The notes under the pieces are model-generated. The model was not told where the DNA came from and made no database searches. It saw only the letters and a program-made list of their open reading frames with translations. Shown one piece after another: positions 1 through 64,000 of a stretch of DNA of 64,000 bases. The number at the start of each line of letters is the position of its first letter. The stretch's first letter is position 1. The position numbers were made by a program, and so were the translations under genes. The DNA is from Psychroserpens burtonensis DSM 12212 (GTDB lineage: Bacteria; Bacteroidota; Bacteroidia; Flavobacteriales; Flavobacteriaceae): positions 62,001 through 126,000 of the forward strand of contig NZ_AUDE01000010.1 of the NCBI RefSeq assembly GCF_000425305.1, in the 5' to 3' direction.

Positions 1-2
1 AT

Positions 3-875
3 TCAAATAGTAAGGGTACAGGATTAAAAATTGCTTTAGGAATATTAGTTGTATTATTTCTAGGTACCGGGTTTTATACATCGAAACTTTACAACGAGAA
101 AAAAGAAAACGAAGCCTCTTTAACTCGTGAAAAGGAGCAAGTAATGGCAGATTTAAGTACAATGGCTAAACAATATGATGTTGCTATTGCTGATAATGAA
201 GTTTCTAATGAGCGTTTAGAAGAAGCTAGAGGGCGAATTCAAGGTTTAATGGATTCATTGAAAATTTCTCAAAATAGTGTAAGTAGCTTATGGAGATACA
301 AAAAGAAATTCATGGCTTTGCAGGAGGAAATGACTGTTTTAATGACTGAAAATGATAATCTCAAAGTTGAAAACTCATTTTTAGCGTCTTCTTTAGATAG
401 TACAAATGTGCAATTAGCAGAACGTACAGTCTTTACAGATTCACTGTTAGTTCAAAATTCACAATTAGCAGAAGTGGTAGAAAATGCAGCTGTTTTACAA
501 ACAACAGATCTTAAGGGGTTTGGGGTTATAGAGAGAAGCTCAGGTAAATTAATACCTACAGAAAGAGCTGGTCGTAGTGATAAAATTAGAGTGTGCTATA
601 CGGTTGCTAAAAATAGATTAGTTGGTGCTGGTGATAAAGAATTATATGTTCAGGTTTTAGACCCTAAAAACAATGTGTTAGGTTCTAACGAGCAAATCCA
701 ATTTGATGACACGGTTTTAAATTATAGCTTAATTAGCAAGTTTAATTATGAAAATAGGAATTTGAATATTTGTGAGTTCGTTGCTCCAAATGATGACTTT
801 GAAAAAGGGCGTTATATTGTTAACGTATTTAATAACAAAGAATTGATTTCATCTTCAGAATTTACACTGAGATAA
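3..875 (+). CDS. Membrane-anchored coiled-coil protein, 5' end outside window
   Basis: The reading frame is open from base 3, well ahead of the first ATG at 144, so the gene starts left of the window and only its 3' part (about 290 codons) is seen. The visible N-terminal part holds one hydrophobic membrane segment (about bases 30-90, residues like IALGILVVLFLGTGFY), followed by a long heptad-rich coiled coil (about bases 100-480) and a C-terminal beta-rich domain (about 500-875) that reads as an extracytoplasmic module. Similar flavobacterial proteins are often labelled as chromosome partitioning proteins, but no ATPase motif is visible here, so I do not support that name. Function unknown. 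A strong terminator follows directly. Confidence 0.7.
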   Translation, partial: SNSKGTGLKIALGILVVLFLGTGFYTSKLYNEKKENEASLTREKEQVMADLSTMAKQYDVAIADNEVSNERLEEARGRIQGLMDSLKISQNSVSSLWRYKKKFMALQEEMTVLMTENDNLKVENSFLASSLDSTNVQLAERTVFTDSLLVQNSQLAEVVENAAVLQTTDLKGFGVIERSSGKLIPTERAGRSDKIRVCYTVAKNRLVGAGDKELYVQVLDPKNNVLGSNEQIQFDDTVLNYSLISKFNYENRNLNICEFVAPNDDFEKGRYIVNVFNNKELISSSEFTLR

Positions 876-898
876 ATATAATATAGTTTAGGTTATAG

Positions 899-934
899 AT
901 CCGGAAGTTCAATTGAGCTTCCGGGTTTTTTTTA
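899..934 (+). terminator. Rho-independent terminator
   Basis: Stem CCGGAAG (901-907) pairs with CTTCCGG (918-924); part of the loop can extend the stem. A run of T follows from 926. It ends the transcript of the coiled-coil gene, 23 bp after its stop codon. Confidence 0.85.
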
Positions 935-1054
935 TTTATAAATTATTGAGAAAGTTGAGCTATATATAATTCTCTTATCTTCCTAAACTTGTTAAAGGTC
1001 AACTGAACAATTTCTTTTACGATTCATTTTGAAAGTATTTTAGTTTCAGACAAA

Positions 1055-2290
1055 TTAAAATTTCTCACCATTAATTATAACAGTTTCAATAGCATTATCA
1101 CCAAAAGCATAAGGTAAGTGGTAGTAGCTAGGAAGTTTCTTAGTAATAATCAAGTTGGCTTTTTTTCCTCTACAAATACTTCCGTAAAGATTAGAAATAC
1201 CCATCGCGTATGCGCCATTTATAGTCGCTGCATTTATGGCTTCTTCCGGCGTTAATTTCATTTTAATGCATGCCGTAGAAACTACGAAATTCATATTTCC
1301 ACTAGGTGTAGAGCCTGGATTGTAGTCTGTGGCTAAAGCCAATGGTAATCCCGCGTCTATAATTGCTCGACCTGGAGTGTAAGGAATACTTAAAAAATAC
1401 GAGCATGACGGAAGCGCCACAGCTATCGTATTAGACTGCTGTAAAGCCGTAATATCAACGCTATTGAGTTCTTCTAGATGATCTACAGAAAGTGCGTTGT
1501 ATTTAACGCCAAGTGCAACACCTCCAAAAGCATTAAATTGGTTGACATGTATTTTTGGCGTCATGCCATGTTCTATTCCTGCTTTTAAAACACGTTCAGT
1601 ATCCTCTAGATTAAAATAGCCTTTCTCGCAAAAGACATCAATATAATCTGCTAAGTTGTCTTTGGCAACTGCTGGAATCATCTCATTAACAACCAAATCA
1701 ATAAATCCTTTCTTATCGTCTTTAAACGCTTTTGGTAGTGCATGAGCTGCTAATAATGTCGGTTTAATGCTAATTGGGAAGTTATGTTTTAATCGCTTAA
1801 TAACACGAAGCATTTTTAGTTCTGCTTCAATTGTGAGACCATAACCGGATTTTACTTCTATGGCACCTGTACCTAATTTTATAACTTCGGTTAATCGCTT
1901 GGAAGCTTGATTGTACAAATCATCTTCTGAGGTGTTTTGTAACGTTTCTGCAGAATTTAAAATCCCTCCACCACGATTGGCAATGTCTTCATAAGAAAGA
2001 CCATTAATACGATCTACAAATTCTTGCGTTCTGTCGCCTGCATACACAATATGGGTATGAGAATCACACCAAGTAGGTAATACAATTTTACCTGTCGCAT
2101 CAATCACTTCATCTGCTTCAATGTTATTACAATCCTCCATACTACCATATTCTACTATAGTATCATGTTCAATAAAAACATAAGCATTTTTTAGTGTAGG
2201 CAAGATTTTCATGTCTTTTCCTTTTACTATAGTAACGTTGGTTTCTCTTACTTGTAGTAATTCTTTAATGTTGGTAATGAGTAAAGACAT
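1055..2290 (-). CDS. hutI: Imidazolonepropionase
   Basis: Hydrolyses imidazolonepropionate to N-formimidoyl-L-glutamate in cytoplasmic histidine breakdown. At 411 residues it has the usual length of this amidohydrolase-superfamily enzyme. Metal-site residues are visible: H78 and H80 in DSHTHIVYAG, H183 in LLAAHALPK, H248 in IHVNQFNAFGG, the H271 region SVDHLEEL, and D322 in ATDYNPGSTPS, all in family order. The glycine-rich stretch ANRGGGI (residues 104-110) is also typical. The gene stands alone: no hutH, hutU or formimidoylglutamase gene is in the window, so the rest of the pathway must lie elsewhere. The ATG at 2290 fits the family N-terminus. Confidence 0.95.
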   Translation of the reverse strand: MSLLITNIKELLQVRETNVTIVKGKDMKILPTLKNAYVFIEHDTIVEYGSMEDCNNIEADEVIDATGKIVLPTWCDSHTHIVYAGDRTQEFVDRINGLSYEDIANRGGGILNSAETLQNTSEDDLYNQASKRLTEVIKLGTGAIEVKSGYGLTIEAELKMLRVIKRLKHNFPISIKPTLLAAHALPKAFKDDKKGFIDLVVNEMIPAVAKDNLADYIDVFCEKGYFNLEDTERVLKAGIEHGMTPKIHVNQFNAFGGVALGVKYNALSVDHLEELNSVDITALQQSNTIAVALPSCSYFLSIPYTPGRAIIDAGLPLALATDYNPGSTPSGNMNFVVSTACIKMKLTPEEAINAATINGAYAMGISNLYGSICRGKKANLIITKKLPSYYHLPYAFGDNAIETVIINGEKF

Positions 2291-2383
2291 GCATGAATAT
2301 TTTTATAATTAATAGCACTTTATCATCTGTAAGTTTTATTTCAAACAAATTGGACGTAATAGTAGGTCTAAAATAGTAAAAAT

Positions 2384-2418
2384 TAAAAAGGTAGCAATTG
2401 TATATTGCTACCTTTTTA
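2384..2418 (-). terminator. Terminator of the FG-GAP protein gene
   Basis: Perfect inverted repeat GGTAGCAAT (2390-2398) / ATTGCTACC (2404-2412), flanked by AAAAA on the left and TTTTT on the right, so it can stop transcripts from either side. It lies downstream of the minus-strand gene ending at 2478. Confidence 0.85.
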
Positions 2419-2477
2419 AGATTCATTATTTATACTAAAAAAATCAATCAAGTATAAATATATTTTAATTTCAAGTA

Positions 2478-4415
2478 TTAGTAAACTATCAATTTCTTGT
2501 TCGTAATTACATTGTTTTGGGTCAAACTAACGTGATATAAACCTGGGCTTAAAGCCGAAATATCAACTGTATTGTTGGTTAGCTTTTCACTCAGGATGCT
2601 TTTACCTAAAGCATCGAAAATCTCTAATTTCATATCTCCAGTATAATAGGTGTTGATATTAATAATTCCTGAATTATTTGGATTTGGATACATGCTAAAA
2701 CTAGCAGTAGAGTTCACATTAGTTATCGATAATGTCGCTGCGTATGTTCCAATAGGAAAAGGAGTCGATGCAGATGCATTATCTGTTCCTCCTTCTAACT
2801 CGTTTATACCACTGTACGTCCAGTTTCCGGGTACAAAAGTAGCACCATCAGGACCTGTAACATCCACTCTGTAAGCCCAACCATCTGTATAATCCCAAAC
2901 TTCACCATCGCCATTAGTATTAATATCTCCATAAGTGTCTATGACTACTCCATTTTCAAATAATTCAACTGCGTCATCACCATTTATACCCATTGCTGTA
3001 CTTGTGTAATCTGCTGGTTGTCCAAAGAAAGCTGCAAACTGTGGATCTTCACTGGATATGTAAATGTATTCACCTGTTGTTGCAGCAACTGCTGGGAATG
3101 TGAATTCTTGTCCGTCACTTCCGCCACCATTATTTGCGCTTCCTAGTCCAAATACACTTAAATCTGGAATATTTTCTGTAACAAATATTTCAACACCTTT
3201 TGGTGTTCCTCCAGCGAGAGAACCATCAAAAACTCCAGTTAAAATTAAGGCATTTGTTTTTGAGACTCTTAAATTCTCAAAATAGTTTAGTTGATCTTGG
3301 TTGTATGCACAACTGACAATATCTAAATCTCCATCCACATCGTAATCTGCAACGTTGTAAACAAACGCTTGACTAGAAGTTGCATCAATTATTTGCTCGC
3401 TTCCGTAGGTACCACCATTGTTTTTAAACCAAACAATATCATTTCCAGCACCAGAAGAACCACTACTTAAAATAATATCTTTTAAGCCATCGTTATCTAA
3501 ATCTTGATGTTGAGCTACAGATGGATTTATTATAGATGTTGTAAACGTTGTTTCTGTAAAACCTGAACCGTTATCTTCATACCAATATAAATTACCTACG
3601 ACACAACCACCACATGATATTTCTGTAACAAGAATATCTAAGTCAGCATCTCCATCAAGATCCTCAAAAGTGGCGTTAAAGATGCCTGTCTTTCCTGTTG
3701 CAACAGTAGGCATGTCATCAGCAAATGAAACTGTACCACTAGGAACAAAATTATTAGTGAAAATTTTAACAACATCGTTACCATCGTAAACCGCAGTAGC
3801 TACTAAAGCGTCTAAATCACCGTCACCATCAATATCTTTCATATTTACAGCTCCAGGACTTGATAAGGTGTTATCTATCAAATTTGCGGTTCCAAAAACA
3901 CCAGAGCCATTATTTGCAAACCAGACAACTTCGTTATTATCGTAAGATGTTACTGCAACATCTGGAGTTGTATCCCCATCGATATCTCCAACAAATAAAC
4001 CACTAGCACCAAGTACAGTAGCGATAATTTGCTCAGTACCAAAGTTTCCCAGTCCATCATTAGCATACCATGCCACAAAATCTGATGAGTAGGCAGTAAT
4101 TAAAATATCGACAAACGTGTCATTATTTAAATCAACCAATTTAAGTCCGCCAACTCCGGCCATAGTATTTGGAGTATTGGTTTGTTTTGTAAACGTTTCA
4201 TCCCCATTATTTTTATACCATATAAGCGTATTGTCAACATCTGTACCAACAATAATATCTAAAAAGGCATCATCATCAATAAGTCCCGTTGCCATTGTGT
4301 AGGGATTGTCACCTGTATCGGAATCAATAGTAACCTTTGGCTCAAAAGTAGTTTGAGCATTCATTAGAGCACAAGCACTAATGATGGTAAATAAGCTGAG
4401 TAATTTTAGTTTCAT
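2478..4415 (-). CDS. Secreted FG-GAP/VCBS repeat protein with T9SS sorting domain
   Basis: 645 residues. An N-terminal signal peptide (MKLKLLSLFTIISACALMNA) is followed by about eight FG-GAP/VCBS-type repeats (residues ~25-380) with recurring calcium-loop patterns such as DIDGDGDLD, DLDGDADLD and DVDGDLDI. A second domain (about 385-560) resembles the lamin-tail-like 'endonuclease/surface' modules of flavobacterial secreted proteins (VFGLGSANNGGG, INGDDAVELFENG). The last ~75 residues are a type A T9SS sorting signal: MYPNPNNSGIININ, DALGKSI, LSPGLYHVSLTQNN and a basic end KKLIVY. The protein should be exported by Sec, passed through the outer membrane by T9SS and attached or released. A single-gene unit; ligand or substrate unknown. 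Confidence 0.9.
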   Translation of the reverse strand: MKLKLLSLFTIISACALMNAQTTFEPKVTIDSDTGDNPYTMATGLIDDDAFLDIIVGTDVDNTLIWYKNNGDETFTKQTNTPNTMAGVGGLKLVDLNNDTFVDILITAYSSDFVAWYANDGLGNFGTEQIIATVLGASGLFVGDIDGDTTPDVAVTSYDNNEVVWFANNGSGVFGTANLIDNTLSSPGAVNMKDIDGDGDLDALVATAVYDGNDVVKIFTNNFVPSGTVSFADDMPTVATGKTGIFNATFEDLDGDADLDILVTEISCGGCVVGNLYWYEDNGSGFTETTFTTSIINPSVAQHQDLDNDGLKDIILSSGSSGAGNDIVWFKNNGGTYGSEQIIDATSSQAFVYNVADYDVDGDLDIVSCAYNQDQLNYFENLRVSKTNALILTGVFDGSLAGGTPKGVEIFVTENIPDLSVFGLGSANNGGGSDGQEFTFPAVAATTGEYIYISSEDPQFAAFFGQPADYTSTAMGINGDDAVELFENGVVIDTYGDINTNGDGEVWDYTDGWAYRVDVTGPDGATFVPGNWTYSGINELEGGTDNASASTPFPIGTYAATLSITNVNSTASFSMYPNPNNSGIININTYYTGDMKLEIFDALGKSILSEKLTNNTVDISALSPGLYHVSLTQNNVITNKKLIVY

Positions 4416-4515
4416 AGTTTTAAATTTAGATTGCTAATATAATTAAAAACACCCATAAAGTAGTTTTTCATGGATGTTTTTAGTGTTTTAATCGTTTAAT
4501 TATGTGGCTTGTAGA

Positions 4516-5913
4516 CTATTTTAAAGTGCCAACCATAAGCTCAGGTTTTACCCATTCGTCATAATCCTCAGCGGTAACATAACCAAGGTTTACAGCCTCT
4601 TCTTTTAATGTGGTTCCGTTTTTATGAGCTGTATTTGCGATTTCAGCAGCTTTATAATAGCCAATTTTAGTATTAAGTGCAGTAACTAACATTAATGAGT
4701 TATTTAGTAACTGTTTGATCACTTCATGATTCGGTTCTATACCAGCAGCACAGTGCTCTTCAAAACTTGCACATGCATCACCAAGTAATTGAGCGCTCTG
4801 TAACACATTTGCAGCCATCATAGGTTTAAACACATTAAGTTCATAATGACCTTGCATGCCACCAACAGTTACAGCAACATCGTTACCCATAACCTGAGCA
4901 CAAACCATTGTTAAGGCTTCACATTGCGTAGGATTTACTTTTCCTGGCATAATAGAACTTCCCGGTTCATTTGCAGGAATAATGATTTCGCCAATCCCAC
5001 TTCTCGGTCCAGAAGCCATCATTCTAATATCATTTGCGATTTTATTTAGCGACACTGCTAACTGCTTTAAAGCACCATGTGTTTCTACTAAAGCATCGTG
5101 AGCAGCAAGTGCTTCAAATTTATTTACTGCGGTAATAAAAGGGAACCCTGTAAATTTTGCGATATAATCTGCAACCAATTCACTATAACCTTCAGGTGTG
5201 TTTAGACCTGTGCCAACTGCAGTGCCACCTAGAGCCAATTCACTTAGATGTGGAAGGGTGTTTTCTAAGGCTTTCAAACCGTGATCTAATTGCGATACAT
5301 ATCCTGAAAATTCCTGACCTAATGTTAAAGGTGTCGCGTCCATTAAATGCGTACGACCAATTTTAACTACATTTTTAAATGTTATTGATTTTTGATGTAA
5401 TGTGTTTCTTAATTGAATAACACCAGACATTGTAGTCTCTACAATTTTTTTATAAATAGCAATATGCATTCCCGTTGGAAATGTATCATTAGACGATTGT
5501 GATTTATTCACATCATCATTTGGCTGTATCATTTTCTCTCCTTCACCAATCACTTTTCCAGCAATTTGGTGTGCTCTATTAGCTACAACTTCATTAACGT
5601 TCATGTTACTTTGAGTACCAGAACCCGTTTGCCAAATCACTAACGGAAACTGATCATCATGCTTCCCTTCTAAAATCTCTTCACAAACTTGAGCAATCAA
5701 ATCACGTTTTTTACTTGCCAAAACACCTAACTCACAATTCGTGAAAGCAGCAGCTTTTTTTAGGTAAGCAAATCCATAAACAATTTCTAACGGCATGGAT
5801 GCTGCTGCACCAATTTTAAAGTTGTTACGAGAACGTTCTGTTTGCGCGCCCCAAAGTTTGTCTGCAGGCACATTTACGTTACCCATCGTATCTTTCTCTA
5901 TTCTAAACTCCAT
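4516..5913 (-). CDS. fumC: Fumarate hydratase class II
   Basis: Reversibly hydrates fumarate to L-malate in the TCA cycle; a homotetrameric, iron-independent cytoplasmic enzyme. 465 residues matches the family. The superfamily signature [11 protein letters not shown] is at residues 318-328 with the catalytic serine near 320. Also seen are the substrate-site motif GSGTQSNMN (about 97-105), [11 protein letters not shown] (137-147) and [10 protein letters not shown], with the catalytic-base histidine at 189. A TAnnTTTG promoter box lies 25 bp upstream of the ATG. Aspartase and argininosuccinate lyase share the signature, but the overall sequence, the 465-aa length and the [13 protein letters not shown] block point to class II fumarase. 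Confidence 0.96.
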
Positions 5914-5938
5914 AATTCGTGTTGTGTTTTTATTATCG

Positions 5939-5946
5939 CAAAGTTA
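5939..5946 (-). promoter_or_regulatory. Predicted -7 box of fumC
   Basis: On the minus strand this reads TAACTTTG, a match to the Bacteroidota -7 consensus TAnnTTTG, 25 bp before the fumC ATG. No convincing -33 TTTG was found at the usual distance. Confidence 0.5.
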
Positions 5947-6288
5947 TGGTTTTTGATTGTTTTTTAGGAGGGTTTTTTTTTGTTTATTACTGCGGAAATT
6001 AGAACCAATTATTTATAGTCTATTTGATTGATATACAAATATAAAAGAACTATTTGTATGTATGGATTTTAAAGTTTATGTCTGTTTTTAGAACCTAATA
6101 ATCATAGTATGTTTTGATATTAAATTTGATATAATTAAAATCGCTTGTTAATTTAAGCTTCTCTTATTTAAACAGGTAACTAACTAAAAAGAAGAAAAAG
6201 GAACTACTCAAGAGGATGTATAAGTTTTTTATCTCATTTTTTGAGCGCCTTTTTTAAGTAAATAATCTATATAAAATAATATTGGAAG
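5947..6288. other. Intergenic region, nothing recognised
   Basis: About 340 bp of AT-rich DNA between the fumC promoter and the 3' end of the propeller gene. No open frame of credible length, RNA gene or strong hairpin was seen. It may contain decayed downstream sequence of the propeller gene, which ends abruptly at its seventh repeat. Confidence 0.5.
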
Positions 6289-7527
6289 TTACTGAAATAT
6301 TCGAACGTGCCCAGCAGAAGAACTATTACCGGCTGCTCCAATAGCTAAATGTGTGCCATCAGCAGAAAGGGAAACAGAGGATCCGCTATAGTCATCTGCG
6401 GCCTCTCCGTCGATATCTGTTACTGTTTGCACCCATGCTGATCCATTCCAGTCATATAGCCTAACGTGTCCAGTATTATCGCTATTACCATCATTAAGTA
6501 GTGCTCCAATAGCAACTCGTGTGCCATTAGCAGAGAGAGATACAGAAAAGCCACTCCAATCACCTGCAGCTTCTCCGTTAATATCAGCTCCTACTTGGGC
6601 CCATGACGAGCCATTCCAATCATATAGACGCACATGTCCACTACTAATGTCTTTACTAGCATTAAATACTGCTCCAATAGCAACTCGCGTGCCGTCGGCA
6701 GAAAGCGAAATGGACCATCCACTAGCGTCACCTTCAGCTTCTCCGTTAATATTAGCACCGGTTTGTACCCATGCTGAGCCATTCCATTCATAAAGCCTCA
6801 CGCGCCCAGTGTTACTAGTGTTAAGTATGGATCCGATAGCTACGCGTGAGCCGTCAGCAGAAAGTGAAACTGAATAGCCACTCCAGTCACCCGCAGTCTC
6901 TCCGTTAATATCTGTTCCTGTTTGTACCCATGCTAAGCCATCCCAATCATAAAGCCTCACGTGTCCAGTATTACTATCATTACCTCGTGCTCCAATAGCC
7001 ACCCGTGTGCCATCGGCAGAAAGAGAAACAGCATAGCCACTTTGATCACCAGCAGCTTCTCCATCAATATCTGCTCCTGTTTGAACCCATTTTGAATCAT
7101 TCCATTCATATAGTCGCACGTGACCAGCATTAGTGCCATTACCATCATTATCGCGAGCTCCAATAGCCACTCGTGTGCCATCAGCAGAAATAGAAACGGC
7201 ATAGCCACTTTGATCACCTATAGCTTCTCCATCAATATCAGATCCCATTTGTACCCATGTTGAGCCATCCCAGTTATATAACCTCACGTATCCACCATTA
7301 TTAACGTTTGCACCAATAGCAACTCGTTCTCCATCTGCTGAAAGTGAAACAGATATCCCACTTTCATCACCAGGAGCTTCTCCCTCAATATCGAAACTCA
7401 GTTGTTGATTTAAGAAAGGTATAGCGGTAGCAGTAGTATTTTGATTTGTTGAACTAGTTCCTATTTGGGCAAACAGATTAGCTGAAGTAAACAACAATAC
7501 TAGCACAATAGTTGCAGTGTGATTCAT
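6289..7527 (-). CDS. Secreted seven-repeat beta-propeller-like protein
   Basis: 412 residues: signal peptide (about residues 1-20, ending ANLFAQ), a short linker, then seven tandem repeats of 45-56 residues from residue 49 to the end. Each repeat reads GEAxGDxSGxSVSLSADGTRVAIGA followed after a variable loop by GHVRLYDWNGSAWVQ; the longest loops are in repeats 2, 5 and 6. The pattern is the FG-GAP/integrin-like beta-propeller seen in surface proteins, and seven repeats would make one closed propeller. Homologues with this repeat usually go on to a T9SS sorting domain, which is absent: the frame stops within the seventh repeat at GHVRIFQ. It is either a soluble periplasmic propeller or a 3'-truncated gene. 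Function unknown. Confidence 0.8.
   Translation of the reverse strand: MNHTATIVLVLLFTSANLFAQIGTSSTNQNTTATAIPFLNQQLSFDIEGEAPGDESGISVSLSADGERVAIGANVNNGGYVRLYNWDGSTWVQMGSDIDGEAIGDQSGYAVSISADGTRVAIGARDNDGNGTNAGHVRLYEWNDSKWVQTGADIDGEAAGDQSGYAVSLSADGTRVAIGARGNDSNTGHVRLYDWDGLAWVQTGTDINGETAGDWSGYSVSLSADGSRVAIGSILNTSNTGRVRLYEWNGSAWVQTGANINGEAEGDASGWSISLSADGTRVAIGAVFNASKDISSGHVRLYDWNGSSWAQVGADINGEAAGDWSGFSVSLSANGTRVAIGALLNDGNSDNTGHVRLYDWNGSAWVQTVTDIDGEAADDYSGSSVSLSADGTHLAIGAAGNSSSAGHVRIFQ
6292..7383 (-). repeat. Seven in-frame tandem repeats of about 135-170 bp
   Basis: The coding repeats are visibly similar at the DNA level, for example the recurring block 'gtgccatcagcagaaa' and close variants at 6350, 6520, 6690, 7010 and 7180. 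The unit length varies because of loop indels. Such repeats can change copy number by recombination or slippage. Confidence 0.8.
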
Positions 7528-7656
7528 CAGGTTGAAATTTTTTCAAGAGTCGTCTTATATCAACTCAAGTGAATGGAGTATGAAAGTCTAGTTTAGACTT
7601 AAAAATTAAAGATAGGTTAAATTTTAAGTTTTATTTGATGTACTTAACACTAATAT

Positions 7657-7672
7657 TACGTAGTACTACGTA
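7657..7672. promoter_or_regulatory. 16-bp perfect palindrome, possible operator
   Basis: TACGTAGTACTACGTA is a perfect palindrome made of two TACGTAGT/ACTACGTA halves. It lies in the 430-bp gap between the propeller gene (start 7527) and the small membrane-protein gene (start 7958). It is too short and has no T-run to be a terminator, so a dimeric-repressor site is the simplest reading. The rest of this gap shows nothing else apart from the promoter at 7907. Confidence 0.35.
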
Positions 7673-7906
7673 GTGAGCTATTAAGTTTGAGTTTAGTTTT
7701 AATTATTTGATAAACAATAATTTAGTATTAAAAATACTAATAGTATATTGCTTCTTCAAACTTAATTATAGAAATCCAAGTGGATTTTTTACTGTTTATA
7801 TTTACTAAAGGAGATACTTATAATACGCCACAAATTAAGAGCAATAACTTAAAATATATATTCTTAATTTTTTTTATTAGCCTGTTAATAATTCTCAAAT
7901 TTCCTG

Positions 7907-7937
7907 TTGCAAAACAAATCTCTTTATTATACCTTTG
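7907..7937 (+). promoter_or_regulatory. Bacteroidota-type promoter (TTG - 20 bp - TACCTTTG)
   Basis: TTG at 7907-7909 and TACCTTTG at 7930-7937 match the -33 and -7 elements with a 20-bp gap. Transcription would begin near 7943, about 15 nt before the ATG at 7958. The same TTG opens an in-frame extension of the gene, which is therefore a promoter element and not a start codon. Confidence 0.7.
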
Positions 7938-7957
7938 CGATAACAAAAAATAAACAC

Positions 7958-8143
7958 ATGTTTGAATTTGATCAATATTTAGGATTTTTAGCTTTTTTAG
8001 GTATCTTAACTTTAGGATTCTGGTTGATGATTTTTCTCATCACATTTATAGTTCCTTATTGGATAGGTGGTTCGCTTATTGAGCGTTTAAATGAAATTAA
8101 AGAAGAGAAGAAAGCTAAGCGTGATACTGCAACTAGGGTATAA
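7958..8143 (+). CDS. Small single-pass membrane protein, 61 aa
   Basis: Starts at ATG 7958 (MFEFDQYLGFLAFLG), because the upstream in-frame TTG at 7907 is the -33 box of the promoter. A long hydrophobic stretch covers residues ~8-38 (one long or two short membrane helices, LGFWLMIFLITFIVPYWIGG), followed by a charged cytoplasmic tail (LNEIKEEKKAKRD). No domain recognised. Its own promoter and a strong terminator make it a monocistronic unit, which argues that it is a real gene. Confidence 0.75.
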   Translation: MFEFDQYLGFLAFLGILTLGFWLMIFLITFIVPYWIGGSLIERLNEIKEEKKAKRDTATRV

Positions 8144-8164
8144 AACGTTTAATTTAAATAAACT

Positions 8165-8197
8165 AAAAAAAGGAAACCAAGTCGGTTTCCTTTTTTG
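8165..8197. terminator. Bidirectional terminator
   Basis: GGAAACC (8172-8178) pairs with GGTTTCC (8184-8190); seven A on the left and six T on the right make it work in both directions. It separates the convergent small membrane-protein gene and the prfB-arsC group. Confidence 0.85.
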
Positions 8198-8316
8198 TTT
8201 TTAATTATGCTTTTTTTTAATGAGAAACTTATCCTCCTGTTGGCTATTAGATCGTTTATTAGACAAGAGAGTGACTCTTAATTTAGTTATTTACACATTA
8301 ATTGAAGTTCAAAATA

Positions 8317-8727
8317 CTAAGATTTATTTTTCTTCTTACGTTTTTTCTTTTTTTCTTCTTCTTTAGGGTCCCATTTGCCTTTCAGTGCATTCATGATTTT
8401 AGACATCTGGTCTTCAGTAATCATTGCTTTTAAGTCAGAAAAGTGAGAGTCGTCTAAATTTTGAACATATGTTTTTCTTTCAAACTCTTGCAGTCCAAGC
8501 ATATTGATTTTTTTGAACTCTTCGAAATAGGACTCCATTTGTTGTTTTATTATTTCTTTTTGAAAATCATCAACTTTTAGTGTAGTAACAAAATCATTGA
8601 TGTATTCCTTTTTTTTCTGTTCCATTTCAGCTTCGTATTTGAGTCGTTGCTTTTCTTCCGCAGCTTGAGAAAATCCGTTGCTAATAAATATAACAGAGCA
8701 AAAAATTGAGATAAGTAATGTTTTCAT
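8317..8727 (-). CDS. Small secreted helical protein (Spy/CpxP-like size), unknown function
   Basis: 136 residues: signal peptide (MKTLLISIFCSVIFISNGFS), then an all-helical, highly charged body (residues 22-115) and a lysine-rich end (EEEKKKKRKKKNKS). The size and helical make-up recall Spy/CpxP-like periplasmic proteins or DUF4890-type flavobacterial proteins, but no LTxxQ motif is visible, so this is only a resemblance. It starts 10 bp after the arsC-like gene and is probably the last gene of the prfB transcript. Confidence 0.7.
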   Translation of the reverse strand: MKTLLISIFCSVIFISNGFSQAAEEKQRLKYEAEMEQKKKEYINDFVTTLKVDDFQKEIIKQQMESYFEEFKKINMLGLQEFERKTYVQNLDDSHFSDLKAMITEDQMSKIMNALKGKWDPKEEEKKKKRKKKNKS

Positions 8728-8737
8728 TTTTTTTTAA

Positions 8738-9079
8738 TTAAATAATGTTTAATATGTTTTGTGGTGGACGACCAATCGCAGCTTTCTTACTATTGATAAC
8801 AATTGGACGTTCTATTAATTTTGGATGTCTTACCATAGCTTTAATAATTTGAGCATCTGATAACGTTATACCCTTGAAATCAGATTTCCAAATGGCTTCA
8901 TTCTTACGAACTAATTCAATGGGCTTAATCTTTAAAAGTGAAATGATATTTTTCAACGCGCTTTCGGAAATTGGCTCATCCAAATATTTTATAACTCCAA
9001 AATCTTTGCCAGAATTTTCTAAAAGGCTTAATCCTTCTCTAGATTTACTACATCTTGGGTTGTGAAGTATTGTAATCAT
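8738..9079 (-). CDS. arsC: ArsC/YffB-family reductase-like protein
   Basis: 113 residues, thioredoxin-fold ArsC/Spx family. The N-terminal HNPRCSKSREGL carries the redox/catalytic Cys10, and the C-terminal part has the conserved RPIVI segment with its arginine, as in glutaredoxin-dependent arsenate reductases. In this family many members (YffB-like) have no shown arsenate activity, and no ars operon genes (arsB, arsR) are nearby, so the arsenate role is uncertain. It lies 39 bp after prfB on the same strand and 10 bp before the next gene. Confidence 0.85.
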   Translation of the reverse strand: MITILHNPRCSKSREGLSLLENSGKDFGVIKYLDEPISESALKNIISLLKIKPIELVRKNEAIWKSDFKGITLSDAQIIKAMVRHPKLIERPIVINSKKAAIGRPPQNILNII

Positions 9080-9118
9080 ATTTGTTTCCCGAGAAAGCGA
9101 GAGTCTTATTTATTTAAA

Positions 9119-10229
9119 TTATAACTGGTTTGGATTCTCCTCTTTTTGTCCCATCATCATCAAATACGCTTTTAAGAACGGTTCAATATCACCATCCATA
9201 ACTGCATCTACATTTCCAGTTTCATGCGCAGAACGCACATCTTTAACCAATTTGTAAGGATGCATCACATAATTTCTAATCTGACTTCCCCATTCAATCT
9301 TCATTTTTCCAGCTTCAATATCATCACGCTGTGCTAATTGCTTTTGTAACTCTATTTCGTAAAGCTGAGATTTTAGCATTTGCATAGCACGGGATCTGTT
9401 ATCGTGTTGCGAACGTGTTTCAGAACATGAAATTTGTATTCCACTTGGTTTGTGAGTTAATTGTACTTTGGTTTCAACCTTGTTAACATTTTGTCCACCA
9501 GCACCACTTGAACGTGCAGTAGTAATTTCTATATCTGCAGGATTGATATCAATTTCTATAGTATCATCTACTAAAGGATATACATATACCGAAGCAAAAC
9601 TTGTATGACGTTTCGCATTACTATCAAAAGGAGAAATTCTTACCAATCTGTGAACACCATTTTCACCTTTAAGCCATCCAAAGGCATAATCGCCTTCAAT
9701 TTCTATAGTTACGGTTTTAATGCCAGCAACATCACCACCTTGGAAGTTGAGTTCTTTGACTTTAAATCCACTTTTTTCAGCATACATTAAATACATACGC
9801 ATGAGCATGCTAGCCCAATCACAAGATTCTGTTCCCCCAGCACCAGCAGTAATTTGAAGCACAGCACTAAGCGAGTCACCTTCTTCAGATAACATATTTT
9901 TGAACTCTAATTTTTCTATAAGTAATAACGCTTTGTCAAATCTGCTTTGTACATCTTCTGCAGTAGCTTCATCTTCTTTAAAGAATTCATAAACAACTTC
10001 CAAATCTTCAACAAGCGTTTGAGATGTTTTATAATCCTGAACCCAAGCCTTCTTTGTTCTCAAGGATTTCATGATTAATTCGGCCTCCTTTGAGTTGTTC
10101 CAAAAGTTAGGATCAAAGGTTTGTTCCTCTTCGTTAGAAATCTCTATTAATTTAGCATCTATGTCAAAGATAGTGCCTAAGTTTATCGAGGCGTGTATTG
10201 AGATCTTTAATTTGATCTGATGTTATCAT
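9119..10229 (-). CDS. prfB: Peptide chain release factor 2, with programmed +1 frameshift
   Basis: Releases finished proteins at UGA and UAA. The gene is read in two frames. Codons 1-21 run from ATG 10229 ([11 protein letters not shown]...) to CTT and then hit an in-frame TGA at 10166-10164. A +1 slip on CTT-TGA-C gives GAC and joins the long second frame (10165 to 9119), for 369 residues in all. The site CTT TGA C preceded by an AGG three codons upstream is the classical RF2 autoregulatory frameshift. The codon-recognition tripeptide region and the GGQ peptidyl-release motif ([14 protein letters not shown]) are present. An annotation starting at the internal ATG 10072 would miss the first 52 residues. 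Confidence 0.96.
10161..10180 (-). promoter_or_regulatory. prfB programmed +1 frameshift site
   Basis: On the minus strand the order is AGG, CAC TAT, CTT, TGA, C. At low RF2 the ribosome pauses on UGA, the Shine-Dalgarno-like AGG pulls, and the tRNA slips from CUU to UUU. This is the known RF2 autoregulation loop. Confidence 0.93.
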
Positions 10230-11028
10230 TATGAATAATTTTCAGTAAAATTAATATTTATATTCTAGAGAAAAAATTAAAACCTCAATATGTTTAGTTC
10301 TAAGATATATAAGTCAATTGTTTAAAGTCTTGATAAATTTCTATGTGTAAAGGAATGAAAGTGACAGTTCTTTTAAAAAAGAAACATTTGTCTAACCTTA
10401 CAATATAAGGTTCAAAATCTAATTAGTAAAACCCTTTTAAACTTCTAATATGGTTTGCTTTAACAAGGGTTAGAGCTCTATCAAGATGGTGATGCTAGTC
10501 TTGTTTCAATGTTTTATAAATAGCTTTTGATATAATCTAGGTGAGTAAAAATATCTTCTATAATAGCCTCGTTTTCTTTTAACTTCCGTAAAGTGGACCA
10601 AAGTAACGTTATAATCTGTCTTGCTGTTCATACTTATAACGCCAATGTCTATTTACTGTAGATCTATTAATTGTAAGTGCTACTTAGTATTCTGGAATTT
10701 CTTATTCAACCAGATGTACCTGTCTCTGATCTTCTTTAAGTGAATTGATGTCTTTTTTCTCAAAGGGCGACTTATAGTATTTAGTTTAGACTTGTAGTTT
10801 TTAAGAGATTTTCTTTTTACTTCAAGACTAATAAATATAGTTTTAGAAAACAGTCTGGTACAGAAGACATCAAGGATAGGTTTTAAAGAACAATTTTTGA
10901 TAATTACTACAGAAACAAACTTAAATCTAGAACCATAAGTTTTACAATAACTGAGATACCTATTATTTTAATAGATCTCAATTATAATTAAGACAAAAAA
11001 TAAGTAAATTTATACCTTTAAAAATAAT
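10230..11028. other. 800-bp gap with a possible decayed gene
   Basis: No intact gene. On the minus strand two short open stretches look protein-like: one at about 10650-10720 reads like a helix-turn-helix (ALTINRSTVNRHW), and one at about 10523-10620 reads LWSTLRKLKENEAIIEDIF. Stops and frameshifts separate them, so they may be remnants of a transposase or regulator, but no family could be named. An imperfect hairpin (GAGAT...ATCTC with CTATT/AATAG inside) is at about 10952-10979, upstream of the metalloprotease gene. A near -7 box, TACCTTTA, lies at about 11010. Confidence 0.35.
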
Positions 11029-13437
11029 ATGAAACAGTTTATTCTTAGCGCCATTACATTTTTTCTTATTCTCAATGTGTTCTCACAGAAATTAGATTCC
11101 AAAAAATTAAAAGACTACAATGGGTTTTTTGATTTCCATTATGAAGAATCTACAGACAAGATCTATTTAGAAGTAAAGGATTTAGATAAAGAATTTTTAT
11201 ATGCTAATTCTTTAGCAACTGGAGTTGGATCCAATGATATTGGATTAGATAGAGGACAGTTAGGAGGAGAACGATTAGTTAAATTTAAAAAGGCTGGTAA
11301 TAAATTGTTACTCGTTCAGCCTAATTTAGATTATAGAGCTATTACAAATAATGAGTTGGAGAAAAAAAGTATAGAGCAAGCTTTTGCACAATCCGTAATT
11401 TTTGGTTTTAAAATCATAGAAAACAATAATGGAACCTACATTATTGACCTCACATCATTTTTAATGCAAGATGCTCACGGTGTTGAAAATCGGTTAAAAG
11501 GAGAAGGTTCTTACAAACTAGACTTAAGCAAAAGTGCTTTATCCTTGGATAGAACAAAAGCTTTCCCTAAAAATATAGAATTTGAAGCATTATTAACTTT
11601 TAAAGGTGAACCTAAGGGGAAAAATATTAAAAGCGTTACACCAACGTCTTCATTAGTGAGCGTTATACAACATCATAGTTTTATAGAGTTGCCAGATGAT
11701 GGATATAAAATGCGAGAGTTTGATGCGAGAAGTGGAGCGATATCTATGTCTTATTTAGATTATGCGACACCAATTCAAGATCCTATTAGAAAACGATACA
11801 TCATTCGTCACCGTTTAGAAAAGAAAGATTCAAGTGCTCTTATGAGTGAAGCTAAAAAACCTATTATCTATTATCTCGATCCCGGAACTCCAGAACCAGT
11901 GCGTTCTGCTTTATTGGAAGGAGCGAGTTGGTGGAATCAAGCCTATGAGTCTATAGGATTTAAAGAGGCGTTTCAAGTTAAAATGTTACCAGATAATGTA
12001 GATCCTATGGATTGTCGTTACAACGTGATTCAATGGGTACATCGTTCTACACGAGGTTGGAGTTATGGAGGAAGTGTTGTCGATCCTAGAACTGGAGAAA
12101 TTATTAAAGGGCACGTGAGTTTAGGGAGTTTACGTATTCGTCAGGATTTTTTGATAGCGCAAGCCTTGATGGATAAACCTTTTGCAGAGCGTGATGATAA
12201 TTATCAACCTATGTTAGATATGGCTTTGGCGAGAATTAGACAATTGAGTGCGCATGAAGTTGGTCATACAATTGGGTTTACACATAATTTTGCTGCAAGT
12301 GCAAATGGTAGATCGTCTGTTATGGATTATCCGCATCCTGCGATTTCTATTACCAACGGAAATATCGACTTTTCAAATGCTTATGCTGTTGGAATAGGAG
12401 CTTGGGATAAGGTAACTGTCGCGTATTCGTATTCTGAATTTGATGCTAATACTATCGAGAAAGATAAATTAAACACTATTTTAAGTGATGCGAATACTTC
12501 TGGTTTGCAATTCATATCAGATTCTGATGCCAGAGCGGAAGGTGGGGCACACCAATTTGCACATCTTTGGGATAATGGTAAAAGTGCTTCACAAGAATTA
12601 GAAAACCTAATGACCTTAAGAGCGCAAGCGATTTCAAATTTTTCTGTGGAAAACATTCGTGATGGAGAACCGTATTCGGTTTTAGAAGATGTGTTTGTAC
12701 CTCTTTATTTTTTCCATCGCTTTCAAGTGGAAGCAGCGACGAAAGTTATTGGCGGATTAGATTATAACTACGCGGTGAAAGGTGATGGACAAACTATTGT
12801 AAAACCTGTTGATGTAAAGACGCAAAAAGAAACTTTAGAACAAATCTTAACTACTATTTCAGCGGAAGCGTTAGCCATTCCGAAGTCAACATTAAAACTC
12901 TTCCCACCACGAGCTTATGGTTACAGTAGAACGCGAGAATCTTTCAAAGGAAAAACAGGAGTCGCTTTTGATCCCATGAGTGCGGCAGTCACAGCGAGCG
13001 ATATGACCTTGAAATTATTACTAAACTCTCAACGCGCTAATCGCATAATTCAGCAAAAAAGTTTAGATAACAAACAATTAGGGTTTGACGACCTATTACA
13101 ACACGTTTTAGAGGCTTCCTTTGGAAAGCGATATAATGATGTTTATAAAGATGAGATTCAGCAATTAATTAATGAGCGTGTTTTGCTACATGTAATGAAT
13201 TTAGCAGTAAGTGATCAATCTATATTTCAAGTGAAAGCAAAAGCAAATGATGCTATAAATTCATTATCTAGAGATTATCTTGCAGATAAAAAGAAACCAT
13301 CACAGTATGCAGCTCAATTTGCAATGCTAATAAAAGAATTTAGAGAACACCCAGAAAAATTTAAAATAGAAAACGCTCCAAAAATACCCGATGGTTCACC
13401 AATTGGTAGTGGTTTTTGCAATTATAATGAGAATTAA
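11029..13437 (+). CDS. Secreted zinc-dependent metalloprotease (DUF5117/DUF4953 type)
   Basis: 802 residues with a signal peptide (about 1-19, ending LNVFSQ). The central zinc site is HEVGHTIGFTHN: zinc ligands H409, H413 and H419 with general base E410, the metzincin-like HExxHxxGxxH pattern. The N-terminal part (about 30-200) and the large C-terminal part correspond to the DUF5117-DUF5118-DUF4953 layout common in Bacteroidota proteases. No T9SS sorting domain is present at the C-terminus, so it should be periplasmic or outer-membrane associated. The stop is 2 bp before the threonine aldolase start, so the two are probably co-transcribed. Substrate unknown. Confidence 0.9.
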   Translation: MKQFILSAITFFLILNVFSQKLDSKKLKDYNGFFDFHYEESTDKIYLEVKDLDKEFLYANSLATGVGSNDIGLDRGQLGGERLVKFKKAGNKLLLVQPNLDYRAITNNELEKKSIEQAFAQSVIFGFKIIENNNGTYIIDLTSFLMQDAHGVENRLKGEGSYKLDLSKSALSLDRTKAFPKNIEFEALLTFKGEPKGKNIKSVTPTSSLVSVIQHHSFIELPDDGYKMREFDARSGAISMSYLDYATPIQDPIRKRYIIRHRLEKKDSSALMSEAKKPIIYYLDPGTPEPVRSALLEGASWWNQAYESIGFKEAFQVKMLPDNVDPMDCRYNVIQWVHRSTRGWSYGGSVVDPRTGEIIKGHVSLGSLRIRQDFLIAQALMDKPFAERDDNYQPMLDMALARIRQLSAHEVGHTIGFTHNFAASANGRSSVMDYPHPAISITNGNIDFSNAYAVGIGAWDKVTVAYSYSEFDANTIEKDKLNTILSDANTSGLQFISDSDARAEGGAHQFAHLWDNGKSASQELENLMTLRAQAISNFSVENIRDGEPYSVLEDVFVPLYFFHRFQVEAATKVIGGLDYNYAVKGDGQTIVKPVDVKTQKETLEQILTTISAEALAIPKSTLKLFPPRAYGYSRTRESFKGKTGVAFDPMSAAVTASDMTLKLLLNSQRANRIIQQKSLDNKQLGFDDLLQHVLEASFGKRYNDVYKDEIQQLINERVLLHVMNLAVSDQSIFQVKAKANDAINSLSRDYLADKKKPSQYAAQFAMLIKEFREHPEKFKIENAPKIPDGSPIGSGFCNYNEN

Positions 13438-13439
13438 AT

Positions 13440-14459
13440 ATGGTTATAGATTTAAGAAGCGATACGGTTACAAAGCCAACAAAAAGCATGTTGGACGCAA
13501 TGATGACAGCAGATGTTGGTGATGATGTTTATAAAGAAGACCCTTCTGTTAACGCTCTAGAGGGGCGTTTAGCTAAAATGTTTGGTAAAGATCAAGCGCT
13601 GTTTTTTCCAACTGGAAGTATGGCAAATCAAACGGCATTAAAATTACACACCAATCCTGGAGAGCAAGTTATTTGTGATAAATATGCGCACATTTATAAT
13701 TATGAAGGAGGAGGAGCCTCTTTTAATAGCGGAATTTCTTGCAAACTTATAGATGGTCATCGTGGGATGTTTACCGCTAAACAAGTTGTGGAGTCCATAA
13801 ATCCTCCAGATTTTTATCATAGTCCGTTGACAACCTTAGTAGAGGTCGAGAATACGACAAATAAAGGAGGAGGAGCTTGTTGGGATTTTGAAGAATTGAA
13901 ACGCATTAGAACCGTTTGTGACACACATAATTTAGGATATCATTTGGATGGAGCACGTTTTTGGAACGCACTTGTAAATACTAAAGAAACAACTGAAGAC
14001 TATGGACAATTATTTGATACCATATCTGTATGTTTAAGTAAGGGTTTAGGTTGCCCAATAGGATCTGTTCTTGTTGGTAATAACGATATTATGAAAGGGG
14101 CAATTCGTGTTCGTAAAATATTAGGAGGAGGAATGCGTCAAGTTGGTTATTTAGCTGCAGCAGGATTATATGCTTTGGACCATCATATGGACCGGTTAGT
14201 AGATGATCATAAAAAAGCAAAAGAGATTGGTGCCGCATTAGAGGACTTATCTATAATAAAGAAAGTAGAACCTATAGAAACCAATATTGTCATTTTTGAG
14301 TTGGAGTCTCATCTAGATGAAGGTGAGTTTTTAAAACAACTGTCAGATAGGGATATTCGAATTATTGGTATGGGAAGCAATAAGTTGCGTATGGTGACGC
14401 ATTTGAATTATACAGATGCTATGCATGAACGCTTGTTGGAGGCGTTGAATGAGTTTTAG
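13440..14459 (+). CDS. ltaE: Low-specificity L-threonine aldolase
   Basis: PLP-dependent fold-type I enzyme that splits L-threonine or allo-threonine to glycine and acetaldehyde. 339 residues, the usual length. The N-terminal motif DLRSDTVTKPT is diagnostic, LDGARFWNA lies at 169-177, and the PLP lysine is K201 in LSKGLGCPIGS. GGGMRQVG follows as in the family. The ATG comes 2 bp after the stop codon of the metalloprotease gene, which suggests translational coupling in one transcript. Confidence 0.94.
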   Translation: MVIDLRSDTVTKPTKSMLDAMMTADVGDDVYKEDPSVNALEGRLAKMFGKDQALFFPTGSMANQTALKLHTNPGEQVICDKYAHIYNYEGGGASFNSGISCKLIDGHRGMFTAKQVVESINPPDFYHSPLTTLVEVENTTNKGGGACWDFEELKRIRTVCDTHNLGYHLDGARFWNALVNTKETTEDYGQLFDTISVCLSKGLGCPIGSVLVGNNDIMKGAIRVRKILGGGMRQVGYLAAAGLYALDHHMDRLVDDHKKAKEIGAALEDLSIIKKVEPIETNIVIFELESHLDEGEFLKQLSDRDIRIIGMGSNKLRMVTHLNYTDAMHERLLEALNEF

Positions 14460-14527
14460 ATTTTTAATAACAAAATTTTAAAGTCAGTCGCTTGATTGAT
14501 TATTAAGACTAAAGTTGGCAGAAACTT

Positions 14528-15361
14528 ATGGAAAAGCACGAGGTAGATGAAATAGTAAAGACCAAAGCGAAAAAGAAGGAAATAGAAGATCATGACGATA
14601 TTCTAGTAAAACAACTTTGCGAAGGACTTGATACATACCGTAAAAATAGATTATCTACTTTTTTAAGTAGTTTTATGGCAGGCTTGGAAATAGGATTTAG
14701 CTTCTTATTGGTTGCTATTGTCTATAGCATTTTTAATGGGGAAATTAAAGATGAATACATTCCTTATTTAGCATCATTTGTATATCCTCTTGGTTTTATA
14801 TTGGTGGTTTTGGGAAAGTCAATATTGTTTACAGAACAGACCTCTTTGTTATCATTGCCAGTGATTAGTGGGAAGAAAACGGTTGGTGATTTAATGTCAT
14901 TGTGGGGCATCGTTATATTTGGTAATTTAGTAGGAGGCTATTTAATAGGAGCCTTCATTGTATGGATAGGTCCTGAATTGGGTGTCATTTCCTATCAAGG
15001 GATTGAGAACTTAGCCAATCATGTAAATCATTTTACTAGAGATGTTATTCTAGGAAGCTCTGTTTTAGCAGGATGGCTAATGGCCTTGCTGTCATGGATC
15101 ATTACTTCTACTAAAACCACGTCGGGAAAAATACTCATCATATATATGATTACGTTTATAATTGCCATGTCTGGCCTTCATCACAGTATAGTAGGTAACA
15201 TTGAGATATTCGCTGGATTTTTGGTTTCTGATAAAATAACTTTTATTGATTATCTCACCTTCCAATCCACGTCATTATTAGGTAATGCTATTGGTGGAGT
15301 TGTTTTTGTAGCTATTTTAAAATATGGCGCATTTTTAGCAAACAATACGAAAGAAGATTAA
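14528..15361 (+). CDS. Formate/nitrite transporter family channel
   Basis: 277 residues, with a charged cytoplasmic N-terminus (about 1-45) and six membrane helices. FNT-type features are visible: the repeated pore-helix breaks (GLEIGFSFLL near 52, LAGWLMALLSWI near 180) and the MSGLHHSIVGN segment with histidines in the fifth helix region, comparable to the central pore histidine region. This group (YfdC-like) conducts small monovalent anions such as formate, nitrite or related ions across the inner membrane; the substrate cannot be read from the sequence. It follows ltaE by 68 bp and may share its transcript. Confidence 0.85.
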   Translation: MEKHEVDEIVKTKAKKKEIEDHDDILVKQLCEGLDTYRKNRLSTFLSSFMAGLEIGFSFLLVAIVYSIFNGEIKDEYIPYLASFVYPLGFILVVLGKSILFTEQTSLLSLPVISGKKTVGDLMSLWGIVIFGNLVGGYLIGAFIVWIGPELGVISYQGIENLANHVNHFTRDVILGSSVLAGWLMALLSWIITSTKTTSGKILIIYMITFIIAMSGLHHSIVGNIEIFAGFLVSDKITFIDYLTFQSTSLLGNAIGGVVFVAILKYGAFLANNTKED

Positions 15362-15609
15362 AAAACTATAGGCAGTATAAAGAGAAATAATAGTTTTTCT
15401 ATTAAAATTATTTAGTCTGCAGTTTAAATGGACCTTTTCATCAAAGTTATTGATTTAACACCAATTTTTTTTGGTAAAATACTTAACCGCATTTCAGCAA
15501 TAGTTTTTCTTATTATGTAATAATTTGTATCAATTCTCAACACATAGCGACAAAACAATTAAAAGATCAATATCCTCCTTTAAAAAGTTTGAACACTCTA
15601 AGCTTGAGT

Positions 15610-15933
15610 TTACTTGAACATATCCATTCCAGGAATATTAGGCATTCCTTCTTTTGCAACAGCAGCAACCTCAGTTTCATGAACCGTCGTCGCTCGATCA
15701 ATAGCTTTGTTAATCGTAAGAATTAAGTAATCTTCTAACATATCTTTATCTTTAAGTAAGTCGTCATCAATCGTAATCGCTTTTAAAGTACGATTTGCAG
15801 TAATAGTTACTTTTAATTTTTCGTCATTACTATTCATATCAATCAAAACGGTGTGCAAACGTTCTTTTGTTTCTTCTACTTTTTTTTGAGCTTCTTTCAG
15901 TTTGCTCATCATTCCTGTCATATCTCCAAACAT
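15610..15933 (-). CDS. ybaB: YbaB/EbfC family nucleoid-associated protein
   Basis: 107 residues. The N-terminus [21 protein letters not shown] is the helical dimerisation part of the YbaB family, followed by the short beta-sheet ([17 protein letters not shown]) and a C-terminal helix. These proteins form DNA-binding dimers. In many bacteria ybaB lies next to recR or dnaX; here it stands alone. The two flanking gaps (248 and 259 bp) hold no other gene. Confidence 0.9.
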
Positions 15934-16010
15934 AATATTGTGTATTAAAAATTATTAATGAATTCGTTTAAGCTTTTTAGATTTTAGTGAAAATTAGTGC
16001 TTTTTTGATC

Positions 16011-16069
16011 ATTTTTCATCTTTTTTTAATTGCATAGCATCGCTACGGAAATAAAAAAAGATGAAAAAT
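16011..16069. repeat. 18-bp perfect inverted repeat with 23-nt spacer
   Basis: ATTTTTCATCTTTTTTTA (16011-16028) is exactly complementary to 16052-16069. The spacer contains a smaller TAGC/GCTA hairpin. It lies between the divergent ybaB and oligopeptidase genes, upstream of both, so it is not a terminator of either. A REP/MITE-like palindrome or a structured leader are possible readings. Confidence 0.6.
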
Positions 16070-16192
16070 GGACGTAAAAGAGCAATTTTTTAGCGAATTA
16101 AAAAAGTTTAATCGAGTTCAACAACAAAATTACTAAATTGCAACGCTTTTAAAAAGAAAAATGCCGTCGCATAATTTTCCGAAGATATTTAT

Positions 16193-18253
16193 ATGAAAAA
16201 GAACATTGAAGCTCCCGTAGCTAGAATAATTCCTAAGAAATTAGAACTCCACAACGATTTAAGAATAGATAATTATTTTTGGCTCAATCAAAGAGAGGAC
16301 CAGAATGTATTAGATTATTTGGAAGAGGAGAACGCTTATTATGAGCAGGAGACATCGCATACAAAAGATTTTGAAGTACAGCTTTTTGAAGAGATGAAAG
16401 CGAGAATAAAGGAAGATGACTCTTCAGTGCCTTATAAATACAATGGATATTGGTACATTGTTAGATATGAAAAGGGTAAAGGCTATCCAATTTACACACG
16501 TAGAAAAGAAACCTTAAAGGCTGATGAAGAATTACTTTTCGATTGTAATGAAATGGCAGAGGGTCATACTTATTTTAGACTGGTAGGCTTAAGTGTGAGT
16601 CCAGATAACACAATGATTACTTTTGGTATGGATCTTACTGGAAGGCGACAATACACATTGCAAATCAAGAGTTTAGTTACTAATGAGGTGTTCTCAGACA
16701 CTATAGAAAACACTACAGGTTCATCAACTTGGGCAAATGATAATTCGACCTTATTTTATGCTAAGAAAGATGAGCAAACATTAAGATCAAACGAGATTTT
16801 TAAGCATAAAATAGGCGATTCAGAAGATCAAGATGTTGTAGTATTTACTGAAGATGATGATACTTTTGGAGCAGCAGTTTACAAAACAAAATCCCGAAAA
16901 TATATAGTTATTGCGTGTTACAGCACGCTAACTAATGAGTTTCATTTTATAAACGCAGATAGACCAGATGATAGTTTTAAAATATTTCAAGATCGTATTC
17001 GCGGATTGGAATATAGCATTTCACATTTTGAAGATCAATTTTATATACTAACAAATAAAGATAAAGCTACCAATTTTAAACTAATGAAGACTCCAGAAAC
17101 TCAAACCGGAATTGATAATTGGGTTGAGGTCATTGCACACCGCGATGAGGTATTGCTTGAAGATATAGAGATTTTTAAAGACTATTTGATTATAAGTGAG
17201 CGTACAAATGGATTAAATGAAATAAGAATTACGCGTTGGGATAAAACCCAAGATTACTATTTGCCATTTGATAATGAAACCTACACTGCTAATGCAGGAA
17301 CTAATGTGGATTTTGATACTGAAATTTTAAGATTCAGTTACAATTCGCTCACAAATCCAGCCTCTGTGATCGATTTCAATATGAGAACCAAGGAGCGAGA
17401 TGTGAAAAAAGAACAAGAAGTTTTAGATCCTAAATTTGATAAAAATAATTATACGTCTGAACGTATTTGGGCAACTGCAGTAGATGGAACTAAAATCCCA
17501 ATGTCTTTAGTAAGACGAAAGGATACAAAACTAGACGGCAATGCACCTTTACTTCAATATGCCTACGGAAGTTATGGTTCTACCATAGATCCATATTTCT
17601 CAACAATACGATTAAGTCTATTAGATAGAGGTTTTATTTATGTCATTGCGCATATTAGAGGAAGTGAATATTTAGGAAGAGATTGGTATGAAAACGGAAA
17701 GCTATTAAAAAAGAAAAACACATTCACAGATTTTATAGATTGCACTAGACACTTAATAGAAAACAAGTATACTTCAAAAGAACATTGTTACGCCATGGGA
17801 GGAAGCGCAGGAGGTTTGTTGATGGGAGTTATTCTTAATCAAGCACCTTATTTGTACAATGGCATTATTTCACAAGTACCTTTCGTGGACGTTGTGACGA
17901 CGATGTTAGATGATACAATCCCATTGACTACAGGTGAATATGATGAATGGGGAAATCCTAATGATAAAGCCTACTATGATTATATTAAAAGCTATTCGCC
18001 TTATGATAATGTGAAAACTCAAGATTATCCGCATTTGTTGGTAACTACAGGTTTAAATGACTCTCAGGTTCAGTATTGGGAGCCTGCGAAATGGGTAGCA
18101 AAGCTGAGAACTCATAAACAAAATACCAATAAGCTGTTTTTGAATACTAATATGGATGCTGGACATGGAGGCGCTTCTGGTCGATTTGAAGCTTTAAAAG
18201 AAGATGCCCAAGAGTATGCTTTTTTACTGGATTTAGAAGGTATTCATGTCTAA
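16193..18253 (+). CDS. ptrB: Oligopeptidase B (S9A prolyl oligopeptidase family)
   Basis: Serine peptidase that cuts short peptides after basic residues. 686 residues: an N-terminal propeller-like domain (about 70-410) and a C-terminal alpha/beta-hydrolase domain. The catalytic triad is S538 (MGGSAGG), D623 (TGLNDSQVQYWEP) and H658 (DAGHGGASGR), as in family S9A. No signal peptide, so cytoplasmic, like PtrB. The spacing of the triad and the YWEPAKW block are characteristic of oligopeptidase B. It is followed by its own spacing of 75 bp and a new promoter for the next gene. Confidence 0.93.
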   Translation: MKKNIEAPVARIIPKKLELHNDLRIDNYFWLNQREDQNVLDYLEEENAYYEQETSHTKDFEVQLFEEMKARIKEDDSSVPYKYNGYWYIVRYEKGKGYPIYTRRKETLKADEELLFDCNEMAEGHTYFRLVGLSVSPDNTMITFGMDLTGRRQYTLQIKSLVTNEVFSDTIENTTGSSTWANDNSTLFYAKKDEQTLRSNEIFKHKIGDSEDQDVVVFTEDDDTFGAAVYKTKSRKYIVIACYSTLTNEFHFINADRPDDSFKIFQDRIRGLEYSISHFEDQFYILTNKDKATNFKLMKTPETQTGIDNWVEVIAHRDEVLLEDIEIFKDYLIISERTNGLNEIRITRWDKTQDYYLPFDNETYTANAGTNVDFDTEILRFSYNSLTNPASVIDFNMRTKERDVKKEQEVLDPKFDKNNYTSERIWATAVDGTKIPMSLVRRKDTKLDGNAPLLQYAYGSYGSTIDPYFSTIRLSLLDRGFIYVIAHIRGSEYLGRDWYENGKLLKKKNTFTDFIDCTRHLIENKYTSKEHCYAMGGSAGGLLMGVILNQAPYLYNGIISQVPFVDVVTTMLDDTIPLTTGEYDEWGNPNDKAYYDYIKSYSPYDNVKTQDYPHLLVTTGLNDSQVQYWEPAKWVAKLRTHKQNTNKLFLNTNMDAGHGGASGRFEALKEDAQEYAFLLDLEGIHV

Positions 18254-18268
18254 TTAAAAAAAAAGTAT

Positions 18269-18276
18269 TAGTTTTG
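18269..18276 (+). promoter_or_regulatory. Predicted -7 box upstream of the cysteine-synthase-like gene
   Basis: TAGTTTTG matches TAnnTTTG and would give a leader of about 45 nt before the ATG at 18329. The -33 element is not clear. Confidence 0.4.
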
Positions 18277-18328
18277 CAAGGTTTTGCGTTTCTGAATTAA
18301 AAAAGTATAAAGCTTATAAATAGCATTT

Positions 18329-19366
18329 ATGAAAAAAGACATCCAAGTATTTGATAACGTTTTACAATTAATAGGTAAAACCCCTCTTATCAAATTAAAT
18401 AAAATGACAAAAGGATTTGAAGGTGACTTCTTTGCAAAAGTTGAAGCTTTTAATCCAGGTCATTCGTCAAAAGACAGAATTGCACTTCACATTATTGAAG
18501 AAGCAGAAAGAAAAGGCCTTTTATCTCTAGGTGATACAATTATAGAAACTACTTCTGGTAATACAGGATTTAGTATTGCTATGATAAGTATCATTAAAGG
18601 TTACGAGTGTATTTTGGCAGTTAGTTCAAAATCATCTCCAGATAAGATTGACATGTTAAAATCTATGGGAGCACAAGTTTACGTGTGTCCTGCAAACGTA
18701 AAGGCAGACGATCCTCGCTCATATTATGAAGTAGCAAAACGCTTACACAATGAAATTAAAGGTTCTGTATATATTAATCAGTACTTTAACCAGCTTAATT
18801 TAGATGCACACTACCATTCTACAGGTCCAGAAATTTGGGAGCAGACAGAAGGACAAATTACACATTTGGTGGCTTGTAGTGGAACAGGAGGAACAATTTC
18901 TGGGATTTCTAAATATCTTAAAGAACAAAACCCAGAGGTAAAAGTTATAGGCGTAGATGCATATGGGTCTGTATTAAAAAAATATCATGAAACTCGCGAG
19001 TTTGATGAAAAAGAGATTTATCCTTACCGTATTGAAGGTTTAGGTAAAAATTTAATCCCAACAGCGACAGATTTTGATTTAATAGATAAATTCGTCAAGG
19101 TTACAGATGAAGAAAGTGCGCATACTGCAAGAGAGATTTCTAAAACAGAAGGTTTGTTTGTTGGCTACACAAGTGGGGCAGCAATGCAAGCAATAAAGCA
19201 ACTTAATGAAGAAGGCGAGTTTAAAAAAGGAGATAAAATCGTTGTTATTTTTCCAGATCATGGGTCACGTTATATGAGTAAAGTATACAGTGATAAATGG
19301 ATGGAAGATCAAGGGTTTTTTGATAGTAAAACGTTGATTTCAGAAAAAATTCAATACATAAAATAG
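18329..19366 (+). CDS. PLP-dependent cysteine synthase/CBS-family enzyme, candidate cysteate synthase
   Basis: 345 residues, fold-type II PLP enzyme of the CysK/CBS group. The PLP lysine is K48 in NPGHSSKDR, and TTSGNTGFS (residues ~74-82) and the phosphate-binding GTGGT (about 191-195) are present. CysK normally reads NPxxSVKDR and TSGNTGI/L; the variant GHSSKDR and extra C-terminal 30 residues suggest a different substrate. The next gene is an AONS-family acyltransferase of the type that uses cysteate for capnine synthesis, and sulfonolipid producers use a cysteine-synthase homologue to make cysteate. I therefore favour cysteate synthase, while ordinary cysteine or cystathionine synthesis cannot be excluded. 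Confidence 0.8.
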
Positions 19367-19387
19367 GTAGTATTTTTAACGCTTTTG

Positions 19388-19425
19388 AAATCCTATTATG
19401 ATATATCATGATAGGATTTTCTGTT
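19388..19425 (+). terminator. Terminator after the cysteine-synthase-like gene
   Basis: AAATCCTAT (19388-19396) pairs with ATAGGATTT (19411-19419); the loop is itself self-complementary (ATGATATATCAT). T-rich sequence follows. It lies 22 bp after the stop codon. Confidence 0.7.
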
Positions 19426-19484
19426 TTTATAATAATTATGAACATTGGTTCATAAAAATATTATGCATTCATAATATAATTAAC

Positions 19485-19492
19485 TAATTTTG
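19485..19492 (+). promoter_or_regulatory. Predicted -7 box of the AONS-family gene
   Basis: TAATTTTG matches TAnnTTTG; it would leave a leader of about 80 nt before the ATG at 19579. It suggests that this gene has its own promoter after the terminator at 19388. Confidence 0.4.
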
Positions 19493-19578
19493 TCAAGAGT
19501 TCGTCTTCTTGATTCCGCATAAGAAACTAGAACCCTAGGCTAGCTCAAATAATTAACATGACTAAAACTGACTTATAA

Positions 19579-20838
19579 ATGAAGGACTTATTTGAAAAGA
19601 TATATAAGGACAAGGGACCATTAGGGAAATGGGCTTCACAGGCAGAAGGATATTTTGTATTTCCTAAGCTAGAAGGACAGATTTCTAATAAAATGAAGTT
19701 TCAAGGAAAAGAGGTGATTACTTGGAGTATTAATGATTATTTAGGATTGGCTAACCATCCAGAAGTGCGTAAAGTTGATGCGGAAGCTGCTGCAGAATAC
19801 GGCTCTGCTTACCCAATGGGTGCGCGCATGATGTCTGGTCACACAGCAATCCACGAAAAATTGCAAAACGAACTTGCTGAGTTCGTAAGTAAAGAAGCCG
19901 CTTATCTATTGAATTTTGGTTACCAGGGAATTATGTCAACAATTGATGCCTTAGTTGCTAAGGACGATATTATCGTTTACGATGTAGATGCCCACGCTTG
20001 CATTATTGATGGTGTGCGTCTTCATATGGGAAAACGTTTTACATATAAGCACAATGACATTGAAAGTTTAGAAAAAAACTTAGAGCGTGCTACTAAAATG
20101 GCAGAGCAAACTGGTGGTGGTATCTTAGTTATTTCTGAAGGTGTTTTCGGGATGAGAGGAGAACAAGGACGTTTAAGAGAAATTGTAGAACTTAAAAAGA
20201 AATTTAATTTTAGATTTCTAGTTGATGATGCTCATGGTTTTGGTACACTTGGTAAAACAGGCGCTGGAGCAGGAGAAGAACAAGGTGTTCAAGATGATAT
20301 CGATGTGTATTTTGCAACATTTGCTAAATCTTTAGCAAGTACAGGAGCATTTATTGCTGCAGATCAAGAAATTATTGATTATTTAAAATATAATTTGCGT
20401 TCTCAAATGTTCGCCAAATCTTTACAAATGCAATTGGCTATTGGGGCTCTTAAGCGTTTAGATATGCTTCGTACGATGCCTGAGTTAAAAGAAAAACTTT
20501 GGGAGAATGTAAATGCATTGCAATCTGGATTAAAGGAACGTGGTTTTGATATAGGAACTACACAAAGTTGTGTAACACCTGTATATTTGAAAGGAAGTAT
20601 TCCTGAGGCCATGGCTTTAGTTAGAGATTTACGTGAAAATTACGGTATTTTCTGTTCTATTGTGGTGTATCCAGTAATCCCTAAAGGATTAATTCTTTTA
20701 AGAATGATACCTACAGCAACACATACACTACAAGATGTATCTGATACTCTTGACGCCTTTGACGCAATTAGAGAACGTTTAGAAAACGGAACATACAAAC
20801 GCTTATCTGCTTCTGTAATGGCTGCAATGGGTGAGTAA
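19579..20838 (+). CDS. AONS-family acyltransferase, candidate cysteate C-acyltransferase (capnine synthesis)
   Basis: 419 residues, PLP-dependent alpha-oxoamine synthase family (with serine palmitoyltransferase, KBL, BioF). Visible are NDYLGLANHPEV (residues ~52-63), GARMMSGHTAIHEKL, the PLP-contacting DDAHGFGTLG and the Schiff-base lysine K250 in TFAKSLAST. The family condenses an acyl thioester with an amino acid and loses CO2. The 'AYPMGARMMSGH' type closely resembles the flavobacterial enzyme shown to condense cysteate with a fatty acyl group for capnine, needed for gliding in Flavobacterium johnsoniae, and the upstream gene could supply cysteate. An SPT role (serine) is the main alternative. 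Ends in a shared bidirectional terminator. Confidence 0.82.
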   Translation: MKDLFEKIYKDKGPLGKWASQAEGYFVFPKLEGQISNKMKFQGKEVITWSINDYLGLANHPEVRKVDAEAAAEYGSAYPMGARMMSGHTAIHEKLQNELAEFVSKEAAYLLNFGYQGIMSTIDALVAKDDIIVYDVDAHACIIDGVRLHMGKRFTYKHNDIESLEKNLERATKMAEQTGGGILVISEGVFGMRGEQGRLREIVELKKKFNFRFLVDDAHGFGTLGKTGAGAGEEQGVQDDIDVYFATFAKSLASTGAFIAADQEIIDYLKYNLRSQMFAKSLQMQLAIGALKRLDMLRTMPELKEKLWENVNALQSGLKERGFDIGTTQSCVTPVYLKGSIPEAMALVRDLRENYGIFCSIVVYPVIPKGLILLRMIPTATHTLQDVSDTLDAFDAIRERLENGTYKRLSASVMAAMGE

Positions 20839-20861
20839 ATAAATACGTTACTACATAAAAT

Positions 20862-20908
20862 AAAAATCCGATTCTCCCGATAATTATCAGGATTGAATCG
20901 GATTTTTT
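20862..20908. terminator. Bidirectional terminator between convergent genes
   Basis: AAAAATCCGATTC (20862-20874) pairs with GAATCGGATTTTT (20895-20907). It sits between the AONS gene and the GNAT-type gene, whose stop codon begins at the very next bases. Confidence 0.88.
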
Positions 20909-22027
20909 CTATAATACTTTCCTAAACGTTTTGCGCCTTCTATAGACTACAGGAAAGAAATGTTTCCATATTTTTTGAATCGCGTCATTATCTTCTAACT
21001 CGGGAGTTCTATAGCAGGTTTGCATACCTAAATCTTTAAAAGTCTCGTAGTATTCATTAAAAATAACTGCATGAACGCCCTTGTTTTGATACTTAGGATG
21101 AACACCTATTAAATAGAATATAATATCCTTATTATTTTTTTTAGCATCTAAAATATGTCTAAACCCAAAAGGAAATAATTTACCTTTAGCTTTTTGGAGT
21201 GCTTTTGAAAAACTAGGCATCACAATTGCAAATCCTACGAGTTCATCATCTTTATCAACTACAAATTTGATATACTCGGGATTTATAAAACTGATAAATT
21301 TCTTTTTAAAATACTCTTTTTGAATATCAGTAATCTCAACAAAAGAGGATAAAGAGGAATAACTCTCATTAAATAGATCAAACATCTGATCTGCATACTG
21401 CATCACTTCTGATGTTTTGGTAAATTTTAGTGCTCTCAAGCTATAGCGACGCTTGATGAGTTCTTGAGCTTTTTTAAAGAATTCTGGCTTTACGTTTTCA
21501 AAAGGAAAATGACTTTCAGAATAACATTTTTCAATGGTATAACCAAATACGTCGTAGTGATTGACATAATAAGGATAATTATACCAAGTAACCATAGGTG
21601 CTATTTTATCAAAACCTTCTGTGATCACTCCAACTTTATCTAGATTTGAAAAGCCCACAGGGCCTTCTGTATAATCAAGATTATTTTCTTTTCCAATGCG
21701 TTCAACTTCTTCTAAAAGTGCTTTAGAAACGTTTAAGTCGTCAATGAAGTCAAACCATCCAAAACGCATTTTCTTTTGGTTTTGATTTTTGACTTCTAAC
21801 CAATTAATAATGGCAGCAATACGGCCAACAATTTCATTGTCTTTATAGGCTAAGAAAAAACGCGCTTCGGCATCTTTAAAAATGGGGTTTTTATCTTTAT
21901 TAAACGTCTCTAATTCTTGTTTAATAATAGGCGGCACCCAATATTCTGAATCTTTATATAGCGTGAAAGGGAATTTTACAAATAGCTTTAATTCCTTTTT
22001 AGAATGAATTTCTTTAACTGTAATCAT
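20909..22027 (-). CDS. GNAT-type acyltransferase, bacterial ceramide-synthase-like
   Basis: 372 residues. The N-terminal part (VKEIHSKKELKLFVKFP, KDSEYWVPPI, FLAYKDNEIVGRIAAIIN) and the C-terminal GNAT acyl-CoA-binding part (YLIGVHPKYQNKGVHAVIF, near residue 300) match the long GNAT-like proteins of about 370-380 aa that include the N-acyltransferase of bacterial ceramide synthesis in Caulobacter. Here it lies tail-to-tail with a capnine-type acyltransferase gene, so N-acylation of capnine (to sulfobacin-like lipids) is a reasonable hypothesis, but the family assignment is from memory of its pattern and not from a search. Its ATG comes 9 bp after the stop of the gene upstream, so the two form an operon. 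Confidence 0.65.
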   Translation of the reverse strand: MITVKEIHSKKELKLFVKFPFTLYKDSEYWVPPIIKQELETFNKDKNPIFKDAEARFFLAYKDNEIVGRIAAIINWLEVKNQNQKKMRFGWFDFIDDLNVSKALLEEVERIGKENNLDYTEGPVGFSNLDKVGVITEGFDKIAPMVTWYNYPYYVNHYDVFGYTIEKCYSESHFPFENVKPEFFKKAQELIKRRYSLRALKFTKTSEVMQYADQMFDLFNESYSSLSSFVEITDIQKEYFKKKFISFINPEYIKFVVDKDDELVGFAIVMPSFSKALQKAKGKLFPFGFRHILDAKKNNKDIIFYLIGVHPKYQNKGVHAVIFNEYYETFKDLGMQTCYRTPELEDNDAIQKIWKHFFPVVYRRRKTFRKVL

Positions 22028-22036
22028 AGTGTAGGC

Positions 22037-23020
22037 TTAAAGACTTCCGTCATCGTCAAAATCATCTGTTCTTTTCTTTTTTCCCTTTTTCTTTTTAGGT
22101 TTTCGTTTGTCTGCAGCCTCTCGAGAGTTTTCGTTAGCTGTTTCTTTATCAACATGGAAATCGAAACGATAAGACATTCCGAAGTTCAATCCAAAAACTG
22201 AAGGTGTATCTTTAGTGTTAAAGGTAACAGCCGTATCCAATTGAAAATCTTTGCTCCATAAATAACCACCTCCAAAACGGAATAAGTTATCTGCATAAAA
22301 ATCGCTTTGAATCCCTTGAGTTTCTGCAAAAACGACCCATTGCGGACTGAAAGAATGTGTAAGCGTTATTATGTATTGAAAGTCTGAATAATCAGTACCA
22401 ATTCTATCTTTAAGAAAGTTAGTCACTAAAACCCATCCACCAGGAAAATTATTTTGTGTAGCGACCATTATTTTTGGACTAAAGCCTTCAACTCCTGGTC
22501 CTGTATAAGGATTATTTTTTGTATCAAAATTTGCACCTGCGTAAACTGCTACGGCAGGAATTAGAGATTTCCATTTAAATGTTCTATTAGCATGATAACT
22601 ATACAAGTTTGGCTTTTCCTCTTCTTCAGAATTTTTATAAGGATCATAAACCAAATATTTTGCTCCTAATGTAAATTGCTTAAAGTTTGAACGTTTATCT
22701 TCTGAAGAAATAACAGAACGATTATCTGTAAATGTATCATTTTGATATGTCCCTTCAATATTTATTTCTAATTGCTCAAAAAGGAGCCCATAGCGTGCTG
22801 TGAAATCTGCGCCAAAACCTGAAACCTCATATTTTAGAGGTGTATGCTTTTCATTAATTATATAAGGTCCAACCTCTAATTGTGCAACATTTGTTCCGAC
22901 GGAAAAAGCGCTTTTAGAAACACCTGGTCGGTTAGAATTAATCACTTCAGTATATTGGGCAAACAGGCACTGAGCACAGAGAAAAGTTGTGAAAAAGAGT
23001 GCTTTTTTAATGAGTTTCAT
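22037..23020 (-). CDS. Outer-membrane transporter-like protein (phenol MetA-degradation family)
   Basis: 327 residues with a signal peptide (ending AQCLFAQ). The rest reads as alternating beta strands of a small outer-membrane barrel with the family's opening NSNRPGVSKSAFSVG and GVNVAQLEVG-like block (here VGTNVAQLEVG), and barrel strands up to MSYRFDFHV. The last ~45 residues are highly charged (KRKPKKKKGKKK, then DDFDDDG). Proteins of this family (PF13557 type) are of unknown role in most Bacteroidota; 'transporter' is a loose label. First gene of a two-gene operon with the GNAT-type gene. Confidence 0.7.
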   Translation of the reverse strand: MKLIKKALFFTTFLCAQCLFAQYTEVINSNRPGVSKSAFSVGTNVAQLEVGPYIINEKHTPLKYEVSGFGADFTARYGLLFEQLEINIEGTYQNDTFTDNRSVISSEDKRSNFKQFTLGAKYLVYDPYKNSEEEEKPNLYSYHANRTFKWKSLIPAVAVYAGANFDTKNNPYTGPGVEGFSPKIMVATQNNFPGGWVLVTNFLKDRIGTDYSDFQYIITLTHSFSPQWVVFAETQGIQSDFYADNLFRFGGGYLWSKDFQLDTAVTFNTKDTPSVFGLNFGMSYRFDFHVDKETANENSREAADKRKPKKKKGKKKRTDDFDDDGSL

Positions 23021-23099
23021 AGGTTGTCGATTAAATTCAAATATAGAGATTTTATATAATTTTTAAGTATTTATAACAGTAATTATATAGAGATAATTG

Positions 23100-23107
23100 T
23101 ATTTTTG
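23100..23107 (+). promoter_or_regulatory. Predicted -7 box of the DUF4834 gene
   Basis: TATTTTTG matches TAnnTTTG. The last three bases are a TTG that opens an in-frame extension of the downstream gene. As a promoter box it rules that start out and supports the ATG at 23123, leaving a very short leader. Confidence 0.5.
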
Positions 23108-23122
23108 AAGAAATTTAAATTA

Positions 23123-23407
23123 ATGTTACAACAAGCATCATTATATGGTTTTGTGAGAACCATTCTTATTATAGTTTTGGTGTATTATGCTATTAAAATT
23201 TCGACGCGTCTTTTCGCGCCCTATTTGATGCGTTATATGTCAAAAAAAATGCAACAAAAGTTTGAAGGCCAATTTGGACAACAACATCAACAGAGACCAG
23301 AACCAAAGCAGAAGGAAGGTGAAACGGTTATTGATAAGATTCCTAATAGAGACTCATCATCAAATAATAAAGTAGGTGAGTATATCGATTATGAAGATGT
23401 TGATTAA
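23123..23407 (+). CDS. DUF4834-type small membrane protein
   Basis: 94 residues from ATG 23123 (MLQQASLYGFVRT). One membrane helix (residues ~10-28, RTILIIVLVYYAIKI) is followed by a basic amphipathic stretch (SKKMQQKFEGQFGQQHQQ) and a polar tail ending EYIDYEDVD. The order membrane helix, Lys/Gln-rich linker and acidic end is typical of the flavobacterial DUF4834 family, of unknown function. It often precedes a YfhO-type gene, as here (113 bp downstream). Confidence 0.75.
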   Translation: MLQQASLYGFVRTILIIVLVYYAIKISTRLFAPYLMRYMSKKMQQKFEGQFGQQHQQRPEPKQKEGETVIDKIPNRDSSSNNKVGEYIDYEDVD

Positions 23408-23520
23408 TGCCATTCTCACATCACCTTAATTTGATATGATGATTATTCTTTATGCGCGTATTTAAAGTTATTTTAAAAAAAATAACTACTTTTCAAAATC
23501 ATTCAAATTAATAGCGTTTC

Positions 23521-25956
23521 ATGCAATCTTCATTTAAAAAATTTCTACCCCATTTATTAGTTTTAGTTGGTTTTGTAGTCATTTCGTTGGCTTATTTTAG
23601 CCCTGTTTTACAAGGAAAAAAAATATACCAGAGTGACATCATGCATTACATCGGTATGGCTGAGCAACAAAAAGAATTCAAAGCCACTACAGGAGAAGAG
23701 ACCTATTGGACTAATAGCGCTTTTGGCGGAATGCCGACCTACCAATTGGGCGCGCGATATCCTCATAATTACATCAAGAAATTAGATTCTGTTTTACGAT
23801 TTTTACCACGTCCAGCAGATTATCTTTTTATATATTTCATTGGGTTTTATATCTTATTACTCTGTCTAAAAGTAGATTATAAACTCGCAGCTTTAGGTGC
23901 TTTGGCATTTGGTTTTTCAACCTATCTCATCATTATTTTAGGTGTTGGACACAATAGTAAAGCGCATGCCATTGCCTATATGCCATTAGTTCTCGCAGGA
24001 ATAGTACTCACTTTTAGGCAAAAGTATATTGCAGGTTTTCTATTGACAGCAGTCGCATTAGGTTTAGAAATTGGTGCCAACCATTTCCAAATGACCTATT
24101 ATTTAATGTTGTTGGTGCTCGTTTTAGGTATTGCTTATTTAGTGGATGCGTTTAGAAAAAAAATGTTACCACACTTTTTTAAGTCGGTTGGGTTAATGGT
24201 CATTGCTTTAATCATAGCTATAGGGCTTAATGCGACCAATATTCTAGCCACTCAAGAGTATGTCAAAGAAAGTACGCGTGGACAAAGTGAACTGACTATA
24301 AATCCAGACGGTTCTCCAAAAGAAGTGACTTCTGGTTTGAGTAAAGCATACATTACAGAGTATAGCTATGGGCTCGCAGAAACCTTTAATCTCTATATCC
24401 CAAGATTTTTAGGAGGAGGAAGTGGAGAAGATGTTGGTAAGGATTCAGCCATTTATAAGTTTTTTAAAAATATTGGAGCAACTCCTGTACAAGCTTTACA
24501 AGAATCTCAAAACTCACCTACATATTGGGGAGAACAAACCATCGTTGAAGCGCCAGCTTATATTGGAGCAGTCATTATATTCTTATTTGTTTTTGCTCTA
24601 TTTTTGGTAAGAGGTCGCCTAAAATGGTGGCTCGTTGGAGGCAGTATTCTATCCTTAATTTTATCTTATGGAGATAGCGCTCCATTTGGTTTTATAACCG
24701 ACTTCTTTATTGATTATGTACCATTATATAATAAATTTAGAGCTGTAAGCTCCATCCAAGTTATTGTAGAATTATGTGTTCCCGTCTTAGCGATTTTTGG
24801 ATTAGTAAAGTTATTTAATGATTTTGATAAAGAGGAACATAAACTTAAAGCGCTTAAGATTTCTTTAGCAATAGCAGGAGGTTTAGCATTGATATTCTTA
24901 TTATTTAAATCTACATTTTTTGAATTCTCAGGAGTTAATGATGGTTACTATAGACAAGCTTATGGAGAATACGGTCAAGGTTATATTGATGCTCTAAGAG
25001 AAGATAGAAAAGCATTCTTTACAGAAGATACGCTTCGTACATTGATATTAGTTTTATTGTCTGCAGGTACGATATTCTTATTTATAAAGAAGAAAATTTC
25101 TGAAACTTTAGTCGTTGGGGTTTTCGCTATTCTAATTTTGTTTGATTTAGTAGGCGTTGATAGACGATACGTTAATACAGATAATTTTGTGTCTGCTTAT
25201 AAAGTAGATAAACCGTATCAAGCTAATGCTGCAGATAAAGAAATCATGGAAGACAAAGGCTATTTTAGAGTCCTTGATATTTCTACAGAAGGTAGTAGAG
25301 CACCAGCCCGAGCAGCCTATTTTCATAATTCATTAAGTGGCTATCACGCAGCAAAATTAAAACGCTTTGATGAATTGTATGATTTTCATATTTCTAAAAA
25401 TAATATGAACGTCCTTAACATGCTCAACACCAAATATTTTATTGCAGAGGAGCAAGGAGCAGTATTCCCTTATGTCAACGAAGATGCTAACGGTAATGCG
25501 TGGTTTGTCAGTGAGCTAGAAAAATTAGATTCTGCGAATGCCGAAATTAGAGCATTGGATAGTCTACAAACTTTAATTAAAGCGGTAACTACTGTTCCAG
25601 AATTAGCATCAGAACGCTTCACTGTAGATTCTACTGCGGTAATTACTTTGACAGCACATCAACCCAATAAGCTAACGTATAAGTCATCAAATTCAAATGA
25701 TGGTTTCGCTATTTTTTCTGAAATGTTCTACGGAAATGGTTGGATAGCTACAGTAGGAGAAAAGGAAGTACCAATCCAACGTGTGAATTACGCACTAAGA
25801 GGATTACAAATTCCTGCAGGAGATCATGACATTATATTTAAATTTGAACCTAAAGTGGTGCAAACCGGAAGCATGATTGCTCTTGGGAGTTCTGTTATGT
25901 TTGGATTGTTGTTGATTGGTGGGATTTGGTTTGGGTTTAGGAAGAGAGAACATTAG
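23521..25956 (+). CDS. YfhO-family integral membrane protein
   Basis: 811 residues with about 12-13 membrane helices (first at residues ~9-28, last near 787-805) and a large soluble domain between residues ~570 and 780. The first periplasmic loop has the conserved GKKIYQSDIMHY and FGGMPTYQLGA blocks of YfhO proteins, which are GT-C-like membrane proteins suggested to glycosylate envelope polymers in other bacteria. The genes after it are a glycosyltransferase and a flippase, which fits surface-glycan work. No substrate can be inferred. Confidence 0.88.
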   Translation: MQSSFKKFLPHLLVLVGFVVISLAYFSPVLQGKKIYQSDIMHYIGMAEQQKEFKATTGEETYWTNSAFGGMPTYQLGARYPHNYIKKLDSVLRFLPRPADYLFIYFIGFYILLLCLKVDYKLAALGALAFGFSTYLIIILGVGHNSKAHAIAYMPLVLAGIVLTFRQKYIAGFLLTAVALGLEIGANHFQMTYYLMLLVLVLGIAYLVDAFRKKMLPHFFKSVGLMVIALIIAIGLNATNILATQEYVKESTRGQSELTINPDGSPKEVTSGLSKAYITEYSYGLAETFNLYIPRFLGGGSGEDVGKDSAIYKFFKNIGATPVQALQESQNSPTYWGEQTIVEAPAYIGAVIIFLFVFALFLVRGRLKWWLVGGSILSLILSYGDSAPFGFITDFFIDYVPLYNKFRAVSSIQVIVELCVPVLAIFGLVKLFNDFDKEEHKLKALKISLAIAGGLALIFLLFKSTFFEFSGVNDGYYRQAYGEYGQGYIDALREDRKAFFTEDTLRTLILVLLSAGTIFLFIKKKISETLVVGVFAILILFDLVGVDRRYVNTDNFVSAYKVDKPYQANAADKEIMEDKGYFRVLDISTEGSRAPARAAYFHNSLSGYHAAKLKRFDELYDFHISKNNMNVLNMLNTKYFIAEEQGAVFPYVNEDANGNAWFVSELEKLDSANAEIRALDSLQTLIKAVTTVPELASERFTVDSTAVITLTAHQPNKLTYKSSNSNDGFAIFSEMFYGNGWIATVGEKEVPIQRVNYALRGLQIPAGDHDIIFKFEPKVVQTGSMIALGSSVMFGLLLIGGIWFGFRKREH

Positions 25957-26028
25957 TTGTCATCCCTGCGAATGTAGGAATCCATAATTAATGTAAAACG
26001 AATAGATTCCTGCTTTCGCAGGAATGAT
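25957..26028. repeat. Pair of inverted REP-like palindromic units
   Basis: Two related units face each other: TGTCATCCCTGCGAATGTAG (from 25958) and, inverted, GATTCCTGCTTTCGCAGGAA (26004-26023). The second contains a perfect TTCCTGC-TTTC-GCAGGAA hairpin. The consensus 'GTCATTCCTGCGAAAGCAGGAATC' is a dispersed REP-like element in many bacteria. It fills the gap after the YfhO gene and touches the first ATG of the next gene. Confidence 0.8.
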
Positions 26029-26032
26029 AAAA

Positions 26033-27325
26033 ATGAGTAAAACAAAAGTTCTTATCATCACATACTATTGGCCACCAGCAGGAGGTCCGGGAGTTCAGCG
26101 ATGGTTAAAGTTTGTGAAATACTTACCTGAGTTTGGGATTGAACCCATTGTGTATTGTCCAGAAAACCCAAGTTATCCTATTGTTGATGAGAGTTTGTTA
26201 CTTGAAGTTTCTTCAGGTGTAAAAATCATAAAGCAGCCTATAAGTGAGCCTTATCGTTTTGCAAATCTATTATCTAAAAAGGATTCCAAACAGATTAGTT
26301 CTGGTGTTATTCCGAAGAAAAAAAAGCAAAGCGTCGTACAACGGTTGTTGTTGTATGTAAGAGGTAATTTCTTTATTCCAGATGCGCGTAAAAATTGGGT
26401 GAAACCTTCTTTAGAATTTCTTTCAGACTATATTAAAGAGAATAATATTGAAACTATAATTACTACGGGTCCGCCACATAGTCTACATCTTATTGGATTA
26501 AAATTAAAAGAGCAATTAGGCGTGAAGTGGCTTGCAGATTTTAGAGATCCTTGGACAACGATTGGCTACCATAAGGATCTGAAACTGTCGAAATCTTCCG
26601 CAGAAAAACATAAATCCCTAGAATCACGAGTATTACAATCTGCAAACCAAATTATAGTCACCAGTGAAAACACAAAAAAAGAATTTTTAGCTAAAACAAA
26701 ACAGCCTATAACCGTTATCACTAACGGTTATGATGCTCATAAGATTGAGCGACCAAAAAAAGACGAAAAGTTCACCTTAGCGCATATAGGCTCCTTATTA
26801 TCTGAAAGAAACCCAAAGCAATTATGGGATGCTTTGAGTGAACTTATTGTTGAGAATGAAGATTTCCGAAGTACATTTCAGTTGAAATTAATAGGTGTTG
26901 TGAGTGAAGATGTTTTGAAAACATTAAAAGACTTTAAACTCGATACTTACATTCATAATATGGGTTACGTTACTCACCAGGAAGCCATAAAAGCGCAAAT
27001 GGAGTCGCGTGTGTTATTAATGGTTGAAATAGATTCTGCAGATACTAAAGTTATTATTCCAGGTAAATTATATGAATATATGGCATCAGGAACTCCAATT
27101 ATAGCTGTAGGTCCAAAATATTCTGATGTAGAAACTATACTAAAGTCTACAAATACGGGACACTATTTTTATTACACCGACAAGAAAGATATGAAGTCAC
27201 AAATTTTATCGTATTTTGAAGCTTATAAAGCTAATACTTTGGCTGTAAATGCGATTGGATTAGAACAGTATAGTAGAAAGTCGCTTAGCAAAAAACTTTC
27301 AGAAGTATTAAAAGAGGAGTCTTAA
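26033..27325 (+). CDS. Glycosyltransferase, GT4-like (GT-B fold)
   Basis: 430 residues from ATG 26033 (MSKTKVLIITYYWPPAGG). An ATG at 26024 is in frame but lies inside the REP-like repeat, so the later start is preferred. The N-terminal Rossmann half has YYWPPAGGPGVQRWLKF, and the C-terminal half has the donor-binding region (IIPGKLYEYMASGTPIIAVGP) with the conserved glutamate pattern of GT4 enzymes. It would transfer a sugar in cytoplasmic assembly of a surface polysaccharide or glycolipid. Followed at 71 bp by the flippase gene. Confidence 0.88.
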   Translation: MSKTKVLIITYYWPPAGGPGVQRWLKFVKYLPEFGIEPIVYCPENPSYPIVDESLLLEVSSGVKIIKQPISEPYRFANLLSKKDSKQISSGVIPKKKKQSVVQRLLLYVRGNFFIPDARKNWVKPSLEFLSDYIKENNIETIITTGPPHSLHLIGLKLKEQLGVKWLADFRDPWTTIGYHKDLKLSKSSAEKHKSLESRVLQSANQIIVTSENTKKEFLAKTKQPITVITNGYDAHKIERPKKDEKFTLAHIGSLLSERNPKQLWDALSELIVENEDFRSTFQLKLIGVVSEDVLKTLKDFKLDTYIHNMGYVTHQEAIKAQMESRVLLMVEIDSADTKVIIPGKLYEYMASGTPIIAVGPKYSDVETILKSTNTGHYFYYTDKKDMKSQILSYFEAYKANTLAVNAIGLEQYSRKSLSKKLSEVLKEES

Positions 27326-27396
27326 AATCGCACTAATGACATTGAAATTTGTAGTTTTTTGGAATTTAGAATTTAATTATTTGCAAGTTTAAGTTT

Positions 27397-28857
27397 ATGG
27401 GAATTGTCATTCATCAATCCTTGCGAAACACAATTACAACCTATTTAGGTTTTGTTTTAGGCGCCATCAGTGCACTCTTTCTATATACTAATTTTATAAG
27501 TGTTGAATATTACGGACTCGTAGCTTACGTACTCTCTGCAGCCAATATTATGATGCCACTAATGGCTTTTGGAACTCATAATACAATTGTGAAATTTTAC
27601 TCTACTTTTAAAACTAAAAACGCACTCAATAGTTTCTTAACTCTAATGCTTTTTTTACCAATCGTGCTTTCAATACCTTTGGCTTTTATTGGTTACGTAG
27701 CTTATGATACTATTGCAGATTTTCTAACTACAAAAAACGAAATTGTTAGAGGTTACCTTTGGTATATTTTTCTTACTGCGTTATCTATGGCTTATTTTGA
27801 GGTTTTCTATGCTTGGATGAAAGTACAGATGCAAACCGTTTTTGGTAATTTCATGAAAGAGGTGTTTCATCGTTTAGGAGCAATGATACTGTTGTTTGCA
27901 GTCTATTTTACATTTATAGATGTTGATCAATTTATGCTAGGCATTGTTGGTATTTATATACTACGAGCGCTAATTATGATGCTCTATTCATTTAGCAGAA
28001 GGCTTCCCGTATTTAGATTTAGTAAAATTGATAAGTTGAGTGCTATATTAAAATACTCGTCGCTTATTATCATAGCAGGTTCAATTGCCACTATCATCTT
28101 AGATCTCGATAAGTTTATGCTCAATAATTATATTGAAATTGAAAAAGTAGCGTATTATAGCGTTGCAGTTTTTATAGCCACAGTGATTGCCGTTCCACAG
28201 CGTGCAATGCATCAAATTTTATTACCGCTTACAGCTCAGTTTTTAAATGAAAAGAATAAGGAAGCTCTTAAAGATTTGTACCAACGAAGTTCATTAACCC
28301 TTTACGTAATTAGTGGTTTCATTTTCTTGCTAATCGTTTTAAATATCAATCAGCTGTATGTGATTATTCCTTCGGAATTTAGTGGTGGATTAATCGTTGT
28401 ATTTCTTATAAGCATTGCTAAATTATACGACAATCTTTTAGGAAATAATAATGCGATATTGTTCAATAGTGACTATTATAGAATGGTATTGGTTTTTGGT
28501 GTTATTTTAGCAGTTTTGGCAATTATTCTTAATATGATATTAATCCCAATGTATGGAATTAATGGTGCTGGATTAGCGACCTTCATCGCTATTGTGATAT
28601 ACAATACGATTAAAGTCCTTTTTGTACAGCAAAAATTTAATATGCTTCCATTTACTTCGGAAACATTAAAAATTACAATACTCTTGATGTTTTTAGTGAT
28701 CGGGTTCTACTTTTGGGAATTTCCGTTTAATGCCTATTTGAATATTTTCCTGAAGTCTCTTGCCATTGGAGTTGTCTACGTCATTATCATCTATAAACTT
28801 AACGTTTCCGGAGATATTTCTGCAGTCATAAGAAAATACTTGAGGTTGAAAAGATAA
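27397..28857 (+). CDS. Polysaccharide/oligosaccharide flippase (Wzx-like, MOP superfamily)
   Basis: 486 residues with about 12-14 membrane helices and no soluble domain. It has the N-terminal pattern of lipopolysaccharide/O-antigen flippases (LRNTITTYLGFVLGAISALFLY, then a YYGLVAYVLSAANIM repeat). It should move lipid-linked sugars across the inner membrane, in line with the glycosyltransferase upstream. No polymerase (Wzy) gene is nearby, so this is a partial glycan locus or the sugar chain is short. Confidence 0.88.
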   Translation: MGIVIHQSLRNTITTYLGFVLGAISALFLYTNFISVEYYGLVAYVLSAANIMMPLMAFGTHNTIVKFYSTFKTKNALNSFLTLMLFLPIVLSIPLAFIGYVAYDTIADFLTTKNEIVRGYLWYIFLTALSMAYFEVFYAWMKVQMQTVFGNFMKEVFHRLGAMILLFAVYFTFIDVDQFMLGIVGIYILRALIMMLYSFSRRLPVFRFSKIDKLSAILKYSSLIIIAGSIATIILDLDKFMLNNYIEIEKVAYYSVAVFIATVIAVPQRAMHQILLPLTAQFLNEKNKEALKDLYQRSSLTLYVISGFIFLLIVLNINQLYVIIPSEFSGGLIVVFLISIAKLYDNLLGNNNAILFNSDYYRMVLVFGVILAVLAIILNMILIPMYGINGAGLATFIAIVIYNTIKVLFVQQKFNMLPFTSETLKITILLMFLVIGFYFWEFPFNAYLNIFLKSLAIGVVYVIIIYKLNVSGDISAVIRKYLRLKR

Positions 28858-29156
28858 ATACACCATCGATTTGTTTCGAGATGAAAGCTCCAATGGTGGA
28901 AATAAAGTGAATTAAAATCTCTTAGTACATAAATCAAAGGGCTGTGAGTTTCTGCCAGAACTACGAGAATCTCAGTGTAACAACTTTATAAATAAAAAGA
29001 GGTCTGCTTCTATTTTGTTAAGCTAAGCGACCAGACGATAATTAATCTAAAAAGATACATACTTACTTTTTTTGGTATTCATGAGAAAGTCCCATAAGGT
29101 GCTTTGAGGCGTACTCTTATGGGACAATCTACTAACCAACCAAAATTTTAATACTG
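28858..29156. other. Intergenic region
   Basis: About 300 bp between convergent genes. Apart from the hairpin at 29089-29125 and a weak CACCAT/ATGGTG pair (28861-28898), no gene or RNA was recognised. Confidence 0.5.
29089..29125 (-). terminator. Hairpin, probable terminator of the basic-tail secreted protein gene
   Basis: GTCCCATAAG (29089-29098) pairs perfectly with CTTATGGGAC (29116-29125). On the minus strand it is followed by TTTCTC, a weak T-run. It lies 32 bp after the minus-strand stop at 29157. Confidence 0.65.
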
Positions 29157-30281
29157 TTATGAACGTGATCTTGTTCTATTTGTTCTCGAACTTGTTCCTT
29201 TAGAAGATGTTCTTGAACTTGATTTTTTTACTTGTGACTGACTTTGACTTCTGTCGTTATTAGATATACGAGTAGTTTTTGCTTTTGGTTTTCTTATACT
29301 CGTATTTTTATTATCCGTTCTAGGTGTCGCTTCAGTATTAGACACAGTTCTAGATGATTTAGTCACATTTCTAGTTCTAGGTGCTACACTCGTACCGTTA
29401 CCTTTTTTTCCAGGAGTTCTAATGTTTCTTGGTGTCGATACATTTCCTTGATTTCTAGGTGTTGATGTTGTCGCTCTATTATCTCTAGCCGTTCTTGGAG
29501 TAGACGATAAATTTCTATCTCCTGTTCGCCTTGGTGTCGTTGTAGCTATTCTATCTCCACGTCTTGGAGAGGCCTCTTGTCTGTAACGGTTATTAACTGC
29601 TGAACCTCTACGACCAGTTGTAGCCAGGGTACCTCGTCTGTTATTTCTTCTAACATCTTGTCTGTAGTTATCTCTATAAGGCCTGTAATATTTGTGTCTA
29701 ACAGGCGTGTAGAATTGTCTATAAGGTCTTGCATATACGATACAGAAATTTACTTGTGGTATTACATAATATGTATGCCATGGTCTAAAAACGTAAGCTC
29801 TATTATACATGTTAATAAAACCTGTATGATGAGAGAACATTCTATTTCTGTTGTAGTGCACATATAATCCTCCTAATCTATTGATACGTCCAAAAGAATT
29901 ATAGTTAATATTAATATTACCAATTTGAGTCACACGACCAAAATAATCATAAAAAACTGCTGTATTTTCAATTTGGATAATTGCTCCAAAATCGTCATAC
30001 TGTATGTATGGGTTATAATCATATCCAGAGTTAAAACTTATAGATGCACCTGGTGTATTGATTCCAATATTTACATCTGGACCATAATTCTGCATGAAGA
30101 AATCAAATTGTCCATCAGGAAAAACCGAAAATTCGACTCGACCTTCTACAAATATGAAAGAATTACCATAACCTCTAACATAGTTGTTTGATGTATTTGT
30201 TTCTAACGTGTTTGTGGTTGCTGCGTTTACCGTTGTTCCTACTAAGAGTAAAAGGGTAAAAAGGGATATTAATTTTTTCAT
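29157..30281 (-). CDS. Secreted protein with FPDG module and long basic Ser/Thr/Arg-rich tail
   Basis: 374 residues from ATG 30281 (MKKLISLFTLLLLVG, a signal peptide ending VNAA). An upstream in-frame ATG at 30320 would add 13 residues before the signal peptide and is unlikely. The folded part (about residues 30-190) has the motif GRVEFSVFPDGQFDF and then short beta repeats built on IGNxxINYNxxGRIxRLGG. From about residue 195 to the end the chain is low complexity: repeats of S-T-P-R, many Arg, Lys, Asn and almost no acidic or hydrophobic residues. The 31118 gene encodes a close relative without this tail. Function unknown; the tail could bind polyanions such as DNA or LPS. Confidence 0.75.
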   Translation of the reverse strand: MKKLISLFTLLLLVGTTVNAATTNTLETNTSNNYVRGYGNSFIFVEGRVEFSVFPDGQFDFFMQNYGPDVNIGINTPGASISFNSGYDYNPYIQYDDFGAIIQIENTAVFYDYFGRVTQIGNININYNSFGRINRLGGLYVHYNRNRMFSHHTGFINMYNRAYVFRPWHTYYVIPQVNFCIVYARPYRQFYTPVRHKYYRPYRDNYRQDVRRNNRRGTLATTGRRGSAVNNRYRQEASPRRGDRIATTTPRRTGDRNLSSTPRTARDNRATTSTPRNQGNVSTPRNIRTPGKKGNGTSVAPRTRNVTKSSRTVSNTEATPRTDNKNTSIRKPKAKTTRISNNDRSQSQSQVKKSSSRTSSKGTSSRTNRTRSRS

Positions 30282-30500
30282 AATTGTAAGGGTATTTTGA
30301 TTACTGTATGTATAAAACAATTAGCGTGCCAAAAAACAATAACAACATTTAAGTGAATGAAGCTTAGTGTTTTATATTTAGATGTAAATTCACCTATATA
30401 CCTCGTAGTCAAAATAATTAATTTGTTGAATTACAAAATAGACTCTTTCGTAAAGACGAAAACCTTACAAGTATCAATACTATAAAAGGATCATATTAAA

Positions 30501-31012
30501 ATGCCTTTTTATTTTGATTCAGATCTAATGCGTCAAGAATACAATACATTTCAGCTAAAATATTTTGAGTATTACAATGTCATTCAATTAAGAGGTACTA
30601 CTCCTAATTATTGACCCATCACTACCTATTTCTAAATCTGTAGACGATTCCTGGACAAATTGGTTAGACACGCGCGACTTCAATTAATAAATATAATCGA
30701 TTCTTTTCGTGAAATAACAACTGTAACTTTAGTGGAACTACTTCGTTTGGCACCAAATTCAGAAGTTAAAGAACATAATGATCCAACCCTTGGCTTAGAA
30801 ATAGAGAGATCTGTAATACAATTAACTATACCAATTATAAAATAAGAAGGAAACCAGATTTTATTTGACTACTACTGTAGATACGAAACCAGAGGAATGC
30901 AGGTATTTAAAATTAACGGACAAACATCATGTCGTAAACGATTTAATTAGAGCATTTTAATATCATAATTGATATGATACCTAATGATAAAACTGGAATG
31001 ATTATTGACTAA
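30501..31012 (+). pseudogene. Decayed aspartyl/asparaginyl beta-hydroxylase-like gene
   Basis: Reads as a broken 2-oxoglutarate/iron oxygenase of the aspartyl/asparaginyl hydroxylase family. Frame 1 from ATG 30501 contains MPFYFDSDLMRQEYNTFQ... and, after in-frame stops near 30612 and 30633, LVELLRLAPNSEVKEHNDP, which matches the family's iron motif (H in EHNDP). After the stop near 30845 the reading continues in another frame with VDTKPEECRYLKLTDKHHVVN (second iron histidine), then shifts again to HFNIIIDMIPND. At least two stops and two frameshifts show that it is not functional. It occupies the gap between two related secreted-protein genes. Confidence 0.7.
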
Positions 31013-31040
31013 GTAACTTGGTAATACATAGATTTAAATT

Positions 31041-31080
31041 AAAAATCCCGAAGGATTGGGGAAACGCTTCGAGATTTTAT
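31041..31080 (-). terminator. Terminator of the 31118 gene
   Basis: On the minus strand AAATCTCGAAG pairs with CTTCGGGATTT (one G-T pair) and a T-run follows. It is 38 bp after the stop of the secreted-protein gene. Confidence 0.7.
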
Positions 31081-31117
31081 ATAGGTTCAAAATTGTATGA
31101 ATAACCAACCAAAAAAA

Positions 31118-31816
31118 TTAATATTTAATTTTTTTGCTTTTTTGTTTCTTTTGCTTTTTTACTTCACCATTATTGCGATAATAATAATCATCGAAGTTTT
31201 CATTAAGACCTTCGTTATAATGAGACCCATTATTTTGGTTTCCACCATATCCTGATCCAACACCACAGTTAAGATTTGCATTATTATAGTTAACGATACC
31301 TGTTAAGTGTATGATTTCTCCCCAACGGTTGTAGTTTACTTTTAATCCGCCTACTTGACGAAGTAATCCATTACTACGTTGGTAGCTTATATATACAGAT
31401 CCAGCGCGTTTAATTTGGCCTTCTCGATTATAGTTGATAAATACATTTCCAATTCTTCGAACTTTACCATTACTATCATGTGCAATGATGACTCCTCTTG
31501 GTCTTGGTGCGGAATAATGAACTCTGCTCACAGTTCCTGGAGCTCCATAAGTTGTGTTTATTGAACCTCTTCGAGTTCGTGATGTTCTGTAATACGTTTC
31601 TGAGATGTTGTTTTCGAGCTCTGTATTGAAATCAAAACTTCCATCAGGAAAAATCATAAATTCTACACCACGTTCTATGAACACAATAGGTTCTGTAAAA
31701 CGATAGCGTACATTGTTTAAATCTTCCCCATTTCTAACAACATGTCCTGTTGTAGACGCTTGTGCAGATGTTAATCCTGTTAACAATGCTGCAATAAAAA
31801 GTAATTGCCTTTTCAT
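31118..31816 (-). CDS. Secreted protein with FPDG module, paralogue of the 29157 gene
   Basis: 232 residues: signal peptide (MKRQLLFIAALLTGLTSAQA), then IVFIERGVEFMIFPDGSFDF, the same motif as in the neighbour, and four or five short beta repeats of about 20 residues: GKVRRIGNVFINYNREG, QIKRAGSVYISYQRSNG, LLRQVGGLKVNYNRWG, EIIHLTGIVNYNN. The end is Lys-rich (KKQKKQKSKKIKY). The two genes plainly arose by duplication; the basic tail is short here and 170 residues long in the neighbour. The hydroxylase pseudogene lies between them. Function unknown. Confidence 0.75.
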   Translation of the reverse strand: MKRQLLFIAALLTGLTSAQASTTGHVVRNGEDLNNVRYRFTEPIVFIERGVEFMIFPDGSFDFNTELENNISETYYRTSRTRRGSINTTYGAPGTVSRVHYSAPRPRGVIIAHDSNGKVRRIGNVFINYNREGQIKRAGSVYISYQRSNGLLRQVGGLKVNYNRWGEIIHLTGIVNYNNANLNCGVGSGYGGNQNNGSHYNEGLNENFDDYYYRNNGEVKKQKKQKSKKIKY

Positions 31817-32085
31817 AATTAAGGGTTTTTAGATGTGGTCTTTATTTCTAACTCGTTTAGAAACTCTTAGACGAATACTATTTGCTATGATTTAACCAAT
31901 ATACGTGCCAAATAACCCAAATAATTGATTGTTAGTAAGTTGTGATATTTTTAATGAACGATTTAACAAGCTGTATCAATTAATAATGACTGATATCTGA
32001 CTCCAATGTTTTGTCTTCAGAAATCTCTCAAATAGAAAACCATCTATTTTTTTACTACTTTTATAGCAACAACCAACATACACTA

Positions 32086-33183
32086 ATGGGAAACCAATCC
32101 ACACAATGTCAAAATTGCCAGTCTAATCTTAAAGAAGAGTTCGGCTTTTGTCCAAATTGCGGACAAAAAGTAAACGAAGAACTCACTATAGGCGTATTAT
32201 TTTACAATACGATTAGTAACTATTTTTCATTTGATGCTCGATTTTTCAAAAGTTTCATCCCATTAATGTTTAGACCAGGATATCTGGCAAGAAAGTTTTT
32301 AGAAGGGAAGCGTTTGCTCTATTTACATCCAGCACAAATGTATTTGTTTATTACAGTGGTTTTCTTTTTTATATTTTCATTTACAGTTCGTAATCAAGCA
32401 GAGACCCTTAATAAAGAATTAAGAGACACCTTTAATGAAAAGTCAGCTGTTGTTTTAAAAGATTCTTTTGGGCAACGAATAAGTGATTCCATGCATGACA
32501 CTAAAGAGCTAAGAAAAGATTCCATAGCACGAGTTGAAATTAAAAAAGCTTTAGATAATAATAAATGGATTACAGGTATGGATGAAAAAGAAATCGATTC
32601 GCTCGTGACTCTTAAAAATTCTGATAAGAATATAACTACGCGTTTTGGTTTTAGTGAAAATAAAATTGATTCTTTAATTGAAGCGGGTGCCACAGATGAA
32701 GAGCTTTATATGGCTATGGGAAAGACCGATGATGATGGTTGGTTTATGAAAAAACTGTATACTCAAATTCTTAAATTCTATAAAGCGAGAGATGGCGGGA
32801 ATATTTTAAAAGCATTTTATGACACTGTACCTATTGCACTTTTCTTTTTACTCCCAATTTTTGCATTTATTCTTAAAGTTCTGTATTATAATAAAGGGCG
32901 TTATGCTCATCATTTGGTGTTTAGTTTTTATTATTTTTCATTCTTATTCACCGTGTTTAGTATCATATTTGGAGTTAATAGTTTTTGGGATATACCAGAT
33001 TGGATAGATTTGCTAATTGCATTTTCAACTTTTGTGTATTTATTTATTGCGCTAAAACACTTTTATGATCAAGGCTGGTTTTTAAGTTTTTTAAAAAGTA
33101 GTGTTGCTACATTTACGTTTATGCTTGTTGTAATACCAATAGCAATAATTATTATTGGCTTATTATCATTTATGATTTACTAG
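32086..33183 (+). CDS. DUF3667 membrane protein with zinc ribbon
   Basis: 365 residues from ATG 32086 (MGNQSTQCQNCQSNLK). The longer frame from TTG 32011 adds 25 unlikely residues. The N-terminus is a zinc ribbon, CQNCQSNLKEEFGFCPNCG, followed by the DUF3667 hallmark RFFKSFIPLMFRPGYLARKFLEGKR (split across residues ~55-85) and a membrane helix. A charged soluble stretch (about 120-250) precedes three or four C-terminal membrane helices. The family is common in Bacteroidota and has no established function. Confidence 0.85.
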   Translation: MGNQSTQCQNCQSNLKEEFGFCPNCGQKVNEELTIGVLFYNTISNYFSFDARFFKSFIPLMFRPGYLARKFLEGKRLLYLHPAQMYLFITVVFFFIFSFTVRNQAETLNKELRDTFNEKSAVVLKDSFGQRISDSMHDTKELRKDSIARVEIKKALDNNKWITGMDEKEIDSLVTLKNSDKNITTRFGFSENKIDSLIEAGATDEELYMAMGKTDDDGWFMKKLYTQILKFYKARDGGNILKAFYDTVPIALFFLLPIFAFILKVLYYNKGRYAHHLVFSFYYFSFLFTVFSIIFGVNSFWDIPDWIDLLIAFSTFVYLFIALKHFYDQGWFLSFLKSSVATFTFMLVVIPIAIIIIGLLSFMIY

Positions 33184-33292
33184 AAGGAGTGTGACTATTG
33201 TATATCTTTGAAAACCCTATCTTTTTAAATGGAGTAGAGGAGCTTTTATTTATAGTTTTTGAGGAGATAAATGATTAAAAAAATCGAAAATC

Positions 33293-36076
33293 TTATAATT
33301 TGTCTTTTAAGTAGGCACCAGTAATTGACCTTTTATCTTTAACAATAGCTTCTGGAGTTCCTTGAGCCATAAGTTGACCACCTCTTATTCCGCCTTCAGG
33401 ACCTAAATCAATAATATAATCTGCACATTTTATTAAATCGAGATTATGTTCAATCACAATTATAGAATGGCCTTTTTCAATTAGTGCTTGAAAAGATTTT
33501 AGCAATTTTTTAATATCGTGAAAGTGAAGTCCCGTTGTGGGCTCATCAAAAATAAATAACGCATTATCACTTTTAGAACCTTTACCGAGGAAAGAAGCCA
33601 GTTTAATGCGTTGAGCTTCACCACCAGATAGGGTAGAAGAGCTCTGTCCTAAAGCGACATAACCTAGGCCAACATCTTGAAGTGGTTGTAGCTTATTCTT
33701 GATTTTTGTGACATTATGTGTATCAAAAAAGGCGATAGCATTATCAATAGTCATGGTCAGAATATCATCAATATTTTTACCTTCAAAGGCCACCTCAAGA
33801 ACATCTTTTTTGAAACGCTTTCCATTACAGGTCTCACAAGTTAAGTGCACATCTGCCATAAATTGCATTTCAATGGTCACTTCGCCATCTCCTTTGCAAG
33901 TTTCACATCGTCCCCCATCAACATTAAAACTAAAATGTTTGGCTTGGTAGTTTCTAATAGCGCTTAATTTTTGTTTAGCAAATAAGGCTCTAATATCGTC
34001 ATAGGCCTTAATATATGTTACAGGATTAGAACGGGATGAGCGACCAATTGGATTTTGATCTACGAATTCAATGTGTTTTATGTTTTTGAAATTTCCTTTA
34101 AGTTCTGTGAATTGCCCAGGTTTATCTCCAAAACCAGTTAGTTTTTTTTGAATTGCGGGAAATAGTATTTTCTTTACAAGTGTGCTTTTTCCACTCCCAG
34201 AAACACCTGTGATAACGGTTAACATTTCTAAAGGAAATGTGACATCTATATTTTGAAGGTTATTCTCTCTAGCACCGATAACGTCAATTTGATATTTGCT
34301 TGTTCTTCTTTTCTTCGGAAGTTCAATTTTCAATGTTTCATTTAAATATTGAGCTGTTAACGAGTTAGATTTTAAAATGTCTTTGAACGTTCCTGTGGCA
34401 ACTACCTCTCCACCAAGAGTTCCTGCTTCTGGACCAATATCAATGATTTCATCTGCAGCTTTCATGATATCCTCGTCATGTTCTACTACGATAACTGTAT
34501 TTCCTAAATCACGAAGTGCAATCAATACCTTTATTAATTTCTCTGTGTCTTTGGGATGTAAACCAATACTAGGCTCATCTAGAATATACATTGAGCCAAC
34601 TAAGCTGCTTCCAAGGGATGTTGCGAGATTAATACGTTGGCTTTCACCACCAGAAAGCGTATTTGATTTTCTGTTGAGTGTCAAATAATCTAAACCAACA
34701 TTACTCAAAAAGGCAAGCCTGTTACCGATTTCTGTTAATAAACGTTTGGCAATCGTTTTATCGTGATCATCAAGCTCTAATTGTTTGAAAAATAGGGCGA
34801 GTTCATCTAAAGGCATTTCTACTAAATCGGTAATAGTAACATTAGCAATCTTAACATAGTTGGCTTCATCACGTAAACGCTTGCCTTTACAAACGGTACA
34901 TTTTGTTTTTCCGCGATAGCGAGATAACATGACACGATTTTGAATTTTATAGGCTTTTGATTCTAATTCTGCAAAAAACGAATGAAGACCTTCAAAGTAT
35001 TGGTTACCTTCCCAAAGGAGTTGTTTTTGTTCTTTAGACAATTCGAAAATTGGTTTATGGATTGGGAAATCAAATTTATGAGAATTGTTTACCAATTGAT
35101 CGCGATACCAGCCCATACTATCTCCTCTCCAAGGAAAAATGGCATTTTCATAAACAGATAATCCTGTATTTGGAATCACCAAGTCATCATCTATTCCAAT
35201 TACATCGCCATAGCCTTCACATTTTGGACAAGCGCCATAAGGGTTATTAAAACTAAACAAATGCGGATTTGGTTCAAGAAAGATCATTCCATCCAGTTCA
35301 AATTTATTATTGAATTCTGTACGTTTATTATTAGAAAGCGATTCTATGATAGATTTTCCGTTGCCTTCAAAGAACGCCGTTTCAATAGCATCTGCTAATC
35401 TGTTATAAAAATCTTCTTCGTGTTTTACTACAATACGATCAACAACGAGAAAAATGTTTTCTTTCAAGTCTTTTTCTACGGCATCATCAATTCGTAATAC
35501 CTCTTCTTTATATTGAACTCTGGCATATCCTTGTTGTTTTAGAACATTGAGTTTATCTTGCATCTTACGTCCTTCTTCTAAAATAATAGGAGAGAGTAGT
35601 AATAATTTTTCACGCTCATCAAATGATTTCACTAAATCTAGAACATCTTTTGTACGGTGTTTTTTGACTAAATCACCAGAAATCGGTGAGTAGGTTTTTC
35701 CAATCCTTGCGAATAACAATTTCAGGTAGTCATATATTTCGGTTGTTGTTCCTACCGTAGAACGTGGATTTGTACTATTTACTTTTTGTTCTATTGCAAT
35801 TGCAGGAGCAATACCTTTAATAACATCCACCTTTGGTTTGTTGAGGCGTCCTAAAAATTGACGTGCATAACTAGATAAACTTTCAACGTAACGACGTTGA
35901 CCCTCTGCATACAAGGTGTCAAAAGCTAAACTAGACTTTCCAGAACCAGATAAACCAGTGATGACCACTAATTTATTTCTTGGTATTACAACATCAATAT
36001 TTTTTAGGTTGTGCAATTTCGCACCTTTTATGATGATATTTTCTTTTGGATTAAGGTCTAGAATATTAGTGCTCAT
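33293..36076 (-). CDS. uvrA: UvrABC system protein A
   Basis: Damage-recognition ATPase of nucleotide excision repair. 927 residues, the usual length. Two ABC ATPase modules are present: Walker A GLSGSGKSSL (residues ~43-52) and GVSGSGKSTL (about 623-632), and signature motifs LSGGESQRINLA and LSGGEAQRIKLA. The zinc modules are visible as CPKCEG, CTVCKGKRL, and CETCKGDGE...CETCNGKRF. Its minus-strand -7 box TATCTTTG lies 26 bp before the ATG. Everything needed for function is present. Confidence 0.97.
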   Translation of the reverse strand: MSTNILDLNPKENIIIKGAKLHNLKNIDVVIPRNKLVVITGLSGSGKSSLAFDTLYAEGQRRYVESLSSYARQFLGRLNKPKVDVIKGIAPAIAIEQKVNSTNPRSTVGTTTEIYDYLKLLFARIGKTYSPISGDLVKKHRTKDVLDLVKSFDEREKLLLLSPIILEEGRKMQDKLNVLKQQGYARVQYKEEVLRIDDAVEKDLKENIFLVVDRIVVKHEEDFYNRLADAIETAFFEGNGKSIIESLSNNKRTEFNNKFELDGMIFLEPNPHLFSFNNPYGACPKCEGYGDVIGIDDDLVIPNTGLSVYENAIFPWRGDSMGWYRDQLVNNSHKFDFPIHKPIFELSKEQKQLLWEGNQYFEGLHSFFAELESKAYKIQNRVMLSRYRGKTKCTVCKGKRLRDEANYVKIANVTITDLVEMPLDELALFFKQLELDDHDKTIAKRLLTEIGNRLAFLSNVGLDYLTLNRKSNTLSGGESQRINLATSLGSSLVGSMYILDEPSIGLHPKDTEKLIKVLIALRDLGNTVIVVEHDEDIMKAADEIIDIGPEAGTLGGEVVATGTFKDILKSNSLTAQYLNETLKIELPKKRRTSKYQIDVIGARENNLQNIDVTFPLEMLTVITGVSGSGKSTLVKKILFPAIQKKLTGFGDKPGQFTELKGNFKNIKHIEFVDQNPIGRSSRSNPVTYIKAYDDIRALFAKQKLSAIRNYQAKHFSFNVDGGRCETCKGDGEVTIEMQFMADVHLTCETCNGKRFKKDVLEVAFEGKNIDDILTMTIDNAIAFFDTHNVTKIKNKLQPLQDVGLGYVALGQSSSTLSGGEAQRIKLASFLGKGSKSDNALFIFDEPTTGLHFHDIKKLLKSFQALIEKGHSIIVIEHNLDLIKCADYIIDLGPEGGIRGGQLMAQGTPEAIVKDKRSITGAYLKDKL

Positions 36077-36101
36077 AGGTGTTTTGGCGAATAAGAAAGT
36101 G

Positions 36102-36109
36102 CAAAGATA
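36102..36109 (-). promoter_or_regulatory. Predicted -7 box of uvrA
   Basis: Reads TATCTTTG on the minus strand, a match to TAnnTTTG, about 25 bp upstream of the start codon. Confidence 0.5.
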
Positions 36110-36175
36110 AGTCTTTTATAGGTGCCTAAAAAATGGATTATTGTTCAATACTATTTTAAAGTTTGGCCATTTTTG

Positions 36176-36208
36176 TTTGGAATTGCGAAATGATTATTGT
36201 TATATTTG
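36176..36208 (+). promoter_or_regulatory. Promoter of the ECF sigma factor gene
   Basis: TTTG (36176-36179), 21-bp gap, TATATTTG (36201-36208): both elements of the Bacteroidota housekeeping promoter at standard spacing. It implies a 5' leader of about 90 nt before ATG 36306. Confidence 0.7.
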
Positions 36209-36305
36209 AGCCTAAACAATTAAAACATAGCGCTTATACCATAAGATTACTTTAAAAAATTAACCCCAAGCTAAGATTAAATTCTTTGCCATTAAAGTAA
36301 TTATT

Positions 36306-36890
36306 ATGAGACACGAACTTATCACAGACGCTGTTTTAGTTAAGAACTACATGAATGGAGACGAAAGCGCTCTTTCTGTACTTATCCAAAGACACAAACA
36401 AAGAATTTACAGTTTTATTTATTCAAAGGTTTTTGACAGAGATATCACTGAAGATATTTTTCAGGATGCTTTTATCAAGGTTATTAAGAATTTGAAACTC
36501 GGAAAGTATAACGAAGAAGGTAAATTTTTACCTTGGGTGATGCGTATATCTCATAATTTGGTGATAGACCATTTCCGTAGAAATAATAGAATGCCAAAAT
36601 TTGATAATTCTGGAGATTTTAATATTTTTTCTGTACTAGGTGATCCAACGTTAAATGCTGAAAAACAATTAATCAAGGACCAAGTAGAATGCGACTTAAG
36701 ACGTCTTATTCAAGAACTGCCAGAAGACCAAAAGGAGGTTTTGGTAATGCGTATGTATAAGGATATGAGTTTCAAAGAAATTTCAGAACGCACAGGTGTG
36801 AGCATTAATACTGCATTGGGAAGAATGCGTTATGCACTCATTAATTTAAGGAAGGTCATTGATCAAAATAATATCATTTTAACAAATTGA
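36306..36890 (+). CDS. ECF-type RNA polymerase sigma factor
   Basis: 194 residues. Region 2 spans about residues 25-95 (DITEDIFQDAFIKVIKNL, then FLPWVMRISHNLVIDHFRR, the -10 recognising helix), and region 4 spans about 135-185 (LPEDQKEVLVMRMYKDMSFKEIS, HTH SERTGVSINTALGRMRYA). No anti-sigma factor gene lies next to it; instead a 47-aa gene follows 57 bp later. In many flavobacteria this sigma factor with this small partner forms a conserved pair. Target genes unknown. Strong promoter upstream. Confidence 0.9.
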   Translation: MRHELITDAVLVKNYMNGDESALSVLIQRHKQRIYSFIYSKVFDRDITEDIFQDAFIKVIKNLKLGKYNEEGKFLPWVMRISHNLVIDHFRRNNRMPKFDNSGDFNIFSVLGDPTLNAEKQLIKDQVECDLRRLIQELPEDQKEVLVMRMYKDMSFKEISERTGVSINTALGRMRYALINLRKVIDQNNIILTN

Positions 36891-36947
36891 TATAATAAAG
36901 GAAGTTTTATTGCGTTAATAAGATTATAACAAACTAAAAAACGTAAA

Positions 36948-37091
36948 ATGGCAAAACTTTACTCAGAATGTCCTAAAAAACAAAACAGTCTAAATCCAAA
37001 AGAAGAGACAGTAAGTTTTCTTTTGAATTACAGCAAAGCTTTAAGTGTTATACATTGCAATAATTTGAAGTTTGAAGCACTTCTAAATTAA
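36948..37091 (+). CDS. 47-aa protein next to the sigma factor gene
   Basis: ATG 36948 to TAA 37089-37091; too short for ordinary gene calling. The product begins MAKLYSECPKKQNSLNPK and ends NNLKFEALLN; it is soluble, helical in the middle (EETVSFLLNYSKALSVIH), with two cysteines. The upstream gene is an ECF sigma factor, and a strong terminator follows 8 bp after the stop, so this is the last gene of that transcript. I recall similar small proteins after this sigma factor in other flavobacteria. It could modulate the sigma factor, but that is only a position-based guess. Confidence 0.7.
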   Translation: MAKLYSECPKKQNSLNPKEETVSFLLNYSKALSVIHCNNLKFEALLN

Positions 37092-37099
37092 ATTTAAGA

Positions 37100-37134
37100 A
37101 AGTCCCGTTCTGTTAGTCTTCGGGACTTTTTTAT
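37100..37134 (+). terminator. Terminator of the sigma factor operon
   Basis: AAGTCCCG (37100-37107) pairs with CGGGACTT (37121-37128), followed by a T-run to 37132. Confidence 0.88.
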
Positions 37135-37215
37135 TTCTTTATGATTGCTGAATTTTACATAATAGAACCATTAATCTCTATTTATACTAAAATTGGGTGC
37201 CCTTTTTACTTAAAA

Positions 37216-37875
37216 TTATTTTTTCTTTTTAGCATAATATTCCTTCAAAACCGAAGCGCGACCAACCGTTTTTGTAATCACATCTTTGTCTAAATCCCAA
37301 GCTCTAGCAGGCGAGTATTCTCGTCCATACCAAATAATTTGGAGATGAAGATCATTCCAAACATCTTCTGGAAATAGTCGTTTTGCGTCCCTTTCTGTTT
37401 GCACTACGTTTTTCCCATTAGTAAGGTTCCAACGATACATTAATCTATGAATATGAGTATCTACAGGAAAAGTAGGAATTCCAAAGGATTGTGCTAAAAC
37501 AACTGCAGCAGTTTTATGGCCAACAGCGGGCAACTCTTCTAAATCTTCATAAGTCTTCGGAACTTTACCATCATGCTTATCAATTAAAATATGTGACAAG
37601 CCATAAATACCTTTACTTTTCATTGGAGATAATCCTACGGGTTTTATAATTTCTCGAATCTCTTCAACAGATAATTTAATCATATCATAAGGATTATCTG
37701 CTTTTGCAAATAAAAGAGGTGTGATTTTATTAACGCGAACATCTGTGCTTTGTGCAGATAGCAACACCGCAATTAATAACGTATATGGATCTTTATGATC
37801 TAATGGTACAGGAATTGTCGGATACAGTTCTTTTAACGTATTAATAACAAATTCTACCTTTTCTTGCTTGGTCAT
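37216..37875 (-). CDS. nth: Endonuclease III-like DNA glycosylase lacking the Fe-S cluster cysteines
   Basis: 219 residues from ATG 37875 (MTKQEKVEFV); the frame upstream to 37908 is overlapped by the promoter and is not used. The helix-hairpin-helix (LEELPAVGHKTAAVVL) with the catalytic lysine and the catalytic aspartate of VDTHIHRL are intact, so it should be an active glycosylase/AP lyase for oxidised pyrimidines. The usual C-terminal CX6CX2CX5C that binds a [4Fe-4S] cluster is absent: the corresponding region reads YGREYSPARAWDLDKDVIT and has no cysteine. Divergent from bcp with only 35 bp between the start codons. Confidence 0.9.
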   Translation of the reverse strand: MTKQEKVEFVINTLKELYPTIPVPLDHKDPYTLLIAVLLSAQSTDVRVNKITPLLFAKADNPYDMIKLSVEEIREIIKPVGLSPMKSKGIYGLSHILIDKHDGKVPKTYEDLEELPAVGHKTAAVVLAQSFGIPTFPVDTHIHRLMYRWNLTNGKNVVQTERDAKRLFPEDVWNDLHLQIIWYGREYSPARAWDLDKDVITKTVGRASVLKEYYAKKKK

Positions 37876-37896
37876 AAGTCGTATTTTTACTAAAAT

Positions 37897-37904
37897 CAAA
37901 GTTA
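37897..37904 (-). promoter_or_regulatory. Predicted -7 box of nth
   Basis: TAACTTTG on the minus strand, 21 bp before the nth ATG (37875), inside the 35-bp gap to bcp. Confidence 0.45.
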
Positions 37905-37910
37905 ACAATT

Positions 37911-38366
37911 ATGACACAATTAAAAGCAGGAGATCAGGCTCCAAATTTTTCAGCACAAGATGAACAAGGAAACACAATTTCTTTAGGAGATTACAAAGGG
38001 AAAAAGTTGGTTGTTTTCTTTTACCCAAAGGCAAGTACTCCAGGTTGTACAGCAGAAGCATGTAATTTAAATGATAATTATGAACGCTTTCAGGCTCAAG
38101 GTTATGAGATTCTAGGAGTTAGTGCAGATAGTGCGAAGCGTCAATTTAATTTTAAAACTAAATACGGATTTCATTATCCATTGTTAGCAGATGAAGATAA
38201 GTCTGTTATTGAAGATTTTGGGGTTTGGGGGCCAAAGAAATTTATGGGAAAAGAATACGATGGCATCCATAGAACTACTTTTGTAATTGACGAAAAAGGT
38301 GTTATTGAAGATGTTATTTCTAAAGTGAAAACAAAAGAGCATACTGCACAGATTTTGACAGACTAG
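37911..38366 (+). CDS. bcp: Thioredoxin-dependent thiol peroxidase (peroxiredoxin Q/BCP)
   Basis: 151 residues; reduces hydrogen peroxide and organic peroxides in the cytoplasm using thioredoxin. The active site is FYPKASTPGCTAEACNL: peroxidatic C46 and a resolving C51 five residues later, the PrxQ/BCP arrangement. The C-terminal part follows the family to the end. Closely packed divergent to nth, and ended by a bidirectional terminator. Confidence 0.95.
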   Translation: MTQLKAGDQAPNFSAQDEQGNTISLGDYKGKKLVVFFYPKASTPGCTAEACNLNDNYERFQAQGYEILGVSADSAKRQFNFKTKYGFHYPLLADEDKSVIEDFGVWGPKKFMGKEYDGIHRTTFVIDEKGVIEDVISKVKTKEHTAQILTD

Positions 38367-38444
38367 ACCTTTTGGTCTTAAATCGGGACAATTATCTAGT
38401 TTTAATATTTCAGTATTGAAATAAATACAAAATTATATAAACGT

Positions 38445-38478
38445 AAAAAACCACATGAAAATCATGTGGTTTTTTTTT
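38445..38478. terminator. Bidirectional terminator
   Basis: CCACATGA (38451-38458) pairs with TCATGTGG (38462-38469) with A6 on the left and T8 on the right. It serves bcp and the convergent 38493 gene. Confidence 0.9.
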
Positions 38479-38492
38479 ATCAAAATTTTAGA

Positions 38493-39944
38493 TTACTTTC
38501 CTAAATAAACTTGTTCTGTTTCACAACCAAAAAGGCTTTTTTCTTTAATGAGATTCGATACACCTTCTGGTAACATGTTTTCCCATCCGTCATCACCTTT
38601 TGCAATCATCTTTAATACAGTTCTTGAGAATATAGACAATGTAGATTCATCATAATCTGTAATATCCACAACCTTACCATTATACTTAAAGAACTTGTAA
38701 AGTTCTTTCATTCGTGGATGTACTTTTAAATTTTCGCTATCTGTTAAAGAGCCATCTTCATTTTTCATTGGATATAAGTAGACTCTTAAATCTTTGTAAA
38801 ATAATTTCCCAAAGGCTTCTAAAATACCACCACTTAAATGACGATAATATTTCTCATCAAAGATATCAACCAAATTATTAACTCCCATTGCTAGTCCCAT
38901 ACGAGCTCTAGTATATTGAGAGAAGTATTCAACAAGTTTATAATACTCTTGAAAGTTTGAAATCAACACTGTTTGTCCTAAAGAACATAACAATTTTGCA
39001 CGATCCATAAAGTCTTGCTCGTCAATTTCTCCTTCTGCACGAAGATTAGATAATGTGATTTCAAAAATCACTTGAGTATTATCAATATCTACTTTATTTT
39101 CTTTGATGAACATTTCATAAGATTTCTTATACATGTCCATATTAACCTTGGTTACTGGTCTAAAACTACCACGTAACGCCAATAGATTCTTTTTGTAAAG
39201 CACTCTTGCGGGTAAAACGTTATTACCGTCTGGAGCAAACATGACAGCGTCTGTCATACCGTTTTTAACCAGCTGTAAACTCATTAAACGATTATCAATG
39301 TCTTCAAAAACAGGTCCAGTAAAATTGATGGTATCAATTTCTATTTGATCTTTATCTAAGTGATCATATAAATAGCGTAATAGTTTTTTAGGCTCATTAT
39401 ATTTATAAAATGCGCCATAAATTAAGTTAGTACCTAAAACACCTAAAGTTTCTTGTTGTAATCTAGCATCTGTTTCTTTAAATCTAAGATGCAAAACAAT
39501 TTCGTTATACCCTTGATCTGGATCTACTTGATATTTGATTCCTACCCAACCATGTCCTTTATATTTCTTTGCAAAGTCAATAGTGGCAACTGTATTTGCA
39601 TAGGCAAAAAACATTTTGTGTGGATGCGCTTCTCTTAAAATACGCTCTTCAACTAAATTAACCTCATGGTCTAACATTTTTCGAAGTCGAGCTTCTGTTA
39701 CATAACGCTTGTCATCTTCAATACCATAAATAGCATCACTAAAGGCTTTATCATAAGCAGACATTGCTTTTGCAATAGTACCAGATCCACCTCCAGCCCT
39801 AAAAAACTGACGAACAGTTTCTTGCCCTGCGCCAATTTCTGCGAAGGTTCCGTAAATGTTTTCATTTAAATTGATGCGCAAACATTTCGTCCTCAACGAC
39901 GGAATCTCATCAAAATCTTTATCTCCTTTTAAGGTTATTTCCAT
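38493..39944 (-). CDS. Conserved protein of unknown function, 483 aa
   Basis: I recognise no catalytic domain. The protein is soluble, without signal peptide or membrane helix, and has highly conserved-looking blocks: GAGQETVRQFFRAGGGSGTI (residues ~38-57, glycine-rich, possibly nucleotide-binding), FFAYANTVATIDF, HGWVGIKYQ, MGVNNLVDIFDEKYYRHLSGG and FGCETEQVY near the end. Relatives in Bacteroidota are sometimes labelled 'TonB-dependent receptor' or 'nicotinate-nucleotide adenylyltransferase', neither of which the sequence supports (no plug or barrel, no HIGH-type motif). It has its own promoter and terminator, consistent with a housekeeping gene. Confidence 0.8.
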   Translation of the reverse strand: MEITLKGDKDFDEIPSLRTKCLRINLNENIYGTFAEIGAGQETVRQFFRAGGGSGTIAKAMSAYDKAFSDAIYGIEDDKRYVTEARLRKMLDHEVNLVEERILREAHPHKMFFAYANTVATIDFAKKYKGHGWVGIKYQVDPDQGYNEIVLHLRFKETDARLQQETLGVLGTNLIYGAFYKYNEPKKLLRYLYDHLDKDQIEIDTINFTGPVFEDIDNRLMSLQLVKNGMTDAVMFAPDGNNVLPARVLYKKNLLALRGSFRPVTKVNMDMYKKSYEMFIKENKVDIDNTQVIFEITLSNLRAEGEIDEQDFMDRAKLLCSLGQTVLISNFQEYYKLVEYFSQYTRARMGLAMGVNNLVDIFDEKYYRHLSGGILEAFGKLFYKDLRVYLYPMKNEDGSLTDSENLKVHPRMKELYKFFKYNGKVVDITDYDESTLSIFSRTVLKMIAKGDDGWENMLPEGVSNLIKEKSLFGCETEQVYLGK

Positions 39945-39971
39945 TTTTTACCCTGGGTTTTGTCAACCTTA

Positions 39972-39979
39972 CAAAGGTA
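39972..39979 (-). promoter_or_regulatory. Predicted -7 box of the 483-aa unknown gene
   Basis: Reads TACCTTTG on the minus strand, matching TAnnTTTG, 27 bp before ATG 39944. Confidence 0.5.
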
Positions 39980-40013
39980 TTAAAATAGAAGGTCAAACTA
40001 AAAAAATTAGTTT

Positions 40014-40021
40014 TATTTTTG
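40014..40021 (+). promoter_or_regulatory. Predicted -7 box of the MBL-fold gene
   Basis: TATTTTTG matches TAnnTTTG; transcription would begin about 40027, a few nucleotides before the TTG start codons of the gene. Confidence 0.5.
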
Positions 40022-40033
40022 TTATAAATAAAA

Positions 40034-40801
40034 TTGATATTGAAAGTAACATTTTTGGGTACAGGGACATCACAGGGAATCCCAGTTATTGGTAGTGATC
40101 ACCCTGTTTGTATGAGTACTAATCTAAAAGATAAACGATTGCGTGTGTCTGTTTTGATAGAGTGGGATGATTTCACCTATATAATTGATTGCGGTCCAGA
40201 TTTTAGACAACAGATGCTCACAGCCAATTGTAGTAGGATTGATGGTATCGTTTTTACTCACGAACATGCAGATCATACTGCGGGATTGGATGATATTCGT
40301 CCGTTTTATTTTCGCCAAGGAGATATTCCGTTTTATGCGCATAAGCGCGTTCTAGGTGAGTTGGCCAAGCGTTTTGACTATATTTTTACTACAAAAGATA
40401 AATATCCTGGTGTGCCAAGCGTGATTCAGCATGAAATAAAAAACGAATCTTTTTCCCTCGGAAATTTGCAAGTCATGCCAATTAACGGCTACCATTATAA
40501 ACTTCAGGTTTTCGGGTTTCGTTTCGGAGATTTCGCATATCTCACAGATATGAAAACTGTAGCAGACGAAGAAGTTGAAAAACTCAAAGGTGTAAAGGTT
40601 CTCGTTGTAAACGCATTGCGAGAAAAAGAGCATATGTCACATTTCAATTTAAAAGAAGCGCTTGATTTTATTGATAAAGTAAAGCCAGAGACTGCTTATT
40701 TAACTCATATTAGTCACTATTTAGGTTTTCACGATGTTGTGCAACAAACATTGCCAGAGAACGTTTATTTAGCCTATGATAACTTAAAAATAGAATTATA
40801 A
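40034..40801 (+). CDS. MBL-fold metallohydrolase (PhnP-like)
   Basis: 253-255 residues with a TTG start. No ATG is available before the conserved N-terminus, so translation must start at TTG 40034 (MILKVTFLG) or TTG 40040 (MKVTFLG); the second gives the usual family start. Metal-site motif THEHADHTAGLDD (residues ~75-87), later histidines in NGYHYK and LTHISHYLGFH, and the aspartate in LTDMK. Family members are phosphodiesterases, including PhnP-type 5-phosphoribosyl cyclic phosphodiesterase, but no phn genes are nearby, so the substrate is unknown. Very short leader after the -7 box. Confidence 0.85.
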   Translation: MILKVTFLGTGTSQGIPVIGSDHPVCMSTNLKDKRLRVSVLIEWDDFTYIIDCGPDFRQQMLTANCSRIDGIVFTHEHADHTAGLDDIRPFYFRQGDIPFYAHKRVLGELAKRFDYIFTTKDKYPGVPSVIQHEIKNESFSLGNLQVMPINGYHYKLQVFGFRFGDFAYLTDMKTVADEEVEKLKGVKVLVVNALREKEHMSHFNLKEALDFIDKVKPETAYLTHISHYLGFHDVVQQTLPENVYLAYDNLKIEL

Positions 40802-40896
40802 CACATGAATTGAGCATGTTAAAAGTATAATCTCTTAAGAAAATTATTAATAGCGAGCACCTTGCGGCCGCAAAAAAAAAACAATAACTTACACAC

Positions 40897-41400
40897 ATGA
40901 AGCAAAGACTTTTTATGTACCTATTTATATTCACGTTATTACTCGTGATTTTCCAATTTGTAAACGCAAAAAATATTATTGAGAGTTATGATCAGAAACT
41001 TACAAAATATATGGAGAAGAATTCACAACTAGAGGATTCTATTCGTTTTATGGAAGACAATAAAGCGACAGATTTGTATTCGTTTAAGTTTGATACCAAT
41101 GATGATGCGATGACGTATTGGGAAAATGATGGATACCGTATCTCAGAATTTGTGCCTTTTATAAAAGATGAACTTATGAGTCTCAATATTTATGATGCAG
41201 AAAACCATCCTCTTGTGCCTTATGCTTCAATGACAGAAAACAAAATGCTTATTGATCAAATAAGGATGATTAATCACAAATGGATTGCCGCAAGTTTCAC
41301 AGATGGAACATATTGGGGAGAAATGCTTCTAGGTTACGATATTGAGGATAAAAAGAATTTAAAGTTTAAGGTGATTGCGTCTATTTTGTATCAGCCGTAA
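40897..41400 (+). CDS. Small membrane-anchored or secreted protein, unknown
   Basis: 167 residues: an N-terminal hydrophobic segment (MKQRLFMYLFIFTLLLVIFQ, membrane anchor or signal peptide, residues ~5-23), a coiled-coil stretch (SYDQKLTKYMEKNSQLEDSI) and a mixed domain with SFTDGTYWGEMLLGYDIED and an aromatic end. Relatives appear to be confined to flavobacteria, sometimes labelled 'hydrolase', for which I see no motif. 96 bp after the MBL gene, same strand. The intervening bases contain a GCGGCCGC and an A-run and no terminator. Confidence 0.7.
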   Translation: MKQRLFMYLFIFTLLLVIFQFVNAKNIIESYDQKLTKYMEKNSQLEDSIRFMEDNKATDLYSFKFDTNDDAMTYWENDGYRISEFVPFIKDELMSLNIYDAENHPLVPYASMTENKMLIDQIRMINHKWIAASFTDGTYWGEMLLGYDIEDKKNLKFKVIASILYQP

Positions 41401-41421
41401 TAAAAACTGGATTTAATTATA

Positions 41422-41961
41422 TTAAATTACTACTGTTTTTTTTAACCATTGATTTCTGGTAATACTAAACACCTTGAATTCATCGACTTGCTTTTCTAAA
41501 GTCATACCGTTTTTAATGGCAACAATTTCAGAACCAATATTGTCTACGTGCATCATTGAGATGAGATTATTTGAGAATTCATGTTCAAAATTAAAATCCC
41601 TACATTTTATAGCAGCTTCTTGAGCATAGCCTTTTTTTCAGAATTTTGGTAGGATAGAGTAACCAACCTCTAAGCGTTCTTCATCTTCTACAGTTTGGAC
41701 AAGTAATCCTGCTTGTCCAATGAAATCACCAGTTTGTTTATCTATAAGGGCGTTCATGCCTCCAAGATTATTCTCATATCTATGAAATGCTTTTTTGAAC
41801 CAATAATCACATTGTTCAGTTTGTGACATGCCATCAGGCATGCCTAGAAATTTAGCAACAGTATTTTCTTTAAATAGAGGAAACCATACGTCATAGTCCT
41901 CTTTAGTGACCAATCTAAATTCTAAACGTTTTGTTTTTTCGCCTGTGAGGAGGTAGTTCAA
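41422..41961 (-). pseudogene. GNAT acetyltransferase gene interrupted by one in-frame TGA
   Basis: The frame from 41961 encodes a GNAT protein (KRLEFRLVTKEDYDVWFPLF, GQAGLLVQ, LEVGYSILPKF) that stops at TGA 41640-41638. The same frame continues without a frameshift for another 71 codons: KKGYAQEAAIKC, FEHEFSNNLIS, MHVDNIGSEIVAIKNGM and NQWLKKTVVI, then TAA at 41424-41422. In the family the interrupted position is Trp (LPKFWxKGYAxEAA), so one change, TGG to TGA, explains the stop. The split falls in the acetyl-CoA-binding motif, so the product should be inactive. Its TTG start abuts the stop of the lipoprotein gene; last member of the six-gene operon. Confidence 0.8.
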
Positions 41962-42507
41962 TTATTTCATGATTTTAAAAGACTCAATAAAAGTATCTAC
42001 TCTTTTATCTGGAATACCATGGTATGTAATTGTATAGACACGATTGCCTATTTTAAAAATTTCACCTAAAATCATTCCTTCGATTCCCTTAATTGCTGGA
42101 TTTTCTTTTAGTTGAAGTACAAAATAAACACCTTTTAGGTCACCATTATTTACAGGTTCTTTAAAATCTAATTCAAAATTACTAGCCATCGCATAAGAAT
42201 AATTAGTGACTGCTTGATCTAAAAATTGTTCGTTTGGCATTGCTTTGACCATTTCTCCAGGATAATCGAAATATTCTATTGAAAATATTTTATTGGGACC
42301 TAAGGTTGATCTATAAGCAAAAACTTCAAATTCATCTGCTCCAATTTTATTGTCTTGAATACTTAAATTTGGCTTGGTAGGGAATTTTGCATAGAATTCC
42401 CCCGTTTTAGATGCATAAGCACCAGAAGTTTTTTTATAGACATCACTATCGTCTTTACATGATAACATTACCAAGAAGAGGGTTACAATAAAAAGTTTAA
42501 GTTTCAT
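41962..42507 (-). CDS. Lipoprotein of unknown function
   Basis: 181 residues from ATG 42507 (MKLKLFIVTLFLVMLSCKDD); the frame upstream to 42576 overlaps the esterase gene and is not used. The signal ends in a lipobox with the lipidated cysteine at residue 17 (VMLSC). The mature part is a mixed alpha/beta domain (GEFYAKFPTKPNL, FSIEYFDYPGEM, KIGNRVYTITYHGIPDKR). Part of the compact minus-strand operon: 4 bp after the esterase gene stop, and abutting the GNAT pseudogene. Confidence 0.78.
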   Translation of the reverse strand: MKLKLFIVTLFLVMLSCKDDSDVYKKTSGAYASKTGEFYAKFPTKPNLSIQDNKIGADEFEVFAYRSTLGPNKIFSIEYFDYPGEMVKAMPNEQFLDQAVTNYSYAMASNFELDFKEPVNNGDLKGVYFVLQLKENPAIKGIEGMILGEIFKIGNRVYTITYHGIPDKRVDTFIESFKIMK

Positions 42508-42511
42508 ACTA

Positions 42512-43159
42512 TTATATTCTTGTTTCCAACCAACTTTTAAGTTCATAAAAGTTTTGTGGTGCAACACCGTGACCAACAGGGAATTCTGAATACGTATTTT
42601 TTATATGAAGCTTATCTAGGAATTCAGGTGCTTTTCTTGCCCAATCTGCAGGAATTACTTGATCTGCACTTCCGTGGGAACAGTAAAAGTCTAAATGGGA
42701 ATAGTCATTGTTTTCTAAATTGTCTTCTAGCATATCTTCACTAATGTAGCCGCTTAAAGCGATGATATTCTTAATTTTTTTTGGATAGGTGAGTGCCACA
42801 GCATAACTTAAAATGGTACCTTGACTAAATCCTAAAAGGGTCACATTATTCTTGTTTACTGGATACTGTGCACAGGCCTCATCAATGAATTGTGCAATTT
42901 TATCTCTTGATTCCACAGCTTGTTCAACATCATTCCATTTGTTTTGTTGTGCATCAAAATTTATAGCATACCAAGCATTTCCATAAGGCTGTATTTGGTA
43001 AGGCGCTCTCACAGAAATAATAAATAATTCTTCTGGTAGTTCTTGAGCGAACGAAAATAAATCGTTCTCATCGCTTCCATAACCATGACACATAATGAGT
43101 AATGGTGCCTTTTCTTTTAGAGATGACGGTCTGGTAATGTGGTGTAATTCTAAACTCAT
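42512..43159 (-). CDS. Alpha/beta hydrolase, phospholipase/carboxylesterase family
   Basis: 215 residues, cytoplasmic. Oxyanion loop MCHGYGSDENDLF (residues ~23-35); nucleophile serine in LLGFSQGTIL (about 113); acid in CSHGSADQVIPADWA; histidine in FPVGHGVAPQ. This is the order of the PF02230 carboxylesterase family (YpfH/acyl-protein thioesterase-like). Substrate unknown. Three bp separate it from the DUF4870 gene, so it is in the operon 46676 to 41422. Confidence 0.88.
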   Translation of the reverse strand: MSLELHHITRPSSLKEKAPLLIMCHGYGSDENDLFSFAQELPEELFIISVRAPYQIQPYGNAWYAINFDAQQNKWNDVEQAVESRDKIAQFIDEACAQYPVNKNNVTLLGFSQGTILSYAVALTYPKKIKNIIALSGYISEDMLEDNLENNDYSHLDFYCSHGSADQVIPADWARKAPEFLDKLHIKNTYSEFPVGHGVAPQNFYELKSWLETRI

Positions 43160-43162
43160 AAA

Positions 43163-43495
43163 TTAGTTTCCGATAGATGAAAATAGTTTTTGAAAGAATG
43201 GTCCTAAAATTGGAACTTCACTCATTTTTTTTCCAACAGCTCCAAGTATTCCGTAGATAAAAAGAACAATAAAGAAAATCCAAAATGATGTGGAAATCAT
43301 CCAACTATCAAAAGCACCTATAAAATAGCCCAATAACATTTGAAGTAACCACAAACCTAAGGCTTGGCGAATATGAAAAGATACTAATGGGTTTTTCTGG
43401 TCACGATTCATATAAAATGCAATGAGCGTTCCGATAATAGTGATATAGGCAACAATAGCTAAACTATCATTGTCTTTTTCTAATTTATGTTGCAT
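43163..43495 (-). CDS. DUF4870-type membrane protein
   Basis: 110 residues with three membrane helices and the conserved RDQKNPLVSFHIRQALGLWLL segment of the DUF4870/Tic20-like family (residues ~32-50). Function unknown. Lies 5 bp after the dihydroorotase-like gene and 3 bp before the esterase gene in the same transcript. Confidence 0.85.
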   Translation of the reverse strand: MQHKLEKDNDSLAIVAYITIIGTLIAFYMNRDQKNPLVSFHIRQALGLWLLQMLLGYFIGAFDSWMISTSFWIFFIVLFIYGILGAVGKKMSEVPILGPFFQKLFSSIGN

Positions 43496-43500
43496 GTAAC

Positions 43501-44754
43501 TTATTTTAAAATCAATTGATTATTAGAGATAATTCCGTGCACGATGCCTTTAAGTTCTTGATCTAAAAACATAGAGTTTTTTGATGTGGATATGATGTTT
43601 TCCGAAGAAAAACGATATGTTTCATTAGGATTAAATAATGCCAAGTTAGCCTCGTTTCCAACAGAAATAGGTGCGTTTTTAACTTTAAAACGTTCTTTTC
43701 CTTTTGTGAGTAATTCAATAGCCTTTTTTACTGTAAATATAGAATTTAAGGCTCCAAAGGCGCTTTCTAAACCAATAGTTCCATATGTCGCATAATCAAA
43801 TTCTATCTTTTTATGTTCAATATCTAGTGGGTTATGATCACTTGTTACCATATCGATTGTACCATCTTTAAGAGCGTCGATTAGCGCATCGACATCATTT
43901 TGAGTTCTCAAAGGAGGCAATACTTTAAAGTTGGTTTCAAACGATGTCAAGTTGTCGTCAGTAAACATCAAATTATGAATGGCGACGCTACATGTCACAT
44001 CCAATTTTTTGAGTTTTGCAGCTCTAATCAGTTCAACCGATTTTGCCGTAGATATGGTTGGTATGTGAAGTTTACCTTCTGTATATTCTAAAATAAATAA
44101 GTCTCTAGCGATTTGTAATTCTTCGGCTAAAGCAGGGTTTCCTTTTAAGCCCAAAGATGTACTCGTTACATTTTCATTCATGACGCCTAATCCTGTGATT
44201 TTTGATTCCTGCGGAAATGAGCACACTAAACCACCAAAATTGCTGGCATATTGTAATGCAACCTTCATTAAATTTGGATTTTCAATAGGCTTTTGATAGT
44301 CATAAAAGGCTACAGCTCCTGCAGAGGTCATATCATACATTTCTGCTAAATCGATCCCTGCACTATGTTTCGTTAAAGCACCAATTGGTAATAAATTGAC
44401 TGCGTGATTAGCCGATTTAGATTTTAAAAATGAAATATCTGCATAACTATCAATTACAGGATTTGTATTTGAATTCACAGCAACAGAAGTAAATCCAGAG
44501 TATGCCGCAGTTTTGAGTCCGTTTTCTATTGTTTCGCGTTCTTCTAAACCAGGTTCTCCAAAACTTACAGAACTATCAAACCATCCTTGTGACACGTGTA
44601 GACCATCTAATTTGATTTCTTTGTAATTTTTAGGGTTTTGAATGCCTTTCGAAATTTCAGAAATCAAGCCCTTTTTAATCAGAATATCAACAGTTTGATT
44701 GTGAAAATCGCTTTTAGGATCAACTATAGTCGCAGATTTTACAAGTACGTTCAT
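43501..44754 (-). CDS. Dihydroorotase-like protein with degenerate metal site (PyrC pseudoenzyme)
   Basis: 417 residues with the class I dihydroorotase layout along the whole length. The metal-binding motif, normally DxHVHxREPG, here reads DSSVSFGEPG (about residues 60-69): both histidines and the arginine are replaced. The next block ERETIENGLKTAAYSGFTS and NTNPV is normal, but the usual 'HHL' segment is IHNLMFTDD. The aspartate motif TSDHNPLDIEHK is intact. Without the first two metal ligands it should not hydrolyse dihydroorotate. Inactive PyrC homologues are known as structural partners of aspartate carbamoyltransferase; no pyrB is in the window. Overlaps the BatA-like gene by 4 bp. Confidence 0.82.
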   Translation of the reverse strand: MNVLVKSATIVDPKSDFHNQTVDILIKKGLISEISKGIQNPKNYKEIKLDGLHVSQGWFDSSVSFGEPGLEERETIENGLKTAAYSGFTSVAVNSNTNPVIDSYADISFLKSKSANHAVNLLPIGALTKHSAGIDLAEMYDMTSAGAVAFYDYQKPIENPNLMKVALQYASNFGGLVCSFPQESKITGLGVMNENVTSTSLGLKGNPALAEELQIARDLFILEYTEGKLHIPTISTAKSVELIRAAKLKKLDVTCSVAIHNLMFTDDNLTSFETNFKVLPPLRTQNDVDALIDALKDGTIDMVTSDHNPLDIEHKKIEFDYATYGTIGLESAFGALNSIFTVKKAIELLTKGKERFKVKNAPISVGNEANLALFNPNETYRFSSENIISTSKNSMFLDQELKGIVHGIISNNQLILK

Positions 44755-46676
44755 TTTAGAAATTTTAAGATGAGCATTTCAATAATTAAGAAAATCACTG
44801 CAAAAATAGCAAACCATTTCCATAGTTCGTTAACATTCGTAGCACTTTTAATATCACTTATCGCAGATGCTACTGTAGTATTCAAACTCATATTATTAAT
44901 AGTTTGGATATCGAAATAGTTCAGATTACTCTCTTTGCGATCAAAATTAAAACTTAAGTTTTTAAGAAAAGCATCTTTATTTTTGACAGAAACGATACCA
45001 GCAATATCAGGATATGTGTTAGTAATCAGCTCTACCTTATTATCATAAGTTTGCTGTAGTGGTATCACAGAGTTCTCTCCATTAACTAAAGTTAGAATGT
45101 CATCTTGTTGCAACTGTGTGGCAATATCAATCGTATTTTCTTCTCCAATGGTATAGAATAAATCACCTGTTTTTAAACTCTGTTTTCCAATGTTATACAG
45201 TATAGGGACTATTAAAGGAGAGTTCTTGAAATTTGAATTTTCACTCTCTATTGCTGCCGAAAAACAATAAGCATTGCCGCTTTGAGCAAGAAAGGATGTG
45301 CCATCTTCAAAACTTAAAATGGATGAGACTGAGTTGGTAACATTTGAATAAAATTCATTTACTTTAGGATATTGGAAGTTAGAAACACGTTTATCAAAAA
45401 CATTAGTTAATAAAGGATGCGAATAATTAATGCTTGTAATTTTCTTTTCTACGGAATTTAATCTATCAAAACTCGATAACCCATACCCATTAAAAAGCTG
45501 ATTATAATTAGCTATCCTTATATCACCTGATGGAATCACTAAAAGTTTACCACCATTATCTGTAAAGGCCTTTAACGTAGTTCCAAGAGAATTTGGGATA
45601 TCCTTCAGCTCATTTAAGATGATTAAATTTTGTTGATCTAAGGTGTTATAATTTAGTGCGTTAAAGTTTGAAGCGGTATATTGAAATTCATCACTTGTAT
45701 AAATTTTTTGTAGAAATGTATCTTCAGCTTCATTTATAGCTAATACATTTATTTTTTCTCGTTGGTCAATATTAAAATATAAGGTATTATCATATTGAAG
45801 ATTACTATCGTCAATTACGAGTTTTCCATTAAATATAGAATTAGTAGGTATTGTAAAACGTGTTGTCGCTTCGTTTGTAATATCAACTGCAGTTTTGGCA
45901 ATGAGTTTATCATCGTTAAATAAAGACACAGGTAAAGTCTCGATGGCATTACCTTGATTCTTGATAATAACGGTAAGTTCTAAATTTTCAACAGTTGTTT
46001 TAGAAATGTAAACGCTGTCGATAGTAATATTGTTTTGGTTTGACGGTTGGAGCTGGACTAGTTTAATAGCAATCAAACTATCCTTTGTAGGTGTAACACT
46101 CTCGTTTTTTTGTTGAAAATCTGATATGAGTACTAAATTTTTAATTGAGCTATTATCACTAGAAAACAGGTTTTTTCCTTTCAAGATAGCTGCATCATAA
46201 GCCAATTGGTTGGGAGAGTGTTTTAATTGGATGAGATCATTCTTAATAGCTTTAATACTCGTTTTAGTAAAATTAGCATCATTGGTAAAAAGTGAAATTT
46301 GTTCATTTTCATCAATATTTTCAATTATATTTTGAATAGCAGTATTAAGTAAACTCCCATTAATACTTGGTGATTGCATACTAAACGAGTTGTCAAGGTA
46401 GATTACTGTTTCGCTTTTTGTATTAAAACGATCAGTGGTAGAAATGTAAGGTTGTGCAAAAGCGATAATGACACCTGCTAACAAGAGCATTCTTGTTATT
46501 AAGATGAGCCATTTTTTGATTTGTGAGCTTTTGCGAGTTTGTAGTGTGAGTTCTTTTAAAAATTTAACATTAGTAAAGGGAACACTCTTAAATTTTCTAA
46601 GCTGAAATAAGTGAACAATAATGGGGATGATGAGCAGGAGTAAAGCGTAAAGAAGTTCTGGATGTTTAAACTGCAT
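44751..46676 (-). CDS. BatA-domain membrane protein with vWA-like region
   Basis: 641 residues. The N-terminal 80 residues are a BatA domain: FKHPELLYALLLLIIPIIVHL, FTNVKFLKEL and a second helix. A vWA-like segment follows (VIYLDNSFSMQSP, DNSFS giving an incomplete MIDAS of the DxSxS type). A long extracytoplasmic part (about 200-610) and a C-terminal membrane helix (KWFAIFAVIFLIIEMLILKF) complete it. Such proteins recur in Bacteroidota, with unclear roles often tied to Bat/MoxR systems; no MoxR gene is here. First gene of the six-gene operon that includes the pseudo-dihydroorotase and the esterase. Confidence 0.85.
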   Translation of the reverse strand: MQFKHPELLYALLLLIIPIIVHLFQLRKFKSVPFTNVKFLKELTLQTRKSSQIKKWLILITRMLLLAGVIIAFAQPYISTTDRFNTKSETVIYLDNSFSMQSPSINGSLLNTAIQNIIENIDENEQISLFTNDANFTKTSIKAIKNDLIQLKHSPNQLAYDAAILKGKNLFSSDNSSIKNLVLISDFQQKNESVTPTKDSLIAIKLVQLQPSNQNNITIDSVYISKTTVENLELTVIIKNQGNAIETLPVSLFNDDKLIAKTAVDITNEATTRFTIPTNSIFNGKLVIDDSNLQYDNTLYFNIDQREKINVLAINEAEDTFLQKIYTSDEFQYTASNFNALNYNTLDQQNLIILNELKDIPNSLGTTLKAFTDNGGKLLVIPSGDIRIANYNQLFNGYGLSSFDRLNSVEKKITSINYSHPLLTNVFDKRVSNFQYPKVNEFYSNVTNSVSSILSFEDGTSFLAQSGNAYCFSAAIESENSNFKNSPLIVPILYNIGKQSLKTGDLFYTIGEENTIDIATQLQQDDILTLVNGENSVIPLQQTYDNKVELITNTYPDIAGIVSVKNKDAFLKNLSFNFDRKESNLNYFDIQTINNMSLNTTVASAISDIKSATNVNELWKWFAIFAVIFLIIEMLILKFLK

Positions 46677-46787
46677 TCCTATTTTTGGGATTGTTGTTGA
46701 TAAAGTTCAAATATAGAAAATGATGCGGGATTTGTGGGTTTTGCTTTTGAGAAATTTAACACATACTTTTTTTAACGGAAATTATTT

Positions 46788-47795
46788 TCAACAAAAGAAA
46801 AAATAATCAACCATACTCAACATCTTCTGTGTGTTAAAATATGCTTTAATTTCTAGTTGAGCTTCTGTATTTGCAACGTTTACAACACTTTGAGGGTTTT
46901 TCAAGACCTTTAAATGTTCGAAATTATAGAGTAACTCATCATAAATATGTTTGCCTATTTTTTTGGGGTTATTGCAAATCCAGATAAATGGTATTTGTTT
47001 TTTCTGTAGAAGCTGAGCTACTTTTTTTCCTTTTTGGCCTGCTCCCCAAATTGTTAAAGGTCTTGAAGCATCATAATTAAGCTCTAAAAAATAATCGACT
47101 TTAAGTTCTAGAAAATGATTTTCGGCATAATGCTCGTCTGTACGTGAGGCTCTGGTGTTATAATCTCTCCAGTGATGCAAAACAGACGAACTTGGAATAC
47201 AGCTCATTTTATTTTTGTAAAACCGAAAGGCTAAATCATAATCTTCAGGATAACGATTTGGTGAAAAAGCGCCACATAGATTAAAATCATCACGATGCAT
47301 CATCCAACAAGGCGAAGGAATGACGCACTCTTTATAAATTTCAGAATAGTTTTTGCCTTTTTGTGTCAATCCGTTTAACCAGGATTCATATCTAGCATAA
47401 CCGTCACCAATACCACCATCACAAAAATAACTCACAAGACCTAATGAAACATGCTGTTTACCGTGAGTTTGTAAATCGTGAAGCATGATACCTAACTTAT
47501 CTGGGTGCATAATATCATCACTATCCATTCTTGTGATGTATGCACCATTACTTTTAGAATACGCTAAACGTAAGGCTTCAATAATACCTTGACCTGAATT
47601 GTTTAGCAATTTTATGCGTTTATCTATTTCCGCGAAAGCGAGAACAACATCATAACTATGGTCTGTTGAATGATCGTCTACGATGAGTAATTCCCAATTA
47701 GTATAGCTTTGATTAATTAAAGAGTCTATGCAATCTGTTAAATACAGTGCCGTATTTTTAAAAGGTGTAAGGATGCTAATTAAAGGTTTTTGCAT
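46788..47795 (-). CDS. Family 2 glycosyltransferase
   Basis: 335 residues from ATG 47795 (MQKPLISILTPFKNT); the frame upstream to TTG 47819 overlaps the promoter box. GT-A fold with the DxD-type metal motif ITRMDSDDIMHP (residues ~86-97) and the nucleotide-binding ELLIVDDHSTDHS. The C-terminal part (TIWGAGQKGKKVAQLLQ) looks like a small Rossmann-type appendage. Acceptor unknown. It stands by itself, between two divergent/convergent units. Confidence 0.88.
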   Translation of the reverse strand: MQKPLISILTPFKNTALYLTDCIDSLINQSYTNWELLIVDDHSTDHSYDVVLAFAEIDKRIKLLNNSGQGIIEALRLAYSKSNGAYITRMDSDDIMHPDKLGIMLHDLQTHGKQHVSLGLVSYFCDGGIGDGYARYESWLNGLTQKGKNYSEIYKECVIPSPCWMMHRDDFNLCGAFSPNRYPEDYDLAFRFYKNKMSCIPSSSVLHHWRDYNTRASRTDEHYAENHFLELKVDYFLELNYDASRPLTIWGAGQKGKKVAQLLQKKQIPFIWICNNPKKIGKHIYDELLYNFEHLKVLKNPQSVVNVANTEAQLEIKAYFNTQKMLSMVDYFFFC

Positions 47796-47799
47796 ATTA

Positions 47800-47807
47800 C
47801 AAAAATA
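47800..47807 (-). promoter_or_regulatory. -7 box very close to the GT2 start codon
   Basis: Reads TATTTTTG on the minus strand, only four bases before the ATG at 47795. Initiation five to seven bases downstream would fall at or in the start codon, so the mRNA may be leaderless. Confidence 0.4.
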
Positions 47808-47886
47808 CGATTTTAACAAAACCTTAGCTATATTAGTGGTAACAGATTGTAGTTTTGTGCGTCAAAAATAAAACTAATTACTATAC

Positions 47887-49776
47887 ATGAAACATATCTT
47901 ATCAACTTTTACTTTTGGCGCTTTGCTTTTATCTTGTGGAGGTTCAAAATCTACGGTTAATGATTTAGCAACTGCTAATCCAATTTCAACTTCAATTAAT
48001 TTATCTTCTGTAGTAGAAGATAGAGCACCTGTAATTATAAATCCCGGGCGATTTATCACAGAAACAGTGACTTATAGACTACCAAAAGTAGTACAAGGCA
48101 CCTACTCAATAAGTGATTTCGGAAAATATATAGATGCCTTCAAAGCTATTAATTACGAAGGGAATGACATGCAGACGACGCGAGTAGATGATAATACTTG
48201 GACGATTGCTAATGCCACAAATCTTGATAAAATTGAGTATTTGGTTAATGATACTTTTGACCAAGAATCTGTGGGTGGCATTGGGGGAGAAATACCATTT
48301 TCACCATCAGGAACAAACATAGAGCCAGATAATTACGTGCTGAACTTGCATGGTTTTATTGGATATTTTGATTCTTTAAAAAACGCACAATATACTTTAG
48401 ATGTTACGGCACCAGCAAGTTTTGTGCGCACATCTGCTTTACAAAACACCAACACAAAATCTAGTAGTGATGGTACTCAAATTACATCCTCTTATTTTGC
48501 ACCACGTTATTTTGATATTACAGATAACCCAATGATGTATGGTAAGTTAGATGTTGAAGAATTTATGGTGGGAGATATCAACATTGTATTAAGTGTGTAT
48601 TCTCCAAATAATGTGCATACAGCTGCCAGCATGAAAGAGACTGTTTATAAAATGATGGAAGCTCAAAAATCGTATTTAGGAGATGTTAATGCGACGCCTC
48701 GTTATGATATTTATTTGTATTTATCAGATGGAAGTGAAGGTTCTCCTAAAGGATTTGGTGCTTTAGAACATCATACATCTACAGTTGTAGTACTTATGGA
48801 ACAATCTACCAAAGAACAATTAGCAGCATCTATGGTTGATGTTGTTGCTCATGAATTTTTTCATATTGTAACACCATTGTCTGTACATTCTGAGGATGTG
48901 CACTACTTTGATTATTACGAGCCAACATTTTCAAAACATTTATGGATGTACGAAGGTGTGACAGAGTATTTTGCACAACACTTTCAAGTGTATGAAGGTT
49001 TAGTTGATCCTGAAACATTTTATAGTACTATGAATCAAAAGATTGGTATTTCTATGAGTATGGATGACACTATGAGTTTTACGACAATGAGTGAGAATGT
49101 TATTGATCAACCTTATGCAGCTAATTATGGTAATGTATATCAAAAAGGGGCTTTAATTGGGATGTGTATTGATATTTTAATGCGTGAAGAGAGTAATGGT
49201 AACAGAAGTATGTTATCTCTTATGAAGGAGTTGTCTGCTAAATACGGAAAAGAAAAACCGTTTGTTGATGATAATCTTATTGATGAGATTACTGCAATGA
49301 CATATCCATCTGTAGGTGAATTTTTAAATACACATGTGGTTGGAACAACTCCGATCAATTATGAGAAATTCTATGAAAAAGTAGGTTTAAGTTATAAAGA
49401 AGCACGAGTTGAGACGAATTATATTCAAGATGGAAAAGGATTTATATTTGATGGAGATCGTGAAAAAATGGTAATTTTCTTTTCTGACGGTGTGAAAAAC
49501 AATAGTTTTTGGGCAGATCAAGGAGTGTTACCAGGTGATGTTATTAAAACTATAAATGGAAATGCACTCACTATGCAAAATGCTCAAGCTATGATTGGTG
49601 GTATGTACCAATGGCAACCAGGACAAGAGATTAATGTAGTACTTGACCGAGATGGGAAAGAAATCATTATAAAAACGGCCTTGACACAATCTTTTACGAT
49701 GGCTAAAAAACTAGTAGAATCAGAAAATGCTACTGCTAAACAAATAGAAACGAGAAAAGCTTGGTTAAAAGGATAA
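47887..49776 (+). CDS. M61-family metalloprotease (glycyl aminopeptidase-like) lipoprotein
   Basis: 629 residues. Lipoprotein signal with lipobox ending LLLSC (Cys17). The gluzincin site is HEFFH (H322, E323, H326) with the third ligand glutamate in LWMYEGVTEYFA about 24 residues later; this is the M61 peptidase arrangement. The N-terminal beta domain (about 40-230) and a C-terminal PDZ domain (about 520-610, DQGVLPGDVIKTING) complete the family layout. It should sit on the periplasmic side of a membrane and trim peptides. A perfect terminator follows its stop. A -7-like box TAGTTTTG lies at 47850. Confidence 0.93.
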   Translation: MKHILSTFTFGALLLSCGGSKSTVNDLATANPISTSINLSSVVEDRAPVIINPGRFITETVTYRLPKVVQGTYSISDFGKYIDAFKAINYEGNDMQTTRVDDNTWTIANATNLDKIEYLVNDTFDQESVGGIGGEIPFSPSGTNIEPDNYVLNLHGFIGYFDSLKNAQYTLDVTAPASFVRTSALQNTNTKSSSDGTQITSSYFAPRYFDITDNPMMYGKLDVEEFMVGDINIVLSVYSPNNVHTAASMKETVYKMMEAQKSYLGDVNATPRYDIYLYLSDGSEGSPKGFGALEHHTSTVVVLMEQSTKEQLAASMVDVVAHEFFHIVTPLSVHSEDVHYFDYYEPTFSKHLWMYEGVTEYFAQHFQVYEGLVDPETFYSTMNQKIGISMSMDDTMSFTTMSENVIDQPYAANYGNVYQKGALIGMCIDILMREESNGNRSMLSLMKELSAKYGKEKPFVDDNLIDEITAMTYPSVGEFLNTHVVGTTPINYEKFYEKVGLSYKEARVETNYIQDGKGFIFDGDREKMVIFFSDGVKNNSFWADQGVLPGDVIKTINGNALTMQNAQAMIGGMYQWQPGQEINVVLDRDGKEIIIKTALTQSFTMAKKLVESENATAKQIETRKAWLKG

Positions 49777-49795
49777 TCAAGTTTTAAAGTAGTCT

Positions 49796-49838
49796 AAAAA
49801 AAGCTGATACACATTATAATGTGTATCAGCTTTTTTTT
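49796..49838. terminator. Bidirectional terminator
   Basis: GCTGATACACAT (49803-49814) pairs perfectly with ATGTGTATCAGC (49819-49830), with A-run before and T8 after. It separates the M61 gene from the convergent histidine kinase gene. Confidence 0.95.
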
Positions 49839-49869
49839 ATCAATCTTCGTAAGTTTTAAATGTTTTTTT

Positions 49870-51066
49870 TTATTCGCTTTGTTTAAGTAATGTAAACGTA
49901 AAGGTGCTTCCAATATTTTCTTTAGACGTGACCGATATTTCTCCACCCAACTTCTCGACTAAATCTTTTACTGTACTTAATCCAATTCCTGTGCTGGATT
50001 TTCCGAAGTCATTTTTAACGGTTTTAAAGATCTCAAAGATATAAGCTTGTTTATTTTTTGGGATTCCAATGCCATTATCTGTCACATTGAATATATGATT
50101 AAAGATATCTGCCTCATATGTGATTTCTACTAATCGTTTTGATTTATCATTGTATTTTAGGGCATTATCAATTAAGTTTATTAAGATTTGTGATAAGGCT
50201 GCTTTATTAACATTAGTAATAATGAGACCTTGTGGTGAACTTAATTCGTCTGTTTTAGAAGTAAGTATTTGTCTGATATCTTCGCAAAGATTATCTAAAC
50301 TCAAATTTTCTAGCTTAGATTTTAATAGTTCGTCGGCTTTATAATGTAATAAAATACCATCGATATAATCTTTTAATACGGTAGTTGATTCTCCTATATA
50401 ATCTAAATATTGAATGGAATCTCCAGATAATTTGTGTTTATTCTCATTACGTAATAAATCGGTTAGCGAGATAATATTTGATAGAGGTGATTTTAAATCA
50501 TGAGACACATGACTGGCAAATGACTTTAGTTGTTTATTACGCTTTTCTAATTCTTGTTTTGCTTTTTTGAGTATTTCATTTTTTTTTCGAAGTTCAAAGA
50601 TGTTAACAACCTGTTTGCTGAGTGTTTTTAAAGCATCAATTTGATGTTCATTAATCTCTCTTGGTTTATGGTCAAAAACACAAATACTTCCAAGAGAAAG
50701 GCCTTCTGGGTTGACCAGAGGAACACCTGCGTAAAATATAGCTTCTTGATCTAAAACTAATGGGTTATCTTTAAACCGCTCGTCTAAACGAGCATCTGGT
50801 ATGATTAAAATATCGTCTTCTAAAATAGTATGACCACAAAAAGAAATTTTTCTTGGATATTCGTTAAATGGAAATCCATAATGAGATTTGAAGAAATTAC
50901 GGTCTCCATCAAGTATTGTAATTAATGAAATAGGGACATCACAAATGGTAGCTACTAATCTGGTGATATTATCATAATCACTTTCTGGAAGTGTGTCTAA
51001 AATATTATAAGATTTAACAGCATTTAAACGCTGTATCTCATTTAAGGGTAATTTTGGGGTTTGCAT
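49870..51066 (-). CDS. GAF-domain sensor histidine kinase
   Basis: 398 residues, cytoplasmic, no membrane helix. An N-terminal GAF domain (about 15-155; ISLITILDGDRNFFKSHYG, FYAGVPLVNPEGLSLGSICV) is followed by a coiled-coil linker, a HisKA dimerisation helix with the phospho-acceptor H189 in SHVSHDLKSPLSN, and a HATPase_c domain with N box LIDNALKY, G1 DNGIGIP and G2 STGIGLST. No response regulator gene is adjacent, so its partner is elsewhere. It reads as a light- or redox-type cytoplasmic sensor, but the ligand is unknown. Downstream of the truncated DUF2400 gene by 64 bp. Confidence 0.9.
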   Translation of the reverse strand: MQTPKLPLNEIQRLNAVKSYNILDTLPESDYDNITRLVATICDVPISLITILDGDRNFFKSHYGFPFNEYPRKISFCGHTILEDDILIIPDARLDERFKDNPLVLDQEAIFYAGVPLVNPEGLSLGSICVFDHKPREINEHQIDALKTLSKQVVNIFELRKKNEILKKAKQELEKRNKQLKSFASHVSHDLKSPLSNIISLTDLLRNENKHKLSGDSIQYLDYIGESTTVLKDYIDGILLHYKADELLKSKLENLSLDNLCEDIRQILTSKTDELSSPQGLIITNVNKAALSQILINLIDNALKYNDKSKRLVEITYEADIFNHIFNVTDNGIGIPKNKQAYIFEIFKTVKNDFGKSSTGIGLSTVKDLVEKLGGEISVTSKENIGSTFTFTLLKQSE

Positions 51067-51129
51067 ATATAAAGTTAATTTGCTATCAAATTAAATACGT
51101 AAAAAATAATAGGTTGGTTTTATTTTAAT

Positions 51130-51414
51130 TTAAAATCCTTCAAAAACGCCCAATCCAAATAAGGCGAAATCATATTTTACAGGATCTCTAGAGTCTAGTT
51201 TTCGTAAGGCTATATCAAGTTCTAAAACTGCTTTACCATCATTTTGTTTTCGTTTGAGAAGTTTTAATTTTCTTGCAACATTCCCAGAATGTACGTCTAA
51301 AGGACATGATAATAGCGCAGGAGAGATGCGTTTCCAAATCCCAAAATCTACACCATTATTATCCTGTCTCACCATCCACCGTAAATACATGTTTAAATGT
51401 ATAATAAATGCTGC
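51130..51414 (-). pseudogene. 3' fragment of a DUF2400 (TIGR02757) gene cut by element insertion
   Basis: The minus-strand frame from 51390 to 51130 encodes MYLRWMVRQDNNGVDFGIW...LDVHSGNVARKLKLLKRKQND...DPVKYDFALFGLGV, which is the C-terminal third of the TIGR02757/DUF2400 family (usual length about 250 aa). In family members the preceding residues read roughly 'KRLN' before MYLRWM; here the frame reads HLN and runs into unrelated sequence and a stop at 51417-51415. So the family homology breaks at about 51394-51400. The recombinase gene ends just 22 bp further. Not functional as it stands. The start codon at 51390 is only an internal methionine. Confidence 0.85.
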
Positions 51415-51421
51415 TTAGTGA

Positions 51422-53203
51422 TTAATCAAATATAATCAACTCATTTTTGGTTATTTTGATTGTATCAAGATAGCCAAACTCCATCTGAACATAGTCTTTA
51501 TTTTGATTTTGTTCATCAGATTTCTTTAGTCGGTCTATTAATTCTTCAAAATGCTGTTTTCTGTAAGGGTCGCTATCCATAAAATCTTTGAATTCTTTGG
51601 GGATTGTAAACCCAGGTATTGTATTCGTTAAAGTATTTGATGTTTTTTGATAGCCAATAAGATTATATTGAATTAATTGCTGATTTGTTTTCCAAACAGA
51701 CGTTTCATTAAACCCTTTATATTTTATTACAAACCAAAACTCACCATTCTTCTCATGTGGAATATACATAACTTCAATACTTTCTATTAGTTGCTGTACT
51801 GTAGCTTTTATAGCCTCAAATCCTGAATCAATTTTAAAACCTTCTATCGCACTATTAACTCTCGTCAGTCTATTATTATCATTCTGTATTGATAATTCAG
51901 TCTTAACCTGTTCTAATGATTCCTTATACTTAAATACTTTATCTTTAGCTTCTTTGTACTTAGCTTTTAATCTAGCATCATTAGATAAATCATCCTCATC
52001 CTCAAATAAATAATTAAACGCTTTAGTTTCTAACTTTTCAGCAGATTTTAATTTCCTAATCAGCTCATTGTTCTTAAAAGTCAATGTATCAATTTCGACA
52101 GTATCTACTTCAATATTATTTAGTCGTTTCTGGAGGTTTTTGCTCAAAAATAAATGCTTGATAATAAAAGTCTCAAATCTAGGAATATTGAAACCTTTAC
52201 CACCTTTGCAGACATGTAAAGGTGCTTGTTTTCCAGAACAGATATATTGATTCCTTCTGTCTGACAATCTTCTTTTGCCTTTATACATAAATCCGCATTC
52301 CTTGCAAAAAACGAGTCCATTTAACAAATACTTATAAATTGGTTTCTTTCCTGATTTTGTCCGTTTATTCTTCTTTAGATTCTTTTGAATAGCGTTGTAT
52401 TCATTTAATGATATTATTGCAAGATGTGGCAATGAAATTTCTTCTTTATTCCAAATATGAATACCAGCATATAATTTTTTCTTTAAGATACCATGTATTG
52501 TAGAACCCCACCATAACTTATTTTTATGCTTTATTTTTATACCTGTACTGACTTCGATAGTTGTTCTATGTTTATTAAGTTTTGCAAATCTTGTTGGTAC
52601 ATTTAATTCATTTAATTTCTTTGCAATACTATAAGCTCCAATTCCATTTAACGACCATTCAAAAATATTCTTGACAATCTTAATCTCCTCAGATTCATGT
52701 ACCATTAATCCATTATCATCTTTGGTAATACCATAAGCATTAACACCATGAGTTTTGCCTTTAAGAGCGTTTCGATAAAAGGCAACTTTAACAGCATCTG
52801 AAGTTTTATCTGAATGCATTTCGTTGAAAACAGAAAGTAAATTCGCCATTGCTCTATTAGTGGTAGAGTCTAAGTCATAAAATTTACCCTCAGGATACCA
52901 TTTCGCACCAACATTCAAAATTGTGGAAACAAAATATCGCCATGTATCAGGATTACGTTCTATTCTATCTTGATGGATAGCGAAAACATGTGTGATTTTT
53001 TTTGCTTTAATATCTCCAATAAATCTATGAAATTCATCACGAGAAAATATTTCAGCTTTTCCAGATACATTAATATCTTTATATACTTCATATTTCATTT
53101 CTAATTTACCAGAAAATTCGATTCCTCGCTCTTCCTGATACTCAATACTGGTATCTATACCATCCATTTTGTCTCCTGATATTCTGCAATAAATTCCTAC
53201 CAT
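51422..53203 (-). CDS. Large serine recombinase (site-specific integrase)
   Basis: 593 residues. N-terminal resolvase catalytic domain (about 1-140) with nucleophile S9 in GIYCRISGD and the R-rich active site (HQDRIERN, SVFNEMHSDKTS). Then the recombinase domain PF07508 (about 150-270; YGITKDD, WWGSTIHGILKKKLYAG) and the zinc ribbon (FCKECGFMYKGKRR...YICSGK...HVC). A coiled coil (about 370-450) and a C-terminal beta part follow. It should catalyse integration and, with a partner, excision. It ends about 20 bp from the DUF2400 junction, which is presumably its attL. The start codon lies in the loop of an inverted repeat. Confidence 0.92.
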   Translation of the reverse strand: MVGIYCRISGDKMDGIDTSIEYQEERGIEFSGKLEMKYEVYKDINVSGKAEIFSRDEFHRFIGDIKAKKITHVFAIHQDRIERNPDTWRYFVSTILNVGAKWYPEGKFYDLDSTTNRAMANLLSVFNEMHSDKTSDAVKVAFYRNALKGKTHGVNAYGITKDDNGLMVHESEEIKIVKNIFEWSLNGIGAYSIAKKLNELNVPTRFAKLNKHRTTIEVSTGIKIKHKNKLWWGSTIHGILKKKLYAGIHIWNKEEISLPHLAIISLNEYNAIQKNLKKNKRTKSGKKPIYKYLLNGLVFCKECGFMYKGKRRLSDRRNQYICSGKQAPLHVCKGGKGFNIPRFETFIIKHLFLSKNLQKRLNNIEVDTVEIDTLTFKNNELIRKLKSAEKLETKAFNYLFEDEDDLSNDARLKAKYKEAKDKVFKYKESLEQVKTELSIQNDNNRLTRVNSAIEGFKIDSGFEAIKATVQQLIESIEVMYIPHEKNGEFWFVIKYKGFNETSVWKTNQQLIQYNLIGYQKTSNTLTNTIPGFTIPKEFKDFMDSDPYRKQHFEELIDRLKKSDEQNQNKDYVQMEFGYLDTIKITKNELIIFD

Positions 53204-53219
53204 ATAATGATTATTGCAG
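53184..53219. repeat. Inverted repeat around the recombinase start codon
   Basis: CTGCAATAA (53184-53192) and TTATTGCAG (53211-53219) are perfect complements separated by 18 bp that contain the recombinase ATG (53203). As DNA it could be a self-repression operator; as RNA it would fold the start codon into a hairpin loop. Confidence 0.6.
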
Positions 53220-53265
53220 TAAAGGTAATAATATAATTTATGTAGTTAGTATAGGCTGCATTAAA

Positions 53266-53406
53266 TTAGATAGCTACAGCGGTTAACATTCTTCCAGTTG
53301 GATACATTTTTTTAGCTATTATTAAAGCATTGTTTGTACTTGTAGCTGTAACCACAATTTCAGTTCGTTTAGAGTTAAATATTGCTTTGACTTTAAAATT
53401 TCTCAT
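53266..53406 (-). CDS. 46-aa protein of the element
   Basis: ATG 53406 to TAA 53268-53266; product starts MRNFKVKAIFNSKRTEIVV and ends MLTAVAI. Its first bases overlap the end of the upstream 57-aa gene. The pattern of a short beta hairpin, then 'A-x-T-x-x-N-A-L-x-I-A-K-x-x-Y-P' (TSTNNALIIAKKMYPTG), is shared by tiny proteins common on plasmids and integrative elements. I cannot name a function. Upstream of the recombinase gene (62 bp) on the same strand, so probably in its transcript. Confidence 0.6.
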   Translation of the reverse strand: MRNFKVKAIFNSKRTEIVVTATSTNNALIIAKKMYPTGRMLTAVAI

Positions 53407-53566
53407 CAATTAATTTTTTAATTTTTTCTCTGTAATTATTTATTTGAATTCTTAATTCAAGAATTTCTTTTTCATTTTGAAGGTTTTGTAATTTATTAGG
53501 GTCTTTTTCTAATGAAATTGCATGTTTAGTTAATTCTATCTTATTTTTTATTTCAATATTATTCAT
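53393..53566 (-). CDS. 57-aa coiled-coil protein of the element
   Basis: ATG 53566 to TAA 53395-53393; product MNNIEIKNKIELTKHAIS... ending KKLIDEKF. It is entirely helical and charged with heptads (LQNLQNEKEILELRIQIN), a likely coiled coil. It overlaps the 46-aa gene by 14 bp (shifted frame), an arrangement usual for translational coupling. No homologue recognised. Confidence 0.6.
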   Translation of the reverse strand: MNNIEIKNKIELTKHAISLEKDPNKLQNLQNEKEILELRIQINNYREKIKKLIDEKF

Positions 53567-53590
53567 AGATGGGATTGGTTTTAAACTAAA

Positions 53591-53681
53591 CCACCTAAAA
53601 GACGCTTAAAACTTCGATTTTAAACAATTGCATGTTAGCTCTAACTTGTGACAATTTGTTGTAAATTATATCTTTAGGTGG
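53591..53681. repeat. Inverted repeat flanking a non-coding stretch
   Basis: CCACCTAAAAGA (53591-53602) is nearly complementary to TCTTTAGGTGG (53671-53681), with one extra A. The 68 bp between them are AT-rich and hold no gene. It lies in the 140-bp gap between the 57-aa and 82-aa genes and could be an RNA structure, an operator pair or part of an origin; nothing decides. Confidence 0.4.
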
Positions 53682-53708
53682 GAATGTGGTTTTATTACAC
53701 TTGGTCAG

Positions 53709-53957
53709 TTACGTGAAAGTCGGAGGATACTGCGCTGCGTTTATAAGACGCTCATTTGAGTATATATGTTCACACACAATTAATTCAGATAATTGATTAT
53801 TCTTATATAACCACATCAATTCTTGTATTAATGAATCTTCTGAAGTGTCAGCTGATTCTTCGTGCTTTGTCGTTACATAATTGATTAGTAATTGTCTCGT
53901 TAAAGGAGTGTAAATCAGTTCAATTTCATCCATTGTTTCTTCATTGTAATTTTTCAT
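53709..53957 (-). CDS. 82-aa acidic protein, unknown
   Basis: Product begins MKNYNEETMDEIELIYTPL and ends AAQYPPTFT; strongly acidic (EESADTSEDS) with a predicted helix (LIQELMWLYKNNQLSELIV). Begins 4 bp after the HTH-HUH gene stop on the same strand, so the two are surely co-transcribed. Acidic small proteins beside DNA-processing enzymes can be regulators or DNA mimics, but nothing here proves that. Confidence 0.65.
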   Translation of the reverse strand: MKNYNEETMDEIELIYTPLTRQLLINYVTTKHEESADTSEDSLIQELMWLYKNNQLSELIVCEHIYSNERLINAAQYPPTFT

Positions 53958-53961
53958 AATT

Positions 53962-54528
53962 TTATTTATTTAAGTATCTTACTGCTTGAGATTTCTTCAT
54001 CATTTCTTCTACCTGAAGTCTGTAAGCATTTTTATTAAGGTATTTGCATAGTATTTTATCTACCTCGTTTGTTAATTCATTTTTACTTGCATTTGATAAA
54101 ATGTGAACATGATTAAGTCCTCTCTTAGTCTTCTCAATGCAATAGTAAAATGAGTTATTATTGAATTTAATCATTACCTCATTTATTAATTGTTGGTGAT
54201 AATCTTTTGAATACTTTTCAGCCATACACCATGTAATAAAAGTTTTCCAATCATAGTTGCTAAGAGTAAGAGTTCTAGGTTTGTATTTAGGCATAAATTC
54301 GTCTACGAGGGTATAATGTATCTTCCATTTCCTGTTCTTCTTTACAAGTAGTGATGGAACATCTTCATATTTTTTCTTCAGTTTATTTATTCTATATCTA
54401 AAGGTTCTTTCACTTATTCCTGTGATATTAATAATGTCATTATATGAGTAATATTTTCTTTGCTTTCTATTCTCATAAAAATCATCTAATTGTTGGTTAA
54501 AAGTATTTTTATCTGTTTTCTGTTTCAT
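53962..54528 (-). CDS. Compact HTH plus HUH-motif (Rep-like) protein
   Basis: 188 residues. Residues 26-52 (KYYSYNDIINITGISERTFRYRIN, read in pieces) form a helix-turn-helix. The C-terminal 100 residues carry the three marks of a rolling-circle replication or relaxase nuclease: motif 1 TLTLSN (about 86-91), motif 2 NHVHIL with the HUH pair H140/H142, and motif 3 AVRYLNK with Y185 and K188 (YxxK) at the very C-terminus. Typical phage and plasmid Rep proteins continue past motif 3; this one ends there. It may nick an origin on the element, or regulate. The motif reading is mine and needs a structure check. Confidence 0.55.
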   Translation of the reverse strand: MKQKTDKNTFNQQLDDFYENRKQRKYYSYNDIINITGISERTFRYRINKLKKKYEDVPSLLVKKNRKWKIHYTLVDEFMPKYKPRTLTLSNYDWKTFITWCMAEKYSKDYHQQLINEVMIKFNNNSFYYCIEKTKRGLNHVHILSNASKNELTNEVDKILCKYLNKNAYRLQVEEMMKKSQAVRYLNK

Positions 54529-54984
54529 GGTTATATTTTGTCTATTATCAGGATTAAGAAGTTTTGGTCTATCTTACTTCCTTTAATATAAATATGCACC
54601 TGCACTAGTAAAAACCTTCAGTAACCAATATTTTTTACGGATTGTTTTATAACCAACTGAATTTCAATAATATAAATTTTTGATTTAGTTGAAAATAATT
54701 TTAAACTGACTAATTTTAGTGTAGAAAACTCTAATTTAGATTTGCACGTCAAATACTAAAAAACTTGATTTAAGGTATAGTTGCTTTGTAAAAAGACTTT
54801 AATACAATATTACCTCAACTTATTCCAAAACTCTTTTGACAATAACTCACCATGAATAATTAAGATTGTATTTTACAGTAGGTTTTAACGTGTTGTAATC
54901 TTTTTTACCTAAACGTTAACTAATAAATTCGTAACGATAACTAATCATATTTGATTACTTTAGATTAATGAGTTAGATTTATAT
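54529..54984. other. Divergent intergenic region holding the control sites
   Basis: 456 bp between the HTH-HUH gene and the LytTR gene, very AT-rich. No gene was found. The only striking structure is the LytTR-type direct repeat pair at 54913-54945. No clear TAnnTTTG box was found near the LytTR gene (nearest TACTTTAG near 54955 and TAGATTTA near 54973). Confidence 0.5.
54913..54945 (+). promoter_or_regulatory. Direct repeats with LytTR-box geometry
   Basis: ACGTTAACTAAT (54913-54924) and ACGATAACTAAT (54934-54945): 12-bp repeats with one mismatch, start-to-start distance 21 bp. LytTR regulators bind pairs of about 9-bp repeats separated by 12-13 bp, so both lie on one helix face. They lie 40-72 bp before the LytTR gene, which suggests autoregulation. 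Confidence 0.55.
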
Positions 54985-55740
54985 ATGATAACAGCTATAA
55001 TTATTGATGATGAACAAAATGCAAGAGAATTTCTTCAAAAACTCATCAAACGTTATTTTGATAAAAAAATACTAGTACTTGATACTTGTGACTCTGTAAA
55101 AACAGGAACTGAGGCAATTAATCAGTTGCATCCAGATATCGTTTTTTTAGATATTCAAATGCCTAATGAAAATGGCTTTGAGTTATTTAAAAAATTAGAC
55201 ACTATAACTTTTGAAGTTGTATTTACTACCGCATATAAGAATTATGCAATTGATGCCATAAAACACGCTGCTTTCGATTACCTACTTAAACCTATCAATC
55301 ATATTGATTTATTAAGTACTGTAAGACGATTTGAAGCTCATAGAGACACTTTAAAACGTGAAGAACGCATATCTTTGCTATTAGAAAATTTGAGTTCAGA
55401 AAACGATACATTTAATAAAATAGCATTACCTACTCAAAATGGTTATGAGCTACAAAGGTTAAATCATATTATGTATTGTCAGTCCGATAGTAATTATTGT
55501 AAAATTAAATGTATTGATGGTAAAGAATTTCATTTAGCTAAAACTTTAAAGTTTGTTGAAAACCTTATAAACAATAGATTGTTTTTCAGAATCCATAAAT
55601 CGTATTTAGTGAATTTAAATTTCGTTAAAAAATTTGATAAGATTGATGACCTATATGTTACGCTAATTAATGGCGAACAGCTTCCTGTATCTGTAAGAAA
55701 AAAAGAATCCTTTTTAAATGTCATTTTACATAAAAACTAA
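54985..55740 (+). CDS. LytTR-family response regulator
   Basis: 251 residues. Receiver domain (about 1-120) with phospho-acceptor D56 in VFLDIQMP, acidic pair IDDEQNA at residues 7-9, T in FTTAY and K in LLKPI. LytTR DNA-binding domain (about 145-250; LNHIMYCQSDSNYCKI, FRIHKSYLVNLNFV, LPVSVRKK). The last 23 bp overlap the start of the kinase gene, so the two are translationally coupled partners. The receiver-LytTR order fits regulators paired with Y_Y_Y kinases in Bacteroidota. It is probably autoregulated through the direct repeats upstream. Confidence 0.92.
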   Translation: MITAIIIDDEQNAREFLQKLIKRYFDKKILVLDTCDSVKTGTEAINQLHPDIVFLDIQMPNENGFELFKKLDTITFEVVFTTAYKNYAIDAIKHAAFDYLLKPINHIDLLSTVRRFEAHRDTLKREERISLLLENLSSENDTFNKIALPTQNGYELQRLNHIMYCQSDSNYCKIKCIDGKEFHLAKTLKFVENLINNRLFFRIHKSYLVNLNFVKKFDKIDDLYVTLINGEQLPVSVRKKESFLNVILHKN

Positions 55741-58700
55741 AGTCTTAATACTGTTGTTGTTTTTGAGTGCTTTCATTGGCTATACTCAAATACATCCTTC
55801 AAAACAAATTTCCACAACCAACGGTTTGCCTAACAATCAAGTTGAAGCAATATTTAAAGATTCTCGTGGTATTATTTGGGTTGGAACTCAAAATGGATTA
55901 TCTAAAATAGAGAATGGCAACATAACTAATTTTTATGTTGAAGACGGTTTGTGTCATAATGCCGTATGGGATATTGTAGAAGACTCAAAAGGAAATCTGT
56001 GGTTTGGCACTTATGGTGGTGGTATAGCGAAGTATGATGGTAAACGTTTTACAATAATTAAAAGTAATGAAACACTTAATTCAAGCCATGTCAGGAAACT
56101 TTTTATTTATAAAAACAAATTACTAGTTGGAACTGAAAAGGGATTATATATCATAGACCTCAACACTAACAACTTTCAAGAATTTGAAACCAACCATGAT
56201 AGATTTCAGATAATGGATTTTATTCTATATAAAGATGAGGTTTATATTGCTGTTTATACTTCAGGGATTTTCAGTTTATCATCAGATTTTAAAAAGCTTA
56301 AAAAGGTAAAAGAAGTTGATGAAAAAAAGTCGCCAGTATTTTCTCTATATCTTGACGGTAATAGACTTTACGTTGGTAATGATGCAAATGGTATTAACAA
56401 TAGATTAATTTCAAAAACTGGAGCTGTAGACTGCTATGATATTGAAAATTTCATTAATAATAAACCACCAAATAAAACTTTTGGTAAATCTATTATTTGG
56501 GATTACGCCAAAGATAATGAAGCCAACCTTTATTGCTCAGGTTGGGGAGTTCATTCTAATAATGGAGGTATTTATAAGATTGAAAACAATGAGTTTACAG
56601 ATATGTCCTCTGCTTTTGGTGTTGATAGCTATAAGGTAAGAGGTTTATATTTTGATAAACAATTCAATAGACTATATGTTGGAACACAAGACAAGGGATT
56701 GTATATAGTGGATTTGAATCAAAACATTGTCTTTAACAAAACTGAAAACCATATTATTTCTGATTTTCAAATTATCAAAGATAATTTAGTATTGCTGCAT
56801 AATCATGGGCTTACCATTCAGAATGACAAAGACACAATCACTATAAACTCGAATAATTTTTATAAAGTACTCAAATCATCTTATAAACAACAATCAAAAT
56901 CCTATTTTCAGGTTTTGAGTATTGAAGTCTCTGAAAAAAATTTAGTCTATTACAAGTTAATAATTAGAAATAACAGTATTTGGGTTAGCACTAATTATGG
57001 TTTATTTGAAGTAAATGGAGACCTAAAAAACATTTCATACTATGCTACACGACCAAAAGTATTTGCATTTAAAAATCGAAATGATTTAATCAGTCCAATA
57101 CAATACGGATATGTTAGTATTTTCACTGATATTGAAAATAATCCTATTTATTATGGCGCACCAGAAAAAAACAAATTTTCACCCAATAATTCATCTGATA
57201 TTAACAATCCTCACCATATAACAAATTTAGCAAAGTCTAACAAAAGATTGTATTTGTCCTCTCCTGTTAATGGGTTATTTTCTTTTGATGATACAAAATT
57301 TACATCATTAAATAATTCAGGAGAGTTTACTGAAAAAGAGATAAATCACTTAACTATTTCAAAAGAATCTAATAAGTTAATAGCTTCATCAAATTCTGGG
57401 AAAATTTATATAGCAGATATAACTACTGATTTTGAGCTGCTCAAAACCATTAATAGGTCTAACTATATAGGCAACTCAATTTTGTTTCTTGAAACCTATA
57501 AAAACACGATTTTGGTAGGTACTGAAAAGGGTTTAAACGTTTTTAGAAATGAAAAATTTCAATTCATAGATACAGAACAAGGTTTGGATATGGTTAATTT
57601 TTCTTCAGCTAAAGTTTTGGATAGCACATTATATGTTGGAATTACAAATGGTTATTATAAATTAGATTTGGAAGCTGTTATATATCAAGACACAAAGCCT
57701 GTTACATTACAGCTTTCAGATGTGTTGGTTAATCATGCCAACCATCTTACAGAAGATAATATCTGGTTTAAGCAAAAAAGCAACAAACTAAAATTACCAT
57801 ACAACCAAAACACGTTAGACCTTTATTTTAAAAGCTCTAACCACCCATATCCTAAAAAATTATTATATAGTTACCAAGTACAAAACCTTGATAGTACTTG
57901 GAGTAATTTTTCCAACTCTACCAATATTAGTTTGCCTTATTTACCGAGTGGTGCTTTCGATGTTCATGTGAAAACTAAAGATTTAAACTCTGGAGTTGTT
58001 TCTAATTCAAAATTAACAGGCATCATTATTCTACCACCTTTTTGGCAAACGTGGTGGTTTATTGCTTTAATAGTTGCTTTTTTGGGTCTTATAATGTTTC
58101 TAGCCTATAAGAAGCGTATTGCTATTATTAAAAATAGAGAGCATCAAAAAGCGAAAATCCAAAAGCGATTGATAGAAACACAACTAGAAGCTTTACAGTC
58201 TCAAATGAACCCTCATTTCACATTTAATGCGTTAAACTCAATTCAAAATTATATTATAGATAACGATGTTGATAATGCTTTAATGTACTTGTCAGAGTTT
58301 GCAAAACTTATCAGAAAAACGCTTGATAATTCCTCTCAACCCTTAATATATTTAGAAGAAGAAATAGACTATTTGAAATCTTATGTGGCATTAGAGAACA
58401 TGCGATTTAATAATAAAGTTGAGGTGTCTATTAATTTTGATAACATAGATATACACGATATTGAACTACCACCAATGCTTATTCAACCATTTGTTGAGAA
58501 TGCTTTTGTACATGCGTTTGATAAAACTATTGTTAATCCAATTTTGCAAATTACATTTTCAATTGAAAACCAATTTTTAATTTGCACCATTGCAGATAAT
58601 GGTATTGGCATAAGCAAAACAGAATCTGGACAGTTACATGAATCAAAAGGCTTAAAACTCGTTACAGAACGATTAGATTTATTAAAGACCTCTACACAAA

Positions 58701-58783
58701 TATCTTATGATATTGCTTCTAAAAAAGGAAATGGGACAACTATCACACTTAAAATTGCTTCCAAGAATCTAACGATTAATTAA
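55718..58783 (+). CDS. Propeller/Y_Y_Y sensor histidine kinase
   Basis: 1021 residues. Signal sequence (about 1-20, ending FIGYTQ), then two seven-bladed propeller repeats (about 30-660) of the two-component regulator type: IFKDSRGIIWVGTQNGL, VEDSKGNLWFGTYGG, later VGTEKGLNVF. A Y_Y_Y domain (about 665-770; NTLDLYFKSS, YSYQVQNLDSTW), one membrane helix (about 772-795) and a His_kinase domain (PF06580) with phospho-acceptor H833 in NPHFTFNALNSIQ plus a HATPase core (ADNGIGIS) complete it. These kinases usually sense glycans or other envelope ligands in Bacteroidota, but no SusCD or glycosidase genes are adjacent. Partner is the overlapping LytTR regulator. Confidence 0.93.
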   Translation: MSFYIKTKVLILLLFLSAFIGYTQIHPSKQISTTNGLPNNQVEAIFKDSRGIIWVGTQNGLSKIENGNITNFYVEDGLCHNAVWDIVEDSKGNLWFGTYGGGIAKYDGKRFTIIKSNETLNSSHVRKLFIYKNKLLVGTEKGLYIIDLNTNNFQEFETNHDRFQIMDFILYKDEVYIAVYTSGIFSLSSDFKKLKKVKEVDEKKSPVFSLYLDGNRLYVGNDANGINNRLISKTGAVDCYDIENFINNKPPNKTFGKSIIWDYAKDNEANLYCSGWGVHSNNGGIYKIENNEFTDMSSAFGVDSYKVRGLYFDKQFNRLYVGTQDKGLYIVDLNQNIVFNKTENHIISDFQIIKDNLVLLHNHGLTIQNDKDTITINSNNFYKVLKSSYKQQSKSYFQVLSIEVSEKNLVYYKLIIRNNSIWVSTNYGLFEVNGDLKNISYYATRPKVFAFKNRNDLISPIQYGYVSIFTDIENNPIYYGAPEKNKFSPNNSSDINNPHHITNLAKSNKRLYLSSPVNGLFSFDDTKFTSLNNSGEFTEKEINHLTISKESNKLIASSNSGKIYIADITTDFELLKTINRSNYIGNSILFLETYKNTILVGTEKGLNVFRNEKFQFIDTEQGLDMVNFSSAKVLDSTLYVGITNGYYKLDLEAVIYQDTKPVTLQLSDVLVNHANHLTEDNIWFKQKSNKLKLPYNQNTLDLYFKSSNHPYPKKLLYSYQVQNLDSTWSNFSNSTNISLPYLPSGAFDVHVKTKDLNSGVVSNSKLTGIIILPPFWQTWWFIALIVAFLGLIMFLAYKKRIAIIKNREHQKAKIQKRLIETQLEALQSQMNPHFTFNALNSIQNYIIDNDVDNALMYLSEFAKLIRKTLDNSSQPLIYLEEEIDYLKSYVALENMRFNNKVEVSINFDNIDIHDIELPPMLIQPFVENAFVHAFDKTIVNPILQITFSIENQFLICTIADNGIGISKTESGQLHESKGLKLVTERLDLLKTSTQISYDIASKKGNGTTITLKIASKNLTIN

Positions 58784-58801
58784 AAAAAATAGTCGATTAC
58801 T
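58773..58801 (+). promoter_or_regulatory. Second, weaker 21-bp direct repeat pair
   Basis: CGATTAAT (58773-58780) and CGATTACT (58794-58801) are also 21 bp apart and fit the pattern CGWTWAMT shared with the repeats at 54914 and 54935. The first overlaps the kinase stop codon. It lies 53 bp upstream of the -7 box at 58854. Short repeats like these can arise by chance. Confidence 0.3.
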
Positions 58802-58825
58802 TTTTATTTAGTTACACAAACTAAT

Positions 58826-58861
58826 TGTCATTAATAATTATGACATTAAGATATATGTTTG
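58826..58861 (+). promoter_or_regulatory. Promoter of the lipoprotein run with adjacent palindrome
   Basis: TATGTTTG (58854-58861) is a -7 box; an imperfect palindrome TGTCAT...ATGACA (58826-58845) sits directly upstream, where a regulator would bind. TTG at 58825 is a possible -33 but the 26-bp gap is long. It indicates a transcript start ahead of the gene at 58889. Confidence 0.45.
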
Positions 58862-58888
58862 ATTATTATAAACCATAATAATCAAACA

Positions 58889-59464
58889 ATGAAACGTATA
58901 ATTTATTTTATCCTTTTAGCATTACTATTTAATTGCTCTTCTGATGATGATTCTAATTCAAACAATAGTGAAAACTTTATCTCTATAACTAGAGATGGAG
59001 AAACCTTTAGTGAATACAATCTAGCTTACTCGGTATTTGGAGCTAACAATTGTAACGATTCTAATGTAACAATGGACATTACAACACAAATTGCTTTCAT
59101 AGAAAATTCCGAATTTTCATTTTCTTTAGCTATTGCACATCCGACTAATAAATCCGACTTTGATAATGCTAGTTTATCTGCAAGCCAAGTCAACATTGAA
59201 GCTAGTGATGATGGTATTGGTTTTATAGACTGCGTAAATAATTTTGATTTTATTACCAATTATAATGACAATAGTAGGTATGTGTTTATTGATGATACAG
59301 TAAGTAACATAAACATCATTGAAAACATCAATTTAATCAATGAAACCTCAACGAATGCAACATACGGAATTAGAGGTAATTATCAGATAACTTATACTGA
59401 TGGGTCTGATTATAATATTACTATTACTGGAAGTTACTTAATCCATGTTGATACTTTAAAATAA
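58889..59464 (+). CDS. Small lipoprotein, Asn/Asp/Ser-rich
   Basis: 191 residues from ATG 58889 (MKRIIYFILLALLFNCSSDDD); the frame upstream to TTG 58859 includes part of the promoter box and is not used. Lipidated cysteine at 16, followed by SSDDDSN, a pattern that in Bacteroidota often marks surface-exposed lipoproteins (an acidic stretch after the cysteine). The mature part is beta-rich (ENFISITRDGETFSEYN, YGIRGNYQITYTDGSDYN). No family recognised. First of six consecutive same-strand genes with gaps of 5 to 90 bp. Confidence 0.75.
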   Translation: MKRIIYFILLALLFNCSSDDDSNSNNSENFISITRDGETFSEYNLAYSVFGANNCNDSNVTMDITTQIAFIENSEFSFSLAIAHPTNKSDFDNASLSASQVNIEASDDGIGFIDCVNNFDFITNYNDNSRYVFIDDTVSNINIIENINLINETSTNATYGIRGNYQITYTDGSDYNITITGSYLIHVDTLK

Positions 59465-59469
59465 CAAAC

Positions 59470-59913
59470 ATGACCTATAATATCAAAACCAATTTACATC
59501 GTGTACTAGTATTAATGATAATGTTTACCGCTTTGGCGTGTGATAAAAATCAAAATACTTCTTCTGATATTGAAAATTTTAACAATTTCTTTCATTCATT
59601 TTCAATTAATGAAAACTTTCAAAAAGAAAGAGTTGTTTTCCCATTTATGGAGTTAGAATATAATGGAGAAGATTATGACACCATCTATGTTTCATATAAT
59701 GAATGGAAGCATGATTCATTTTATTATGATGGGCAAACTTGTAGTGAAGCTATTCCTGTAATTTATAACAATTTTGAAAGGATGATGGATGATTCTTCAA
59801 ATGAAAGAGTATTTGCTTGGCAAGGCATAGAGAATGGAATTCAAGTTCTATACTTTTTTAAAAGGACTGGCAATAAATGGTTTTTAACTAAAATGGAGAA
59901 TAATTCAAACTAA
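59470..59913 (+). CDS. DUF4348-like lipoprotein
   Basis: 147 residues with lipobox cysteine near residue 24 (FTALACDKN). The sequence FNNFFHSFSINENFQKERVVFP with a following FPFMELEY resembles DUF4348 proteins of Bacteroidota. Starts 5 bp after the preceding lipoprotein gene. It is the first of a pair (with the 59926 gene) that share the opening pattern 'INLHRVLVLMIMFTALAC', so the two signal peptides are clearly related. Confidence 0.7.
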   Translation: MTYNIKTNLHRVLVLMIMFTALACDKNQNTSSDIENFNNFFHSFSINENFQKERVVFPFMELEYNGEDYDTIYVSYNEWKHDSFYYDGQTCSEAIPVIYNNFERMMDDSSNERVFAWQGIENGIQVLYFFKRTGNKWFLTKMENNSN

Positions 59914-59925
59914 AAAAGAGCAAAT

Positions 59926-60342
59926 ATGAAGTTTATTTTCAAAATCAATTTACCTCATATACTAATGTTAATCATATTGTTAACGGCCTTTACGTGTAAA
60001 GAAAAAGACCAAAGAAGTAATGATTCAGAAATAAACACCACTTCAACCAATCATCTATCTAAAAATGGTAAACGTATTCTAAAAGTTAGTCAGTTAAGAG
60101 GTTTATTACTGGGAAAATACTGGATTGAGGTTGAAGAAATACTAGGCAAAGCAGATGAAAGATATACAGGTAGTAACAATGAGTCTCTAATATATTTCTA
60201 TTCTGCGATAGACGATTTTGATAACGAAATTAGACATATGAATGTTTTTATAGTTAAAAATTATGTAAAAGAAGTATGGACATGTAAACCAGGACAAGAC
60301 ATACAGATTAATGGTATGGTGACTATGACAACACCAAAATAA
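59926..60342 (+). CDS. Small lipoprotein with BamE/SmpA-like segment
   Basis: 138 residues; lipobox cysteine near residue 24 (LTAFTCKEK). The core SQLRGLLLGKYWIEVEEILGKAD resembles the helical start of SmpA/BamE-like folds (a 'G-x-s-x-x-E-V-x-x-i-L-G-x-P' pattern), which is a common small lipoprotein fold. Its signal peptide resembles that of the preceding gene. 12 bp after the 59470 gene. Confidence 0.65.
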   Translation: MKFIFKINLPHILMLIILLTAFTCKEKDQRSNDSEINTTSTNHLSKNGKRILKVSQLRGLLLGKYWIEVEEILGKADERYTGSNNESLIYFYSAIDDFDNEIRHMNVFIVKNYVKEVWTCKPGQDIQINGMVTMTTPK

Positions 60343-60362
60343 CAGCTATTATGTTGAATCAA

Positions 60363-62711
60363 ATGAATAAAACTTACAACCTCGTATTGAACATCAATAA
60401 GGTAATCCCTTTAATATTTCTATTTATTGTTTCATTATCAGTTCAGAACTTAAGTGCCCAAAACTTTAAAAAAGTTTTTAAGAACATAGAAAAAGATAAG
60501 GTCGAAAAAGCAACTGAAGCATTTAAAAAAATTAGTTCTTCTAAAGAGTATACAGCTTTAGATATAATTAAGACTGAACTCGCAACCGTTTTGATTAGAA
60601 ACTCAAAATCATCAAATGATTATAACTGCTATGAGGCTTTGAAAACATATAAGCAAATTCAAATTTCAAAAAAAAACGAAACTGAAATAACTGAATTTCT
60701 AAAAAAATATAATTTGACCCTTACATCAATTGAAGATAACGTCTATAAAAATATTCTTGGTGAGGCAAAAGAGCTGGACACTGAAGCTTCATATGAAAAG
60801 GCTATTGCATTGTGCGATTCTTGTTATTTCTTTAAAGAAGCTAAATCCTTAATGGCAAATGCAGCTTTTAAAGAAGTCCAACAAAAAAATGATATACAAA
60901 GCTATATTTATTTCACAACCACCTACAAAAATTCAGAATACTATGAGGAGGCATATAATAAACTGACTGAACTAGAGTTTTATAAGGCAAAATCAAAAAA
61001 TTCAGTAGAAGGTTTAAATTCTTTTATTGAAAAATATGATTCCAAGAACGAATATGTTTTAGATGCCATTTCAATAAAAGACTCTCTTGTTTATTTCAGA
61101 ACCCCTAAAAAATACAAAGATTATAAATTATTTGTTCAAACTAATAAAGCTTCAAAATATTATAGTATTGCCCAAAGCCAACTTCCCGACATACTTTTTG
61201 ATGAAGCCAAAAAAGAAAATAACATTAGTTTGTTTGACTTATTTTTAAAAGAATTTCCAAAAGAGGATAGAGTTACTCAAATAAAATCTGATTTTATTCC
61301 AAATTTATTATTTGAACAGGGTATAGAAAATCAAAATACGGATTTTTTAGAAAGATTTATAAGTGACTATCCCAATGAAACTAAAAAAATTGATTTGGCT
61401 AGAAACAATTTAGAAACAATATATACCAATTCATTACTTAATAGCTACGCACCTCTGAAATTTGAAAGCTTTAAAGAAAAATTCCCAAGTAGTGAATCGA
61501 TTAAACAAATTGAACTAAAATACTCAATTATTTTAAAAGAAAGTGATTGGAATAAAAACGACTTAAATGGTAGGGTAAAAAATATCATAACTAAAGGTTA
61601 CTATTATGAAATTTTACCTAAACGTACGCAAAGTACTACGATAAACAAATTTAAAATTTTTGCCACTGGTGGTTTTATTATTGATGACAGAGAATTACAA
61701 ATAGATTTGGAAGAAAGTTATAATGAAAACGGAAATTATGAAAAAGTAATCCTTAATGGAGGGTCTAGAGATAATTTAGAAAAATTAATGAAGAATATTA
61801 GACCATATAAATTAAGTGTAGATACTGAAACAGCATCAATCCATAAATTTGGAGAACTAAAACATTTCGGAGAATATTTAGATGACGATATGTACATTAG
61901 TGGTTCTCGTTATGGGGAGGTTCTTTTCAAATACAACTCTTTCCAAAAGCTTACGGAAGTAATCCATAAAAATGAAAAGCATAGTATTTCTTATGAGGAA
62001 TCTCAAAAAATGATAAGTATAAGACGCACTAGTTTATCTTATGATAATAATAACCATACAATCAAATACTTGTGGAGTAAAAATCGATTATCTAAGAAGA
62101 CTATTTATGACAATCAAAATGCTTTGGTTTTTAATTATAGTATTCAGAATAATGGAAATCAAATAATTCTAGAAATCACGAATGAATATAACCAAATTGA
62201 TAAACGAATTATTTCCACAAAAAATAATAAGGGTAATATAACAAATGAAGTAATTGAGAACTTCAATCGAACATCAGGAAGAAACGTAATAACCGCCTTT
62301 ACAAAAAAGTATTTTACCTATAGTAAACATAATAAGCTTTTAACGGTCAAGACTCAAAGCTATTCAAGAAAAAACAGCAAGTTTAGTGCCTCAATAAATG
62401 CATTTTACGGTAATCCGATTAAATATGATAACGGAGAATTTTATGTTGGCCCTATAGAAAGTATAACTAATATTATTAGAGATAAAAATAATATGGTGAC
62501 AGCAGTAAATACTGTTGAGTTAAATAAAAAAAATTACCAACATAGCAACGAATACAGACATGGTGTTTTCGGTGTTTGGGGAAAAAGGTGGGAGTATGTA
62601 TATGATGAAAACAATAATTGGATTCAAAGAATAGAATATGAGGTTTTAGATGGAAATGAAAGCTTAAAAAATAAAAATTACATTATTAAGAGAGATATTA
62701 CTTACTATTAA
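60363..62711 (+). CDS. Large secreted protein, helical repeats plus RHS-like end
   Basis: 782 residues from ATG 60363 (MNKTYNLVLNINKV); ATG 60351 would add four residues and is equally possible. Signal peptide ends about residue 33 (NLSAQN). The N-terminal half (about 35-390) is helical with repeated units such as FIEKYDSKNEYVLDAIS and FLKEFPKEDRVTQIK, like TPR/tol-pal-type helical repeats. The C-terminal half has beta hairpin repeats reminiscent of YD/RHS-type or toxin_WG-like strands (KHNKLLTVKTQSYS, YVYDENNNWIQRIEYE). No catalytic motif recognised. Next gene is 21 bp away. Confidence 0.7.
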   Translation: MNKTYNLVLNINKVIPLIFLFIVSLSVQNLSAQNFKKVFKNIEKDKVEKATEAFKKISSSKEYTALDIIKTELATVLIRNSKSSNDYNCYEALKTYKQIQISKKNETEITEFLKKYNLTLTSIEDNVYKNILGEAKELDTEASYEKAIALCDSCYFFKEAKSLMANAAFKEVQQKNDIQSYIYFTTTYKNSEYYEEAYNKLTELEFYKAKSKNSVEGLNSFIEKYDSKNEYVLDAISIKDSLVYFRTPKKYKDYKLFVQTNKASKYYSIAQSQLPDILFDEAKKENNISLFDLFLKEFPKEDRVTQIKSDFIPNLLFEQGIENQNTDFLERFISDYPNETKKIDLARNNLETIYTNSLLNSYAPLKFESFKEKFPSSESIKQIELKYSIILKESDWNKNDLNGRVKNIITKGYYYEILPKRTQSTTINKFKIFATGGFIIDDRELQIDLEESYNENGNYEKVILNGGSRDNLEKLMKNIRPYKLSVDTETASIHKFGELKHFGEYLDDDMYISGSRYGEVLFKYNSFQKLTEVIHKNEKHSISYEESQKMISIRRTSLSYDNNNHTIKYLWSKNRLSKKTIYDNQNALVFNYSIQNNGNQIILEITNEYNQIDKRIISTKNNKGNITNEVIENFNRTSGRNVITAFTKKYFTYSKHNKLLTVKTQSYSRKNSKFSASINAFYGNPIKYDNGEFYVGPIESITNIIRDKNNMVTAVNTVELNKKNYQHSNEYRHGVFGVWGKRWEYVYDENNNWIQRIEYEVLDGNESLKNKNYIIKRDITYY

Positions 62712-62732
62712 CTGAATCTAAACTAATTCAAT

Positions 62733-63470
62733 ATGAAAAAATTAATCATTTTATTTTTATTTATAATATGCCTATTCTCATGTGAAAATGAAAATAAAGA
62801 TTTTAAAGTTGGGACTTTTGTTTATTTAATGGATATAAATGAGAAAATATTATACACTAGCCCTGATTATAATTCTGACCAGATAGAAACTATTCTGAAA
62901 CCCGAAGATTTTGTTTATATCCATGGGGTTGAGATAGTGGCTTTAACAGGAAAAGATACTGAATCTGAAGGACAATGGCTTCATGTTAATTTTTATGACA
63001 CAGGTTACCAAAATAAAGTAATAAAAGAAGAAGGTTATATAACTTCTAATGGATTGAGAAAAATTAGCATTAATAAAAATTTACATTTTGATGCTCTGGA
63101 AGGATTTTATCTAGATATTAAAAACAATCATATATTACACTTATGGAATAAAGATGAATATAATATTTTTCAACCTCATGATGGCTTTATGTTTACGATT
63201 AGAGGTTGTGGAAAGGAAGATGATAGAGAGATAGAAGGGTCTGCATCATTTTCTAATGGAAAACTAGTTTTATCAAACGGCATGAACATGGAATTGGATA
63301 TTAAAGAAATGAATATATTATCTTATTCAGAAATAAATAATCCTTTAGCTCCAGAATGCAATTCATCTTCCTCATCTGATGACAATGTGATATTGTTCTA
63401 TCCTATTGTATTATCGAGCAATTTAGCTTTAATTAATGAAGATTCTCAAAACTCGAATGAAACTAAATAA
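62733..63470 (+). CDS. Lipoprotein with SH3-like segment
   Basis: 245 residues; lipobox cysteine at residue 17 (CLFSCENEN). The first part (FKVGTFVYLMDINEKILYTSPDYNSDQIETILKPEDFVYI) reads like a bacterial SH3 domain that could bind peptidoglycan or peptide ligands. The second half ends in a Ser/Asp-rich tail (CNSSSSSDDN). 21 bp after the large secreted protein gene. No enzyme motif. Confidence 0.7.
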   Translation: MKKLIILFLFIICLFSCENENKDFKVGTFVYLMDINEKILYTSPDYNSDQIETILKPEDFVYIHGVEIVALTGKDTESEGQWLHVNFYDTGYQNKVIKEEGYITSNGLRKISINKNLHFDALEGFYLDIKNNHILHLWNKDEYNIFQPHDGFMFTIRGCGKEDDREIEGSASFSNGKLVLSNGMNMELDIKEMNILSYSEINNPLAPECNSSSSSDDNVILFYPIVLSSNLALINEDSQNSNETK

Positions 63471-63581
63471 GATAATTCAAATTATACTCCACAAGACTTA
63501 TCAATTAAAAGTTGGTGTTTCTAAATGTTTTGATGCTAATTTAATTGATTATAAATATTGAAGTTATTAATACCTAGTTTT

Positions 63582-63995
63582 ATGAATACTCATTTATTTT
63601 TATTCCTATTTATTACAACTATTACGGTTATTAATGCACAAAAAATACAATCCAATAATTACAATACTTCGGGTTTTGTGAAAAGTGATGGTACTATTGA
63701 GGACAGAAATTATAACACAATTGGTTATTTTAAGAGTGATGGTACAATACAAGATGAAAATTATAAAACCATTGGCTATATAAAAAATGATGGCACAATT
63801 TCCAATAAAAATTATACCACTTTAGGCAACGTCAAACCAGACGGCACAGTACAAGGCGAAAATCACAAAATATTAGGTTATATAAAAGAAGATGGTACTG
63901 TTCAAAATAAAAATCATCATACAATTGGTCATGTTAACAACATAAAAAAGGAATGGGCTGCTGCCTTTTATTTCTTTTTTGATTTTAGTCTTTAA
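63582..63995 (+). CDS. Secreted five-repeat beta protein
   Basis: 137 residues from ATG 63582 (MNTHLFLFLFITTITVINAQ); TTG 63558 is in frame but lies ahead of the signal peptide. After the signal come five and a half tandem repeats of 17 residues with the pattern NYxTIGYxKxDGTIxxx (NYNTIGYFKSDGTIQDE, NYKTIGYIKNDGTISNK). Such fivefold repeats are known as 'beta-flower' proteins in Bacteroidota. Function unknown. Last complete gene before the window edge. Confidence 0.8.
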   Translation: MNTHLFLFLFITTITVINAQKIQSNNYNTSGFVKSDGTIEDRNYNTIGYFKSDGTIQDENYKTIGYIKNDGTISNKNYTTLGNVKPDGTVQGENHKILGYIKEDGTVQNKNHHTIGHVNNIKKEWAAAFYFFFDFSL

Positions 63996-64000
63996 ACAAC

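What the first reader, a model, noticed from the sequence alone, without database searches (positions are those of the whole stretch)
51130..64000. Serine-recombinase element inserted inside a DUF2400 gene
The sequence shows a 3' fragment of a TIGR02757/DUF2400 gene (51130-51390) whose family homology stops at about 51395, and a large serine recombinase ending about 20 bp further. The first part of the gene is not present to the right in the window. Together this means an element of at least 12.6 kb has integrated into a conserved gene. Other serine integrases use genes such as comK or spoIVCA; I do not know of DUF2400 being described as a target. The cargo (below) is unusual in that it has no phage or tra genes in the visible part.
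Basis: partly seen in the sequence, partly recalled or inferred. Interest (0 to 1): 0.75.

Follow-up and report, generated by a model that had tools for sequence, protein, structure and literature searches.

The report
Mobile element replacing the gene it breaks
A mobile DNA element cuts a conserved bacterial gene in two and carries its own complete copy of that gene, altered just where the element cuts, which suggests a way for such elements to enter conserved genes without costing their host the gene.

Summary
The insertion is real. The genome continues right of the window: the missing first part of DUF2400 (PF09674/TIGR02757) lies 14.45 kb away, so a 14,453-bp serine-integrase element splits the gene at one codon. 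Just inside its far end, outside the window, lies a complete DUF2400 gene. The same anatomy is complete in 4 genomes: the window's, one congener, Lutibacter flavus and another genome of its genus. Cargo differs; the last two carry BREX phage-defence genes. In the window's genus the host fragments group with the genus while the carried copies do not. Crossover is at a palindromic AT, and insertions occur in both orientations (3 complete and 1 remnant forward; 1 complete and 1 partial inverted). In 5 of 5 carried or carried-type copies the attachment stretch is, within 5 bp, the most deviant 50 bp of the gene, lower than in any of 89 native genes. Best reading: a break-and-replace element whose replacement gene is altered at its own integrase's target. 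Function, expression and immunity are inferred, not measured. Ten searches of an open-access paper library found no description of DUF2400 as a target or of such an element. Known parts, new variant.

The parts
51130..51390 (-). C-terminal fragment of the host's DUF2400 gene (86 aa, starts at the core)
   Evidence: PF09674 profile 145-224, E 1.7e-37; groups with the host genus when joined to the N fragment
51389..51390 (.). crossover dinucleotide AT (palindromic), in the Met codon of KRIN-M-(Y/F)LRW
   Evidence: junction comparison with the other end and an uninterrupted relative
51391..51414 (.). integrase-side attP arm
   Evidence: same arm type in the other carriers
51422..53203 (-). large serine integrase (593 aa)
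   Evidence: PF00239, PF07508, PF13408; phrog_95 integrase, E 7e-73
53709..53957 (-). 82-aa ORF, no family found
53962..54528 (-). 188-aa ORF with a weak Rep-like match (below the curated cut-off)
   Evidence: PF23343, E 0.0063, 17.2 bits against 27.8; no PHROGs or NCBIfam match
54985..55740 (+). cargo: LytTR response regulator
   Evidence: PF00072, PF04397
55718..58783 (+). cargo: propeller-type sensor histidine kinase
   Evidence: PF07494, PF07495, PF06580
58859..63995 (+). cargo: six ORFs, including a DUF4348 protein (59470-59913) and a beta-flower protein (63558-63995). The element goes on beyond the window: small serine recombinase, complete DUF2400 copy, second core and N fragment, at L004:13719-14348, 14499-15263, 15343-15344 and 15345-15872 (L004 position + 50499 = window-equivalent)

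Best explanation
A site-specific integrative element. Its large serine integrase joins an element site (attP) to an attB inside the conserved DUF2400 gene, at the Met codon of KRIN-M-(F/Y)LRW, exchanging at a 2-bp AT core (deduced from sequence). Integration splits the host gene (shown). The element carries a complete DUF2400 gene near one end, so an intact reading frame remains whichever way round the element lies (anatomy shown; functional replacement and expression inferred). Because AT is palindromic, the core gives no direction, and the element is found in both orientations (both observed; that the core is the cause follows from published serine-integrase work). The carried copy departs from native genes most strongly at the attB stretch, which should keep the integrase from recombining into its own replacement gene (deviation shown; immunity inferred). 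Cargo varies.
For: Complete anatomy in 4 genomes. The full copy lies between the two junctions in 4 of 4 and is turned round together with the integrase in G780. Cores and arms. Host fragments of G000 and G402 group with their genus, carried copies do not. G374's only intact DUF2400 is of the carried type and sits at the native locus beside a truncated native gene ending in an element arm. dN/dS 0.09-0.13 in the 3 pairs of carried copies that could be computed. Att stretch: z -4.9 to -10.0 in the 5 copies, lowest of 89 natives -4.0; rank 3-9 of 713 windows. 5 of 5 copies score below all 89 natives at the 30-bp site.
Against: No activity, expression or complementation data. No strict promoter motif upstream of 6 of 6 copies examined. 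Host fragments show no clear loss of constraint. Only two lineages of carried copies, so the att deviation may be two events; the test limited to invariant columns is weak (p 0.015-0.34), the deviation extends some codons upstream of the site, and two natives also dip there (z -4.0 and -3.4). The window's own copy is the least altered (Tyr kept after Met; 33.6 against a native minimum of 35.1). The label test on the tree is not significant for carried copies as one group (74 of 500 shuffles as low). DUF2400 is absent from 29 of 397 family genomes, so it is not indispensable. Bacteroidales phages carry DUF2400 without such an arrangement.
Confidence: 0.75

Rival explanations
1. The DUF2400 copy is ordinary cargo used by the element itself, for example in DNA processing, as seems so in phages; that its homologue is the target gene is incidental.
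For: 15 of 50,697 phage records match DUF2400; in the 5 inspected no integrase is annotated within about 6 kb either side, and in 4 of them DNA-metabolism genes surround it (the fifth has only hypothetical proteins).
Against: The copy lies near the end of the element in 4 of 4 complete cases, the target is the same gene, and the copies deviate most at the integrase's own site. G374 keeps only the carried-type gene.
Confidence: 0.12
2. Plain disruption of an expendable gene, as described for other serine-integrase elements; the copy and its altered site are chance.
For: 29 of 397 family genomes and 117 of 296 phylum genomes lack a match; G798 has only a decayed fragment; review statement that serine-recombinase IMEs disrupt dispensable genes (PMC5704250).
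Against: A complete copy accompanies the insertion in 4 of 4 complete cases, and the copies are under purifying selection.
Confidence: 0.07
3. Programmed excision element that restores DUF2400 in some growth state, like fdxN or gerE elements.
For: Weak similarity of the integrase to XisF (81.3 bits, far below the 375 cut-off); host fragments still look constrained.
Against: A full copy is present in any state; carriers are rare (2 of 23 genus genomes) and cargo differs.
Confidence: 0.03
4. Duplication of the host's own gene followed by insertion into one copy.
For: Two homologues lie next to each other.
Against: In G000 and G402 the full copy groups outside the host genus, lies inside the junctions, and in G780 has turned round with the element.
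Confidence: 0.02

Closest known systems
Serine-recombinase IMEs in internal gene sites (e.g. rumA of streptococci) and phage A118 in comK
   Same: Site-specific insertion inside a protein gene with a 2-bp core (PMC5704250 section 2.1 part 1; PMC3556126 passages)
   Different: In the passages seen these disrupt the gene without bringing a copy; A118's native core GG is asymmetric, here AT is palindromic
Elements that rebuild one end of their target (tRNA islands, tyrosine-integrase IMEs)
   Same: Target function kept after insertion (the Islander paper PMC4383910 seen in a search listing only)
   Different: They restore one end through the att repeat; here a whole second gene is carried and the native gene stays broken
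A118 att sites mutated to symmetric cores
   Same: Recombination in both orientations (PMC3556126 passages)
   Different: Laboratory mutants; here the palindromic core is natural
Engineered home-and-rescue designs
   Same: Insert into a gene plus a carried rescue copy (PMC7968924, abstract and outline only); analogy only
   Different: Nuclease homing in an animal, designed; no relation by descent
DUF2400-bearing Bacteroidales phages (LoVEphage, PDS1 and others)
   Same: Mobile DNA carrying a DUF2400 gene
   Different: No annotated integrase beside it in the 5 stretches read; 27-45% identity to the carried copy

Membership tests
Large serine integrase element | Resolvase, Recombinase and Zn-ribbon domains in one protein | tested here: met
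   Window integrase and G780 integrase
Large serine integrase element | Short identical core in attL and attR, unlike half-sites | tested here: met
   Only AT shared in G000 and L. flavus; longer runs ending in AT shared in G402 and G780, which do not contradict it
Large serine integrase element | Uninterrupted site in relatives | tested here: met
   G045 and G787 at the same neighbours; 20 of 23 genus genomes with one intact gene
Large serine integrase element | Integrase activity, excision and circular form | not testable with these tools
   Needs an assay or reads
ICE or IME | Conjugation or relaxase genes | tested here: inconclusive
   None recognised by Pfam in the window element's ORFs; a weak sub-threshold Rep-like match in one 188-aa ORF. 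The other elements were scanned only in part
Prophage | Phage structural genes | tested here: not met
   Of 10 proteins given to PHROGs (4 cargo proteins of the window element left out) only the two recombinases matched; no structural domain by Pfam
Gene-end-restoring element | Target gene made whole across one junction | tested here: not met
   Neither junction of the 4 complete elements makes the native gene whole. G267 may be such a case and is left open
DUF2400 / TIGR02757 (carried copy) | Full-length match over the curated cut-off | tested here: met
   227 bits against 139.2; both fragments fall short with 114.6 and 105.1

The most novel reading that the evidence does not exclude
A natural break-and-replace strategy: an integrative element enters a conserved protein gene in either orientation thanks to a palindromic core, and is tolerated because it carries a complete replacement allele selected to lose its own integrase's target. 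It has moved between genera with different cargo, BREX defence included, and when the element decays the host can be left with the foreign allele as its only DUF2400 (G374).
Probability: 0.6. Interest if true: 0.82.

Novelty: new variant of a known kind. Interest (0 to 1): 0.74.

Why it matters
In the literature seen, integrative elements either disrupt expendable genes or rebuild one end of their target. A whole replacement gene with an altered attachment stretch would be a third solution, one that frees the element from orientation and opens conserved protein genes as targets. It would give a route by which core genes are swapped between genera, and a natural serine integrase with a palindromic core. 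The central claims can be tested with a two-plasmid recombination assay.

Tried and rejected
Simple disruption with no copy: dropped. Local duplication of the host gene: rejected. Phage: PHROGs gave only the recombinases among 10 proteins, and one pattern-based scan of viral contigs with the integrase confirmed no relative.

Genomes with unusual DUF2400 matches that I do not count as this element: G124, G194, G165 and G809 (matches at contig ends), G269 (also listed as G783) and G335 (interrupted frames), G266 (a fragment elsewhere, starting past the core), G381 (two full copies in a fragmented assembly), G1018 and G1009 (split elsewhere). G267 has an intact native-type gene, a C fragment with an attP-like arm, a metal-efflux cargo and no integrase match; I could not decide between recombination of an N fragment with a carried copy and a 3'-end-restoring element. 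Whether G374's copy is chimeric at its far C terminus is undecided. G292 gave no integrase match, but its assembly is 84% complete and the contig ends inside the copy.

dN/dS on untrimmed N fragments was inflated by element codons and is replaced, which shows no clear relaxation. A strict promoter search found nothing. No solved-structure sequence matched DUF2400 at E <= 1, and permissive Pfam matches gave no function. Dyad symmetry of the att sites was judged by eye, not scored.

Literature: 10 searches in an open-access PMC library showed no description of DUF2400 as an integration target, nor of a carried full-length, att-altered replacement; listings were capped, and subscription papers and preprints are not held.
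Full report
What is there. The window is G000:C6:62001-126000 of a 3.98-Mb, 68-contig genome. A DUF2400 search of this genome gives three matches on C6, all on the minus strand: a C-terminal fragment (C6:113145-113423, the finding), an N-terminal fragment (C6:127832-128272, profile 1-148) and a complete gene (C6:127013-127687, profile 1-224). The complete gene lies between the fragments; its ORF starts about 80 bp inside the N-side core. The two cores are 14,453 bp apart. In gene sense the order is: N fragment, core, intact DUF2400 copy, small serine recombinase, cargo, an ORF with a weak Rep-like match, large serine integrase, core, C fragment. The carried copy passes the TIGR02757 cut-off, the fragments do not.

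Exact site. In gene sense the N side reads ...CGAATCAATAT then element, and the C side element ...AACATGTATTTACGG; the uninterrupted gene of G045, a congener, reads CGTATCAATATGTTTTTACGC. In G000 and L. flavus the host and element sequences share only AT at the switch, inside the Met codon of KRIN-M-(Y/F)LRW; in G402 and G780 a longer run ending in AT is shared, so there the core is compatible but not fixed. The element arms running into AT resemble one another on both sides in the four complete elements, so the sites look dyad-symmetric (by eye); single arms of the same kind remain in G292, G267, G798 and G374. AT is its own reverse complement, so the core has no direction.

Recurrence. In the window's genus 23 of 23 genomes have DUF2400; 2 of 23 (G000, G402) have the complete split anatomy, 1 (G267) an intact gene plus a C fragment, 20 a single match. 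In the genus of L. flavus 34 of 38 genomes have a match; 2 of 38 (L. flavus, G780) have the complete anatomy, 1 (G798) has only a decayed C fragment, 2 (G783, G809) are broken otherwise, 29 have one full gene. Element lengths are 14,453 (G000), 9,490 (G402), 39,118 (L. flavus) and 34,361 bp (G780). In the family sample 368 of 397 genomes have DUF2400 and, besides G000, eight have two matches; of these I judge G292, G374 and G267 related to this element and five not. L. flavus's genus is in the window's family, because G269 (same family) and G783 (that genus) show identical coordinates and scores. In a phylum sample 179 of 296 genomes have DUF2400; besides G000 only G1018 and G1009 have two matches, split elsewhere. 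The alignment of three integrases matched 1 of 395 genomes of the order at E <= 1e-100, the window itself. A pattern-based scan of the GTDB contig collection with the integrase confirmed one locus, L. flavus DSM 27993. In 11 chosen genomes the integrase matched in 3: G000, G402 and L. flavus (G780 was found later and has one, 55% identical to the window's).

Orientation. Forward (integrase beside the C fragment): G000, G402, L. flavus, plus the remnant in G374. Inverted (integrase beside the N fragment, copy beside the C fragment and reading the other way): G780, complete, and G292, where the contig ends inside the copy but the copy-side arm abuts the C fragment. L. flavus and G780 carry BREX genes 87-98% identical over five genes, with integrases 59.5% identical, yet lie in opposite orientations. 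Symmetric core dinucleotides are reported to allow both orientations in A118 integrase mutants (PMC3556126, passages); PMC3783163 (passages) describes synapsis in either alignment with efficient exchange only in the parallel one for ordinary cores. I cannot tell integration in either direction from later inversion in place.

Origin of the carried copy. A maximum-likelihood tree of 98 proteins holds 89 intact genes, 4 carried copies, G374's intact gene and 4 natives made by joining each complete carrier's two fragments. The G000 and G402 natives fall within their genus. The carried copies of G000, L. flavus and G780 form a clade (99/91) next to one gene from the L. flavus genus (99/92); that of G402 pairs with G374's gene (100/99), away from the six other genomes of G374's genus. 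The bootstrap had not settled, and taken as one group the carried copies are not significantly clustered (2 changes; 74 of 500 shuffles as low), as expected for two lineages. The 89 genes are those whose loci were returned and were full length: 33 from the family sample (30 best plus 3), 21 from the window's genus, 29 from the L. flavus genus, 6 from G374's genus. Carried copies show dN/dS of 0.09, 0.13 and 0.13 in three pairs; the G402-G374 pair is saturated. The N fragments of the four carriers show dN/dS of 0.035-0.143 against 0.058-0.128 for intact controls, so there is no clear decay: the insertions are recent, or the gene is at times restored.

Altered target in the carried copy. After the core Met 89 of 89 native genes have Phe (67) or Tyr (22); the copies have Met (G402, G374), Trp (L. 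flavus, G780) or Tyr (G000). The Ala five residues before Met is invariant in 89 of 89 natives and is Ser or Cys in 5 of 5 copies. A 30-bp site score built from natives gives 33.6 (G000), 20.8 (L. flavus), 21.0 (G780), 6.9 (G402) and 6.5 (G374) against a native minimum of 35.1 and median of 47.0. Scoring every 50-bp window along the gene, the att window has z of -4.9, -6.1, -6.3, -8.4 and -10.0 in the same order; it ranks 3, 9, 3, 7 and 5 of 713 windows, and the lowest window starts 4-5 bp away in each case. Natives go no lower than -4.0 there (div_L005; next -3.4), and natives as divergent overall can be normal at the site (mean z -1.78 with att z -1.6; mean -1.68 with att 0.0). At protein level the excess is 15.7-27.3 against a native maximum of 10.4, with ranks 2, 12, 20, 5 and 4 of 239 windows; the deviation also reaches some codons upstream. 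The test limited to fully invariant columns is weaker: 1-2 of 10 inside against 0-3 of 69 outside, p 0.015-0.34. Only two lineages are involved, and the window's own copy is the least altered. I read this as selection against recombination into the replacement gene; faster drift of this stretch in carried copies cannot be excluded without an assay.

Aftermath. In G374 the native gene is shortened and runs into an element arm at the core; no integrase or separate C fragment was found, and the only intact DUF2400 is of the carried type, at the native locus between the same neighbours. In G798 only a decayed C fragment beside an element arm remains, between aroQ and miaA, with no other DUF2400 match.

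Cargo and mobility. The window's element carries a LytTR response regulator with a propeller-type histidine kinase, a DUF4348 protein, a beta-flower protein and ORFs without a family. PADLOC gave only weak matches to the response regulator. G402 carries a Fib_succ_major protein and a repeat protein that I call BspA-like from recall. In L. flavus BrxA, BrxB, BrxC, PglZ and BrxL match PADLOC; in G780 BrxC and BrxL were scanned and match, and the other three by identity to L. flavus; the methylase was not looked for. Each of the four complete elements has a small serine recombinase towards the copy's end, of diverged kinds. No relaxase, tra or phage structural gene was recognised in the window element's proteins scanned; how it moves between cells is unknown.

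Controls and literature. DUF2400 genes occur in 15 phage records and 5 plasmid records; in the 5 phage stretches read no integrase is annotated nearby, so carriage alone does not prove replacement. A review states that serine-recombinase IMEs disrupt dispensable genes, whereas tyrosine-integrase IMEs keep the target whole through the repeat (PMC5704250, section 2.1 part 1 and passages). A survey of thousands of serine integrases groups them by the genes they disrupt; the 12 passages seen mention no carried replacement (PMC10083194). Searches for DUF2400 and TIGR02757 found 1 and 0 papers, the one (PMC8477406) seen only in the listing.

Verdict. The parts are known kinds; the combination of a whole, att-altered replacement gene with an orientation-neutral core is, as far as these searches go, undescribed.

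Noticed in passing
L055 (G267:C3:104000-122000), 4353-14626: In a congener the same locus holds a 10-kb run of ORFs that look like metal-efflux genes between an intact DUF2400 and a second C-terminal fragment that starts at the same core and is 99% identical to the intact gene's end; no integrase was found.
   Followed up: partly
L070-L072 and L140-L141 (L. flavus and G780): BREX defence genes travel in these elements, 87-98% identical between two genomes whose integrases are only 59.5% identical.
   Followed up: partly
window 53962-54528 and L100:4607-5272: ORFs beside the integrase with a His-x-His-like stretch seen by eye; one has a weak sub-threshold Rep match, the other none. Possible replication or mobilisation gene.
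   Followed up: partly
phage records MW660583.1, PQ571265.1, OR296437.1, OP172640.1, MN929097.1: DUF2400 recurs in Bacteroidales phages, in 4 of these 5 among DNA-metabolism genes and in two annotated N-glycosylase/DNA lysase (as written in the records), which hints at a DNA-related role for this uncharacterised family.
   Followed up: partly
L004:13719-14348, L072:3547-4269, L100:8030-8656, L140:6222-6848: A second, small serine recombinase sits towards the copy's end in 4 of 4 complete elements, of mutually diverged kinds; role unknown.
   Followed up: partly
L057 (G266), 7765-7968 and 8935-9549: A DUF2400 C-terminal fragment on another contig than the intact gene, starting past the core, with a small serine recombinase about 1 kb off.
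   Followed up: no
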